DNA from: Cinnamomum chago
Taxonomy: Eukaryota; Streptophyta; Magnoliopsida; Laurales; Lauraceae
DNA length: 64,000 bases
Assembly: GCA_038049695.1 (NCBI GenBank)
Contig: CP142451.1
Location: 43,969,001 to 44,033,000 of the forward strand
Direction: 5' to 3'
Shown here piece after piece: positions 1 through 64,000 of this stretch (position 1 is its first letter; every line of letters starts with the position of its first letter). The position numbers were made by a program, and so were the translations under genes. A model generated the notes under the pieces. The model was not told where the DNA came from. It made no database searches and worked only from the letters and a program-made list of their open reading frames with translations.

Positions 1-24
1 GGGATCCGTTCCGGGGTCGCGACA
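1..24 (+). mobile_element. 3' tail of an E-family (Tekay-type) LTR
   Basis: These 24 bases match the last bases of the E-family LTRs ending at 53269 and 61003, including the terminal gtcgcgaca. The following base begins sequence of a different LTR (family B, opposite strand). I read this as the right end of a plus-strand E-type element or solo LTR inserted into the B LTR; the rest lies left of the window. B's other LTR reads across the equivalent point at about 46937-46950 without this sequence. Confidence 0.75.
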
Positions 25-1440
25 CCCTGCACGTGATTTCCCACAGGTGTCCGCGGTGAGGATATCACAACAACATAAATATTTCCTTTAATTGCGAAAG
101 CATATAGTAAATCAAACATTCAATCCATCTCTAGTCATAAAGACGATAACATATGTATAAACAAAATATCAGAATGAGCAATGATCGTTAGCACTTTCCA
201 AAAGTAATATTAAGTGTTTAAACAGAAGATCATTTAATTACACTCCCAAAATAGAGGCCAACAAAGGCCAATATAAACGAAATATAAACCCCCAAAAGAA
301 TAGTTATCCACAACCCAAAATACTTCGCATCTCGAACAACTGAATGTCTAGATGACATCATCAGCATGCCACTCGACTAGACGTTGCGGTTCTCCGACTG
401 CCTCCTCAAGCTCCTCCTCGGGGAAACGGACATCGGGACCTGAGTACCAAAAATGGGTCAAACACGACGGTTTGGCACGTGGGTGAAAAGATATGACAAT
501 TCAATAATAAATACATTTACCTTGGAAAACATTTAAACCTGTTTAAACAATAAATTCCATGGAAGAAATAATTCATTTATTCAAAATATATATGCAGTGT
601 AAAACAAGTAAAGGTAACCAAGGAATCGGGAAACAAGCAAGATGACAACCACACGAAGCTAAGTCTTCTATCACCAAAGTGACAAGAGCATATCAAGGCG
701 TTGATCTCAGTCACACGAGGTGTGGAGATTCAACGAAAAATACATATACATATAATAATATGGGACATGACCACGGTAGCGAGCCGGGCATTAGGAACCA
801 TGGTAGCAATTCGGGGTATCGGGACAAGATCACAGTAATAACAGGGTAGTGGGATTCAAACTGCAATTGGCGGGCCAAGAGGGGATCTCCAAATCTGTGG
901 ATCAAACCAACAAGGTTATCCAAGCTTAGTGGTGCCGACTCATAGGTTAAATAACAGAATTCAAGACATGTGTAAAATACATCAAGTGCAAGTATCTAAA
1001 CAGACGGGACGGGGATGCTCAAAGGCACAACTATCATTTCATGTCGGGCAATGCACTTCGGGACTAGCAACTATTACAAGTACACTGTCAATGCTTTCGG
1101 GAATAACAAGTCATGTAGTATAAATCTCGGGAACAAGAAAATGCAAATGAACTATTGAAGTTTCGGGCAAATATTGGGTTCAAGATTTGTTTAAGGTGAA
1201 TAGGGGTCTTGTATGTCGATTTAATAACAACTTGGTACTCCTTGAGTTTGGAGACATTCCGGGCTCCTTATGGACCTTAGGATTTTCAAAACTTCAAATG
1301 AATCTTCGTGATGTGATTTCTATCTCAAGCGGGTTTCAAATAATGAGAATAGGTCTTCCCATCACAATAGGGTTCCCAACAAACCTCTCTCAATCATTTA
1401 AACATCTCATTTAGGCTCCCAAAATAACCCCAGATGAACA
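25..1440 (-). mobile_element. Element B 3' LTR, distal segment
   Basis: Read on the minus strand, this stretch aligns with the second half of the plus-strand solo LTR at 2726-5321. Shared landmarks include the block around 920-960 (matching 4290-4320), the block around 1025-1110 (matching 4130-4215), and the terminal part at 25-60 that contains cctcaccgcggacacctgtg on the minus strand. It is the downstream half of the 3' LTR of element B, whose upstream half lies at about 18051-19377. Copia element A separates the two halves. The right border at about 1440 is an estimate because the copia LTR start is diverged there. No gene is seen; the small open frames are not conserved with the related LTR. 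Confidence 0.75.
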
Positions 1441-2581
1441 ATACCCATCGCTTAATAAATTGATTAATTTCTTTATTTATCAATAAAATCATGCTTTCCT
1501 TTTATGAGATGAATGGTGTTTTATTACTTAATGTGCATGACCAATGCATATGACATAATGGTTCATGAGATGAACCGGGTCCCATTAGTATATTAGATGT
1601 GATATATGTATATGGATGAGATCCACATACGGGAGATATGTGTCACAAATTTTATACTAAAAAATATCTTCACAACTAGTGATGAGACTGGGCATCTCAT
1701 CTGATAAGGTTGCAGCACCTTGATCACTATGAGATAGTGTGATTTGTCTCGATCATCAGAATGTAAGATTCTGGATCATAGTGCTGGTATATTGGATGTA
1801 TTGAAGAACCATGAGAAACACCTTTTGAACACTGTCTCGATTTAAGGACTGCTCTCATAATTTACTAGCAATAGGCTCTCAATCCTGAGATATTGAGACA
1901 TTGATGAACTCAAGTTTCTGTCTATTCATTTGCTTTGAGTCACCAATGAGTGAGGCCAACTGTAGGTCAACACTTCGGTGTCTTGGGTACGTGGTAGTAG
2001 GATTGTAGGAACATCCAATGGTTAAGATGAAATCTATCTATATTATCCCCTTGTGCCAATTAATGGATTTATCATTAGTAAGTGTGCACCCATCTCGATT
2101 AAAAGTTAATTGGATGGTACTGATGATCATTGTGATTAATTGGGGCTCAAAGATAATAATATGTGGATCTAAGATTGGATGTGATAGATTTATTCCAATT
2201 AATCCATGGATAATGGAGGGGCCTACTTGTGGTAATGTAGAAGTTTAGGGTCTTCATTGTAATTTATTCCAAAGACTGGAGTGCAATTGCATTTATATAG
2301 TGATATTATTTGCAATTAACTGTGGGCCCGGATTGCACATGAGATGTGGGGTCGCGGTGTCCCAGTTGGAGCCAACTTTCTAAGGAATCCCTAGTGGTCC
2401 CCACGCTAGCCCAAGTTATTAGATACTAATTCTACTTGAACTCTAAAAGGAAGGAATTAGAAAGTTACTATTTCTATTTGAAGTTGGACTTCTAATAGTG
2501 GTAATAGTAAGCTAATAATTTGTGTGGAAGTGTGACTTCTAATACAATTAGTAAGAGAGTTATAAGAGGAGCCTTGAGGAC

Positions 2582-2590
2582 TTTAAATAG
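2582..2590 (+). promoter_or_regulatory. TATA-like box in copia A LTR copy 1
   Basis: The sequence tttaaatag lies about 1.1 kb into the LTR, shortly before a CT-rich tract, and is present at the same place in copy 2 (17609-17617). The position fits a U3 promoter, but no transcript data exist. Confidence 0.35.
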
Positions 2591-2725
2591 AGATGAACAC
2601 ACCCTTAGACGTCCACTAATAGTATTGGACGTCCAAAGCCTTCAAATGCAAGAGTTGCACATCTCTCATCTTCCTCTCTCTCTCTCTCTCTCTCTTCTAG
2701 TTCCTTGAAGTTTCTAGTAGGATTT

Positions 2726-5321
2726 TGTAAGACCCCGTCCCGAGTGACCTCGATTAGCATTAATTAAGTCGTGTGTTAGTCTCAAGCGTGATTAGTAGTA
2801 TTTGACTAAGTGGGTTTGTAATAGCTTTTGATATAGTTTTGGGGAATTTTGATTGCCTAGTAATTAGTGGAGCCCTTTGGGGGTTCCTTTTTATGACTTT
2901 GCATGTGCTTGGGGATTTATCGGAGATTCTTGCATTCATTGTTTTTATCTCGTTTTATTTGCATAGTTAATCCTTACAACTTTTATGTTGGTCCCGTACC
3001 CGTCCGAAATTCCGAAACCCGATTTCCTAGCCACTAAATCTGTACCCAAAACTTGATATCCCCGAAACCCACGAAACATATACTTTTTGGAGACTAGATA
3101 TTTCGACGATCACTTTTCTCTTCTTCATCGAATTCATTAGAAGTCCCGAAAGTCGTGATTTCAACCTAATTAGATTATTAGTGGTGGAGCCCACTCCCCA
3201 CTTGCTTTATAAGGAGACCCATCTTCCTCATCTCCCTTTTTGCTAGAAAACTACAATCTCTCAAACTAGGGTTTTCCCCTTTTCTCTCTTCTTCTTGCTG
3301 CTTTTCCATCCTCAATCCACCGCCAAACTTGTACCAATAGGAGATTTGAGGCCATCATCTTCTTCATCTCTTTGAGAGCTTTCTCTTAATAGCTTTTGTG
3401 AAAAAAACCTCCCATTCCAAGATCTTCATTGAGCTTACTCTTGCCATTAGAGTACCCTACAAGTAAGAAACCTTCCTCATCTCTTAGATTTGTGTTTCCT
3501 TGATCTTGAAGAGGTCCCATTCTCATTATTATAAGGTTTCCCTTTCTATTTCTTGTTTTGACCCATTTTAGGGTTTGTCTTTGGGGATTTTTGCTATAGC
3601 TTGGATCTTTGGCTTGGTAGAGTACAAGAGTTTGATTTCTTGATTTGAAGACCCAAGGCAAGTGGATGATTTGATTTTTATAAGCTTTCAATGATTTTGG
3701 TATTTTCCACTCATGCCTATTTATTGCATTGATTTGAAATAAATGTCCATGATAGAGCTTTAATAGTGCATTTAGGTCATAGAAATGTATTGGTGCATGG
3801 CATTAACTTCCTCTTGTTTTATCCCAAGTGGACTCTTATGTGTAATGGTTTCCTTCTTTCTTTCCTTGTATTGGATGTGATGTTGATGGAGGAGAATGGG
3901 ATGAATATTGTGTGAGATTTGATGTTGTTTTGGATGAGGTTTTGGACTCCTCATTGGATGTATAAAAGAGGCTAGAAAGAGGTTGTAGAAGGAGGAGATA
4001 AAGAGGAGTTGAACTGTCCTGGAATCAGTTTCTGGACAGTTCGCTCGAGCGAACATGATACTTTACCCGAAATTTCCATTGTTTATTGTATTTCACTGTT
4101 CCCGAGATTTGTACTACATGATTTATTATTCCCGAAAGCATTGAAATTGTACTTGTATTAATTGCTAGCCTCGAAATGTATTGCCCGACATGAAGTGACA
4201 GTTGTGCCTTTGAGCACCCCATCCTGTTTATTTATGTACTTGCAATTGATGTATTTCATAAATGTTTTAATCTTGTCATTTGACCTATTAGTCGGCACCA
4301 CTAAGCTTGGATAACCCTGTTGGTCTGATCCACTGACTTGGAGACCCCCCTCTTGTCCTGCTAGTTGTAGTTTGGATCCCGCTACTCGGTTATTACCGTG
4401 GTCTTGTCTCGATGCCGCAGATTGCTACTGTGGTTACCGATGCTCGGCTCTCTACCGTGGTCATGTATAGTATATGTATATGTATTTATAAGATCCACTG
4501 TTTCTCCTCACCTCGAGTGACTAAGATCAGTACCTAGTTCTTGCTTTGTCACTTTAGTGATAGAGGACTTATCTTCTTGTGGTTGCCATCTTGCTTGTTT
4601 CTCGATTCCTTGATCACCTTTACATGTTTTACAATGCCTACTTGTATTTGAATAAATGTTTCATCTGGTTTATAGAAATTTTTATTTGAACAGGTTTAAA
4701 TGCTTTTAAAGGTAAATTCATTTATTATTTTATTGTCATTGTATTTTACCCATTTGCCAAACCGTCGTATTTGACCCACTCTTTGGTACTTAGGTCCCGT
4801 TGTTGGTTATCCCGAGGAGGAGCACGAGGAGGCGGTCGGAGAACCGCAACAGTTAGTTGAGTGGCTTGCTAATGATGTCATTTAGACATTGGATTGCTAG
4901 AGAGAGATAACATTTTGGGAAAACTTTTAACCACTCTTTCGGGGATTGGTATTTTGTTTATATTGGCCTTTGTTGGCCTCTATTTTTGGGAATGTAATTA
5001 AATGATCTTTTGTATAAACTTTAACTATCCCTTTGGGAAAACACTAATGATCATTGCTCATTCTGATACAGTATTACACTTGTGTTATTGTCTTTATGAC
5101 TAGAGATGGTTTGAATATTTGATTTGCTACACGCTTCCGCACCTAATAGAAATGTTCATATATGGTTGTGAAATCCTCACCGCGGACACCTGTGAGAAAT
5201 TAAATAAGTGTGTACCCCGTTATGACACACTCCATATGTTAACCATTCACCATTCACTCAGCACACCGCCATTAGTCCCGATCCCGGATTGGTTCGATAG
5301 GCCCGGTCTGGGGTTGCGACA
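2726..5321 (+). mobile_element. Solo LTR, B family (Tekay-type), 2596 bp
   Basis: The unit starts TGTAAGACCC and ends GGGTTGCGACA. It is flanked by the 5-bp target-site duplication gattt (2721-2725 and 5322-5326). The uninterrupted copia LTR at 17741-17765 reads straight through the same site and so acts as a pre-insertion allele. The start resembles the B 3' LTR start at 19377 (minus strand). No internal region or PPT is present, so it is a solo LTR left by LTR-LTR recombination. A possible TATA element (tatttataag) lies near 4483-4492. Small open frames inside are not conserved. Confidence 0.92.
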
Positions 5322-5645
5322 GATTTTTTCTTGGAGATTCCACTCATCCTCTTGAGAAAAGGGATCTAATAGAGGGTCATAGCGTGGAAAATTAATAGGT
5401 CTCGAAGATTCTTATTTGATACGTGGAAGAGTTTCATCATCAAAGAAAGACGCAACTTCTCCATCAGAGCACAATCGGGCTCCTAAGGTATAATATACTT
5501 CCGTGTATGTTATAGATCTTATGGATGCTTGTTGGCTGCTGTTCTATCTTCTAGATATGTTTATTTACTGATCATGATGGCTGAGATTGAGGACATGGAT
5601 CCTGAATCGGATTTTATAGCATTCTGGATAGTTGATCAGGTTATG

Positions 5646-5721
5646 AAAACCTATCCACGAGGCCCACCTACTTCCAACACTAATAATACATTCAATCATT
5701 TTCTTCTCAACCATATTCAAC

Positions 5722-5786
<65 letters not shown>

Positions 5787-6838
5787 CCACAATCACAAGG
5801 GTTCATTTAAACCACAAACAAGTAATAAATGAAAGGCTATAAATGCAATGTTTCAAAAGTCAAACAACCAACCAACTTATTCATGTGCATTTATTTCAAA
5901 AATTATGTAAATCAAGAATAGTATGAATAGAAATGACAAAATCAACACATTTCTCATAAAACCATATAATGCTCAAATACCCAATCATCCACTTGCCTTA
6001 GGTCCAAGCTTAGTAAAAAACAAGCTCTAATCACTTCCAAGCCAAGATTCCAAGCTACACACAAAAACCCCTAAAAACAAACCCTAAATGGGTCAAAACA
6101 AGGAACGGGAAGAAGAAAGCTTACAATAATGGAGATGGAACTTCTTCAAGGCTAGAGGAAACCCAAATCTAAGAGATTAGGGAGGAAGCTTACTTGTAAG
6201 TTCTCTAAATAGACAAGGTGAGCTCAAAGGGAGTCTTGAAATGGAAGGTTTTCTCTCAAAATGATATCAAGAAGAAGCTTTAGTAGAGAGGAAGAGAATG
6301 GTGATCTCTATTTAGCTACTGGTGCAAGATTGATAGAGGCATTGGAGATGGGAGAGCTAGAAGCTAGAAAGAAAGAGGAAAACCCTAGATGGGTGAGGCT
6401 TTTGTGCTGGAAAAAGGAGAAGGGAAAAGAAGCAAAAGAATTGTGTTTGTATACAAGTCAAGAGTGGGCTCCACCACTTGAAATCTTTGTGGGCTTAAAT
6501 CATGGTTTTTGGGACTTCGAACGAATTCGACGAAGAAGAGAAAAGTGATCATCGAAATATCTTGTTTCCAAAAAGCATATGTTTCAAGGGTTTTAGGGAT
6601 ATCAAATTTTAGGTACAGATTTAATGTAAAAAGACTGTTTTGCCCTCAATGCTAGGAAAGTCGGGTTTCGGGGTTCTGGACGGGAACGGGATCAACATAA
6701 AAGTTGAAGAGATTAACAAGATGAGTAAAACGGGGTTAAAACACAAATCACTGGAATCTCGGATAATCCCCCAAGTACACGTAAAGTTACCAAAAGGGAA
6801 CCCCCAAAGGGTCCTACTAATCATAAAGGCACTCAAAA
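5646..6838 (-). mobile_element. B-family LTR segment, duplicated copy 1
   Basis: On the minus strand this matches the promoter-proximal half of the B LTR and is nearly identical to about 18060-19258. The shared content includes the GA microsatellite, several Asn/Lys-rich pseudo-ORF shadows and the block ending aaggcactcaaaat. Similarity stops at 6838, before the LTR terminus that the second copy retains to 19377. The copy therefore lacks the last 120 or so bases of LTR and has no PPT or pol beside it. Confidence 0.75.
5727..5784 (+). repeat. (GA)n microsatellite
   Basis: Twenty-nine GA units. The homologous tract at 18162-18200 in the duplicate has about 19 to 20 units, so the tract has changed length since duplication. 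Open frames translating it as Arg-Glu or Leu-Ser repeats are artefacts. Confidence 0.97.
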
Positions 6839-8000
6839 TCACACAACTCGACCCCCGCCGGGGGACACCCTCGGACCCCTTTTACGAAGTGCATGTTTTT
6901 TAAAGGGTGGCAACCTTTGACATCTTGTTTTTCCATTGTGGTTTGGTAACCTGGTTTTGTGAGATGCTTTGTTGTACGAGATACTAACTTGCAGGTGATA
7001 ATGTCCTATCCATGTGGCCCATAAGACTTTTACTTTATTTTTATGGTTATTGGTTTATTTGAGGCTAAGTGTAAAGGGCATTATGGTTTCCTTGGTTTCC
7101 CGTGAAAGGGCAAGGCATGGTGAATTTCCCTATAGCCCTTTTATTTCCATGTTTATATTACCATGTAAGTCTCATTGTAGAGACATGGGAATTTATGTAA
7201 TTTTTCCAAAAATTGTAAATTCTGGAGATGTCCGAGACGAAGAAGGAAAGTGAAGTTGGACTCCTAATCAAAGAGTTTGAAGATTACCAAAAGCCTTTTG
7301 GAGATGCCCAAAGAGTTTGAGGAATCCCAAATTTTTGGAAAGTCTAGAAGTCCAAGAAGTCTATTCCGCTTGAGCCATGTGGAGGAGAGGACTAGTCTCT
7401 ATTTTTGCACTTTCTATTTGTGGATGGTTGCTTTTATAGAATATTTCCAAATCTGATCCAAACATAGAAATTTCCAAAATTGGTCAAATCAAATTAATTT
7501 TTGGAAAGAGTTCTAATTAGAGTTGATGGGCCCTTGAGATGGATCCATTGGTAACACTAATTTAAGAAACTGGACTTTCCATAAAATAACTTGACTTGGA
7601 ACCAATCATTGGACATATCATGAGATGATTTAATGTCAATTTGTGGGGCCTATATACCTAAAAGAAAATCCTCAATTCTAAAATATTAAGTGGGAGCGGG
7701 GCATTTAAATTTAGAAATCCCCATGGTTTTCCACCATAGGTCCATTGTGAGGAAAGTATTAGCCTCGCGCAATCTTGAGAATGACCGTTCCCCACGGAGG
7801 GCTTTTATTTGTATGGTTACTAGATATGGATCTCCTATGGATAGTGTTGGTGAGACGGGGCGGGGGCCCACTCCCCAAGGAGGAGCTGCTCGCAACGGTT
7901 GTCATGCAATGCTAGTTGGTGGGTCACACTCAACTAAAATAATGATTTAGTATCCCCAAGGATTTGCCTCATATATTTTAGAAACCGAAGCTAATCGGGA
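6839..8000. other. Unassigned degenerate sequence, probably transposon-derived
   Basis: No convincing gene is present. The stretch begins where homology to the B LTR copy ends. It has a GC-rich inverted-repeat start (cccccgccggggg near 6853-6865) and a purine-rich aagtgggagcgggg (about 7689-7702) that resembles a copia polypurine tract. The word actccccaaggagg occurs here (about 7870) and again in the copia leader (about 9617). Without the solo LTR at 8001-9491, it runs directly into the leader upstream of the copia gag. It may be the copia 5' leader plus a fragment of another element; I could not assign it. Confidence 0.4.
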
Positions 8001-9491
8001 TGAAAGTCCAGAACCGAACCCGAGAGGTGGGGGGGGGGGGGGGGGTGAATAGGGTAAACTCAATTCCAATGGTCAATTCTTCTAAAATCAATTATGTTTG
8101 GATAGTTCATTAACTTGATTATTGATTAAAAGTCTAATACCAAGTAAAGAACTCATGAAAACAATCAAAGTTAACATTGATAAGAAGAGAATAAATTTAA
8201 GCACATCATCCACATAATCACCGTAACAAGGAAGTTTATAGTGGTTCGACCAATCATGCCTACATCCACTCCCGGTATTTCTACTGGCATTCCACTATCA
8301 ATTTTAAGGTTTAGGCTAACCTCCAACCTTACAACCACAAATGCTTTTTACTTAAGGCTAAGGATTAACCTATTCAACCACATATGCTTTTCAATAGGCT
8401 AAGCATAAACCTTTACAACAAGATTTTTAATCTCAAAAACTATGCCTAAACAAGCATACAATGAGATGCAAGTGAATACAATTAAATGCCTCTTAACATA
8501 GACTGCTATGAAAGTGATAATTTACCTAAGACATATGCATGATAAATACAAAGGTCAATAAATGATACATATGCCTTTGAATCTACTTCTATCTCTTTTG
8601 AACATCAAGGCTCATAAATGATATGAGATAGAATGACTACACATGTTTTTGAAAGAAAATAATAAATGTCTAACATGTGAGTTTTCTTAATCTAATGATG
8701 AAGTTAAAATGATAAACATATTTTAAAAACAAATCATGTTTCAACATTTGAACACTTTTAATCATGCCTTTTAAAAAATCAAAAATTTAAAGACAAGCAT
8801 GAATAAAATAAGGATAAGAGAAGCAAACCCAATGAAGAATTAAAAGTTTGTCATGATGATTTGCCCTCCTAGCTTCCCTCTAGCCTAGCATGGATGTCCC
8901 ACCTTCCTTGACCCTCAAAAGTCTCAAAAGTGTTTGCACAAATCCCAAGGAAGAGTTTATTTTATAGAGAAAAAGAGTTCCAACGGAACTATTGTCAGTC
9001 TCCCGACAAACAGGGGTCGGTCAACGGTCATATTACAACTGTTATATTTTTGAAAATTTCGGACCGTTGAAAAAGGTGTCGGTTCACCGAACTGGAGTTC
9101 GGTCGATCGATAGCTGACCGACACTCAACCGACAAGCTGACCGACGATCCCTAATGCACTGATTTTACATTCTGGAATTGGAACCGACAGCTGACCGATA
9201 AGAGCTCGGCTGACCGACCATTCCTGAATTTTTAAAGACTGAAAAATGATTTCAAACAGGAATTTTTGATCTTGGGGATAAGGCTAGACTAAGGACTAAC
9301 ATGTTTGATAAAAAACAGTTTTATTTAAAGAGCGAAACAAAACATGTTTGAGCAAGAATTAACATAAGACCTTTTTTATGCTAATATTAAAAACATTTGA
9401 AGCATGAAGATTCCAATAAAGAAGTATGAGAGGTCAATCTTATGAAAATGCATGTATCCAATCTAATTGCAAGCTAATGAAAACCCTAACA
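8001..9491 (-). mobile_element. Solo LTR of a copia (Sirevirus-like) element, 1491 bp
   Basis: On the minus strand the unit starts TGTTAGGG and ends GGACTTTCA, the same ends as the LTR of element D (46965-48687). The flanks are the 5-bp target-site duplication cggga (7996-8000 and 9492-9496). It shares with D a roughly 36-bp internal repeat (about 8300-8460) and the G/C tract followed by tgaatagggt; here the tract is a run of 17 G (8029-8045). No PBS, gag or pol is present, hence a solo LTR. Confidence 0.9.
8959..8966 (-). promoter_or_regulatory. Candidate TATA box of the copia solo LTR
   Basis: The minus strand reads tataaaat. The GC-rich cluster of gctgaccg-type motifs lies immediately upstream on that strand (about 9000-9230), as in the LTR of element D, where a TATA box follows a similar cluster. 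Confidence 0.45.
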
Positions 9492-9496
9492 CGGGA

Positions 9497-9770
9497 GTCA
9501 TTCGTTATTTTGTATGAGATACCTAGATAATAATGAATGAAGGGGATCATGGATAGTTAGTCTTAATCCTAATTTTGACCAACTTTGATCTGCACCGATC
9601 TAGGCGGTATACGCACTCCCCAAGGAGGCATACCCCAGGGATTGGGGTTCCGATATATTCTGAATTTAGTGGTTATGAGGTTTCCCACATAAATTTGGTA
9701 GAATACTAAACCTTAATGTCATTTAAATTCTTTAATTGAATGTATGGTTATGTGTTACAGTATTTCAAGC
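9497..9770 (+). other. Copia A leader before gag
   Basis: Non-coding sequence between the end of the solo-LTR target duplication and the gag ATG at 9771. No recognisable primer-binding site is left. A possible splice acceptor (gtgttacag, near 9752-9760) precedes the ATG. Nothing else was recognised. Confidence 0.4.
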
Positions 9771-9966
9771 ATGAATTCGAATATTCTCAATCCACTTGCG
9801 ACGATACTCAACCAGAATAAGTTGATGGAATCTAACTTTATAGACTGGAAAAGGACCCTGGATATTGTCCTGACAGCTTCATGATGTAGATATGTCCTTA
9901 CCATACCCTCCCTTCCTGAGCCTGAGCCTCATGCACCTCAGTATGAAAATGACCTTTACACCAAGT
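9771..9966 (+). pseudogene. Copia A gag, N-terminal fragment
   Basis: From the ATG at 9771 the frame encodes the typical start of a plant Ty1/copia Gag, with the words NPLATILNQNKL and FIDWKRTLDIVL. A TGA stop follows 37 codons, after which the same frame continues with gag-like sequence ending in YTKW. The reading frame then meets the solo LTR at 9972. It resumes at 12978 in the same frame after removal of the LTR and one copy of the ggacc duplication, which confirms a single ancestral gag. Both the stop and the 3-kb insertion inactivate it. Confidence 0.85.
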
Positions 9967-9971
9967 GGACC

Positions 9972-12900
9972 TGTCGCGACCCTGGAACGGATCCCCGGGC
10001 CCGCGACGTTGATGAGTTGCATTGTCGACTGTCTTCCCACAGGTTCCCGCGGTGAGGATTCCCAAGGACACGCGGAATCTGACTCACACGAACAAGTATG
10101 CGGAAGCGTGTAGTAAAACACATCAAGCTGAGCACCAATAAAATGTTTAAGTGCTTATGACAATTAATATTTAACATAGTATCAAAGAAAGAAGTTCACA
10201 TGGCATTCCCAATATAGTTCAAGTTACGAAATTAACACAAAAACAAGTTAAGTTTTGTTACAACCCATAAGAAGCCAACAGAGGCTAATATACTTCTCAA
10301 AATAACCAAAAGAAACCCCAAGACAAAATGAATGACGAGACTCAAGAACCTGCCCGACGTCTAGATGACATCGTCGGGCCGCCACTCTCTCACAGGGGTT
10401 GGCTCACAAGCCTCCTCCTGACGCTCCTCCTCAAAGGTAACGTCTCCTGCACCTGGGCACCAACAAACAAGGGTCAAACACGACGGTTTGGCAGGAAATC
10501 AATTTAGGTGCAAGCATGAAACAATAGTATTTAAGAAAACATATGAGTAAAACCTTGATTAATATACTACAATAACAGAGGTATATTTTCGAGAATGCGA
10601 ACAAAACTGAGATACCAAAACAAACTAGCATGAATACATAATATATATCATGAATAGTGACCATCCACAAAGAGCTCATCCTTTCTCTATCATTTATATA
10701 ATGAAAAGAGCAAGCACGCACGACAAGCACGATATACATAATATAAGTACGACACGATTCCCACATATACGGGGATTCCGGTCGCGGAACCGGACACGCA
10801 CGATGTGTAATAAATACACGACCAGTCTGCAGACAGTCCACATGTTTAAAGACCCCCAGACAGTGGATCAAACCGAAAGGGCAGTCTAAGCTCAGTGGTG
10901 TTTACTTAATTCATGAATGCATAAAACACGCGAAGCACTATCAAAACTTGTCGAGATAAAAAGGGGGAGGTCACTTATCAAAACACGACGAGCACGACTA
11001 GCAAAGAGGCATAATTAATATGCATAACACGCTTAGGAAGTGATCCCCTTTTTCTTGAAACATTTCTTCAAAACGAGCTTGTACTAAAACTTCAAAACGA
11101 GTACACGATGATATTCATTATATCGAAACCGAAATATAAATACAAAGCCTATCAAGCTCATGCAAGAACCTTTGGTTAGTCGTTGTGCAGTCGAAGCCCA
11201 AATGTTGGAATTAATAAAGAATTGGTGCCCCAGAAGTTCAAGGACATCTTGGGTCTCGAGTGCACAATACCAAGCTAAAGGCCACTTAACATGTTCCAGT
11301 TTTCATCCTTGCAAAAACTCTTCAAAACAGGAAATCTGACAAATTCGGTCACCTTGCGGTCAGGTGTCGGCTAGCCGAACTAAGGTCTGGCGGCTAGCCG
11401 CCAGCTGACCGACGAGCTGACCGCTGGAAACCCAGGTCCAACACAGCCCTCTGGAAAAGGAACCGAAATGACTACGATTAGCTTACGGTTAGCCGAACTG
11501 AGACCTGGCGGTTAGCCGTAAGCTGACCGTATGGCTGACCGCTGAAACCCAGTCTGAAATGGAGCTCTCGGGAAAAGGAACCGACAATGCACGGTTGGCC
11601 AACGGTTAGCCGAGATGGGGGATGGCGGCTAGCCGCTCGCTGACCGTCAAGCTGACCGCAACTCCCTGGCGAAATGTCAGCTTTTGGAAAGGGAACCGCC
11701 GAGCTCGGTCAGCTCGCGGTTAACCGAAATGGGAATTTCGGTTAGCCGCCAGCCGACCGACGGCTGACCGAACTGCACGGGAAATGCAGTCCAGTGCAGA
11801 TTTTTGCACATTTCTTCTTCCCTTCTTCTTGTTTCTCATTCCACTTGCACTCCCTGAGCCTACATGCTCTCCAAGGGACAAAACACATATTTTTCCAAAT
11901 CTTAAACATCCGATCCGAAGAGAACATGATCATCAAGCTTGTAAACATATTCGTATGCAAAATTTCCAAAACAACAATGTAGCTTAAAATACACATGCAC
12001 AATGGTCCTATAGAGATTACTTGCCTTGCCCAAATGCTAAACAATCCTTCTTAAGCACTTCTTTCAAGCTAATCCAACACTACAAGAAAACCCAAGAGAA
12101 AACCACACACTTACTCAAAAAAAAATGGAACCAAGGAACCCATTATAACAAAAGGGTTTGCAAACATGATCTTGAGGAACCAAAAATAACTCCATGAAAG
12201 ATATGAGTGGAAGCTCTTACCTAGAGGAGGTCAAACAAGAGAAATGAAGACAAATGGAGGGTTTTCTCAACCTTAGCTTTCAAGAAGAAGATATCAATAG
12301 GAAGCTTGAGATGAGGGGAAGAAAATGGTAGCCTTGGAATCTTCTTTGGAGTCTTCTAGCTAGCTCATGCAAGGTGAGGAAGTGGGAAGGGAAAAGGGGT
12401 TTTTCAACCCTAGGTCAAGAGAGTTGCAGAGATTGGTAAAGTGAATGAAAAGAGAGGGAGAATGGGCTTTAGTGATGGAAATGGGCCCTAAACCAGCTGA
12501 ACCTTGAAGTACCCAAAACACGACCTTGTGGGCCTCGGATGACTTCGACGAAGAAGGATAAAATGATTACCGAAATATCTAGTTTCCAAAAAGTATATTT
12601 TTGACATGGTCTTGAGATCTCAAAAATTGTGTCCAGATTTGTGCAAAAAGATAATTTTACCCTCTTTGGGCCAAAACATGGGTTTTTGGGCTTCAAACAT
12701 AAATGGGTTTAAAACGAAAGTTGTAACACGTCGAAACATCATTCAAATGAAATCAAAATCACATTCACACGGGACCCAACATGATCTTCCCAAGCTTACA
12801 CGTGCACTCAGGCCTTCCTGAGTGTGTCTGACTAATACTAATGTTCTCAAAATTCCCAAAGCTATGTCCAAGACTAAACTAATCATTTCTAACCCAACAA

Positions 12901-12972
12901 TAACTAAACCCACTTAGGACTAAACACATACTAATCGCACACTGATCGAATGGTCTGGGTCGGGGTCTAACA
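9972..12972 (-). mobile_element. Solo LTR, E family (Tekay-type), 3001 bp, inside copia gag
   Basis: On the minus strand it starts TGTTAGACCC and ends GGGTCGCGACA. It is flanked by the 5-bp duplication ggacc (9967-9971 and 12973-12977). It matches the E LTRs at 50412-53269 and 58124-61003 in reverse orientation across the whole length. That includes the block of repeated gctagccg/gctgaccg motifs (about 11340-11775 here) and a TATA-like tatataaa on the minus strand near 10694-10701. No internal region remains. Confidence 0.93.
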
Positions 12973-14005
12973 GGACCAAAGACAATGAGGTGGCCAGATA
13001 TTTTATACAGGCATCCATGTCTAGTGTTTTACAACACCAACATCAATCCAATAAGTCAGCATACGATATTATATCGAACTTAAATGAGATGTTTGCGGAC
13101 CTGCTAGGCAAGCTGCTATGAAGGTGCTGATAAGCACTAAGATGGTTGAGGGAACCCCAGTATAAAAACATTTGTTGAAAATGAGTCTCGCACTGAATGA
13201 GTTAGATGTACTGGGTGTTACGATTGATACAGAATCGCAAATCGACATGATCCTTCAGTCACTACCAGATTCTTTCAATCATTTCGAGATCAATTATAAT
13301 AAATTGGAAATGACCATAGTTGAGCTGTCTCGCCAGCTGGTAGTGACTGAGGAAATCATGAAGAAAGAGCAAAATCCCCTCTTGACAGAAAAGTCATTTG
13401 CTAGGACCAAGCCGAAAGGCAAAGACCGAGATAGCAAAAAGAAATCAGTCATCAAGGGTCCTAAGGTGGAGAATGGTTATACTTGTAGTATGGCCAAGGC
13501 TAAGGGTACGGGAGTAAAAGGAAAGTGTTTCCCTTATGGTAAGACAAGACATTGGAAAAGGAATTGTCCAGATCATCTGTCTAAGAAGAAGACCTCAGGT
13601 ATGATTGAGTCACTTATTTCTGAAGTTAGTTTTGCAACTGGTACTTCAGAATCTTGGTGTATGGACTCCGGGGCAACTAATCACATATGTAATTCGTTGC
13701 AGGAGTTCAGGGAAACTAGGAGGCTCAGTGACGGAGAAATCATTGTTAACCTAGGATCTAACGCTAAGGCAGATGTTGTTTCAGTGGGAGTTATTACATT
13801 ATGTTTTTCAAATATTAAATTGGTTTTGTCAGACCCCTTATATGTACCATCTTTACGGCGGAATTTAATTTCAGTTTCTAGTTTGGTGAATAAAAGTTAT
13901 TCCATTACTTTTGGTACTGAAGTTGTCATAAAGAGGAATGGTACTTTTATATGTTCTGGCAAGGTAACCAATGAGCTATTATTTGTTAACTCCTACAATA
14001 TATGA
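12973..14005 (+). pseudogene. Copia A gag C-terminus, zinc knuckle and protease
   Basis: The frame resumes the gag interrupted at 9971. A short block to about 13115 ends in a stop, and a 277-codon frame then starts at 13172. It contains the gag helix region (DMILQSLPDSFNHF), a CCHC-like knuckle (CFPYGKTRHWKRNC) in which the second Cys has become Tyr, and the aspartic protease motif MDSGATNHIC. In the family this polyprotein makes the particle coat and releases the mature enzymes. The loss of one zinc ligand and the upstream breaks mean this copy is dead. Confidence 0.85.
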
Positions 14006-14790
14006 GATACATGACACTGAAACAATTAATAGACCATCAATAAAGAGGAAGTCACCTTCATCTAATCCAACAAAACTTTGGCACTTGAGGCTAGGTCATA
14101 TGAACCTAAACAGGATTGGCAGGCTAGTGAAAGATGGTATCTTGCCTTCATTGGTGGTAGAACCAATGCCTGTCTGCGAGTCCTGTCTGGAAGGCAAAAT
14201 GACCAAAAGACCCTTTTCATCTAAAGGCAATAGGGCCAAAGATTTATTGAAATTAGTGCATACTGATGTGTGTGGACCCATTAATGTCAGGGTCAGAGGA
14301 GGATATGAGTATTTCATCACTTTCATAGATGATTACTCAAGATATGGATACATATACCTTATGCACCGCAAGTCCGAGGCTTTTGAAAAGTTCCAAGAGT
14401 TTCGAGCAGAAGCGGAAAAATAATTAGGTAAAAGTATCAAGACTCTTCGATCAGATGCTGATTTTATGGGATATTTATCAGAAAATGGGATTCTATCCCA
14501 GTTGTTTGCTCCTGGTATGCCTCAATAGAAAGAAAGAATATGACTCTTTTAGATATGATTAAGTCTATGCCGAGTTTCTCAGGATTACCTATATCATTTT
14601 GGGGATACGCTTTGGATACTGCAATGTACATACTAAACCTCGTACCATCTAAGTCTGTACCTAAGACTCTCTGGGAGTTGTGGTCCGGGCGAAAGCCTAG
14701 TCTACAACATTTACACATTTGAGGTTGTTCGGCATACGTGCTAAAGGTTAAGACGAATAAGTTGGAAACGAAGTCGGAAGTGTGCACGTT
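13971..14790 (+). pseudogene. Copia A integrase fragments
   Basis: The frame at 13971-14423 holds the GAG-pre-integrase module (LWHLRLGHMN, CESCLEGKM; H, H, C and C ligands visible) and the first catalytic block of integrase (HTDVCGPINV, FIDDYSRYGYIYLM). A stop follows at 14421, and stops and frame changes affect the D-N-E region. A further piece at 14540-14722 carries the [13 protein letters not shown] block. The frame overlaps the gag-protease frame by 35 bases, a frameshift relative to the single ORF usual in Ty1/copia. Confidence 0.85.
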
Positions 14791-16438
14791 TGTAAGATAT
14801 CCTAAAGGAACTAAAGGATGGTTATTCTATAGTCCCAGAGAGTAGAAAGTGCTGGTGAGCACTAATGCGGTTTTTCTGTAGGAAGATTATATGATGGACC
14901 GAAAATCTTTAGAATAAGGTGATCTTGGAAGAAATTCAAGAGCAAACAATTCCAAATCCAAGTATGACTGAACTTGAGGAAGAACCGCCCTTACCGGACC
15001 CAGTAGTTACACCAGTGCCTCGTCGTAGTGGGAGGATTATCAGAACCCCTGACAGGTTCTTGTTCTTGGGAGAGTCTTACGAGGCAGTCCCGGAAGAACC
15101 GGAACAAGATCCCTGTAACTATGATGAAGCAATTAATGACATAGATTCGGGACGTTGGCAAGATGCTATGAAAGTTGAGATGGAGTCTATGTACCCCAAC
15201 CAGGTCTGAACACCTGTGGACTTGCCTACCAATATTAAACTTATTGGGTGCAAGTGAGTCTACAAGAGAAAGAGAGGACTAGATGAAAGAGTTGAGACCT
15301 TTAAAAGTCAGGCTTGTTGCGAAAGGATATACTAAAAAAGAAGATATTAATTATGAGGAAACCTTCTCGCCGGTAGCCATGCTCAAGTCCATCCGGATAC
15401 TCTTATCCATTGCGGCTCATCTCGATTACGAGATTTGGCAAATGGATGTCAAGACGGCGTTTCTCAACGGCCATCTTAAGGAAGACATCTATATGGTGCA
15501 GCCAGACGGTTTTGTAGCTACAAACCAAGAGCAAAGAGTTTGCAAGATGCAGAAGTCTATTTATGGATTGAAGCATGCATCCCGAAGCTGGAACATCCGT
15601 TTTGACTAGGCAATCAAGTCATTTGGTTTTTGTCAAAAACGGATGAGTCATGAGTGTATATGAAAAGTGAAGGAGGCAGGGTAATTTTTCTGGTCGACGA
15701 CATCCTTCTCCTAGAGAGTGATATAAGGATGTTGTCAACAGTAAAAGTTTAGTTGGCTAATACTTTTGATATGAAGGACTTGGGAGAAGCCAGCCACATC
15801 CTAGGGATCAAACTCTATTGAGACCGGAAAAATAGGATGGTAGGCTTATCCCAATATGTGTACATAGATGAGGTGCTGGTACGGTTAGCTATGCTTAGTA
15901 CTAGACCGGATATCTATCACACAGTGAGCCTAGTCAGCAAATATCAGTCTAACCTAGGACCTGAACATTGGACTGTTGTAAAATGTATTCTCAAATACTT
16001 GAGAAGGACTAGAGATTACATATATAGCAGTGATGAATTGATTCTAGTCGGGTACATAGATTCTTACTTCATGTCAGATAAGGATTTCAGGAAATCAACT
16101 TTTGGGTATGTATTTATGCTGTAGCTGCTTGAGAAGCAGATTGGCTCAAAAGATTCCTTATGGAACTTGGAGTGGTACTTTTGGCAGGACAGCCGCTCAC
16201 ATTTTACCGTGAAAACAGCAGGCAGTCGATAAGTCCAAGGAACCCAGGAGCCAAAAACACATACAATGGAAGTAACACAAGGTCAGAGAGATTGTCCAGA
16301 GAGGTGATACTACTATCACCTAGATAGACTCTGCAGACAATCTGGGAGATCCTTTTACTAAGCCTTTGACTACCAAAGTCTTTGTGTAGCATGTAGACGG
16401 GATGGGCATGAGATGCAACCCTAACTGGCATTGAGCCC
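14791..16438 (+). pseudogene. Copia A reverse transcriptase and RNase H fragments
   Basis: Several open pieces follow the copia order. The connection region is at about 14919-15209. RT blocks at 15283-15609 include [20 protein letters not shown] and [21 protein letters not shown] degenerate catalytic block FLVDDILL, in place of the usual YVDD, lies near 15690. RNase H pieces are at 15837-16124. In-frame stops and shifts occur at least at about 15210, 15607, 15822 and 16122. The gene order protease, integrase, RT and RNase H identifies Ty1/copia. Confidence 0.85.
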
Positions 16439-16449
16439 AAGTGGGAGAT
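16439..16449 (+). other. Polypurine tract of copia A
   Basis: The purine-rich aagtgggagat directly precedes the TGTTAG of the 3' LTR, where plus-strand DNA synthesis is primed. Confidence 0.75.
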
Positions 16450-18050
16450 TGTTAGAATGTATGGACTCAATCCATCAGTTGATGTAATAAATTGATTAAT
16501 TTCTTTATTTATCAATAAAATCATGCTTTCCTTTCAAGAGATGAATGGTGTTTTATTACTTAATGAGCATGACCAATGCATATGACATAATAGTTCATGA
16601 GATGAACCGGGTCCCATTAGTATATTAGATGTGATATATGTATATGGGTGAGATCCACATACGAGAGATATGTGTCACAAATCTTATACTAAAAAATATC
16701 TTCACAACCAGTGATGAGACTGAGCATCTCATCTGATAAGGTTGCAGTACCTTGATCACTATGAGATAGTGTGATTTGTCTCGATCATCAGAATGTAAGA
16801 TTCTGGATCATAGTGCTGGTATATTGGATGTATTGAAGAACCATGAGAAACACCTTTTGAATACTGTCTCGATTTAAGGACTGCTCTCATAATTCACTAG
16901 CAATAGGCTCTCAATACTGAGACATTGATGAACTCAAGTTTCTGTCTATTCATTTGCTTTGAGTCACCAATGAGTGAGGCCAACTGTAGGTCAACACTTC
17001 GGTGTCTTGAGTACATGGTAGTAGGACTGTGGGAACATCCAATGGTCAAGATAGAATCTATCTATATTATCCCCTTGTGCCAATTAATGGATTTATCATT
17101 AGTAAGTGCGCACCCATCTCGATTAAGAGTTAATTGGATGGTACTGATGATCACTGTGATTAATTGGGGCTCAATGATAATAAGATGTGGATCTAAGATT
17201 GGATGGGATAGATTTAATCCAATTGATCAATGGATAATGATGGAGGGGCCTACTTATGGTAATGTGAAAGTTTAGGGTCTTCATTGTAATTTATTCCTAA
17301 GACTGGAGTGCAATTGCATTTATATTGTGGTGTTATTTGCAATTAACTATGGGCCCGGATTGCACATGAGATGTGGGGTCGCGGTGTCCCAGTTGGAGCC
17401 AACTTTCTAAGGAATCCCTAGTGGTCCCCACGCTAGCCTAAGTTATTAGATACTAATCGTACTTGAACTCCAAAAGGAAGGAATTAGAAAGTTACTATTT
17501 CTACTTGAAGTTGGACTTCTAATAGTAGTAATAGTAAGCTACTAATTTGTGTGGAAGTGTGACTTCTAATGCAATTAGTCAGAGAGTTATAAGAGGAGCC
17601 TTGAGGACTTTAAATAGAGATGAACACACCCTTGGATGTCCACTAATAGTATTGGACGTCCAAAGCCTTCAAGTGCAAGAGTTGCACATCTTTCCTCTTC
17701 CTCTCTCTCTCTCTTCTAGTTCCTTGAAGTTGCTAGTAGGATTTTCTCTTGGAGATTCCACCCATCTTCTTGAGAAAAGAGATTTGATAGAGGGTCATAG
17801 CGTGGAAGATTAATATGTCCCAGAGATTCGTGTCTGATACGTGAAAGAGTTTCATCATCAAAGAAAGACATAACTTCTCCATTAGAGCACAATCGGGCTC
17901 CTAAGGTATAATCTACGTCCGTGCATGTTGTAGATCTTATGGATGCTTGTTGGCTGCTGTTCTATCTTCTAGATACATTTATTTACTGATCATGATGGCT
18001 GAGATTGAGGACATGGATCCTGAATTGGATTTTATAGCATTCTGGATAGT
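16450..18050 (+). mobile_element. Copia A 3' LTR (copy 2)
   Basis: The LTR begins TGTTAGAATG right after the polypurine tract. It is the uninterrupted version of the LTR at 1445-5645 and shows the empty site for the solo LTR inserted there. A TATA-like tttaaatag lies at 17609-17617 and a short CT tract at about 17700-17715. The 3' border is uncertain. Both copies continue through ggatagtt into B LTR sequence, and copy 2 has about 20 extra bases near 18060 that copy 1 lacks. Confidence 0.75.
17609..17617 (+). promoter_or_regulatory. TATA-like box in copia A 3' LTR
   Basis: The sequence tttaaatag is conserved at the same place in the other LTR copy (2582-2590), ahead of the CT-rich leader. Confidence 0.35.
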
Positions 18051-18158
18051 TAATCCCCGAGTCAAGTGGGTCAAAGGTTTTGAAAATATATCCACGAGGC
18101 CCACCTACTTCCAACACTAATAATACATTCAATCATTTTCTTCTCAACCATAATCAAC

Positions 18159-18203
<45 letters not shown>

Positions 18204-19377
18204 CCACAATCACAAGGGTTCATTTAAACCACAAACAAGTAATAAATGAAAGGCTATAAATGCAATGTTTCAAAAGTCAAACAACCAACCAACTTATTCA
18301 TGTGCATTTATTTCAAAAATTATGTAAATCAAGAATAGTATGAATAGAAATGACAAAATCAACACATTTCTCATAAAACCATATAATGCTCAAATACCCA
18401 ATCATCCACTTTCCTTAGGTCCAAGCTTAGTAAAAAACAAGCTCTAATCACTTCCAATCCAAGATTCCAAGCTACACACAAAAACCCCCAAAAACAAACC
18501 CTAAATGGGTCAAAACAAGGAACGAGAAGAAGAAAGCTTACAATAATGGAGATGGAACTTCTTCAAGGCTAGAGGAAACCCAAATCTAAGAGATTAGGGA
18601 GGAAGCTTACTTGTAGGTTCTCCAAATAGACAAGGTGAGCTCAAAGGGAGTCTTGAAATGGAAGGTTCTCTCTCAAAATGATATCAAGAAGAAACTTTAG
18701 TAGAGAGGAAAGGAATGGTGATCTCTATTTAGCTATTGGTGCAAGATTGATAGAGGCATTGGAGATGGGAGAGCAAGAAGCTAGAAAGAAAGAGTAAAAC
18801 CCTAGATGGGTGAGGCTTTTGTGCTAGAAAAAGGAGAAGGGAAAAGAAGCAAAAGAATTGTGTTTGTATACAAGTCAAGAGTGGGCTCCACCACTTGAAA
18901 TCTTTGTGGGCTTAAATCATGGTGTTCGGGGCTTCGAACGAATTCGACGAAGAAGAGAAAAGTGATCGTTGAAATATCTAGTTTCCAAAAAGCATATGTT
19001 TCAAGGGTTTTGGGGATATCAAATTTTAGTTACAAATTTATTGTAAAAAGACTGTTTTTCCCTCAATGCTAGGAAAGTCGGGTTTCGGGATTCTGGACGG
19101 GAACAAGATCAACATAAAAGTTGAAGAGATTAATGAGATGAGTAAAACGGGGTTAAAACACAAATCACTGGAATCTTGGATAATCCCCCAAGTACACGTA
19201 AAGTTAAAAAAAAAGGAACCCTCAAAGGGTCCCACTAATCATAAAGGCACTCAAAATTTGCCAAGGTTATAACAAAGCTATTCTAGTCCCAACATAACCA
19301 AAGTTCACTAATCATGCTTAGAACTAAAACATGACTTAATTAATACTTATCGAGGTCTCTCGGGTCAGGGTCTTACA
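18051..19377 (-). mobile_element. Element B 3' LTR, proximal segment
   Basis: On the minus strand the LTR starts TGTAAGACCC at 19377, immediately after the polypurine tract of B. It runs left to the copia insertion at about 18050. It aligns with the first half of the solo LTR at 2726-5321. A (GA)n tract lies at 18162-18200. The rest of this LTR is at 25-1440. Confidence 0.8.
18162..18200 (+). repeat. (GA)n microsatellite
   Basis: A GA tract of about 19 units, shorter than the homologous tract at 5727-5784. Confidence 0.95.
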
Positions 19378-19390
19378 TCCTCCACCCCTT
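19378..19390 (-). other. Polypurine tract of element B
   Basis: The minus strand reads aaggggtggagga directly before the LTR start TGTAAG. The same tract precedes the E LTRs at 58111-58123 and 62896-62908. Confidence 0.85.
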
Positions 19391-22300
19391 AGGGCATTTG
19401 GTCCACCAAATGAAATACACAACTCACCTCTGGTAGTAGATGTGGATACTTTTTCTACACTTGATCTCGCAATTCTCATGTTGCCTTTTCCGGTCCATGA
19501 TTCTCGCAAAGCACTTTCACCCAGTGAATAGTCCGTGTCCTCAACTCTTGTTCTTTCGTATCGATGATCTAAACAGGCTTCTCCACATAGGTAGCATCCT
19601 CTCGAATTTCCAAAGGTTCATGTCGGAGTACATGCAAAGGGTCGGGGATGTACTTCTTCAACATAGACACATGGAAGACGTTGTGTACGCCGGATAGTTC
19701 GGGTGGTAAGGCTAATCTATAAGCCAAGTCACCAATCTTGCTTACAATGTCGTATGGTCCAATGTATCTCCGTGATATCTTGCCTTTGTGCCCAAATCTC
19801 AATGTTCCCCTCGTATGTGACACTTTCAAGAAAACCTTGTCTCCTTCTTTGAACTGTAAATCCCTTCTATGAGATTCTGCATAGCTTTTCTGTCTACTCC
19901 GGACTACTTTTAGACGTTCTTGAATTAACTTGACTTTATCACTAGTCTCACTCACTATGGTTGATCCATGAAAACTGCGAATTCCGACCTCTTCCCAACA
20001 TACAGGTGTCCTACACCTTCCGCAATACAAAGCCTCGAGAGGCGTCATTCCAATGCTTGAGTGGTAGCTGTTGTTGTAAGCAAACTCACACAATGGTAAT
20101 GTCTCATCCCATTGAGTCTTGAAGTCTAACACACAAGCACGGAGCATATCCTCAATAGTCTGAATGGTTCTATCTGACTGGCCATCTGTCTGCGGGTGAT
20201 AAGCAGTGCTGAATTGTAGTTTCGTACCCATGGATTCATGCAATGTCTTCTAGAATCTCAAGACGAATCTGCTGTCTCTGTCAGATGTAATAGAAACTGG
20301 CTGTCCATGTCGACTGACAACCTCGTTAACAAACAATTCTGCCAAATGTAGCATTTGCATCTTCTTCCCTGTCCTCATAGGAGTGAAATGAGCTGACTTG
20401 GTTGGTGAGTCGGTCAACAATGACCTATATCGCATCGTTGCCTCTGCTGGTCCTCGGTAGTCCTGAAATAAAATCCATAGTAATATGCTCCCATTTCCAT
20501 TCCAGGATCTCTAATGGTTGTAACAACCCTGGAGGCTTCTGATATTCTGCCTTTATCAACTGACAAATCATACAACGGGAGACAAACGTTGCAATCTCTC
20601 TCTTCATGTTATTCCACCAAAATCTGCCCTTCAAATACTGATACATTTTCATACTGCCCGGGTGCATGGAGTACTTCGTATTGTGAGCCTTGGTCATAAT
20701 GTCATTCCTCAAATCTTCAATGTTGGGCACGCATAGACGGTCACGGTAGTACAAAACTCCATCAACAATATGAAAGTCGGGACGGTCTGCTATATGCTCT
20801 GATATCTCTGATATCTTGGCCAACTCTGGATCTTGCAACTGACTATCTTTGATCTTCTGAATGAAGGAAGGCTCTGACACTGACATATTAGCTAACAATA
20901 CACCCTTTCTCAGTGGCTGTTGGTCTATTCTCAACTCTTCAAATTGCTCAAAAATACAAGTGCCACTTAGATTTGCCAGGCATACTGATTTTCTGCTCAA
21001 GGCATCAGTAACTACATTAGCTTTCCCCGGGTGAGACTTGATTGGAAAATCATAATCCTTGATGTATTCCATCCAACTTCTCTGCCTCATGTTCAGTTCC
21101 TTCTGAGAAAACAAATACTGTAGGCTGCGGTGGTCGGAGTGGACTTCGAACTTCTGTCCAAAGAGGCAATGTCTCCACATTTTCAATGCAAAGATGTCCG
21201 CTGCTAACTCAAGATCATGGGTGGCATAGTTCTTCTCATGATCTTTCAACTGCCGGGATCCATAGGCAACAACTTTTCCCTTTTGCATCAACACGCAACC
21301 AAGTCCAACATTCTAAGCATCGATAAAAATTATAAAACCGCCGCTTCCGGATGTAAAGTAAGGATTGGTGTCGTAGTCAGTCTCTTCTTCAGCTCTTGGA
21401 AACTAGCTTCACAATGATTTGTCCACACATACGGGACATTTTTCCTTGTCAACTTCGTCAATGGTGATGTAATCGAAGAAAATCCTTGCATAAACCTTCG
21501 GTAGTAGCCTGCCAATTCCAGAAAACTTCTGATTTCTGTCACATTCTTCGGTCTTTCCCTTTTCACTACTTCCTCAATCTTGGACGGATCTATTAACAAT
21601 CCTTCTTTGTAAATGATGTGCCCCAAAAATGCTACTTGTTCCAGCCAAAATTCACACTTGTTGAGCTTCGCATACAACTGGTTCTCTCTCAAAAGTTGAG
21701 AGAGAACTTTTGAGAAAACTTCTGAAAACTTCTGTCACATTCTGATTAACTTCTGATTCCAAAAATGCCAATTCCAGAAAACTTTTGATTTCTGTCACAT
21801 TCTTCGGTCTTTCCCTTTTCACTACTTCCTCAATCTTGGACGGATCTATTAACAATCCTTCTTTGGAAATGATGTGCCCAAAAAATGCTACTTGTTGCAG
21901 CCAAAATTCACACTTGTTGAGCTTCGCATACAACTGGTTCTCTCTCAAAAGTTGCAGTGCTATCCTCAAGTGTTCTTCATGCTCTTCTTTGGTCTTAAAG
22001 TACACCAAAATGTCATCGATGAACACTACCACAAACTGATCTAGATACTATGCAAATATCTTGTTCATCAACGCCATGAACACTGCCAGTGCATTAGTTA
22101 ACCCAAATGGCATAACCAAGAACTCATAATGGTCATGTCTTGTCTGGAAAGCTACATTCAGTAGATTTGATTATCTAACTCTCAACTGATGGTAACCGGA
22201 TCTCAAGTCAATCTTCAAAAAATATGAAACACCCTGTAACTGATCAAACAGTTCATCTATTCTTGGCAATGGATATTTGTTCTTGATGGTCACTTGATTC

Positions 22301-22689
22301 AATCTTCAGTAATCAATGCACATTCTCATCGAACCATCTTTCTTCTTGACAAACAAGACTGGAGCTCCCCATGGTGAAATGCTCGGTCTCACAAAACCTT
22401 TGTCGAACAACTCATGTAATTATATCTTCAATTCTCCCAATTCCGCCGGAGCCATTCTATATGGTGCAATAGAAATCGGAGTGGTCCCTAGTAACAACTC
22501 AATGGTGAAGTCAATCTCTCTAATGGGTGGCGAACCTGCAATCTCTTTCGGAAAAACATCCGGGAATTTCCAAACAATTGGGATCTCCTCCTCCCCTTGG
22601 GACCGTTTATCCTCCGTGATAAACACCAAATAGGCTTCACATCCACTTTTCAAAAGTCTATCAGCTTTTAACGTTGAGGCAAACCCTGC
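19391..22689 (-). pseudogene. Element B pol: RT, RNase H, integrase and chromodomain (broken)
   Basis: Read on the minus strand, the order is RT (pieces from 22653 down to 21330, including FIDDILVY near 22020), RNase H (21294 downward, [21 protein letters not shown] and [12 protein letters not shown]) and integrase. Integrase shows the H-H-C-C finger and the blocks [10 protein letters not shown] near 20280 and [14 protein letters not shown] near 20190. A GPYDIVSKIGDLAYRL block follows, and a degenerate chromodomain-like tail runs to about 19400. Frames change near 22420, 21700, 21300, 20440 and 20250, and RT carries a 188-bp duplication. It is clearly related to the intact E polyprotein (53431-58155), so B is a dead chromovirus of the Tekay/Del type. 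Confidence 0.88.
21511..21954 (-). repeat. 188-bp direct duplication inside B reverse transcriptase
   Basis: The segments 21511-21698 and 21767-21954 are near-identical direct repeats that encode the same RT block (NQLYAKLNKCEFWL). A 68-bp spacer between them is built from fragments of the neighbourhood (repeated aaaacttctg and tctgtcacattct). The duplication breaks the RT frame. The pattern fits error-prone end joining with templated filler. Confidence 0.85.
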
Positions 22690-24376
22690 CTAAGGATTCC
22701 TCCTCTCTCCCTGAAACAACACTCCTACTGGTGTCTCATCTAATTTGAAAGTAAGGGTCTTATGGAAACAATCCATCGTGGCATAGTACCCTGCCAACCA
22801 ATCCATCCCTAGGATGACATCAAAATCATGCATCTCCAATAAAATGAGATCTACGGTTAAAACCATTTCTCCTATCTGAACTACACAGCTAGGATAAAAG
22901 GATCTACAAATAACTTGTTTACCTACTGGGGTTGCCACAATCAAAATATACTCAAGTTCTCTATCATGCACATCTGTCAAATTTGAAAATGCATGAGACA
23001 ATTCCACAAACAATGAGTGTACCTTCCACTACATTTCCTGCAGCCTCTGTGTCAACTCTATTGACGGCATAGATTTGTCCTCGCTGCTGTGGCCTGTTCC
23101 GAACATGTTGTGGCCTCTCTTGTGGGACGTTCCTGTTCAGTTGTGGGGGATGCTGATTATGATTCTATCCCTGTTGACGTGCCTGTTGCTGCTGCTGTGG
23201 TCTATGCTACTGCTGTGGTGCTTGTTGCTGAAGTGGCCTTGCCTGATTTTGGACAACCATTGCATTCTGTGGTGGTACTGGACGTTGTGCTCCCTGCTGC
23301 TGCTGATTATGCCTATTTTGTCTTGGACAGTCCTTCATCTGATGGGTCATAAAACCACATCTGAAACATGCTCCTGAGACTATACGACACTGAGTACTCT
23401 CATGATTCTTCCCACAGTCGATACAAACTGACTGATTATGAACATTCTGATCTGGCCTATGTCTCTTGTGTTGCTGGTTTTTCTGCTGGTAGTTCTACTG
23501 TTGAGGTTGTCCTTTTCCTTGAACTATGAGGATCTTGTTGTGAAACTTCTTAAACTTGTAGGCTCTCTTGATAGCTTCCTCGAAAATGGTAGGTGGCACT
23601 ACACCCGTGGCATCTCTATCAATGATGGGGTTAAGTCCCTCTAGGAACTTGGCATTATTTTTCTCCATCGTGTCCACTAACTCTGGAGCATATTTAGACA
23701 ATCTCTCGAACTTAATGAGGTGTTCGAGGACTGTCATGTTCCCCTGCAAAAGTTGCTGGAATTCCATTGCCTTTTGCCTCTTGACGTGTGTGGGTACATA
23801 TTTGTCATGCAATTGTCTCTTGAAACTAGCCCAAGCCACTGCATCTGCCATGGTTCTGTACTCATCTCTAACTGTCTTCCACCATATGTCTGCTGAACCG
23901 GTAAAGAGAGATGTTGCAAGTTTCACTCGTTCTCCTTCGATGCATTGGAAGACCTTGAAGATGTTCTCTATATGCTCTAACCAGTCATCTGCAGCTAATG
24001 GATCTTTTGTTCCTAGAAACTCTTTTGGAGCTCTCTTTCAAAACCGTTCAAATAATGCGTTCGGGTCATGCTGCCTTTGATTGATGACAATTGTGGGTTG
24101 GGCTTGAACCGGTTTGGGCCTTCTTTGCAATACTTCTAGTAATTACCTCTGCATCTCTGCCAATTCCCTGGCATGGTCTTCATCTTTCTTAAGCATCTGC
24201 TCTTACAATCTAACTTGGTTGTCATTTGCCTGACGTTGTTGGTCAAGCATTGTCTGCATCATCTGCTGGAATTGATTCTGCATGGTGTTATCAACAAAAT
24301 CTTCCTCAACTGGCCCCATATGGTCACTGTTACTCGCGGTGGGATTGCCGTTTATCGGTCTCTTACGAGGTGGCAT
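22690..24376 (-). pseudogene. Element B gag and protease (broken)
   Basis: The gag starts with MPPRKRPINGN at 24376 on the minus strand; the E gag also begins MPPRK. The capsid block is at 23926-23495 (WWKTVRDEYRTMADAVAWASFKRQL, VKRQKAMEFQQLLQG). Two zinc knuckles follow near 23330-23430 (C-D-C-G-K-N-H type and CFRCG...H...C). The protease region at 23013-22690 keeps the downstream GMDWL motif but has lost the segment that carries the catalytic DPGST in E. Stops and shifts separate the pieces. Confidence 0.85.
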
Positions 24377-24520
24377 GATGCTGTAAAACAAGTTGTTAGC
24401 ATATAATAATCAAATAAGGGTCACATATTGCTCACATGATCCTAGCTAACGAAAAGTCTAACGAATCCTCGCCACGTCCTTAGGATTTCTAGTTTCCTTT
24501 AATTGTTTGAAACATGTCTC

Positions 24521-24532
24521 GCTCTGATACCA
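24521..24532 (-). other. Primer-binding site of element B
   Basis: The minus strand reads TGGTATCAGAGC four bases after the LTR end. It is complementary to the 3' end of initiator methionine tRNA, as in many plant LTR elements. Confidence 0.9.
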
Positions 24533-24536
24533 GTTC

Positions 24537-24639
24537 TGTCGCGACCCTAGACCGGGTCCACCGAACTAATCCGGGATCGGGACTAAGTAAGAATTATGAA
24601 AAGATGATGTAAATGAATAAATGGTTGATGCCATAAGGC
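24537..24639 (-). mobile_element. Element B 5' LTR, fragment 1
   Basis: On the minus strand this is the last 103 bases of the LTR, ending GGGTCGCGACA before the primer-binding site. It is interrupted at 24640 by element C and resumes at 46885/46890. Confidence 0.8.
24635..24639 (+). repeat. Target-site duplication of element C, left
   Basis: The 5-bp aaggc recurs at 46885-46889, right after the other end of element C. This confirms a single insertion event into the B LTR. Confidence 0.93.
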
Positions 24640-24884
24640 TGATGGTCCCGGCTTTTGTCTTTTTCCAAAGCTGCCTCCGCCCCGGGGCTGACGGGGTATG
24701 GTGGAGGGAAAAAGGAAAAGCGGGCATCAGTTTTTTTGTACGGGTATGCCAATTTCTCTTTTATACTTGGAATTTAGAAATGGTGATCCGGAGATCCACC
24801 TTCACAAGTAAAAAGGGAAATGAAACTTTTTTCTAGTTTTCCATTGCATACATATTTTAATAAAAGAGACAGTTTTTTTATTTT

Positions 24885-24961
24885 GCCGTAAAAGGCGATT
24901 TTTTGGCATTTATAGCCGATTTTTGGCGTTTATAGCCGATTTGTGGCGTTTATAGCCGATT
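24885..24961 (-). repeat. Short tandem motif in C 3' LTR
   Basis: Three clear units and one degenerate unit of about 23 bp, each holding ggcrtttatagccgattt. The copy in the 5' LTR is at 44663-44740. The core (ggc-g/a-t, six bases, agccgattt) is also the core of the minisatellite at 32061-32752. Confidence 0.8.
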
Positions 24962-25455
24962 TACAATTCTCATCAATAATGAAAGACAAGAGTTGTGGTT
25001 TTTTGTCTCTTTAAAAAAAATACAATTTACAACAGAAAAGTAAGAAAAAGGAATTTAACTTCTCATGCGATTGTGGGAGGGCTCATTCAGATCGATGGTC
25101 GCGAGTCATGTATGGGCTCCGCCATCGTCCTTCAGATGAGAACATAGTGCTTGATTTCTTGGCTTGGCTCCAACCTCAGATTTTTAGAGGATAAGGACCA
25201 AGATAAGGTCCTATATCCGGTAAAAGGCTGAGTAGACGGGCTGAAAAGCCGCATCTTGCCATGTTGGATAGAAGGATAGGTGGTCTTTGAGGGGGGGGTG
25301 GCCCCCCAAGGGGCTTCAATCACCTTGTTGAACTTGTTGCAGCAGAGTTTTCTTGAAGGAGCAGGGTTGTAGAGATTTCTCCAAGGATTTTTGAATGATT
25401 TTCTGGCTCTTTCTGTGTGTGTCCCCCTCTTTTTGAAATGCTTGGAGGGGACTCC

Positions 25456-25463
25456 TATTTATA
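25456..25463 (-). promoter_or_regulatory. TATA box in C 3' LTR
   Basis: The minus strand reads tataaata within cctataaatagg, a textbook plant TATA context. It lies about 1.65 kb into the LTR. Confidence 0.6.
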
Positions 25464-27104
25464 GGCCTTTAGGTAGCCTTTAGGAGTGATTTATGAGCCT
25501 TTATGGTAATAAAGCTCATTAAGGGAGGAGTTACGAGTTTAATTGCTTTTTGTTTTGTAACTCCTGACCCTTGGATTTCATTGGCCGGAGGAGAGTCATG
25601 GGCATTTAATCGCCTTTAATCTCCATTATGTTAGGAGTTTCATGGCCTGAATGCCATGATTGCTTGGACTTGTAACTCCTGAACGGAGGCTTCTGATTGG
25701 GCCGTTCAAGATAATGGGTTAATGACCTAATTAACTTGCCATAAACGGGCCAATTGATTGCACTAAGTGGCCACCTTGGTAGCTGAAGAGTCGCGGGCCA
25801 CGTTGCGTCTCTTGGAATTCCCTTTGCGATGATCATCGATGGATCCTTATGTAAATCAACATCAGATGATCATGTAGTTTCAGACATTGGTTGATACCAG
25901 CGGGCCGGCAGCATCTGTCCAGTCGATTTCGCGATCGGGCGGGCAGAAAGTGCACTTTTTGGTTGTTCAGCTGGCGATCAACGAAGTTTTTGAAGTTCTT
26001 GGAAGGATTCCTGTGATCTTGGCGAATATCGGCGAATTTGGAGCCTCAAAAGTCTGAATCTGGAAAAATCACAGGGACAGAACAACTCGTCTCGCGAAAA
26101 CGGACGAAACGGGGGGTCCCGGGGCGAAATCGGCGCCCCGGACCTCCCAGGGTCGCCGGCCCCATGGTCTCCGGCGACCATGGGCCATGGTCGTAGGCCT
26201 GGCCCAGGGTCGCGGGGCTCTGCGACCCTGGGGGGAAAATTGCTTCCCGGGGCTCGTTTCTGGCCGTTTTTCGTCGTTTTTCGCTTCCGCTTTTTTTGTT
26301 TGTTTTCTATGACATTTCTCCACATTTTTGGCTTGATTTCCCTCTGAAAAACATGATGAGAATCCTTGCAAATTGGTTTGCAAAGTTTCCGATTTTCCGG
26401 GAAAAGCCGAGCGCAGAACTGCTGATTTTCCGCCAGAAGCTGAAATAGGGTCAAACGATGTCGGAATGACCTGAAATTTGAGGTGAAGCTTCTTGAGCAT
26501 TAAATAAGACCAACCATGGGCTTTCTTTTGAGTTTTGAAGCCGTTTGGGGTCATGCAAATGCTTGCCTTTGATTTCACTGCGAGGGAAATGCCGAGCTTT
26601 GACTTTTGGTCAAACGATGTCCGATTGACCTGAAATTCGACGTGTGACTCCCTCATCAGTAGTTAGGACCAACCATAGGCTTTCGTTTGAGTTTTGAAGC
26701 CGTTTGGAGTCATGCAAACGCTTGCCTTTGTTTCTCCTGCGAGAGAGATGCCGAGCTTTGACTTTCGGTCAAACGATGTCCGATTGACCTGAAATTTGAT
26801 GGGGAGCCTATTGGAGTTATTTTGAGATGATCCACAAGCTCCGAATTGGGTGCCATGGTCCCGGGGTGGTCCGCCGCCGGGAGCTGCTGCTTAGCTGTTG
26901 GAGAAGTGAAGTTAGGCCAAATGATGTCGGAATGGCCCGAAACTTCATGTGTACCTCTCTTTTGGTTGTTTTGAATGACCTTGCAGTTTTTGTTTGATTC
27001 TGACAAGATCTGATGCTTGAAGTGGCGCCTGCCTATTTTTGGTAGGATGCGGCTCCATGTAGCTTTTGGTGTGAAGAGGCAAAGTGACATTTTTGGTGTC
27101 AACA

Positions 27105-27118
27105 AATGCCCCCTCGAG
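27105..27118 (-). other. Polypurine tract of element C
   Basis: On the minus strand the purine-rich gagggggc, then att, precedes the LTR start TGTTGACACC. Confidence 0.65.
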
Positions 27119-28030
27119 GTACAGCGACGATATAGCTTTTGCAGTCGATGTGCCTCGAAGAGAATCTTGAAGAAGAGCTTCTGTCTTGACCAAGAGTCTT
27201 TGAGCATTTTTTTTTTGATGGAGTAGCCTTTTGAGCTTCCAGGGGATTTTATGGTAGTGATAAGAATCATGCACCATTTTGAGGCAAAGTATTGAAGATG
27301 ACATCGGGGATGCGGATTTGGATTTTTGTTTTGACCTTGAGTCCTAACAGGCTGTATGTGGCAAGTTAGGGGGTCGGATTTTGGTTTTGACCGTGTGACC
27401 CAACAAACTGTATGTGGAATGTTGGGGGGTCAGGTTTTGGTTTTTGATTTTGGTCTTGTGACCTAACAAGCTGTATGTGGAATGTTAGGGGACCGGTTTG
27501 ATTTTTGGTGAAATGTCAATTTCAAGGTTTGGCTCAATTTGGCTCATGAGGTGAGATGGTTTTGGATCTTGGAAGCTCATGAGGCTTGGAATTTTTGTAT
27601 GGTCCAATCAACTTAAAAGAGAGGCATGGAACCATTTTTTTTTGTATGCTCTTGGTAAGAGGAATTTTGTCTAAAAGCCACTTTTAGTGCCTAGGTGGTC
27701 AAACCTGGCTCATATGGGCTAACCCATGGGACCTTAAGCTTTGAAGGATGGCTTAGATCTCATATGGTGTCATTTTCGTAAAGAATATCTAAAGATATCT
27801 CTTTTGGGTGGAGAATATCCAAAAATATCTTTACTTTGAGAGATTTTCTCAAGTTTTCTTGATTTTGGGAAAGATTCTCTCAAAATATCTTTCTTTGGGA
27901 GAGAATTTCTCAAAGGATCTTTGTTTTGGGAGAGAATATCCCAAGTTTCCTTTTCTTTTGGGAAGGTTGCTAATTTTTAGCACTTACCTCCTTGCTTTTC
28001 TCTTGTTTCCTCTTTTGGTTTGCTCTCTTC
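27119..28030. repeat. C region between PPT and antisense gene, with two short repeat blocks
   Basis: No conserved gene was seen. At 27318-27500 a unit of about 56-63 bp containing ctgtatgtgg and a run of g is repeated three times. At about 27775-27960 a unit of roughly 35 bp built on gagaatatctcaa/aatatcttt is repeated five or so times. Both lie upstream of the antisense gene and could be part of its promoter region or of the hypervariable 3' UTR known in Tat elements. Confidence 0.6.
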
Positions 28031-28038
28031 TATAAAAG
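28031..28038 (+). promoter_or_regulatory. TATA box of the antisense gene in element C
   Basis: The plus strand reads tataaaag 128 bases before the ATG at 28159. A leader rich in ct and caag words lies between them. The position fits a transcript running opposite to gag-pol. Confidence 0.55.
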
Positions 28039-28158
28039 CAATTGAGGTGGGATCTCTTGCTCCTATTGCTTTCTTTTTGCAAAAGTCTTCAAGAGTTGCT
28101 CTAAGATCAAGAATCCTCCTTCTTCAAGAGTCTTCAAGTTCTTCTTTCTTCTCCATCC

Positions 28159-28278
28159 ATGGCTTCAAGTAAGTTTTTTATTTCTTTTTACAAGAAGTTC
28201 AATGTAAAGAAAGTTTCATCATTTTTTTCTTCTCTTTTTTTTTTTTTTTTTTTTTTGCACGTGTTCTTTTTTTTCTTT

Positions 28279-28310
<32 letters not shown>

Positions 28311-31300
28311 CTCCTTTTTTTTTGCTGCTGTACGGACATGTCCGTACAGCTTTGGGCCGTACGGCCATGTGGCCCATGGGCCACGGCCTGTGGGCTTCGG
28401 CCTGTGGGCCAGCCCATAATTTTTTTCTTTTTTTTTTTTCTTCTTCTTTTTTTAAAAAAAAAAAAAAAAAAAAAACTTTCCTTTCTCCCCTTTTTGTATC
28501 ATCATGATAATGAGGTTTCATGCATTTCAAGATGTTTATGCATTTTTTTTTTTTTTTGTTTGATGCATCAAGATAGAAGGCTAGAGTTTCTATGTTAAGT
28601 CAACATGAATTTTGACTTAGACAAAGTTTGATTTTGACCAAGTTGGGTTGGAATTGGTCAAATTTTGTCAAGGTTTTCCTAGCATCTAGTGCATGATGAT
28701 TTTCTTTTATGCATGATTTTTGGTAAATTGAATTGGGAGCATGATGATGATGCACACCTGGAAATCTTTTGCAAGTCTTGAGATTTGAAGCTCGCAGCAA
28801 TGTTGAGCTCTTTCTTTAGTCTTGCGGGGGTTTCGAGGAGCTTTTTTGCAAGTTTTGGGATTTGAAGCTCGCAGCAATGTTGAGCTCTTTTCCGATTCTT
28901 GCGGAAATTTGAGAAGACTGTCTTGATCTCGCAGCAATGTTTGAGTTCGAGTCTTCTTTGAGAATCCTTCATTGATCATGAGCTCGCAGCGATGTTGAGC
29001 TCATCTTCAGGCTTCCTTTCTTTTCGGGGTGATTCCCTTTTCTTCGGAATTGCCCCGGAGTCATGCCAAAATTTCGCTAGGATTTTTTTTTAGCAAAATT
29101 CTGTCATTCTGTTGATTGATTTTTTTTTTTCAATCTTTGCAGGTAGTTCCTCCAGAACGAACAAGGGTAAGAAGCCCGTTACCGATACACCTCGTCGATC
29201 TGCCAGATCTTCCAATGCTGCTGTACAGCAGGCTTGGGAGAAGGTCCAGTATGTGGAGAGAAACTTGGAAGAGTGTGACTCGCTCAACCGAGATGAGATG
29301 AGACAGCGACTGATCGGTCTCAAGGATGAGGAGTTTTACAAGATTATGGCAAGCAATCGTCCTTGGGTCATGGACGATCAGAGCGTTGTGCCCAAGCCTA
29401 CCTTTTTCTTTGGTGATGCAGCTCCTGATGACTCGTCATATCAAAGGAGATGCTTTCAGTTCTCTTACACAGCCGATGGTGAGGAGAGAACCATTTCTAC
29501 CCGGTCGCCTTTTGATCGTACTATTTCGATCATGAGTCTTTCTCCCACTTGCTCTAAGAGAGAAAATCCTCCAAGCTGGGTAAAGAGGACCACTGTGGTC
29601 AAGACCGGGGTTTTTGTTGGCGGTCCTTCTGGTTATGCAGAGAAGTCGCCTGTCCGTCTGGACATGTTGATGCCGGCCTGCGGCTACCAAGGATCTGATC
29701 ATCCATCGGTTGATTTGAGACCGGTGGGCCTTGGCATTTTCAGGGGCGATGGCAGCAATTGGGTGAAGCCTTTTCGACTTCGTGGCCGTTTCAGTGTTGA
29801 CTCGGGCTGGGAGTCGTGGACTGATCACATCCTGCAGATCGGCGGTGCCATTCTGAAGGAGGCCGAGATTTTTGATGCGGTTCGCGCTTTTAGGCAAACC
29901 GTATTTTTCTCCGATGAGGCTTTTATGGCCATGCTGGAGTCCTTCCTTCCACAAACCAACACCTTCATTGTTACGAATGGTGAGATTGGTTTTTCTTTGA
30001 AGGAGCTGAGTGCCATTACCGGGTTACCCATCCTCGGCAAACTCTATGAGGAATTTATGCCGATTGACAGCGTCCTTGAGGAGCAGTCTGAGGAGTTCAG
30101 GCTTTTGTACTTTCAGCTCGTCGCCTTCTACGATTTTTTGAGGGAGAAGGAGGGCTTGAAAGTCCGGTGTAGCAGTTGGAGGAGTTTCAGCTCTTTGTCT
30201 CCAAACTTTTTTGGCGACGAAGAATCTTCTGAGAGTATGACCCAGGAAGCCAAGACTAAGAATCCGGGGAAGAAGATTTCTGCCATGCGAGAGAATTTGA
30301 AGAACTTTCTCACAAGTACAGACGCCGTTTGCTCCGACATTGTGCTGCGGAGAGACGTTACTGCGTACCTCACTTATTGGCTGGGTGAGGCTGTTTTTGC
30401 TGGAGGAGACGGAACACACATCAGGCCGCATTGTATATTTCCGGCTTGTCAGATGGCGTTCGGAGAGCAGTTGGCTTTGGTGCCTGCTCTTTACTCCTAT
30501 TTGTGCACCGAACTGCAGGCTGCTGCTTTTCTGGTTCGGCTTGGGCTTCCTATGAATAGGGTATTTTCAGCCCATATTTTTTATTCGTGGTATGTGTACC
30601 ACTGTCCCGGCTTCCACCGTTTGGGCGCTGCTCAGGATGATGATTTTTTTTTTTTTTGAATTTGCTGACACATATTTTTGTTTTCTTGTCAGCTGACTTG
30701 CCAGAGGGTTCCGACTTCGAGCCATCTATGGATATGGCTTTCGACGATGCTTCGGATGAGCAAATGGAGATAGAAAGTAATCCGCCCATCATGGAAGAAG
30801 GTATTTCATAGTGATAATCTTGACATTGAATTTTTTTTTTTGACAAGATCATATTCATACCTTTTTGTGTTTGGCAGATTTTCAAGTGACAGAAGAGAGT
30901 CCATCGCTTCCTTCAGAGCCAGAGCCAGGGATGCCAGAAGTTGACCCAGTAATTGGGACTTCTCCAGCCAATTCTGACGCGGCAGAGGCTAGACCTCATG
31001 TTGAGATTCCTTCTCCAGCGGCCCCGATTGGAAAGTGTTCTATTGTTACTCTTCCGATGGGACATGACTTGGGCAGCCAATCGACAGAGAAGGGTGAGTC
31101 TTCATTTGGCCCATCTCTTCAGTATGCGAAGAAGGTGGTGATGCGGGTTTTGAGTTCTTGGATTGAGACCCTCCTTTCTGGACACTTGGATGTTGCACGT
31201 AGCAAGATTCCGCATGTGAAAGAGATTCTCAAAGATGCTAAGGAAGATATTGGTCTGGATGTTACGGACGCCCGGGCGATCGTTGATAAGATCATTGCAT

Positions 31301-31818
31301 TAGGCGACGGATGGTTTGAGACCATCAGCTATCCTGATGACCAGTTCTTCCAAGAAATGTTCCTGAACCCTGCTGAGAAGGCTCAATCGGATTTGAAAGA
31401 GACTACACAGGGCAGGAAGCAGCTGGTTCGGGAGAGGAACCGAGCGGAGTTAGACATCATCAGGCTGCAACATGACCTTAGCATCCTTGATGGAGAGGTT
31501 GAGGAGGCAAGGAAGCATCTCGAACACCGAAAGGCCCAAGTCGCCAGTACGTGGTCCGCCATAACAGAGGCTCGTGACAAGGAGAGTGCTTTGATTCGCC
31601 AAGTTGCAGAGGCCGATCAGATTCTCAATAGGAAGGCTAGAGAGAATGAACGATGGCAGACTGCACGGGATAGTCTTCCTGGTGTAGCAGAAGGGATAGA
31701 GCCTTCTCCAGCTACTCATGGCAGATTCTTGAAGTAGCGTGCCTTGGAGACTCTAACGGATGAAGCCAAGAGTTTGCTTGAGGAACTAAAAGCTTGGCTG
31801 GAGGGCATTTTTGGCTGA
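28159..31818 (+). pseudogene. Antisense gene of element C: plant-mobile-domain-like protein with coiled-coil C-terminus
   Basis: The coding parts can be joined by intron phase. Exon 1 is 28159-28168 (ATGGCTTCAA, then gtaagt). Exon 2 runs from 29143, after ctttgcag, to about 30642. Exon 3 is 30693-30800, and exon 4 starts at 30878. Exon 2 encodes some 500 residues, ending in a block (residues about 265-330: FRQTVFFSDEAF, GEIGFSLKELSAITGLP) that resembles the plant mobile domain (aminotransferase-like family) found in plant proteins and in transposons. Exon 3 is acidic. Exon 4 has a Pro/Ser/Glu-rich stretch and a charged helical region (about 31380-31660) likely to form a coiled coil. Two lesions are visible: no GT donor at the end of exon 2, and TAG at 31735-31737, after which the frame stays open to TGA at 31816-31818. 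The function is unknown; the domain call rests on recognition by eye. Confidence 0.72.
28169..29142 (+). other. Intron 1 of the antisense gene, with T-runs, palindromes and a short repeat
   Basis: The boundaries gtaagt and ctttgcag are canonical, and the exons join in frame. Inside are long T-runs (28230-28320, 28421-28450) and an A-run. A perfect 22-bp palindrome lies at 28328-28349, followed by an imperfect one (about 28355-28390). The word ctcgcagcaatgttgagct recurs at 28791 and 28868, with variants at 28928 and 28983. Confidence 0.65.
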
Positions 31819-32060
31819 GACCCCTCTTTCTCTCTTTTTATATACCACATGTATTTTTTTTTGGTATACATTTTTGTAGTGCTTGTGAACACTTTTCTTT
31901 TCTTCTTTTTTTTTTTTTTTGGTACCACATGTATTTTTTTGGTACTTTTTTTTTTGTTTTCCCTACGCTCACTCAAATATTGTGATTAAAGTGATTGCTA
32001 AATGGGATGTGATCAAAAGTTTGTCATTTTGTGAGAAATCTTTTGACAAATGATTGTTTT
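31819..32060. other. C spacer between antisense gene and minisatellite
   Basis: T-rich sequence with two copies of a taccacatgtattttttt word (about 31843 and 31922). No gene was seen. Confidence 0.5.
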
Positions 32061-32752
32061 GGCATGGGAGCCAGTTTTTGCTTGCGGCATGAAAGCCAAT
32101 TTTTGGGTGGCATCTATAGCCTGATTTGGGTTTATGGCATGAGAGCCAAAATTTTGGATGGCATGGAAGCCGAAATTTTGAGGTGGCGTGGAAGCCGATT
32201 TTGGTGGCGTGAAAGCCAAATTTTGGGATGGCATGAGAGCCAATTTTTTTTGAGGTGGCATGAAAGCCGATTTTGGTGGCGTGAAAGCCAAATTTTGGGA
32301 TGGCATGAGAGCCAATTTTTTTGAGATGGCATGAAAGCCGATTTTGAGGTGGCATGAAAGCCAATTTTTTGGGGTGGCATGAAAGCCGATTTTGAGGTGG
32401 CATGAAAGCCAATTTTTTGGGGTGGCATGAAAGCCGATTTTGAGGTGGCATGAAAGCCAATTTTTGGGGTGGCATGAAAGCCGATTTTAAGGTGGCATGA
32501 AAGCCAATTTTTGGGGTGGCATGAAAGCCGATTTTGAGGTGGCATGAGAGCCAATTTTTGTTTTTGGTGTAAGAACCAGATTTTGTTTTTGGCATGAAAG
32601 CCGGATTTTTTGAAAACCGAATTTTGTTTTGTTGGCATGGAAGCCGAATTTTGATTTTTGGCATGAAAGCCGGATTTTTGATTTTTTTGGCGTGAAAGCC
32701 GGATTTTTGGCATGGAAGCCGGGTTTTTTTTTTTTTGGCGTGAAAGCCAGGT
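32061..32752 (-). repeat. Minisatellite of about 24-30 bp units in C 3' UTR
   Basis: About two dozen units of the form ggcatgaaagccgatttt with variable spacers, often in alternating pairs (agccgattttgaggt / agccaattttttggggt). Long frames on the minus strand here translate to repeats such as FHATPKIG; they are a by-product of the array. Tandem arrays at this position are a known property of Tat elements. Confidence 0.9.
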
Positions 32753-33300
32753 TTTTGGTTTTCAAAAATGCAAGTATCGACTAAAAGTCGCCTCCCTGCT
32801 GAATGGTATTGCAAGTATCGATGGAATGTCGCCTCCTTGCTCATTCGGTTGCGAGTATCGATGGAATGTCGCCTCCTCGCGGATTTGGGTGCAAGTATCG
32901 ACTAAGCGTCGCTTCCCTGCTGAATGGTATTGCAAGTATCGATGGAATGTCGCCTCCTTGCTCATTCGGTTGCGAGTATCGATGGAATGTCGCCTCCTCG
33001 CGGATTTGGGTGCAAGTATCGACTAAGCGTCGCTTCCCTGCTTTTGTCTTCAAAAATTTTGTTTTGTGGGTATCGATGGAATGTCGCTTCCCCACGATTT
33101 TTGAAGTTTGAGGTTTTTTCGAACCTTTGTTTTGTTTTTTTTTTGTTTGTTTTAAAATTTGGGTTGTGGATATCAACTGGAACGTTGCGTCTCCACGATT
33201 TTTGAAATTTTGGGATTTTGGAAGTATCGAATGGGGTTCGCATTCTTCCGATTTTGGGTTTTGCAAGTATCGACTGAACGTCGCTTCCCTGCGGTTTTTG
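32753..33300 (-). repeat. Tandem array with 121-bp higher-order unit in C 3' UTR
   Basis: Monomers of about 40 bp share gcaagtatcgatggaatgtc. Three monomer types (ending cttgctcattcgg, ctcgcggatttgg and cttccctgctg) repeat as a trimer of 121 bp from 32796 to 32916 and from 32917 to 33037, almost without change. More diverged single monomers continue to about 33300. Confidence 0.85.
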
Positions 33301-33672
33301 AAAAACCATTTTTTTTGTTTAAAGACACGAGGGTCGTAAATTTTGACTCAAAACCATTTTGGTGGTAAAAGTCGAGGTGGACTAGGGCTGAAATCCCTAG
33401 GTCCTGATTTTGTTTCAAACCATGAATTTTGGTTTCAAGGATCGAAAATTTTGGTCAAGTTTGGGAAGAAGCTCCTAAACTTGGATTTTTGGATTTGTTT
33501 TTTTTTTTTTTTTTTAACAATGAAACGATGAAAGAAACATTGTTTTGAGGGGTTTTTTTTTAGAAATTTCAACAAGAGGATGAAAATTCCAAAAGGAGTG
33601 GGTTTGACGAGCAGATACCTAGGAATAGGCTTTGGCCGTGCAGGCGTCGCTCTGACCCGATGGAAGAAGCCT
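33301..33672. other. C sequence between tandem arrays and pol stop
   Basis: Non-coding, with T-runs (33498-33515). Nothing further was recognised. It forms the start of the gag-pol 3' UTR. Confidence 0.5.
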
Positions 33673-36600
33673 TCAAGGGTAGTACCGCTTCAAGAACTTC
33701 CCATTGATGGGCAGCATACATCTGTTACCCTCCATGTTTAGAAGAGCGTATGCGCCGTTGGAGAAGACTTTGTCGATGATGAAAGGTCCCTCCCATTTTG
33801 GTTCAAATTTGCCTTTGGATTTATTGGCAAAAACCATTGGTCTTTTTACTGTAAGAACCAAGTCTCCCTTTTTGTAGGCGCGTTGCCTGACCTTCTTGTC
33901 AAAAGATCCTGCCATGCGTGCTTGGTAGAGTTCAATGCTTTGTAGAGCTTCGAGCCGTCTCTCATCGAGGTTATCCAGCTCTTGGAGTCTCAATTTGACA
34001 TTGCTTTCTTGCGTCATGTCATTTTGTAGAGATACCCTTAAGGAAGGAATTTGAACCTCCAAAGGGACAACAGCTTCGCATCCATAGACCAAGGAGAATG
34101 GTGTGCTATGGGTTGGTCCTCGAACGGTGGTTCGATAGGCCCACAAAGCTTCAGGCAGTTTGTCGCCCCATTCTCTTTTGTGACTAGAGACCATTTTCTT
34201 GAGGATTTTGCAGAGCGTCTTGTTGAAGGCCTCTGCTAGTCCATTCGCTGCCGGATTGTACGGAGTTGAAGGACAACTTTGGATTTTGTATTTGTCGCAG
34301 AACCTGTAGAATCGGTGATCGCGGAACTGTGGTCCGTTATCATGGACGAATCTTTTAGGTATGCCGAAGCGACAAATGATGTTGGTGCGCAAGAAGTGAA
34401 GGACTGATGACGTCTTCATTTCACTAAACGCGAATGCTTCTGACCACTTGGAGAAATAATCCGTAGCGGCGAAGATGAAGCGATGACCTTTGCTCGATGG
34501 AGGGGAGATAGGACCTATGATGTCCATACCCCAGGCTTCAAAAGGCCATGAGATTGCTGTAGGATGTAGCCATTCCGGAGGCATGTGGACATAATCTCCA
34601 TGAACTTGGCATTGTTGGCAGCGCTTAGCAAATTGCATTGCATCAGCCACCATGGTAGGCCAATAATAACCTAACCTTTTTATCTGATCGTAGAGCTTAG
34701 GCCCAGACTGATGGGCTCCACAAAGACCAGCATGTACTTCTTTGAGTGTTCCCTCACCCTCTTGTTGTGACAAGCAGCGTAGAAGTACTCCATTGTAGGA
34801 TTTTCTATACAGCATTTTTGAAGGAATATCCAAATGAAAGTTTGGGGCTCGTCTTTGGATGCTTACCCGTTCTTTTGGATCTTCAGGTAGGATTCCGAAC
34901 ATTATGTAATCAATGAAGGGATCCCTCCAGTCGCTGATCAGAGGTTTAAGGACGGAGATCCGTCTTCCAACCACTTGGTGGCATTCAGCAACTGCTTGAT
35001 GTGTGTTGAGAGGAGGGAGAATCCTTTTTTGACACACTGTAATTTGCATGTTTTCCCCTTCTTGGATTGCCATAGACGCAGCAAGTCCAGCCAGGGCATC
35101 TGCACGAATGTTTTCACCTCTGAGGATGTGGGTGATGTGACAGATGTCGAACTTTTGTCGAAGCGATTGTGCTTTGTTGTAGTAAGGCAACAGATCGGGC
35201 TTCCTGACTTCAAATTTCTGATTCATCTGGTTGACGATCAGTTGAGAGTCTCCAAAAGCTTCCAGCGTAGTGATGCCGGATTCAAGGGAGAGTTCCAATC
35301 CTATGATCAGGGCTTGGTACTCAGCTGCATTGTTTGAACATGGTTCCAGTAGCGAGAATGCGTGTGGAATCATGTATTTGTCGGGATTAACAAAGAGAAT
35401 GCCAATTCCCGATATTTGATTTCCCTTTTCATTTGTCCTGGTTGTGCCATCGAAGTACATGTGCCAGGAAGTGTTTGATAAGGAAGTCTCCACACTGTAA
35501 ACTGATTCGTCTGGGAGGTCATCCCTGAGTGGAGAATCTTTAGGCAATGGATGCTCCGCGAGGAAGTCTGCTAGAGCTTGGCCTTTGATTGCTTTTTGTG
35601 GTACATACCTAATATCAAATTGTGACAGGAGGATGGACCATTTTGCCAGTCGGGCATTGAGAGAACCTGCTTTTGTGACAAGGACCTTTAGGAGGTTGAT
35701 CCTCGAAATCAGGTACACTGTGTTGGATAGCAGATAGTGATGCAGTTTTTGTACGGCGAACATCACTGCCAAGCATTCTTTTTCGACTGGAGAGTAGCGA
35801 TGCTCTGCACCTACCAACATGCGGCTAAGGTAATATAGAGCAGCTTCTTTTCCCTGGTCATTCTTTTGTGCGAGTAGAGCGCCTAAAGAACAGTCAAGGG
35901 CTCTTGTGTACAAGAGGAATGGTTTTCCAGTTGTGGGGGCAGCCAACACTTGGAGGTTTAGTTAGGTATGACTTGATGTCCTGGAACGCGGCTTCACATT
36001 CAGCATCCCAGACAAAATCGACACCTTTCTTCATTAACCGAGAGAATGGACGGCACTTTCCTGATAGGTTGGAGATGAACCGCCGAATGTATGCCAATCT
36101 TCCTTGGAGCCCTTTTAATTGTCTTAGGGTTCTTGGAGATGGCATTTCTAGGATAGCCTTGACTTTGGTGGGGTCAAGCTCTATGCCAGCTTTCCGTACT
36201 ATGAATCCGAGAAACTTACCCGATGAAACACCGAAGAAGCATTTGAGGGGATTCATTCGCAGTTTGTGTTTGCGAAGTCGGAGGAAGACTTCTCGAAGAT
36301 CTTTGAGATGGTCTTCTTTTCTTTTGCTTTTGACGGCGAGATCATCGACATAACATTCGACCGTCTTGTGCTGCATATCTTGGAATATCTTCATCATAGC
36401 CCTCTGATATGTAGCGCCGGCATTCTTCAGACCGAATGGCATGACAGTGTAGCAATACACGCCAAACGGGGTCCGAAATGCTGTGTGTTTTCCATCTTCA
36501 GGATGCATCTTTATCTGATTGTAGCCAGAGAAGCCATCCATGAATGTCATTCGCTCGAATCCACAGGTATTGTCGATCATCACCTCCGGTATAGGGAGCG

Positions 36601-38830
36601 GGAATTCATCTTTTGGGCATGCATTGTTCAGGTCTCTGTAATCAATGCAGACCCTGATTTGCCCATTTTTCTTTGTCACGGGGACGATGTTGGCCAACCA
36701 TTCAGGATGCTGTTCCTCACGGATGAAGCCAACGCTTTTGAGTTTTTGAACTTCTTGTTCAATTTTGTCCATCACGTCAGGACGGAACCTTCTTTGGCCT
36801 TGTTTGACAGGCTTGATATCTTTTTGAAGATTGAGTTTATGGATTGCTATTTTGGGGTCTAAGCCAGGCATCTCAGCGTAAGACCATGCGAAACAATCAA
36901 CGAACTCATGAAGAAACGCGATATACTCGGGTAACTCATCTTCCTTTATATTCTTGCTTATGAATACAGGACGCGAGTTATCAGGTTTTCCCAAGTCTAT
37001 CTTTTGAACAGAATCTTCTGTTGGAAGATTTGAAGGTGGTTCCTCCACAATATTTTCGGAGGCTTCCAACCCAACAAAGCCTTCTGGAGTTCCAAAGGTA
37101 TCTACAGACCACGGCTCTGCTTTTGTCCATGGGTCTTCTTGATTGGTACTTTTCTCAAGATTTGCTATGAGATGGTCCCAATCACCTGTTGAAACTAGGT
37201 CGAAGTAGGGCACTTCCTTTGGAGACAGTGGTTCTTCTGGGTCAGAGAACCGTGTGTCTGTATCATCGGACAATTCCTCTTCATCATCAAAGAAATCGTA
37301 CCAATTGGATGAACTTCCTGGATCCTTGACGACCAACTCTTCAAAGAGATATCCAGGGAGATCGATGTCTTCATTAATATGAGATGTTGAGGCTTGGTTG
37401 GCAAGATGATTTTGCAGCCTTTGTGTCAACTGTCTCAAGGGGGCGTCAGGATCATACCCCAGCCCATATGAAGACTTTTCTATGTGGCGGTGGGGTTTCC
37501 AACCTTCCAGTTGACTTTTGGTCAGGGTTGGTTCCAATGGCGTGATAATACCACGGCCATCTCCCAAATCGGTTGGGTTCTGAGCGTCGTAGCCCATTTT
37601 CTTCATGATAGCTTGCGCCATTGGACTATACAGGGATAGTTGAGGCATACCTTCATTTTTGAAAGGTTCAAGCGAAGAATTTGATGAAGAAACTCCCGAT
37701 TTATGGAAGAAGATTGGCTTTTCTTCTGCTGATGTCGCTGGAACAACGAAGGAAGCAGATGCCGGATCTTCTATGTCAACGGTTGTCTCCATCGGAGTGA
37801 GAGCGGGCTGAACTTGTTGATCATCAGCTTGGCTTGACGATGTATCGTCTTCTGGCTCTGAGTCCGAATCCGTGTCTTGCAAGATAGACACGAAGGAGAC
37901 AGCAAACTTGCCCCCAGCCCTTTGTTTTGTCTTCTTTCCTTTGGTGGTGATCACCAGAGGCTTTGAAGACTTGAGGGAGACCATGAAAGGAGATTGATCA
38001 TTCTCTTCGGTTTTGATAGAGGGTTTATTTTCTTCCGGTGATTGCTGAGGAGCCTTGCCTTTGTCTTTCTGGAGATTTTCGGCAAAGGATGCTGTTTCTT
38101 CCTCCCTTTCTTCTTTTTCATCTTTGTACATCTGAGCATCTGCGAAATAGACTTCTTTGCCTTTGAAGGGCTTTTTGTCTGCAAACACTCGATGTATCAA
38201 GCCGTCATTGCCAACGAACTTGATGCACTGATGTAAAGTCGAAGGGACAACACCATTCTCGTGTATCCAGGGGCGTCCGAGAAGGATGTTGTAGCATGAA
38301 GGGGTCTTTATCGCATAGACAGTGACCTCGGAGATAAGATCACCGATTTGCAACTTGAACCTGATTTTGCCGATCGGCCTTTGAGCGCTGCCATCATATC
38401 CAAAGATGGACACAGACGTGTGGCTCAGCTTACTAGGCGGAATGCCCAGTTCTTCGAGTGCCGAAGTGGAGATGAGGTTGAGTGCAGAACCTGGATCGAT
38501 CTGGATTTTGCGTACTGGCACCTCTTTGATGTACCCGGTGAAGTACAGGGGTCGGTTGTGCTTTGTCTCGCCTAGCAGGAGGTCTTCCTTGGTGAAGGCG
38601 ATGGTTGCACTTGCTGCTTTTTGAACCGAGAGGCATTCGATGCAGGATCCTTCAGTTTTCTTCTTTTCTCCTTTTGAGGGAGCTTTTGATTTTTTGACCC
38701 TATGGTCCATTTCAATTTGTAGGACTTGTGGGGCATGTTTGTCGACATCCGCATCCAGCATTTGTAGTTCTGAAATGAGACTATCACGAGTCTGTGGTGA
38801 CATTCGTAACAAGTCTAGGATGTGCAGACG
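33673..38830 (-). pseudogene. Element C pol: protease, RT, two RNase H domains, integrase
   Basis: On the minus strand the first frame (38812 to 35894) holds an aspartic protease (IQIDPGSALN near 38490; YNILLGRPWIH near 38290) and then a long acidic spacer. RT follows, with VCIDYRDLNNACPKDEFPLP near 36640 and the catalytic YVDD near 36360. The second frame (35949 to 33673) starts with an RNase H whose first catalytic Asp is replaced (LLYTRALDCSLG). A complete archaeal-type RNase H comes next (YFDGTT, NNAAEYQAL, FGDSQLI, RADAL). Integrase follows, with its H-H-C-C finger, MDIIGP, HDNGPQF and GLAEAFNK. The two frames overlap because of one extra base at about 35950-35951, in the RT-RNase H link. 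Loss of function of the first RNase H together with gain of the second is typical of the Tat lineage. Confidence 0.9.
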
Positions 38831-41688
38831 TGCTGAATCAAGTCGTACTTGAAAGCCTCCTTGGGGCCTGCATTTTCATTATTCTTGCCACTAGGGGCGT
38901 TTACAACTTGTTTTCCTGAAGGATTTACATAAGAAGCAGAAGGTTGCTTGTAGTTTTTGTGGTAATCCCGGCCAGAACGGGTACCTCTACCAACTTCAAG
39001 AGCTTCTGGAGAAGGGTCTTTGTTTAGAAGATCACCCTCGAGATCGAGGGGTTGTTCCTTCTCATTTGCTGAAGATTTCTCTGTGTCAGCATTGCCATCT
39101 TCAGTAATTGTGTTGCATGGGGCATTTTCCGGGAGCAAGTCCTGAACAGCATCCAGCAACTTTCCTTCTTTGTCGAATATTTTGTTGGTCCAGACATCAC
39201 CGATGAGATCGGGCATTTGGGACCAAGTGACCGAATTTTCTCCGAAGAAGATTTCACCGGCTGGAATTTCTTCAAGGTGATCGGTCGGAAGAGGTTTGAG
39301 TTCCGATGTCACTGTTCCAGGAGACGAAGCCTGAGAAGGTGAGGAATTATCATCCTGAGTTATTGCATTGCAAGTAACTTTGACGGAAGATGCCTCCAAG
39401 ATGAACTGTTGGGAATCAGATTCGTCCTCAGATGTAAGAGGATCGTCGATCCAACAGCTTTCTTCGTTTTCCGGGGTTACCGGAGGAGATTCCTGTAGAT
39501 TTTCAGGAACTTCCGGTGCTGGGTTGTGACGAAGCTGATTGATGCGACCTTGTTCTTGCTCTATAGCAAGGTACTGCAAGATCCTTGCGTATTCATCGAG
39601 ATCAGGCACGGGAGCCAAATCTTCTTCTTCGTCTGCTCCTTGCAGTTCAACATGGTTGGGTTCCACTGGAGTATTTTCTTGGACAGCCTCTTGGTCTTCT
39701 TCATCATCAGACCAGGATCCTTGCGGCTGTAATGGGTTATACCAGATTACTGGCATAAGATGAGATTCAGGGATCCATTCCTCGTCGGAGAGATATTCTC
39801 CTGTTTCGAGGGATTCTTCCCACTCATCGATGTCACTGGCGGTGTCACTGGACTCATATCCATCCATGGAGAATCCGACCACTGAGTTGCAAGAGTATGA
39901 TGCCCCCTGCGTAGTTTCATCTTTGAGATGTGGTGGCATGAAATCACCAAGAGTGAATTTTCTTGCCGCCTTTGAAGCCTTAGGAGAGGACTCTTCTGTT
40001 GCCCCCAGTGAAGCGGTAGAGGAGTTTTCTGCCTTTTCAGCGACTTCTTGCTTTTTCGGAGCTTTCTCCTGCTGTTTGAGCTTGCGGAGTTGTCTCCTGG
40101 CTTGCCTTCGCTGTTGAGCGGTTGACTTTGTTTTGACGACCTCCCAATTTTCATCTTCTAGGAGATCGGGGTGTACCCATATGGGCTGTCCTTCTGATGT
40201 TGGATATGGAACCAACTCTTGGGACGTTTGGGTCATCTTTATCACCTTGAAGGAAGTAGTGATCTTCTCTTTTGGTGATTTTTGTTTTTGTCCACACGAC
40301 ACCATGTTGACGGAGGCAGACCCATAGTTCTTGTCGAAGGTAATGACTCCGTTTTTCCACATCTCATTTATCTTCTCTCTCACAACAAAACATTGATTGA
40401 GAGGATGCGAGACCATCTGATGGTATGGGCAGTACCGAGGATCGTTGGTTTTGCCAACATCTCCTGGTCTTTTGGTGTCAGGCAATGTAAGTTTGCCATT
40501 TGCTAGGAGTGCCCCAAAGATTTCTTCAACGTCTTCATCAAACGGGTATTTCTTTTCTACCCGTTCTCTGAAGGCATCAGAGAGTTCAGGCTTTTTACCT
40601 GTAGCTTTGTTTTCATCTTTCTTTGGCTGCTGAGGAGCTGACTTGGTTTGCACATTGAGAACCTCATTTTTCTTTGGTTTTGAGGTTGCAATGGTAGTCG
40701 GCTCTTTCTTTAATGATTTCTGACTGTTGAGGTCTTTGATCACCGTTTCAGCTTCCATAGATGCTTCCAGGAGTTCTCCCAGGTTCTTTGATTTGTTGCC
40801 GATGATCATGGAGCGGATTCTTGCTCTCATGTTGTTTCGGCAGATGTCGACCAGTGATGCTTGTGGCAGTACATCGGAGCATTTGTATGCCATTGCCTTC
40901 CACTTGTGAATGAAGTCATATGTTGACTCATTCTCTCCCTGTTTTAGGCTGCAGAGCTGAGCCATAGTAACAGGATGATCCTCACCTTTGAAGTGGGTTA
41001 GGAAGCGTGTCTCCAACATGGCCCAATTTTGAATGGAGTCCTCCGGCAGAGTGGAGTACCAATCAAAGGCCGTACCTTTTAGGGTACTTGCAAAGAGGCT
41101 GATTTTGAGGGCATCTTGATCCGCAATAGCTCCCGTCAGGATCTTGAAATGGATGACGTGTTGTCTGGCTGAACCTTTCCCCGTATATGTTTGGAGAGTA
41201 GGTTGCTTGAATTTTGTAGGGAACGGGACCGAGTCCATCCACAAGGGATATGGTGGCTTGATCCCATGCTCCTTTAGTGTATCCTCTTCTTTTGCTTTGG
41301 CGAGGATATCGTCAACGTCCTTTTTGGTAAGGGCGCGTGACTCACTGTTTTCCGCATTTTCCTCGTCGACTTGATGGCTCGGAGGAGCTTCATTGTTTTG
41401 TGGACGCTGAAGATTTAGGTTCTCTATTAGAGTCTCTATCCTCTGCTGCCCTTGCTCCAGCTGCTGGATGCGTGCGGTTACGTCATCATGCGGCGGAGGT
41501 TGTTCAGTATTTGTGACCAAGACGTTCATTCTTCGAGAGTCGAAAGAGGATACAGTCTTGGTGACTGAGCTGGAGCTCGTTCTTTTAGATGAAGAGCTCG
41601 AAGAGTGGTCACTCCGACGTCCTTGGCTTGAAGAAGCGGGAGAGTTTTCTTTATGTCTTCGTGTCCGGGAGACGCTGCGAGTCACCGG
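38815..41688 (-). pseudogene. Element C gag
   Basis: The frame is open for 957 codons, with no ATG at its start; it follows ORF1 in the same frame after a single TGA. The first in-frame ATG is near 41527. The N-terminus is Ser/Arg-rich, then a short coiled coil (IQQLEQGQQRIETLIENL). The capsid domain spans about 41220-40700 (PTLQTYTGKGSARQHVIHF, ALKISLFASTLKGTAFDWY). A Cys/His cluster (YCPYHQMVSHPLNQCF) lies near 40400 where Tat elements carry a similar motif. A 500-residue acidic tail follows. The frame ends in FKYDLIQHVCTS, part of a block that continues in the pol frame (ILDLLRMSPQTRDSLI). An apparent one-base shift at about 38828 separates gag from protease. Confidence 0.82.
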
Positions 41689-42636
41689 TCATCTGACATG
41701 GATTTTAGTTGCTGACTTCTGGCGTTTTCTGGTTTTTCCAACCATATGAACAGCAACAAGTTGGTCGGGTCTTTCTTTTTCGACCCATTTTTGGGAGACT
41801 TGAAGTGCAGAATCCTGGGTTCTTTGCTTCTCTAGTCTCTTTTGTCGATATGCCGTTCGGCGACGCATACGACGAGCGATTTGAGCTTTGGTTAGCTCTG
41901 GCTGTGCCCTAGTAATGAAGGAAGTAGTCCCTGGTGCGCAGCAGCCAAGCTTGTCTTCTTTGAAGATGGGCAGGGACAGGATCTGGACGCGGTCCTTTGC
42001 CTGTCGCAGCGAAGCTTTGAATTTTGCGAGTTCGGCTCCCGTTGAGAGGAAGGGTCGACTCGCAGGTGTGAAGGCCTTGACAGGTTCTTGCGGAGGCCTT
42101 ACGATGCACGATTTGATTTTGGGCTTGTATGAGCAAGCCGGCTCGTGCTGAGTTGGTTTTGTTTGGCGGAGGGTAGGCTTCTCCTCTTTCATGTAAGCAA
42201 GAGGGTAGAACCGGTTCTCCTTGAGAGGGGCCAGGTATGCTGGCTTTGCTGATGTTTGTGACCTTCGCTGTTTGGGTGAAGGCCTTGGAGACCAAGTCTT
42301 TGAGCAGACCTGGTTTCTTGCTGGTTGAGGCTTTGCAGGAGCACTACGGGCCTCAGGTTTCTTGATGATCGCCCTTGGTATCACTGTAGTGATACGTTGA
42401 GGGGCGGTTCTCTGCTTCTTGGCAGGTGCGGTTTCTTCTGCGGGTAGTGGGAATGGTCCCAATGACCCGAAGACAATGGTCCGGGGAGTAGAGTTTGACC
42501 CGGTGTCTTCTGAGTTGCCGAGGGAAATGACGCTTCGGCAGCTGGCAGGGCGCTTGTAAGTGCGCTTGGTTTGTTTGTCTTGGAGCATGAGCTGGTACTT
42601 GTTCTCATCAAAGGTGATGGTTAATGAAGCTGCCAT
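41689..42636 (-). CDS. Element C ORF1, basic protein of unknown function
   Basis: The ATG at 42636 opens a 315-residue frame on the minus strand. A possible splice acceptor (cttgtttcag) lies 17 to 26 bases upstream. The N-terminus (MAASLTITFDENKYQLML) is followed by a long Lys/Arg/Pro-rich stretch with an Arg-rich helix near the end (RRMRRRTAYRQKRLEKQRTQ). No known domain was recognised. An extra ORF between the 5' LTR and gag is characteristic of Ogre-type Tat elements, and its role is not known. Its TGA stop (41691-41689) is directly followed by the gag frame in the same phase. Confidence 0.7.
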   Translation of the reverse strand: MAASLTITFDENKYQLMLQDKQTKRTYKRPASCRSVISLGNSEDTGSNSTPRTIVFGSLGPFPLPAEETAPAKKQRTAPQRITTVIPRAIIKKPEARSAPAKPQPARNQVCSKTWSPRPSPKQRRSQTSAKPAYLAPLKENRFYPLAYMKEEKPTLRQTKPTQHEPACSYKPKIKSCIVRPPQEPVKAFTPASRPFLSTGAELAKFKASLRQAKDRVQILSLPIFKEDKLGCCAPGTTSFITRAQPELTKAQIARRMRRRTAYRQKRLEKQRTQDSALQVSQKWVEKERPDQLVAVHMVGKTRKRQKSATKIHVR

Positions 42637-43020
42637 TGTTAGTTTTTGGAAAACTTCTGAAACAAGACCATATCCATTAGTAATCACAAGAATATGGTGA
42701 TCATAAATGGAAAATACTATGGTTTCGCCTTTTCAAGTCGCCCGAGGGGACATGGCCCAGCCCAAGCAATATGAGGAAGGCAGAAAAGCCATAGAGGGCA
42801 CAATTGTTCTAAACGCAGGTAGGGTCAGCTCAGAATGAGTGTCCCAGTGACTGCTAGAAGCAATTGTGAACCTTAATTCAAATTACCGAGAAGCAAAGCT
42901 CACTCAAGGTAAAATGATATAAGGTTGAGATACAAATGTGTCGGTTGCGAATACAGTAGACCCGAAAGGGCGTACTAGCACCGCTAGGCACAAATGTTGC
43001 AAATCGCATCCTTGGAAAGG
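42637..43020 (-). other. C leader between tandem array and ORF1
   Basis: Non-coding leader. A candidate splice acceptor lies at 42653-42662 on the minus strand. No other feature was recognised. Confidence 0.45.
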
Positions 43021-44260
43021 ACACGAGATGGGATTTTTGAAAGGTCAAGATTGGATTCATAGGAGAGAGCAAATGGTATTCCAATCCGAAAATGAGCTCA
43101 ACATTTCTGCGAGCTCGAAAGTCCGAAAAGGAAGGAACCAGGATTTCTCAAATGTGAATCCAAAAGTGACGGAAGTTTTTTTTTTGAAAGTGTCAAGATT
43201 GGACTTTATAGAAGAGAGCAAATGGTATTCCAATCCGAAAATGAGTTCAACATTTCTGCGATCTCGAAGTCCGAAAAGGAAGGAACCAAGATTTCTCAAA
43301 TATGAATCCAAAAATGACAGAAGTTTTTTTTCTTTTTTTTTTTTTCTTTTTTTTTTTTTTAAGAGTTCACATAGATCTCCAATTCGATCTTATGAAACCT
43401 CAGTTGATAGATCAGCCCCCAGGTAAGGGTAGGATTACTTAATGAACCCGTTTGGAGGACCCTTGCCTAGAACAGTCTAGCTGTCTCCACACTCTGGACA
43501 AGGCTTTTCTTAGATCCACTTTGGTCAAAGAACGCAATTGGTGCAACCTTAGTGGCTTTTTTTTTGAAAGATTTTTTTTTATTATGGATTCATAGAAGAG
43601 AGCGAATGGTGTTCCATTCCGAAAATGGGTTCAACATTTCTGCGATCCCGAAGTCCGAAAAGGAAGAAACCAAAGTTTCTCAACTTAAACCCAAAAGAGG
43701 AAAATCTGAAAATTTTTTGTAAATCAGATTTTGTTTTTTTTTTTTATGGATTCATAGAAGAGAGCGAATGGTGTTCCATTCCGAAAATGGGTTCAACATT
43801 TCTGCGATCCCGAAGTCCGAAAAGGAAAAAACCAAAGTTTCTCAACTTAAACCCAAAAGAGAAAAATCTGAATTTTTTTTTTTAAATCAGATTTTGTTTT
43901 TGATTTTTTTTATGGATTCATAGAAGAGAGCGAATGGTGTTCCATTCCGAAAATGGGTTCAACATTTCTGCGATCCCGAAGTCCGAAAAGGAAGAAACCA
44001 AAGTTTCTCAACTTAAACCCAAAAGAGGAAGATCTGAAAATTTTTTGTAAATCAGATTTTGTTTTTGATTTTTTTTTTATGGATTCATAGAAGAGAGCGA
44101 ATGGTGTTCCATTCCGAAAATGGGTTCAACATTTCTGCGATCCCGAAGTCCGAAAAGGAAGAAACCAAAGTTTCTCAACTTAAACCCAAAAGAGGAAAAA
44201 TCTGAAATTTTTTGTAAATCAGATTTTGTTTTTGATTTTTTTTTTTAGAAACAAGAAAGA
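43021..44260 (-). repeat. About 165-bp tandem array in C 5' leader
   Basis: Units contain ggattcatagaagagagcg, a conserved middle (ccgaaaatgggttcaac, cgaagtccgaaaagg) and a T-rich end. Four close copies start at 43586, 43748, 43914 and 44081 (spacing 162, 166, 167). Two diverged copies start near 43053 and 43201, separated from the others by unrelated sequence. Open frames reading through it are not kept between units. Confidence 0.9.
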
Positions 44261-44396
44261 CTGGAAATAAACTCAAAAGAAGAAATTTCCAAGAATCCCA
44301 TCTCATGTGTTTTTTTTTTAGATGCAAGATCCAACATAGGCCACCAACTAAAAAGGAGCCAAAAGGAATCTAAGCACATGTTCATCAAATGAACGA

Positions 44397-44414
44397 GTCC
44401 CACCGGGTGTGCCA
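44397..44414 (-). other. Primer-binding site of element C
   Basis: The minus strand reads TGGCACACCCGGTGGGAC three bases after the LTR end (ACCATCA). The complementary sequence has a tRNA 3' end form ending in CCA, with a T-stem-like gagtcccac further in. It is not the initiator methionine site used by the other elements; I could not name the tRNA. Confidence 0.7.
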
Positions 44415-44417
44415 GCT

Positions 44418-46884
44418 TGATGGTCCCGGCTTTTGTCTTTTTCCAAAGCTGCCTCCGCCCCGGGGCTGACGGGGTATGGTGGAGGGAAAAAGGAAAAGCG
44501 GGCATCAGTTTTTTTGTACGGGTATGCCAATTTCTCTTTTATACTTGGAATTTAGAAATGGTGATCCGGAGATCCACCTTCACAAGTAAAAAGGGAAATG
44601 AAACTTTTTTCTAGTTTTCCATTGCATACATATTTTAATAAAAGAGACAGTTTTTTGATTTTGCCGTAAAAGGCGATTTTTTGGCATTTATAGCCGATTT
44701 TTGGCGTTTATAGCCGATTTGTGGCGTTTATAGCCGATTTACAATTCTCATCAATAATGAAAGACAAGAGTTGTGGTTTTTTGTCTCTTTAAAAAAAATA
44801 CAATTTACAACAGAAAAGTAAGAAAAAGGAATCTAACTTCTCATGCGATTGTGGGAGGGCTCGTTCAGATCGATGGTCGCGAGTCATGTATGGGCTCCGC
44901 CATCGTCCTTCAGATGAGAACATAGTGCTTGATTTCTTGGCTTGGCTCCAACCTCAGATTTTTAGAGGATAAGGACCAAGATAAGGTCCTATATCCGGTA
45001 AAAGGCTGAGTAGACGGGCTGAAAAGCCGCATCTTGCCATGTTGGATAGAAGGATAGGTGGTCTTTGAGGGGGGGGTGGCCCCCCAAGGGGCTTCAATCA
45101 CCTTGTTGAACTTGTTGCAGCAGAGTTTTCTTGAAGGAGCAGGGTTGTAGAGATTTCTCCAAGGATTTTTGAATGATTTTCTGGCTCTTTCTGTGTGTGT
45201 CCCCCTCTTTTTGAAATGCTTGGAGGGGACTCCTATTTATAGGCCTTTAGGTAGCCTTTAGGAGTGATTTATGAGCCTTTATGGTAATAAAGCTCATTAA
45301 GGGAGGAGTTACGAGTTTAATTGCTTTTTGTTTTGTAACTCCTGACCCTTGGATTTCATTGGCCGGAGGAGAGTCATGGGCATTTAATCGCCTTTAATCT
45401 CCATTATGTTAGGAGTTTCATGGCCTGAATGCCATGATTGCTTGGACTTGTAACTCCTGAACGGAGGCTTCTGATTGGGCCGTTCAAGATAATGGGTTAA
45501 TGACCGCATTAACTTGCCATAAACGGGCCAATTGATTGCACTAAGTGGCCACCTTGGTAGCTGAAGAGTCGCGGGCCATGTTGCGTCTCTTGGAATTCCC
45601 TTTGCGATGATCATTGATGGATCCTTATGTAAATCAACATCAGATGATCATGTAGTTTCAGACATTGGTTGATACCAGCGGGCCGGCAGCATCTGTCCAG
45701 TCGATTTCGCGATCGGGCGGGCAGAAAGTGCACTTTTTGGTTGTTCAGCTGGCGATCAACGAAGTTTTTGAAGTTCTTGGAAGGATTCCTGTGATCTTGG
45801 CGAATATCGGCGAATTTGGAGCCTCAAAAGTCTGAATCTGGAAAAATCACAGGGACAGAACAACTCGTCTAGCGAAAACGGACGAAACGGGGGGTCCCGG
45901 GGCGAAATCGGCGCCCCGGACCTCCCAGGGTCGCCGGCCCCATGGTCTCCGGCGACCATGGGCCATGGTCGCAGGCCTGGCCCAGGGTCGCGGGGCTCTG
46001 CGACCCTGGGGGGAAAATTGCTTCCCGGGGCTCGTTTCTGGCCGTTTTTCGTCGTTTTTCGCTTCCGTTTTTTTTTGTTTGTTTTCTATGACATTTCTCC
46101 ACATTTTTGGCTTGATTTCCCTCTGAAAAACATGATGAGAATCCTTGCAAATTGGTTTGCAAAGTTTCCGATTTTCCGGGAAAAGCCGAGCGCAGAACTG
46201 CTGATTTTCCGCCAGAAGCTGAAACAGGGTCAAACGATGTCGGAATGACCTGAAATTTGAGGTGAAGCTTCTTGAGCATTAAATAAGACCAACCATGGGC
46301 TTTTTTTTTGAGTTTTGAAGCCGTTTGGGGTCATGCAAATGCTTGCCTTTGATTTCACTACGAGGGAAATGCCGAGCTTTGACTTTTGGTCAAACGATGT
46401 CCGATTGACCTGAAATTCGACGTGTGACTCCCTCATCAGTAGTTAGGACCAACCATAGGCTTTCGTTTGAGTTTTGAAGCCGTTTGGAGTCATGCAAATG
46501 CTTGCCTTTGTTTCTCCTGCGAGAGAGATGCCGAGCTTTGACTTTCGGTCAAACGATGTCCGATTGACCTGAAATTTGATGGGGAGCCTATTGGAGTTAT
46601 TTTGAGATGATCCACAAGCTCCGAATTAGGTGCCATGGTCCCGGGGTGGTCCGCCGCCGGGAGCTGCTGCTTAGCTGTTGGAGAAGTGAAGTTAGGCCAA
46701 ATGATGTCGGAATGGCCCGAAACTTCATGTGTACCTCTCTTTTGGTTGTTTTGAATGACCTTGCAGTTTTTGTTTGATTCTGACAAGATCTGATGCTTGA
46801 AGTGGCGCCTGCCTATTTTTGGTAGGATGCGGCTTCATGTAGCTTTTGGTGTGAAGAGGCAAAGTGACATTTTTGGTGTCAACA
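44418..46884 (-). mobile_element. Element C 5' LTR
   Basis: This 2467-bp LTR is nearly identical to 24640-27104. By-eye comparison finds about 16 differences. It carries the short motif block at 44663-44740 and the TATA box at 45234-45241. Confidence 0.93.
45234..45241 (-). promoter_or_regulatory. TATA box of element C 5' LTR
   Basis: The minus strand reads tataaata inside cctataaatagg. This is the likely promoter of the ORF1-gag-pol transcript, with the start some 30 bases downstream on the minus strand. Confidence 0.6.
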
Positions 46885-46889
46885 AAGGC
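46885..46889 (+). repeat. Target-site duplication of element C, right
   Basis: aaggc, matching 24635-24639. Sequence to the right resumes the B LTR. Confidence 0.93.
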
Positions 46890-46964
46890 ATAAGATACTT
46901 TATAAATACGTCCACGGGTAATAAAAGGTGAGATGCTACCCGTGCACGTGATTTCCCACAGGTG
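46890..46964 (-). mobile_element. Element B 5' LTR, fragment 2
   Basis: It continues the LTR fragment ending at 24639. Its right part (gcacgtgatttcccacaggtg) matches 28-48 in the other B LTR. It is cut at 46964 by element D; the remainder lies right of the window. Confidence 0.75.
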
Positions 46965-47639
46965 TGTTAGGAATTTTGTATTTGCAATTTGATGGATGCA
47001 TTTTCACTTTAGCATCATTTGAATTTTCACACTTGCATTGTTTTAGAAAACCTTGAAATCTGGTTTTATACATGCATTGCTTTTAAGATTTGAAAAAGTA
47101 TTGTTTTATGCATGTTTTGTTTTTATACTTGGATGCATTGATTTTAGAATTCAAACTCTTTTGAAATCCTAATTCTTTGTGCATTACTTTTGAGAAATCA
47201 TATTGAGAATTTAGGTTTGTGCCTTGCATACATTTATCACTTTCAGAATCTTTTTTGTATGCATTTTTATGTGAAAAGAGTTTTTAGAAATCAAGCTAGC
47301 CTATGTTTTAAATCTTCCAAATTATTTTAGGCTTTTTGTGTTTCATGTTTTTAAACATCTTCATTTGATTTAAAACATATTTCCAAGCTTGGTTTAGTGG
47401 CCCAAAAATCCCCACAAAGAGAAACCTTCAAATATGCAAAAGTTGGGAATTTTTGTCCCAGGGGGTGGTCCGGCAGTGTCGTCGGTCTACCGGCCCAGAG
47501 GTCCCGGTCGACCGGGAACACTGCAGGCCAACTGGGCCCCTGGAGCCCCAACGGTCATATTTCTGACCGTCGTGTGATCCCGGTCGACCGAGACCTGTTT
47601 CCAGGTCGACCGAGGACTAGCCGTTGGACTGTTTTCTTG

Positions 47640-47646
47640 TATAAAG
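47640..47646 (+). promoter_or_regulatory. TATA box of element D LTR
   Basis: tataaag follows a 170-bp GC-rich block of ggtcgaccg-type motifs (about 47465-47635). Confidence 0.5.
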
Positions 47647-48260
47647 TCCATTCATTTCCAACCTTTTTCAAGGCTTGAAACATGAACTTTTGAGACTATA
47701 TTGGAGCCAAAGAAAGGGGAAGAAGTTGGAAAGGCTAGAGAGCTATTTGGAAATCAATTGCTTGAGTTTTCAAAAGGTACATCTTACTAGTATTTTGATT
47801 TCCATTAAAATGAAATCCATGCATGCTTAAATCTTTGTATTTTCACTTATGCATGATTTCTAGAGTTGTTTTGCAAACTCATTACCATCTTTGGAATATT
47901 AAGAATGGTTTGCAAACTCTCTTGACTAATTCACATGCTCTTAGATTTTAATATTCATACAACTTGTTTAGTTCATTTCTTCAAAGTTGTTTGAATCTTT
48001 TATGTGATTAGTTTTCTCTTCAATCATCATTTTATAAGCTTTGATTTTAAAATGCATCATGCATTCATTTAAGAGCTTCATTGTTGAAATTGATTGAAGA
48101 AAAGCATTCATACACTTGTGCACACACTTTAGCTCATTTAGTGTATGTTTGTAATTTGAATTACACTTTCATATTAGCCTATGTAGAGGCAAATTCAATT
48201 GTGCTTAAATTGTATCTCTTGGATCTTTTGTGAAGACACCTTCTTAGAGAAATCATTCAT

Positions 48261-48430
48261 TTGTAAAGGTTATTGCTAAGCCTAAGAAAAGCATCTTGTA
48301 AAGGTTATTGCTTAGCCTAAGAAAAGCATTTTGTAAAGGTTATTGCTTAGCCTAGAAAAACACATTGAGAGGTTGTTGTTTAGCCTAGAAAAACAACATT
48401 GTAAGGGTTATTGCTTAGCCTAGTAAAAAG
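48261..48430 (+). repeat. About 36-bp tandem repeat in D LTR
   Basis: Five units share gtaaaggttattgcttagcc and end in aaaagca-type words, with decreasing similarity. A diverged version occurs on the minus strand in the solo LTR at about 8300-8460. Confidence 0.8.
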
Positions 48431-48689
48431 CATAAATAGTGGAAATCCGGTGGGGTGATTGGATCACAAGCCGGTAGTGGACGTAGGCATTGAGGCCGAA
48501 CCACTATAAACCTTTGTGTTGTGGTGCTTGCTTTTGTGGTGATTGTTTATTTTAGCTTCCGCATATTGTATGGTTAATCATCACATGTGACTAGTTTATG
48601 TTAAGAAATTAAATTTGGTTAAAATTGGTCATATTTGTAGCACACCCTATTCACCCCCCTCTAGGGTTAGGATCCTCAGGACTTTCAAT

Positions 48690-48701
48690 TGGTATCAGAG
48701 C
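48690..48701 (+). other. Primer-binding site of element D
   Basis: TGGTATCAGAGC two bases after the LTR end, complementary to initiator methionine tRNA. Confidence 0.9.
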
Positions 48702-48787
48702 CTCGTGCTCTATCTTTTAAGATCAAGTGCTTGGAACTCTTGATTAGGTGTAATAACCTAGAGTCAACACCCTAGAGTTGTGCTTAC

Positions 48788-50195
48788 ATGAAAATCATTA
48801 GAATGGACTCCACTATGCTAGACTTTGTAGATTCTTCTAGACCCCTCATTCTTCCTTCTATTGTAGATTCAAACCCTCACATTAATGAATCTCAATATGA
48901 GTTAAAAGAAGAAGAAAATGATTATGATGAAGATGATCTTCAACAAGCCTATAATGAATTATATGAAGTATCCTTAAAGCTTGAGAAGAAAAACAAAAGT
49001 TTAAGAGAAGAATCTATGAATCTAAACAAAGAATTAGTCTCTTCAAAAGATAAACTAAGAGAGAAAGAAGAAGTAATAAATTGTGTTGAATCTAAGTTCA
49101 TGATCTCTTTAAATAACCTATCTAACATTCAAGATGAACTAAAAGAATTAAAGATGGGTTATGATAATGTCAATAAGGAAAATTTAAATCTAAGAGATCA
49201 AATAAAAAGGCAAGATGATTGACAATTTAGAATCCAAGTTGATTAAAAGTAAGTTAAAAACCAAAGAACTTGGACCTAATGTTGTTAATGAACTAAAACT
49301 TGAATTAAAACTTGCAAATGAAGAGCTAAGCAAATATAAGGAAATTGAAAATGAACTTTCAAAAGTCAAAAATGAAAATTCAATCCTTATAACCAAAGTC
49401 ACTCAACTTGAAGTTTACAAACAAAAGTATGAGTGCAAGTTTACCCAAAGTGAAGAAAGACTTGAAAAATTATTTAAATTGGGTAAACCTCATGGAGATA
49501 GGACGGGTCTTGGATTTAATAGGAATATGTCATATGACCCTAAATTCACCAACACTTTTGTAAAAGGTGAGTCCTCTTTCTCTAGCACTCTTTCTCCAAC
49601 GTCCAAAACTAAATGTCATTATTGTGGTAAAGTAGGACATTTCAAATTTGAGTGCAAACTAAGAAGAAGCCATGTGTCTAAACCCCTCCTTGAACCCAAA
49701 AAGGTAGAATCTAAATCTATGAAGGGTAAGACACTAAAAATCAAGAAAGACTCCAAAAAGACTAAACAAGTTAAATCTCTTAAAATGGAGTCTCCTAAGA
49801 TAGATTCTAAGAAGTTTAAACAAGTTAAACCAAATTTAAAAGAATCTATAAACAAAAAGCTTCTCAACCTATCTCCCTTATATAAACCCATGAAAGAACT
49901 TTTGAATAAAGTAACAAAGTTAAATTTAAAATTCAAAAGTCAAGTAAAGGGAGAAAATAAGAAGAAAAGAAAAGTGAATCAATCCCCAAAGAAAAAAACT
50001 CACCAACATCAAAAGACTAATCACCAATCTAAGCTAAATTTAGTCAAATCTAAATATCATGGTGATAAGTTTAAATTGAAAATTTATCAAGTCAAATCTC
50101 CTTTAGTTGGTGAGAAGTCCAAAATAGACCTCAAAGTTCAACCCTCTCAAGACCTTAGGTGGATTTCTAAAGTTATCTACTTAGACAAACCTTAA
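48788..50195 (+). pseudogene. Element D gag-like ORF: coiled coil, zinc knuckle, Lys-rich tail
   Basis: A frame at 48788-49222 encodes an acidic start and a long charged helix (LYEVSLKLEKKNKSLREESM). A second frame, overlapping by eight bases (49215-50195), continues the helix. A block (HGDRTGLGFNRN) typical of Sirevirus gag follows, then one CCHC knuckle (CHYCGKVGHFKFEC, near 49613-49654) and a tail very rich in Lys. The shift between frames looks like a one-base lesion. The capsid domain expected upstream in Sirevirus gag is absent. No protease or pol follows before the E insertion at 50412, so the element may be a reduced, non-autonomous form or its pol may lie right of the window. Confidence 0.7.
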
Positions 50196-50411
50196 GGCCT
50201 TGAACCTCCTTGACCAACCTATTCTTTAAAAGTTAAATCATATTGTTGGTCATGTTGCTTTGCATTTTGTTCTTTCTTAGTTACATTTCTTAAAATGCTT
50301 TGTTTCTTTATGATCAATTGATTTTGTTTTCATGCACCATTCTTGTTACATATCATGGTTTTCAAAATCTTTTGATTATAATTACATCATGTTTGATTTG
50401 CTTTTTGCACA
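50196..50411 (+). other. Element D sequence after gag, up to the E insertion
   Basis: AT-rich sequence with no gene recognised. It ends in gcaca (50407-50411), the expected left copy of the E target duplication. Confidence 0.5.
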
Positions 50412-51609
50412 TGTTAGACCCCGACCCAGACCAAGTCGATTAGTGTGCGATTAGTATGTGTTTAGTCCTAAGTGAGCTTAGTTGTTGTTGGGTTAGAAGT
50501 AATTAGTTTTAGTCTTGGACATAGCTTTGGGAATTTTGAGAACGTTCAGTATTAATTAGACACACTCAGGAAGGCCTGAGTGCACGTGTAAGCTTGGGAA
50601 GACCGTATCGATTTCCGTGTGAGTGTGATTTTGATTTCATTTGAATGATGTTTCGACATGTTGCAACTTTCGTTTTAAGCACATTCATGTTTGAAGCCCA
50701 AAAACCTATGTTTTGGCCCAAAGAGGGTAAAGTTGTCTTTCTTGCACAAATCTGGACATAATTTTCGAGATCTCAAAACCATGTCAAAAATATACTTTTT
50801 GGAAACTAGATTTTTCGACGATCGTTTTATTCTTCTTCGTCGAAGTCATCCGAGGGTCCCAAGATCGTGTTTTGACCATTTCAAAGTTTAGGTTATTTGG
50901 GGCCCATTTCCTCACTAAAGCCCCATCTCCCTCTCTTTTCATTCACTTTACCAAATCTCTGCAACTTTCTTGACCTAGGGCAAGGAAAACCCTTTCTCTT
51001 TCCATCTTCCCCCTCTTACTTGATCTAGCTAGAAGACTCCAAAGAAGATTTCAAGAATACCATTTTCTTCCTCTCATCCTAAGCTCTCCATTGATACAAT
51101 TTTCTTGAGGTTTCAAGTTGGGAGAGCTCTTCATTCTCTCCCATCTCTCTTGTTTGACCTTCTCTAGGTAAGAGCTTTCACTCATATCTTTCATGGAGTT
51201 GTTTTGGTTCCTTAAGATCATGTTTTTCATGTTTTCAAACCCTTTTTATAAAAATGGGTTCCTTGCTTTCATCGTGTTAAGTTTGGTATGGTTTCTCTTG
51301 GGTTTTCTTGTAGTGTTGGCTTAGCTTTTGAGTGAAGTGCTTGGAGAGGATTATTAGCATTTGGGCAAGGCAAGTAATCTCTATAGGACCATCGTGCATG
51401 TGTATTTTAAGCTACATTGTTGTTTTTGGAAATTTTGCATATGAAAATGTTTATAAGCTTCATGATCATGTTTTCCTTGGATTGGATGTTTGGGATTGTG
51501 AGAAATGTGTGTTTTATCCCTTGGAGAGCATGGAGGCTCAGGGAGTGCAGGTGGAATGAAAAACAAGAAGAAGAGAAGAAGGAAATATGGAAAATCTGCA
51601 CTGAACTGT

Positions 51610-51905
51610 ACTTCTCGTGCAGTTTCGGTCAGCTGGCGGCTAGCCGTAATTCCCATTTCGGCTAACCGCGAGCCAACCGAAATCAGCGGTTCCTTTTCCA
51701 GTAGCTGACTTTTGCTTCAGGGTCCTGCGGTCAGCCCTGCGGTTAGCTCACAGCTAGCCGCCAGTTCCCTTGCGGCTAACCGTAAGCCAACCGAAATTAT
51801 TACGGTTCCTTTTCCAGAGAGCGGCATCAGATCTGGGTTTTCAGCGGTCAGCCCTACGGTCAGCTTACGGCTAGCCGCCAGCTGACCGCAAGCTGACTGA
51901 AATTG
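51610..51905 (+). repeat. Cluster of gctagccg / ggtcagc motifs in E LTR 1
   Basis: About three degenerate units of 90-110 bp are made of cggtcagc, cggctagccgcca, gcggctaaccg and ccaaccgaaat words and end in ggttccttttccag. Many words are near-palindromes. The same cluster is at about 59338-59645 and, reversed, at 11340-11775. Confidence 0.75.
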
Positions 51906-52544
51906 ACCAATTCCTAGTTTTGAAGAAGTTTTGCAAGAGTGAAAACTAGAACATGTTAAGTGACCTTTACCTTGATATTGTGTACTCGAAACTCGAGATG
52001 TCTTGAACTTCCGGGACACCAACTCTATTCCAAATTCCAACATTTGGGCTTCGAATACACAAAGATCAATCAAGGGTCCTCACATGTGCTTGATAGGCTT
52101 TGTGTTCGTACCTTAGTTTGATATAATGAATATCATCCTGTACTCGTTTTGAAGTTTAGTACAAGCTAGTTTTGAAAACGTGTTCCAAGAAGAAGGGGAT
52201 CACTTCCTAAGCGTGTTATGCATATTAATTATGCCCGTGCTAGTCGTGTTCATCGTGTTTCGATAAGTGATTTCCCCCTTTTTCTTATCTCGACGTGTTT
52301 AGACCGTGTTTCGCGTGTTTTGTGCATTCATGAATTAAGTAAACACCACTGAGCTTAGACTGCCCTTTCAGTCTGATCCACTGCCTGGGGGTCTTTAAAC
52401 ATGTGGACTGTCTGCAGACTGGTCGTGTATTTATTACACATCGTGCGTGTCCGGTTCCGCGGCCGGAATTCCCGTCTTTGTGGGAAATCGTGTCGTGCTT
52501 ATATTATGTATATCGTGCTTGTCGTGCGTGCTTGCTCTTTTCAT

Positions 52545-52552
52545 TATATAAA
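52545..52552 (+). promoter_or_regulatory. TATA box of E LTR 1
   Basis: tatataaa within cattatataaatgatagag. It is conserved in all E LTRs seen and lies about 720 bases before the LTR end. Confidence 0.5.
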
Positions 52553-53273
52553 TGATAGAGAAAGGATGGGCTCTTTGTGGATTGTAACTATTCATGATAT
52601 TATATGTATTCATGCTAGTTTGTGTTAGTATCTCAGCTCGATTAAGTATTTTTGCAAATGTACCGCAGTCATTACAGTATTTCAATTGAAGGATTCGCTT
52701 ACATGTTTTCTCTAAAAGTCATTGTACATGTTCATGCCTAAATTGATTACCTGCCAAACCGTCGTGTTTGACCCTTGTTTGTTGGTGCCCAAGTGCAGGA
52801 GACGTTACCTTTGAGGAGGAGCGTCAGGAGGAGGCTTGTGAGCCAACCCCTGTGAGAGAGTGGCAGCCCGACGATGTCATCTAGACGTCGGGCGGGGTCT
52901 CGAGTTTCGTCACCTTTTGTCTTGGGTTTCTTTTGTTGTTTGAGGAGTGTATTGGCCTCTATTGGCCTCTCTTGGAATTGTAACAAAACTTAACTTGTTT
53001 TAGTATTAGTCCTATAACTTGAATATTAATGGGAATGCTTGTTAGCTTCTTTCTTTGATACTATGTTTTGATATTAATTGTCATGAGCACTTAAACATCG
53101 TATTGGTGCTCATCTTGATGTGTTTTGCTACACGCTTCCGCATACGTGATTGTGTGAGTCAGATTCCGCTTGTCCTTGGAAATCCTCACCGCGGGAACCT
53201 GTGGGAAAGTATCATCTACATCATCATCTACTGCGTCGCGGGCCCGGGATCCGTTCCGGGGTCGCGACAAGAC

Positions 53274-53285
53274 TGGTATCAGAGC
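53274..53285 (+). other. Primer-binding site of E copy 1
   Basis: TGGTATCAGAGC, four bases after the LTR, complementary to initiator methionine tRNA. Confidence 0.92.
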
Positions 53286-53430
53286 GAGACATGTTTCAGG
53301 CACTTAAAAGAAACTAGAAAGATCTTAGGAACGTGGCGAGGATTCGTGAGTTCGATAGATTCGTTCGTATAGGATCTTAGAAACCCTTGTACCATGATTA
53401 TTGTGTTCTAACTCTTTGTTTAACAGCAAT

Positions 53431-56400
53431 ATGCCTCCAAGAAAAGCTCCAAATCATCATGCTTCAGGCAGTAATCAAAATGAGTCAAATGCATCTGAGA
53501 CACCTACAGCCACACAGTTTCAGGAACTTATGCAAGCCATGATAGCACAACAAAGGCAGGCTAATGAGAACCAAGCAAGGTTTCAAGAACAGTTGGCAAA
53601 GAAGGATGATGAAATGGCACAAGTTCAGAGGCAACTTTTGGAAGTGCTTCAAAACAGGAATGTAGCACCACCCGTAGGTCCACAGATTGTTATTCAGAAT
53701 AGGGATCCTGACCCTAATGCACTGTTTGAGAAGTTTAGGAAAAGAACACCGAAGGAGTTTTCGGGCAATGAAGACCCATTAGTGGCAGATGACTGGCTAG
53801 TCAATACGGAGAAGATCTTCGATGTCTTCATGGGCACGGGTGTACAGAAAGTCAACCTCACAGCTTCCTTATTTTATGGGCTTGCAGATAGGTGGTGGCA
53901 AACAGTCAAGGACCCATATGCAGTGATGGCTGACGATGAGGCATGGGCAACTTTCAAGATACAGTTTCAGGACAAATACATCCCCTCTCATGTCAAGAGG
54001 CAGAAGGCTATCGAATTCCAGCAGCTTAAGCAAGGTAGTATGACGGTGCTAGACTATGTCACCAAATTTGAGAGATTGGCTAGATATGCTACCGAGCTGA
54101 TTGATACGGAAAGGAAGAAAATAACAAAGTTTTTGGAAGGGTTGAATCTGACCATCATGAGAGATGTTATAGGGGTAGTACCTCCAGCTACATATGATGA
54201 GGCAGTCAAGCGGGCCTATACTTTTGAAGATATTAACAACATGATTGTTCAGGACTGGAAACAGCAGTATCAGCAGCAGAATCAGAGGCAACAGCAGGGC
54301 AAGAAGCCAAGGCAAGAGCAAGGTCATGTGAGGCGGGGTTGTGGCCATTGTGGCAAGAATCATGAGACACACGAATGTCGTAAGGCTATGAGTGCCTGTT
54401 TCAAGTGTGGGGCTATGAACCATGCAATCAAGGATTGCCCACTACTTCAGACTCAAGGGAACAGAAACCAGCAGCAGAGACAAGTAGCTCCTCAGAATCA
54501 AGCACCAGTTCAGAATCAGATGAGACCACCTCAGCAGCAGCAACAAGCTAGGCCACCAGCGCAAAATCAGAATGCTCGTCCTCCACAGCAGAACAGACAA
54601 GGCCAAGGAAGGCAGAACCAAATACCGAACAGACTACAGATGCATGGACGGTTATACTATCTCAACCGTGCAGATGCTGAAGCTGCAGGAGACGTGGTAG
54701 AAGGTAAACTTCTTATTTGTGGGGTAGAAGCCCAGATTTTGTTTGATCCCGGATCCACTCACTCTTTTTCATCCCCTAGTTTTGCTAAGTTGATTGATGC
54801 ACCATGTAGTGAATTGGATTACATTCTAGTAGTGACCACTCCAGTAGGGAAACAAGTTGTGTGTAGAACCCATTACCCTAGTTGTACAGTGTTGTTAGGA
54901 GATGTTAATTTACCGGCCAACCTCATAGTTTTGGACATGCATGATTTTGATGTCATTTTAGGCATGGATTGGTTAGAAGCATATCATGCCACTATGGATT
55001 GTTTTAGTAAGACCATCACATTCAGATTCCAAGGACCACAGGCAGAATTGATATTTCAGGGGAACAGGAGAAAGTCTCAGGCATGGTTTATTTCAGTGTT
55101 GAAGGCAAGCAGATTAGTGCAGAGTGGGTGCCACGCATTTATTGCGTTTATCACGGAGGATAAACAGTCCCAAGGGGTGGAGGATATCCCCATTGTGTGT
55201 GAATTTCCAGATGTTTTTCCAGAAGAAATCCCGGGTTTACCACCAATTAGAGAAGTTGAGTTTACAATTGAGCTCCTTCCAGTGGCAGCTCCGATCTCGA
55301 TTGCACCATATAGGATGGCTCCGGCAGAAATGGGTGAGCTAAAACTCCAATTGCAGGATTTGTTGAGCAAAGGTTTTATTAGGCCAAGTGTTTCACCGTG
55401 GGGAGCACCGGTGTTATTTGTGAAGAAGAAGGATGGAAGTTTGAGAATGTGCATTGACTACAGGAAGTTGAACCATGTGACAGTGAAGAACAAGTACACT
55501 TTGCCAAGGATAGACGAATTGTTTGACCAATTGCAAGGAGCAGCCTATTTTTCCAAGATAGACTTGAGGTCAGGGTACCATCAGTTGAGAGTTAGAGACT
55601 CAGATGTTCAGAAGACAGCCTTTAGAACAAGATATGGGCACTATGAGTTCTTTGTGATGCCCTTTGGTTTGACAAATGCACCCGCAGTCTTTATGGCTTT
55701 GATGAACAAGGTCTTTGCACCTTATTTGGATCACTCCACGGTAGTGTTTATTGATGATGTTCTGGTATATTCTAAGAGTAAGAAGGAGCATGAAGAACAT
55801 TTGAGGACAGCGTTGCAGCTCTTGAGGGACAACCAGTTATATGCGAAACTCAGTAAGTGTGAATTCTGGTTAGAGCAAGTTGCTTTTCTAGGCCACATCA
55901 TCTCCAGAGAAGGTTTAACAGTTGATCCAGCCAAGATAGAAGCAGTTGTTAGTTGGGCAAGGCCAAGCAGTGTGACAGAAATTAGAAGCTTTTTGGGGTT
56001 AGCAGGCTACTACAGGAGATTTGTCCAAGGTTTTTCGTCCATTGCAGCCCCGTTGACAAAATTGACTCGGAAGAATGTCCCATTGGTTTGGACTGATCAG
56101 TGTGAAACCAGTTTCCAAGAGTTGAAGGGAAGGTTAACCACAACCCCGATTCTTACATTACCCTCGAGCAACGGCGGATTTATTGTTTATACAGATGCTT
56201 CGGATGTGGGACTGGGTTGTGTATTGATGCAGGATGGCAAGGTGATTGCCTATGGCTCGAGGCAGTTGAAGGATCATGAGAAGAATTATGCGACTCACGA
56301 CTTGGAGTTGGCAGCAGTTGTTTTCGCATTGAAGATGTGGAGACATTACCTCTACGGAGAGAAATTTGAGGTCCATTCAGATCATAGAAGTTTGCAATAT

Positions 56401-58155
56401 TTGTTCTCACAGAAGGATTTGAACATGAGGCAGAGAAGGTGGATGGAGTATATCAAAGATTATGACTTTCCCATCAAGTATCACCCAGGCCAAGTGAATG
56501 TGGTAGCAGATGCGTTGAGCAGAAAATCAGTGGCTATGGCTAGTTTGAGAGGAATGAGTGTCTTACAGCAGTTTGAAGAGTTGGGTGTAGAAGTGCAAAC
56601 CCTGAGATTGGGTGCAATGTTAGCGAATATGGCAGTTTCAGAACCTACCTTCATCCAGAAGATTAAGGAAAATCAGTTGCAAGACCCAGACTTGGCTAAG
56701 ATAGTAGAAGTTATTACAGAACGCCCCGATTTCAAGATGGTGAATGGAATCTTGTATTTCCGTGACCGGTTGTGTGTGCCAAATGTGAATGATTTGAAGA
56801 ATGAGATAATGAACGAAGCTCACAGTACGAGATATTCTATGCATCCGGGTAGCACGAAGATGTACCACAATTTGAAGAATCGGTTCTGGTGGAGCAACAT
56901 GAAGAGAGAGATAACAGCTTTTGTGTCTCGTTGTCTAACTTGTCAGTTGATTAAGGCAGAACATCAGAAGCCTCCAGGCTTGTTGCAGCCTTTGGAGATT
57001 CCGGAGTGGAAATGGGAGCACATTACCATGGATTTCGTTTCCGGTTTGCCTAATACCAAGAAGGGAAATAATGCAATTTGGATCATTGTAGATCGTCTGA
57101 CAAAGTCTGCTCACTTCATTCCGATGAAGACAGGGAATATGATGCATATGGCACCACTTGCGAAGTTATTCGTTGATGAGATTGTTAGTAAACATGGCCA
57201 ACCCGTCTCCATTACTTCAGACAGAGACAGTAGGTTTGTTTCAAAGTTTTGGAAGACTCTTCATGAGTCGATGGGTACCAAGCTTCAGTTCAGCACAGCT
57301 TATCATCCTCAGACCGATGGTCAGTCAGAAAGGACAATACAGATTCTCGAAGACATGTTGCGTGCTTGTGTATTGGATTTCAAGATTCAGTGCGATGAGT
57401 GCTTACCTCTTTGCGAATTTGCATATAACAATAGTTACCACTCTAGCATTGGTATGGAACCTTTCGAGGCACTTTATGGTAGGAGATGCAGAACTCCGGT
57501 TTGCTGGGAAGAAGTCGGTGAACGCAGTTTCCATGGACCGACGATAGTTGGAGAGACAAGTGACAAGGTCAAGCTGATTCAAGAGCGTTTGAAGATCGCC
57601 CGAAGTAGGCAAAAGAGTTATGCAGATACTCGCCGAAGAGAATTGCAGTTTCAAGTGGGTGACAAAGTGTTTTTGAAAGTCTCACCAACTAGGGGGACAT
57701 TGAGATTCGGTCAGAAGGGCAAATTGTCTAGAAGATTTATTGGTCCGTATGAGATTTTGAGCAAGATTGGAGATGTTGCTTATAGACTCGCGTTACCGCC
57801 GGAATTCTCCGGGGTACATAATGTTTTTCATGTTTCTATGCTCAAGAAGTATGTCTCTAGTCCTGCACACATTCTACAGCATGAGCCTTTAGAGATTCGA
57901 GAAGATGCCTCGTATGTGGAAAGACCGATCAAGATCATTGACACCAAGGAGCAAGAATTGAGAAATCGGACTATTCATTGGGTCAAGGTACTTTGGGAAA
58001 ATCACGAGCCAGAGGAAGCCACCTGGGAATTGAGAGAGCAAGTACAGAGGAAGTATCCACAGCTTTTACCAGAGGTAATTGTTTGTTTTATTTGGTGGAA
58101 CAAATATCCTAAGGGGTGGAGGATGTTAGACCCCGACCCAGACCAAGTCGATTAG
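53431..58155 (+). CDS. Family E Gag-Pol polyprotein (Tekay/Del-type chromovirus), intact
   Basis: The ATG at 53431 (MPPRKAPN) opens 1574 codons without a stop. The frame is also open for ten codons upstream, but an acceptor-like acag just before this ATG and the MPPRK start shared with element B favour it. The capsid domain covers about residues 100-270, then a zinc knuckle pair ([27 protein letters not shown]). The protease has FDPGSTHSF at about 438-446. RT has [10 protein letters not shown] at 772-781, and RNase H has YTDAS at 920-924. Integrase has an H-H-C-C finger from about 1130 and a D-D-E core (MDFVSG near 1200, SDRDSRF near 1262, SERTIQ near 1298). It ends in [16 protein letters not shown] and a chromodomain-like tail ([16 protein letters not shown]). 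The stop lies 32 bases inside the 3' LTR. One unusual residue is QCDEC in integrase, where the second copy has QWDEC. Confidence 0.95.
58111..58123 (+). other. Polypurine tract of E copy 1
   Basis: aaggggtggagga directly before TGTTAGACCC; it is part of the coding frame. Confidence 0.85.
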
Positions 58156-59337
58156 TGTGCGATTAGTATGTGTTTAGTCCTAAGTGAGCTTAGTTGTTGT
58201 TGGGTTAGAAGTAATTAGTTTTAGTCTTGGACATAGCTTTGGGAATTTTGAGAACGTTCAGTATTAATTAGACACACTCAGGAAGGCCTGAGTGCACGTG
58301 TAAGCTTGGGAAGACCGTATCGATTTCCGTGTGAGTGTGATTTTGATTTCATTTGAATGATGTTTCGACATGTTGCAACTTTCGTTTTAAGCACATTCAT
58401 GTTTGAAGCCCAAAAACCTATGTTTTGGCCCAAAGAGGGTAAAGTTGTCTTTCTTGCACAAATCTGGACATAATTTTCGAGATCTCAAAACCATGTCAAA
58501 AATATACTTTTTGGAAACTAGATTTTTCGACGATCGTTTTATTCTTCTTCGTCGAAGACATCCGAGGGTCCCAAGATCGTGTTTTGCCCATTTCAAAGTT
58601 AGGTTATTTGGGGCCCATTTCCTCACTAAAGCCCCATCTCCCTCTCTTTTCATTCACTTTACCAAATCTCTGCAACTTTCTTGACCTAGGGCAAGGAAAA
58701 CCCTTTCTCTTTCCATCTTCCCCCTCTTACTTGATCTAGCTAGAAGACTCCAAAGAAGATTTCAAGAATACCATTTTCTTCCTCTCATCCTAAGCTCTCC
58801 ATTGATACAGTTTTCTTGTGGTTTCAAGTTGGGAGAGCTCTTCATTCTCTCCCATCTCTCTTGTTTGACCTTCTCTAGGTAAGAGCTTTCACTCATATCT
58901 TTCATGGAGTTGTTTTGGTTCCTTAAGATCATGTTTTTCATGTTTTCAAACCCTTTTTATAAAAATGGGTTCCTTGCTTTCATCGTGTTAAGTTTGGTAT
59001 GGTTTCTCTTGGGTTTTCTTGTAGTGTTGGCTTAGCTTTTGAGTGAAGTGCTTGGAGAGGATTATTAGCATTTGGGCAAGGCAAGTAATCTCTATAGGAC
59101 CATCGTGCATGTGTATTTTAAGCTACATTGTTGTTTTTGGAAATTTTGCATATGAAAATGTTTATAAGCTTCATGATCATGTTTTCCTTGGATTGGATGT
59201 TTGGGATTGTGAGAAATGTGTATTTTATCCCTTGGAGAGCATGGAGGCTCAGGGAGTGCAGGTGGAATGAAAAACAAGAAGAAGAGAAGAAGGAAATATG
59301 GAAAATCTGCACTGAACTGTACTTCTCGTGCAGTTTC

Positions 59338-59645
59338 GGTCAGCTGGCGGCTAGCCGTAATTCCCATTTCGGCTAACCGCGAGCCAACCGAAATCAGCGG
59401 TTCCTTTTCCAGTAGCTGACTTTTGCTTCAGGGTCCTGCGGTCAGCCCTGCGGTTAGCTCACGGCTAGCCGCCAGTTCCCTTGCGGCTAACCGTAAGCCA
59501 ACCGAAATTATTACGGTTCCTTTTCCAGAGAGCGGCATCAGATCTGGGTTTTCAGCGGTCAGCCCTACGGTCAGCTTACGGCTAGCCGCCAGTTTCTATT
59601 TCGGCTAGCCGCCAGCTGACCGCAAGCTGACCGAAATTGACCAAT
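59338..59645 (+). repeat. Cluster of gctagccg / ggtcagc motifs in E LTR 2
   Basis: Same block as 51610-51905, with one extra short segment. Length change inside the block shows that it is unstable. Confidence 0.75.
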
Positions 59646-60278
59646 TCCTAGTTTTGAAGAAGTTTTGCAAGAGTGAAAACTAGAACATGTTAAGTGACCT
59701 TTAGCTTGATATTGTGTACTCGAAACTCGAGATGTCTTGAACTTCCGGGACACCAACTCTATTCCAAATTCCAACATTTGGGCTTCGAATACACAAAGAT
59801 CAATCAAGGGTCCTCACATGTGCTTGATAGGCTTTGTGTTCGTACCTTAGTTTGATATAATGAATATCATCGTGTACTCGTTTTGAAGTTTAGTACAAGC
59901 TAGTTTTGAAAACGTGTTCCAAGAAGAAGGGGATCACTTCCTAAGCGTGTTATGCATATTAATTATGCCCGTGCTAGTCGTGTTCATCGTGTTTCGATAA
60001 GTGATTTCCCCCTTTTTCTTATCTCGACGTGTTTAGACCGTGTTTCGCGTGTTTTGTGCATTCATGAATTAAGTAAACACCACTGAGCTTAGACTGCCCT
60101 TTCAGTCTGATCCACTGCCTGGGGGTCTTTAAACATGTGGACTGTCTGCAGACTGGTCGTGTATTTATTACACATCGTGCGTGTCCGGTTCCGCGGCCGG
60201 AATTCCCGTCTTTGTGGGAAATCGTGTCGTGCTTATATTATGTATATCGTGCTTGTCGTGCGTGCTTGCTCTTTTCAT

Positions 60279-60286
60279 TATATAAA
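60279..60286 (+). promoter_or_regulatory. TATA box of E LTR 2
   Basis: tatataaa in the same context as 52545-52552. Confidence 0.5.
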
Positions 60287-61007
60287 TGATAGAGAAAGGA
60301 TGGGCTCTTTGTGGATTGTAACTATTCATGATATTATATGTATTCATGCTAGTTTGTGTTAGTATCTCAGCTCGATTAAGTATTTTTGCAAATGTACCGC
60401 AGTCATTACAGTATTTCAATTGAAGGATTCGCTTACATGTTTTCTCTAAAAGTCATTGTACATGTTCATGCCTAAATTGATTACCTGCCAAACCGTCGTG
60501 TTTGACCCTTGTTTGTTGGTGCCCAGGTGCAGGAGACGTTACCTTTGAGGAGGAGCGTCAGGAGGAGGCTTGTGAGCCAACCCCTGTGAGAGAGTGGCAG
60601 CCCGACGATGTCATCTAGACGTCGGGCGGGTTCTCGAGTTTCGTCACCTTTTGTCTTGGGTTTCTTTTGTTGTTTGAGGAGTGTATTGGCCTCTATTGGC
60701 CTCTCTTGGAATTGTAACAAAACTTAACTTGTTTTAGTATTAGTCCTATAACTTGAATATTAATGGGAATGCTTGTTAGCTTCTTTCTTTGATACTATGT
60801 TTTGATATTAATTGTCATGAGCACTTAAACATCGTATTGGTGCTCATCTTGATGTGTTTTGCTACACGCTTCCGCATACGTGATTGTGTGAGTCAGATTC
60901 CGCTTGTCCTTGGAAATCCTCACCGCGGGAACGTGTGGGAAAGTATCATCTACATCATCATCTACTGCGTCGCGGGCCCGGGATCCGTTCCGGGGTCGCG
61001 ACAAGAC

Positions 61008-61019
61008 TGGTATCAGAGC
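61008..61019 (+). other. Primer-binding site of E copy 2
   Basis: TGGTATCAGAGC, four bases after the LTR end, as in copy 1. Confidence 0.92.
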
Positions 61020-61164
61020 GAGACATGTTTCAGGCACTTAAAAGAAACTAGAAAGATCTTAGAAACGTGGCGAGGATTCGTGAGTTCGATAGATTCGTTC
61101 GTATAGGATCTTAGAAACCCTTGTACCATGATTATTGTGTTCTAACTCTTTGTTTTACAGCAAT

Positions 61165-62940
61165 ATGCCTCCAAGAAAAGCTCCAAATCATCATGCTTCA
61201 GGCAGTAATCAAAATGAGTCAAATGCATCTGAGACACCTACAGCCACACAGTTTCAGGAACTTATGCAAGCCATGATAGCACAACAAAGGCAGGCTAATG
61301 AGAACCAAGCAAGGTTTCAAGAACAGTTGGCAAAGAAGGATGATGAAATGGCACAAGTTCAGAGGCAACTTTTGGAAGTGCTTCAAAACAGGAATGTAGC
61401 ACCACCCGCAGGTCCACAGATTGTTATTCAGAATAGGGATCCTGACCCTAATGCACTGTTTGAGAAGTTTAGGAAAAGAGCACCGAAGGAGTTTTCGGGC
61501 AATGAAGACCCATTAGTGGCAGATGACTGGCTAGTCAATACGGAGAAGATCTTCGATGTCTTCATGTGCACAGGTGTACAGAAAGTCAACCTCACAGCTT
61601 CCTTATTTTATGGGCTTGCAGATAGGTGGTGGCAAACAGTCAAGGACCCGTGCAATTTGAAGAATCGGTTCTGGTGGAGCAACATGAAGAGAGAGATAAC
61701 AGCTTTTGTGTCTCGTTGTCTAACTTGTCAGTTGATTAAGGCAGAACATCAGAAGCCTCCAGGCTTGTTGCAGCCTTTGGAGATTCCGGAGTGGAAATGG
61801 GAGCACATTACCATGGATTTCGTTTCCGGTTTGCCTAATACCAAGAAGGGAAATAATGCAATTTGGATCATTGTAGATCGTCTGACAAAGTCTGCTCACT
61901 TCATTCCGATGAAGACAGGGAATATGATGCATATGGCACCACTTGCGAAGTTATTCGTTGATGAGATTGTTAGTAAACATGGCCAACCCGTCTCCATTAC
62001 TTCAGACAGAGACAGTAGGTTTGTTTCAAAGTTTTGGAAGACTCTTCATGAGTCGATGGGTACCAAGCTTCAGTTCAGCACAGCTTATCATCCTCAGACC
62101 GATGGTCAGTCAGAAAGGACAATACAGATTCTCGAAGACATGTTGCGTGCTTGTGTATTGGATTTCAAGATTCAGTGGGATGAGTGCTTACCTCTTTGCG
62201 AATTTGCATATAACAATAGTTACCACTCTAGCATTGGTATGGCACCTTTCGAGGCACTTTATGGTAGGAGATGCAGAACTCCGGTTTGCTGGGAAGAAGT
62301 CGGTGAACGCAGTTTCCATGGACCGACGATAGTTGGAGAGACAATTGACAAGGTCAAGCTGATTCAAGAGCGTTTGAAGATCGCCCGAAGTAGGCAAAAG
62401 AGTTATGCAGATACTCGCCGAAGAGAATTGCAGTTTCAAGTGGGTGACAAAGTGTTTTTGAAAGTCTCACCAACTAGGGGGACATTGAGATTCGGTCAGA
62501 AGGGCAAATTGTCTAGAAGATTTATTGGTCCGTATGAGATTTTGAGCAAGATTGGAGATGTTGCTTATAGACTCGCGTTACCGCCGGAATTCTCCGGGGT
62601 ACATAATGTTTTTCATGTTTCTATGCTCAAGAAGTATGTCTCTAGTCCTGCACACATTCTACAGCATGAGCCTTTAGAGATTCGAGAAGATGCCTCGTAT
62701 GTGGAAAGACCGATCAAGATCATTGACACCAAGGAGCAAGAATTGAGAAATCGGACTATTCATTGGGTCAAGGTACTTTGGGAAAATCACGAGCCAGAGG
62801 AAGCCACCTGGGAATTGAGAGAGCAAGTACAGAGGAAGTATCCACAGCTTTTACCAGAGGTAATTGTTTGTTTTATTTGGTGGAACAAATATCCTAAGGG
62901 GTGGAGGATGTTGGACCCCGACCCAGACCAAGTCGATTAG
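61165..62940 (+). CDS. Family E copy 2: in-frame Gag-integrase fusion (internal deletion)
   Basis: The frame starts with the same MPPRKAPN gag and is nearly identical to copy 1 for about 161 residues, to WWQTVKDP at about 61649. It then jumps into the integrase zinc-finger region ([14 protein letters not shown]) and continues through the integrase core and chromodomain-like tail. About 2.95 kb (53912-56866 of copy 1) is missing: the rest of gag, the zinc knuckles, protease, RT and RNase H. Three bases at the join (gtg) match neither side clearly, as expected of end joining. The frame is kept, giving a 591-residue product with half a capsid domain and an integrase lacking the first His ligands of its finger. 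It could not replicate alone. It is a non-autonomous derivative. Confidence 0.9.
   Translation: MPPRKAPNHHASGSNQNESNASETPTATQFQELMQAMIAQQRQANENQARFQEQLAKKDDEMAQVQRQLLEVLQNRNVAPPAGPQIVIQNRDPDPNALFEKFRKRAPKEFSGNEDPLVADDWLVNTEKIFDVFMCTGVQKVNLTASLFYGLADRWWQTVKDPCNLKNRFWWSNMKREITAFVSRCLTCQLIKAEHQKPPGLLQPLEIPEWKWEHITMDFVSGLPNTKKGNNAIWIIVDRLTKSAHFIPMKTGNMMHMAPLAKLFVDEIVSKHGQPVSITSDRDSRFVSKFWKTLHESMGTKLQFSTAYHPQTDGQSERTIQILEDMLRACVLDFKIQWDECLPLCEFAYNNSYHSSIGMAPFEALYGRRCRTPVCWEEVGERSFHGPTIVGETIDKVKLIQERLKIARSRQKSYADTRRRELQFQVGDKVFLKVSPTRGTLRFGQKGKLSRRFIGPYEILSKIGDVAYRLALPPEFSGVHNVFHVSMLKKYVSSPAHILQHEPLEIREDASYVERPIKIIDTKEQELRNRTIHWVKVLWENHEPEEATWELREQVQRKYPQLLPEVIVCFIWWNKYPKGWRMLDPDPDQVD
62896..62908 (+). 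other. Polypurine tract of E copy 2
   Basis: aaggggtggagga before the third LTR. Confidence 0.85.
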
Positions 62941-64000
62941 TGTGCGATTAGTATGTGTTTAGTCCTAAGTGAGCTTAGTTGTTGTTGGGTTAGAAGTAAT
63001 TAGTTTTAGTCTTGGACATAGCTTTGGGAATTTTGAGAACGTTCAGTATTAATTAGACACACTCAGGAAGGCCTGAGTGCACGTGTAAGCTTGGGAAGAT
63101 CGTATCGATTTTCGTGTGAGTGTGATTTTGATTTCATTTGAATGATGTTTCGACATGTTGCAACTTTCGTTTTAAGCACATTCATGTTTGATGCCCAAAA
63201 ACCTATGTTTTGGCCCAAAGAGGGTAAAGTTGTCTTTCTTGCACAAATCTGGACACAATTTTCGAGATCTCAAAACCATGTCAAAAATATACTTTTTTGA
63301 AACTAGATTTTTCGACGATCGTTTTATTCTTCTTCGTCGAAGTCATCCGAGGGTCCCAAGATCGTGTTTTGACCATTTCAAAGTTCAGGTTATTTGGGGC
63401 CCATTTCCTCACTAAAGCCCCATCTCCCTCTCTTTTCATTCACTTTACCAAATCTCTGCAACTTTCTTGACCTAGGGCAAGGAAAACCCTTTCTCTTTCC
63501 ATCTTCCCCCTCTTACTTGATCTAGCTAGAAGACTCCAAAGAAGATTTCAAGAATACCATTTTCTTCCTCTCATCCTAAGCTCTCCATTGATACAGTTTT
63601 CTTGAGGTTTCAAGTTGGGAGAGCTCTTCATTCTCTCCCATCTCTCTTGTTTGACCTTCTCTAGGTAAGAGCTTTCACTCATATCTTTCATGGAGTTGTT
63701 TTGGTTCCTTAAGATCATGTTTTTCATGTTTTCAAACCCTTTTTATAAAAATGGGTTCCTTGCTTTCATCGTGTTAAGTTTGGTATGGTTTCTCTTGGGT
63801 TTTCTTGTAGTGTTGGCTTAGCTTTTGAGTGAAGTGCTTGGAGAGGATTATTAGCATTTGGGCAAGGCAAGTAATCTCTATAGGACCATCGTGCATGTGT
63901 ATTTTAAGCTACATTGTTGTTTTTGGAAATTTTGCATATGAAAATGTTTATAAGCTTCATGATCATGTTTTCCTTGGATTGGATGTTTGGGATTGTGAGA
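62909..64000 (+). mobile_element. Family E LTR 3 (cut by window end)
   Basis: Starts TGTTGGACCC, one base different from the other two LTRs, and matches their first 1092 bases closely. The right border and the target duplication are outside the window. Confidence 0.93.

Follow-up and report, generated by a model that had tools for sequence, protein, structure and literature searches.

The Ogre-like LTR element described here carries, on the strand opposite to gag-pol, an antisense gene with a plant mobile domain (PMD). By its sequence, the copy at hand is a deletion derivative of that gene with a stop in addition, and sister copies in the same genome hold a complete form of five exons. We give a probability of about 65% to the reading that this is a broken copy of an accessory gene of an Ogre-like family, with five exons and a promoter-like region of its own, and that the gene regulates the element's transcription or silencing. 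Throughout, "the window" is the whole stretch of Cinnamomum chago DNA that was analyzed, 64,000 nucleotides in length.

The element and its gag-pol side are laid out in the window as follows.

24640-46884, Ogre-like LTR element of 22.2 kb, gag-pol on the minus strand
24640-27104 (2465 bp) and 44418-46884 (2467 bp), LTRs of the element
24635-24639 and 46885-46889, target duplication of 5 bp
33676-42732, minus strand, gag-pol region with four ORFs
41692-42732, minus strand, ORF in the gag-pol region without a confident domain match

On the minus strand, the Pfam order is gag, protease, RT, RH, archaeal-type RH, and integrase. An archaeal-type RH at the position seen here, between RH and integrase, is reported as a mark of the Ogre and Retand groups (PMC6317226), and the Tat/Ogre type proposed by the initial annotation is supported by the order of RH, archaeal-type RH, and integrase together with the size of the element. 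By LTR size and by the PMD ORF, the element is closer to Ogre than to Retand, for which a survey gives LTRs of 315-1,194 bp (PMC11963269); TRP28 (PF04195), the marker of Retand antisense ORFs, had no match listed up to E 1 in the window. Since protease-RT lies in a different frame class from gag and RH-integrase, gag-pol of the window copy may be broken too, or may use frameshifting. The LTR pair has diverged by 16 substitutions over 2465 aligned sites (K2P 0.0065). A TGG-starting stretch, a candidate primer-binding site, is found just inside the 5' LTR, and an Rfam search over the whole element returned no match at the gathering score.

The antisense gene is located on the plus strand, between pol and the 3' LTR. 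For comparison, the genome (1.06 Gb, 14 contigs) was searched, and 40 of 1931 first-look candidates were scored, the window included. The remaining 39 are the sister copies, and site counts over 40 rows refer to these 39 and the window. The parts of the window copy are listed here with the exon numbers of the complete gene.

28031-28036, plus strand, TATA box (TATAAA)
28159-28168, plus strand, exon 1, 10 coding nt, ATG at 28159, donor GTAAGT
28169-29142, plus strand, intron 1, phase 1, acceptor CAG in 39 of 40 rows
29143-30643, plus strand, exon 2, front part only, with the mobile domain cut by the deletion
30634-30643, plus strand, 10-bp repeat AGGATGATGA at the deletion junction, breakpoint 30643/30644
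30644-30692, plus strand, remnant of intron 3, T tract and acceptor common with sister copies
30693-30800, plus strand, exon 4, acceptor in 38 of 40 rows
30801-30877, plus strand, intron 4, phase 1, donor GTA and acceptor AG each in 38 of 40 rows
30878-31818, plus strand, exon 5, long-helix tail
31735-31737, plus strand, in-frame TAG in exon 5

The gene structure of this region is more than a chance pattern. A 521-codon plus-strand frame was reached in none of 500 simulated sequences (longest 283), GC content is 49-50% in exons and 23-35% in intron stretches, and the first donor agrees with the donor consensus at 8/9 positions, a score reached by 2 of the 339 GTs in the region. Exon 4 is matched by 25 and exon 5 by 30 of 56 listed relatives, and 12 of the latter 30 still match beyond the TAG at 31735, to 31809-31812. 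The minus strand has a 310-codon frame here as well, in tandem repeats at 31969-32901.

The initial annotation had described a gene of four exons, with a TATA box at 28031, an ATG at 28159, a 10-nt first exon followed by gtaagt, and acceptors at 29142, 30692, and 30877. All of these sites are in the sequence, and the reading frame is kept where exon 1 meets exon 2 and where the last two exons meet, as had been claimed. The exon count did not hold: exon 2 is truncated, the sister copies give five exons for the complete gene, and the former exons 2-4 correspond to the front part of exon 2 and to exons 4 and 5. A rescue donor for the join of the former exons 2 and 3 was sought, and the best in-phase GT scored only 6/9; no good donor is there because exon 2 is truncated and its donor and exon 3 have been lost. 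A four-exon gene without such a loss is ruled out by the presence of the missing exon in sister copies.

The stretch absent from the window copy measures ~1.2 kb and is held by 37 of the 39 sister copies, which realign downstream of it. The other two (L028 and L039) extend past the breakpoint with ~92% identity over 830 sites and are rearranged further on. In the sister copies, exon 2 runs on for another ~1 kb to a donor, and an exon of 114 nt and one more intron come after it. The repeat AGGATGATGA occurs once in exon 2 and once more where intron 3 begins. Both occurrences were found in 28 sister copies, 1213-1220 bp apart, and the loss was likely a deletion between these two short repeats in direct orientation, through template switching or slippage. 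Proteins give the same picture. P0001 has 97% identity over exon 2 and ~290 more residues at the point where the window runs into the T tract and a stop, and in 13 avocado proteins that extend across both sides, 109-378 extra residues are found at the gap (median 339). Three protein searches, with the best 7,989-7,994 candidates scored in each, yielded 56 distinct relatives; among the matches listed, 53 of these are named as Persea americana. One of the 56 is labeled Yersinia pestis, which we read as surely plant contamination.

In its complete form, the gene has five exons of 10, 2505, 114, 108, and 941 nt, with exons 2-5 and introns 2-4 (84, 72, and 78 nt) measured in the copy that served as the reference for coordinates. 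The coding length including exon 1 is 3678 nt, about 1,225 codons. All four introns are phase 1, that is, they cut a codon after its first base, so that the skipping of exon 2, 3, or 4 singly would keep the frame. Of the 40 rows, 37 have exon 1 and its donor without any change, one has GTGAGT as the donor, and two lack the exon. Acceptor 1 is CAG in 39/40 rows and donor 2 GTATG in 37/40; acceptor 2 (AG) and donor 3 (GTAT) stand at 37/40 each; acceptor 3 (CAG), donor 4 (GTA), and acceptor 4 (AG) stand at 38/40 each. The divergent copies also have canonical splice sites, except for one of 7 rows at acceptor 2. Upstream of exon 1, TATAA is present in 31 of the 38 rows having that exon and CATAAA in the other 7; a TATA box is also found in L035 and in all four other divergent or reference copies with exon 1. 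The start of exon 2 is visible in eight of the listed relatives. A micro-exon-like start is seen in one of them (P0006), and in the avocado models P0007, P0009, and P0010, sequence from intron 1 is treated as coding.

This distribution bears on the origin of the gene. Angiosperms possess genic PMD proteins (PMC5418596), which a single element might have captured by transduction of a host gene, and we regard this as very improbable. The gene is in each of the 39 sister copies, in divergent copies from this genome, and at many avocado loci, so that capture by a single copy is contradicted by a family-wide gene; in addition, its introns speak against copying from a spliced host mRNA.

The product of the complete gene consists, in this order, of a plant mobile domain, a basic patch, an acidic linker, and a long-helix tail. 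The mobile domain had been proposed at the outset, with the PF10536 profile as a check, and exon 2 of the window matches that profile at 53.1 bits (E 3.7e-14) against a curated cut-off of 34.9. The window match is partial, its best stretch covering profile positions 73-164 of 347. P0001 has the full-length domain (61.3 bits, profile 72-346), and the avocado proteins P0013 and P0037 fall below the cut-off, at 23.7 and 20.8 bits. The basic patch, RRKKRRRGQRR, is found in the linker of 31 of the 34 copies whose exon 2 length is divisible by three, and has been lost from the window copy; it resembles a nuclear signal, which suggests that the product enters the nucleus. For the exon 5 tail, a 100-residue helix is predicted (product residues 166-265, block pLDDT 88-98 over most of it). 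A coiled coil, which the initial annotation had called probable, is the natural reading of this predicted helix and is supported by it, oligomerization not being implied. An AlphaFold2 model of the mobile domain from P0001 failed, with a mean pLDDT of 41, and gives no structural support for a function. A PDB sequence search with P0001 had one match, at E 0.21; a PDB fold search with the tail had none of 61 matches at E <= 0.001; and scans of genome-contig and viral-contig collections gave nothing useful.

A comparison of dN/dS between subfamilies, which the initial annotation had named as a check, gave values far below 1 in both mobile domain and tail. Four divergent copies (L048-L051) were each compared with one reference, codons with gaps or stops being skipped. 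In the mobile domain (codons 131-700), dN/dS is 0.124, 0.164, 0.156, and 0.155, and in the tail 0.342, 0.295, 0.310, and 0.332, with p < 1e-7 for each copy in both regions. Elsewhere the values are more mixed: 0.27 (p 0.12), 0.17, 0.20, and 0.12 over the first 130 codons, with no significant constraint in one of four; 0.23, 0.34, 0.67 (p 0.44), and 0.72 (p 0.46) in the linker, with none in two of four; and 0.20 (p 0.07), 0.51 (p 0.21), 0.20, and 0.27 in exon 4, again with none in two of four. Four pairs among the divergent copies, which are not independent, give 0.18, 0.18, and 0.20 for the domain, with 0.56 (p 0.099) in the closest pair, L050-L051, and 0.22-0.26 for the tail. For the mosaic copy L035, the value is 0.24 (p 4e-20) over the part of exon 2 from codon 401 onward. 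Purifying selection on the mobile domain and the tail between subfamilies is thus shown at the level of the sequences compared.

Selection of this kind is relevant to a different view of the antisense unit, in which it acts mainly as RNA, pairing with gag-pol RNA or feeding small RNAs that silence the family, and the protein matters little. An RNA role has been considered for antisense ORFs in a review (PMC7264820), and 175 phased small-RNA loci are reported for tea PMD genes (PMC10673657). However, an RNA role does not need selection at the amino acid level, and we hold this view to be quite unlikely.

It could also be argued that the gene was useful until recently and that today's copies are relics that no longer function, which we consider unlikely. 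The window copy is broken, a stop is present in 14 of the 39 sister copies, and constraint among young copies is not clear: in a test of shared against singleton variants in 34 copies, no selection was detectable (exon 2 p 0.29, exon 5 p 0.78), and with variants present in three or more of all 39 copies, exon 2 gave p 0.06. The 34-copy test and the diversity figures omit L028, L032, L035, L039, and L047, which are rearranged or mosaic. However, in the open-frame count, which used all 39, exons 2-5 are open and in register in 20 sister copies; the window LTRs differ at just 16 of 2465 sites, and a recent burst would have needed no long decay.

Two copies join parts of different divergence. In L048, the mobile domain is near the reference (dS 0.056) and the tail is distant (dS 1.1). 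In L035, roughly the first 500 codons are as in the reference and the tail is nearly so (dS 0.067), and the second part of the domain and the linker are divergent, with dS up to 1.27. From these mixed dS values, we infer that parts of the gene have been swapped between subfamilies, by recombination or template switching.

The RNA that is reverse transcribed in retroelements is that of the gag-pol strand. On this strand, the splice signals of the antisense gene would go unread, which is probably why its introns survive retrotransposition. On the reading that we prefer, an accessory gene of the family, the antisense gene would be transcribed and spliced, and its product would go into the nucleus and regulate the element's own transcription or silencing; a nuclear accessory regulator is the most likely role. 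Grande gene23 is reported to have its own promoter and a nuclear product (PMC7264820), and host PMD proteins function in silencing (PMC5418596, PMC7156037). An element-encoded, selected PMD protein therefore bears on the contest between element and host, since the host proteins silence transposons.

Part of this is already in print, namely PMD ORFs in Ogre, PMD clades restricted to Gypsy, and antisense ORFs between pol and the 3' LTR. A PMD extra ORF is reported in 57% of surveyed Ogre elements (PMC6317226), and the PMD-A clades are given as Gypsy-encoded only (PMC5418596). Our gene is like these in that PF10536 is encoded by an Ogre-type Ty3/gypsy element; unlike them, as described in those sources (as ORFs only), it has five exons with a first coding exon of 10 nt, a selected long-helix tail, and tail exchange between subfamilies. 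With the TRP28 ORFs of Retand and with Grande gene23 (PMC11963269, PMC7264820), it has in common the antisense orientation, the position between pol and the 3' LTR, and tandem repeats nearby, but differs by its PMD domain, its splicing, and a much larger element with larger LTRs. HTLV-1 HBZ (PMC1459196) is likewise a spliced antisense gene of a retroelement, with a start codon in a first exon that adds few residues, and is a nuclear regulator, a likeness that depends on the role we propose here; its promoter lies in the 3' LTR and its product is a bZIP protein, so that this is analogy, not homology. In the literature searched, with Steinbauerova 2011, Gomez-Orte 2013, and supplements outside its scope, no published account turned up of introns in an antisense PMD gene, of tail exchange between subfamilies, or of a motif array common to intron 1 and the leader. 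A 2020 review asks that antisense and spliced transcripts be examined (PMC7264820). Plant LTR elements are long known to carry antisense ORFs to which no function is assigned; an exact exon map, selection at the protein level, and a candidate cis motif now make the function of such a gene testable.

The candidate cis motif is a 27-nt inverted repeat with the core TCGCAG[AC][AG]ATGTT, present both in intron 1 and in the gag-pol leader, where each copy is oriented with its own transcription unit.

28786, 28863, 28923, and 28978 (span 28786-29004), plus strand, four copies of the motif in intron 1
43092, 43241, 43625, 43787, 43953, and 44120 (span 43092-44146), minus strand, six copies of the motif in the gag-pol leader
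28019-28036, plus strand, and 43205-43222, minus strand, TATA region and leader repeat, identical at 18/18 bases

A model built from the ten copies recovers all ten (E <= 1e-7), with the next best hit in the 64 kb at E 0.097. The minus-strand alignment of intron 1 with the leader, at 44.0 bits, was reached by none of 300 shuffles and none of 22 control stretches, and the plus-strand alignment, at 26.8, by 193 of 300 shuffles. Within the window, GCTCTCTTCTAT occurs only in the TATA region and in five leader repeats. As a lead, the 5' region of the antisense gene and the leader may have a common ancestry, or both may carry a common regulatory site.

Beyond the window copy, the two divergent leaders found have arrays of four and six motifs (L053, tried as a third, had no match to the element), and in the introns of divergent copies the arrays comprise two to four, some of them weak (three at E 0.006-0.016). 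Translated traces of the intron array appear in avocado models, four each in P0007 and P0010 and one in each of three others. Diversity among young copies is 0.0072 at the end of intron 1 and 0.0066 in exon 2, with no sign of constraint on the motif. As to RNA folding, nine of the ten window copies can adopt one and the same hairpin and the tenth a similar one, with z-scores of only -0.7 to -3.2 and with loops of the GNRA type (GAAA in the leader, GCAA and GCGA in the intron). Among six distinct motif rows, 92.6% of cells pair, a value as high in 5 of 500 shuffles; covariation is weak, one of nine pairs being changed on both sides, with 83 of 500 shuffles as high.

In VANDAL transposons, the element-encoded VANC proteins go together with same-orientation arrays of short motifs in introns and upstream regions (PMC5735166, PMC10398659), and the arrays in our intron and upstream region suggest, as a lead by analogy, a VANC-like layout. 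VANC differs in belonging to a DNA transposon and in being another protein; binding and loss of silencing were shown there, whereas here we have the sequence layout. A VANC-like self-recognition on the antisense strand is a tentative idea to which we give a low probability: the spliced protein of mobile domain and long helix would recognize the motif in its own intron 1 and in the gag-pol leader and so control both units, and tail exchange would change its partner or target.

Across the genome, TCGCAGMAATGTTGARCYC occurs 4,637 times, against 0 for the reversed control. Among the first ~100 places listed, seven pairs of leader-type and intron-type copies, the window included, were seen by eye on opposite strands and 13-27 kb apart; one neighboring pair, C1:41226948 and C1:41239499, lies on one strand and perhaps belongs to different elements.

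Intron 1 of the antisense gene contains a perfect palindrome, the sole one of at least 20 nt in the window, which is listed here together with the repeats of the element and of the DNA beyond it.

28327-28350: perfect palindrome of 24 nt, intron 1 of the antisense gene
32060-33042: tandem arrays in the stretch that separates the antisense gene from pol, units of about 48 and 121 nt
43034-44245: tandem arrays in the gag-pol leader, units of 148 and 167 nt
50411-64000: repeated blocks of 1.1-3.5 kb, 98.8-99.4% identical
53398-58155: ORF of 1585 codons adjoining the repeated blocks

When the window copy is taken together with its 39 sister copies, the palindrome is exact in 30 of 40 and differs by one base in four; it was not found in the other six. 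The blocks in 50411-64000 look like repeats of a second element.

Two copies from the host genome, L035 and the divergent L048, are mosaic, with parts of their antisense gene derived from another subfamily. Among the database relatives, P0003 is a plant mobile domain protein from a short contig labelled Yersinia pestis; because its own relatives are plant proteins, it most likely represents plant contamination.
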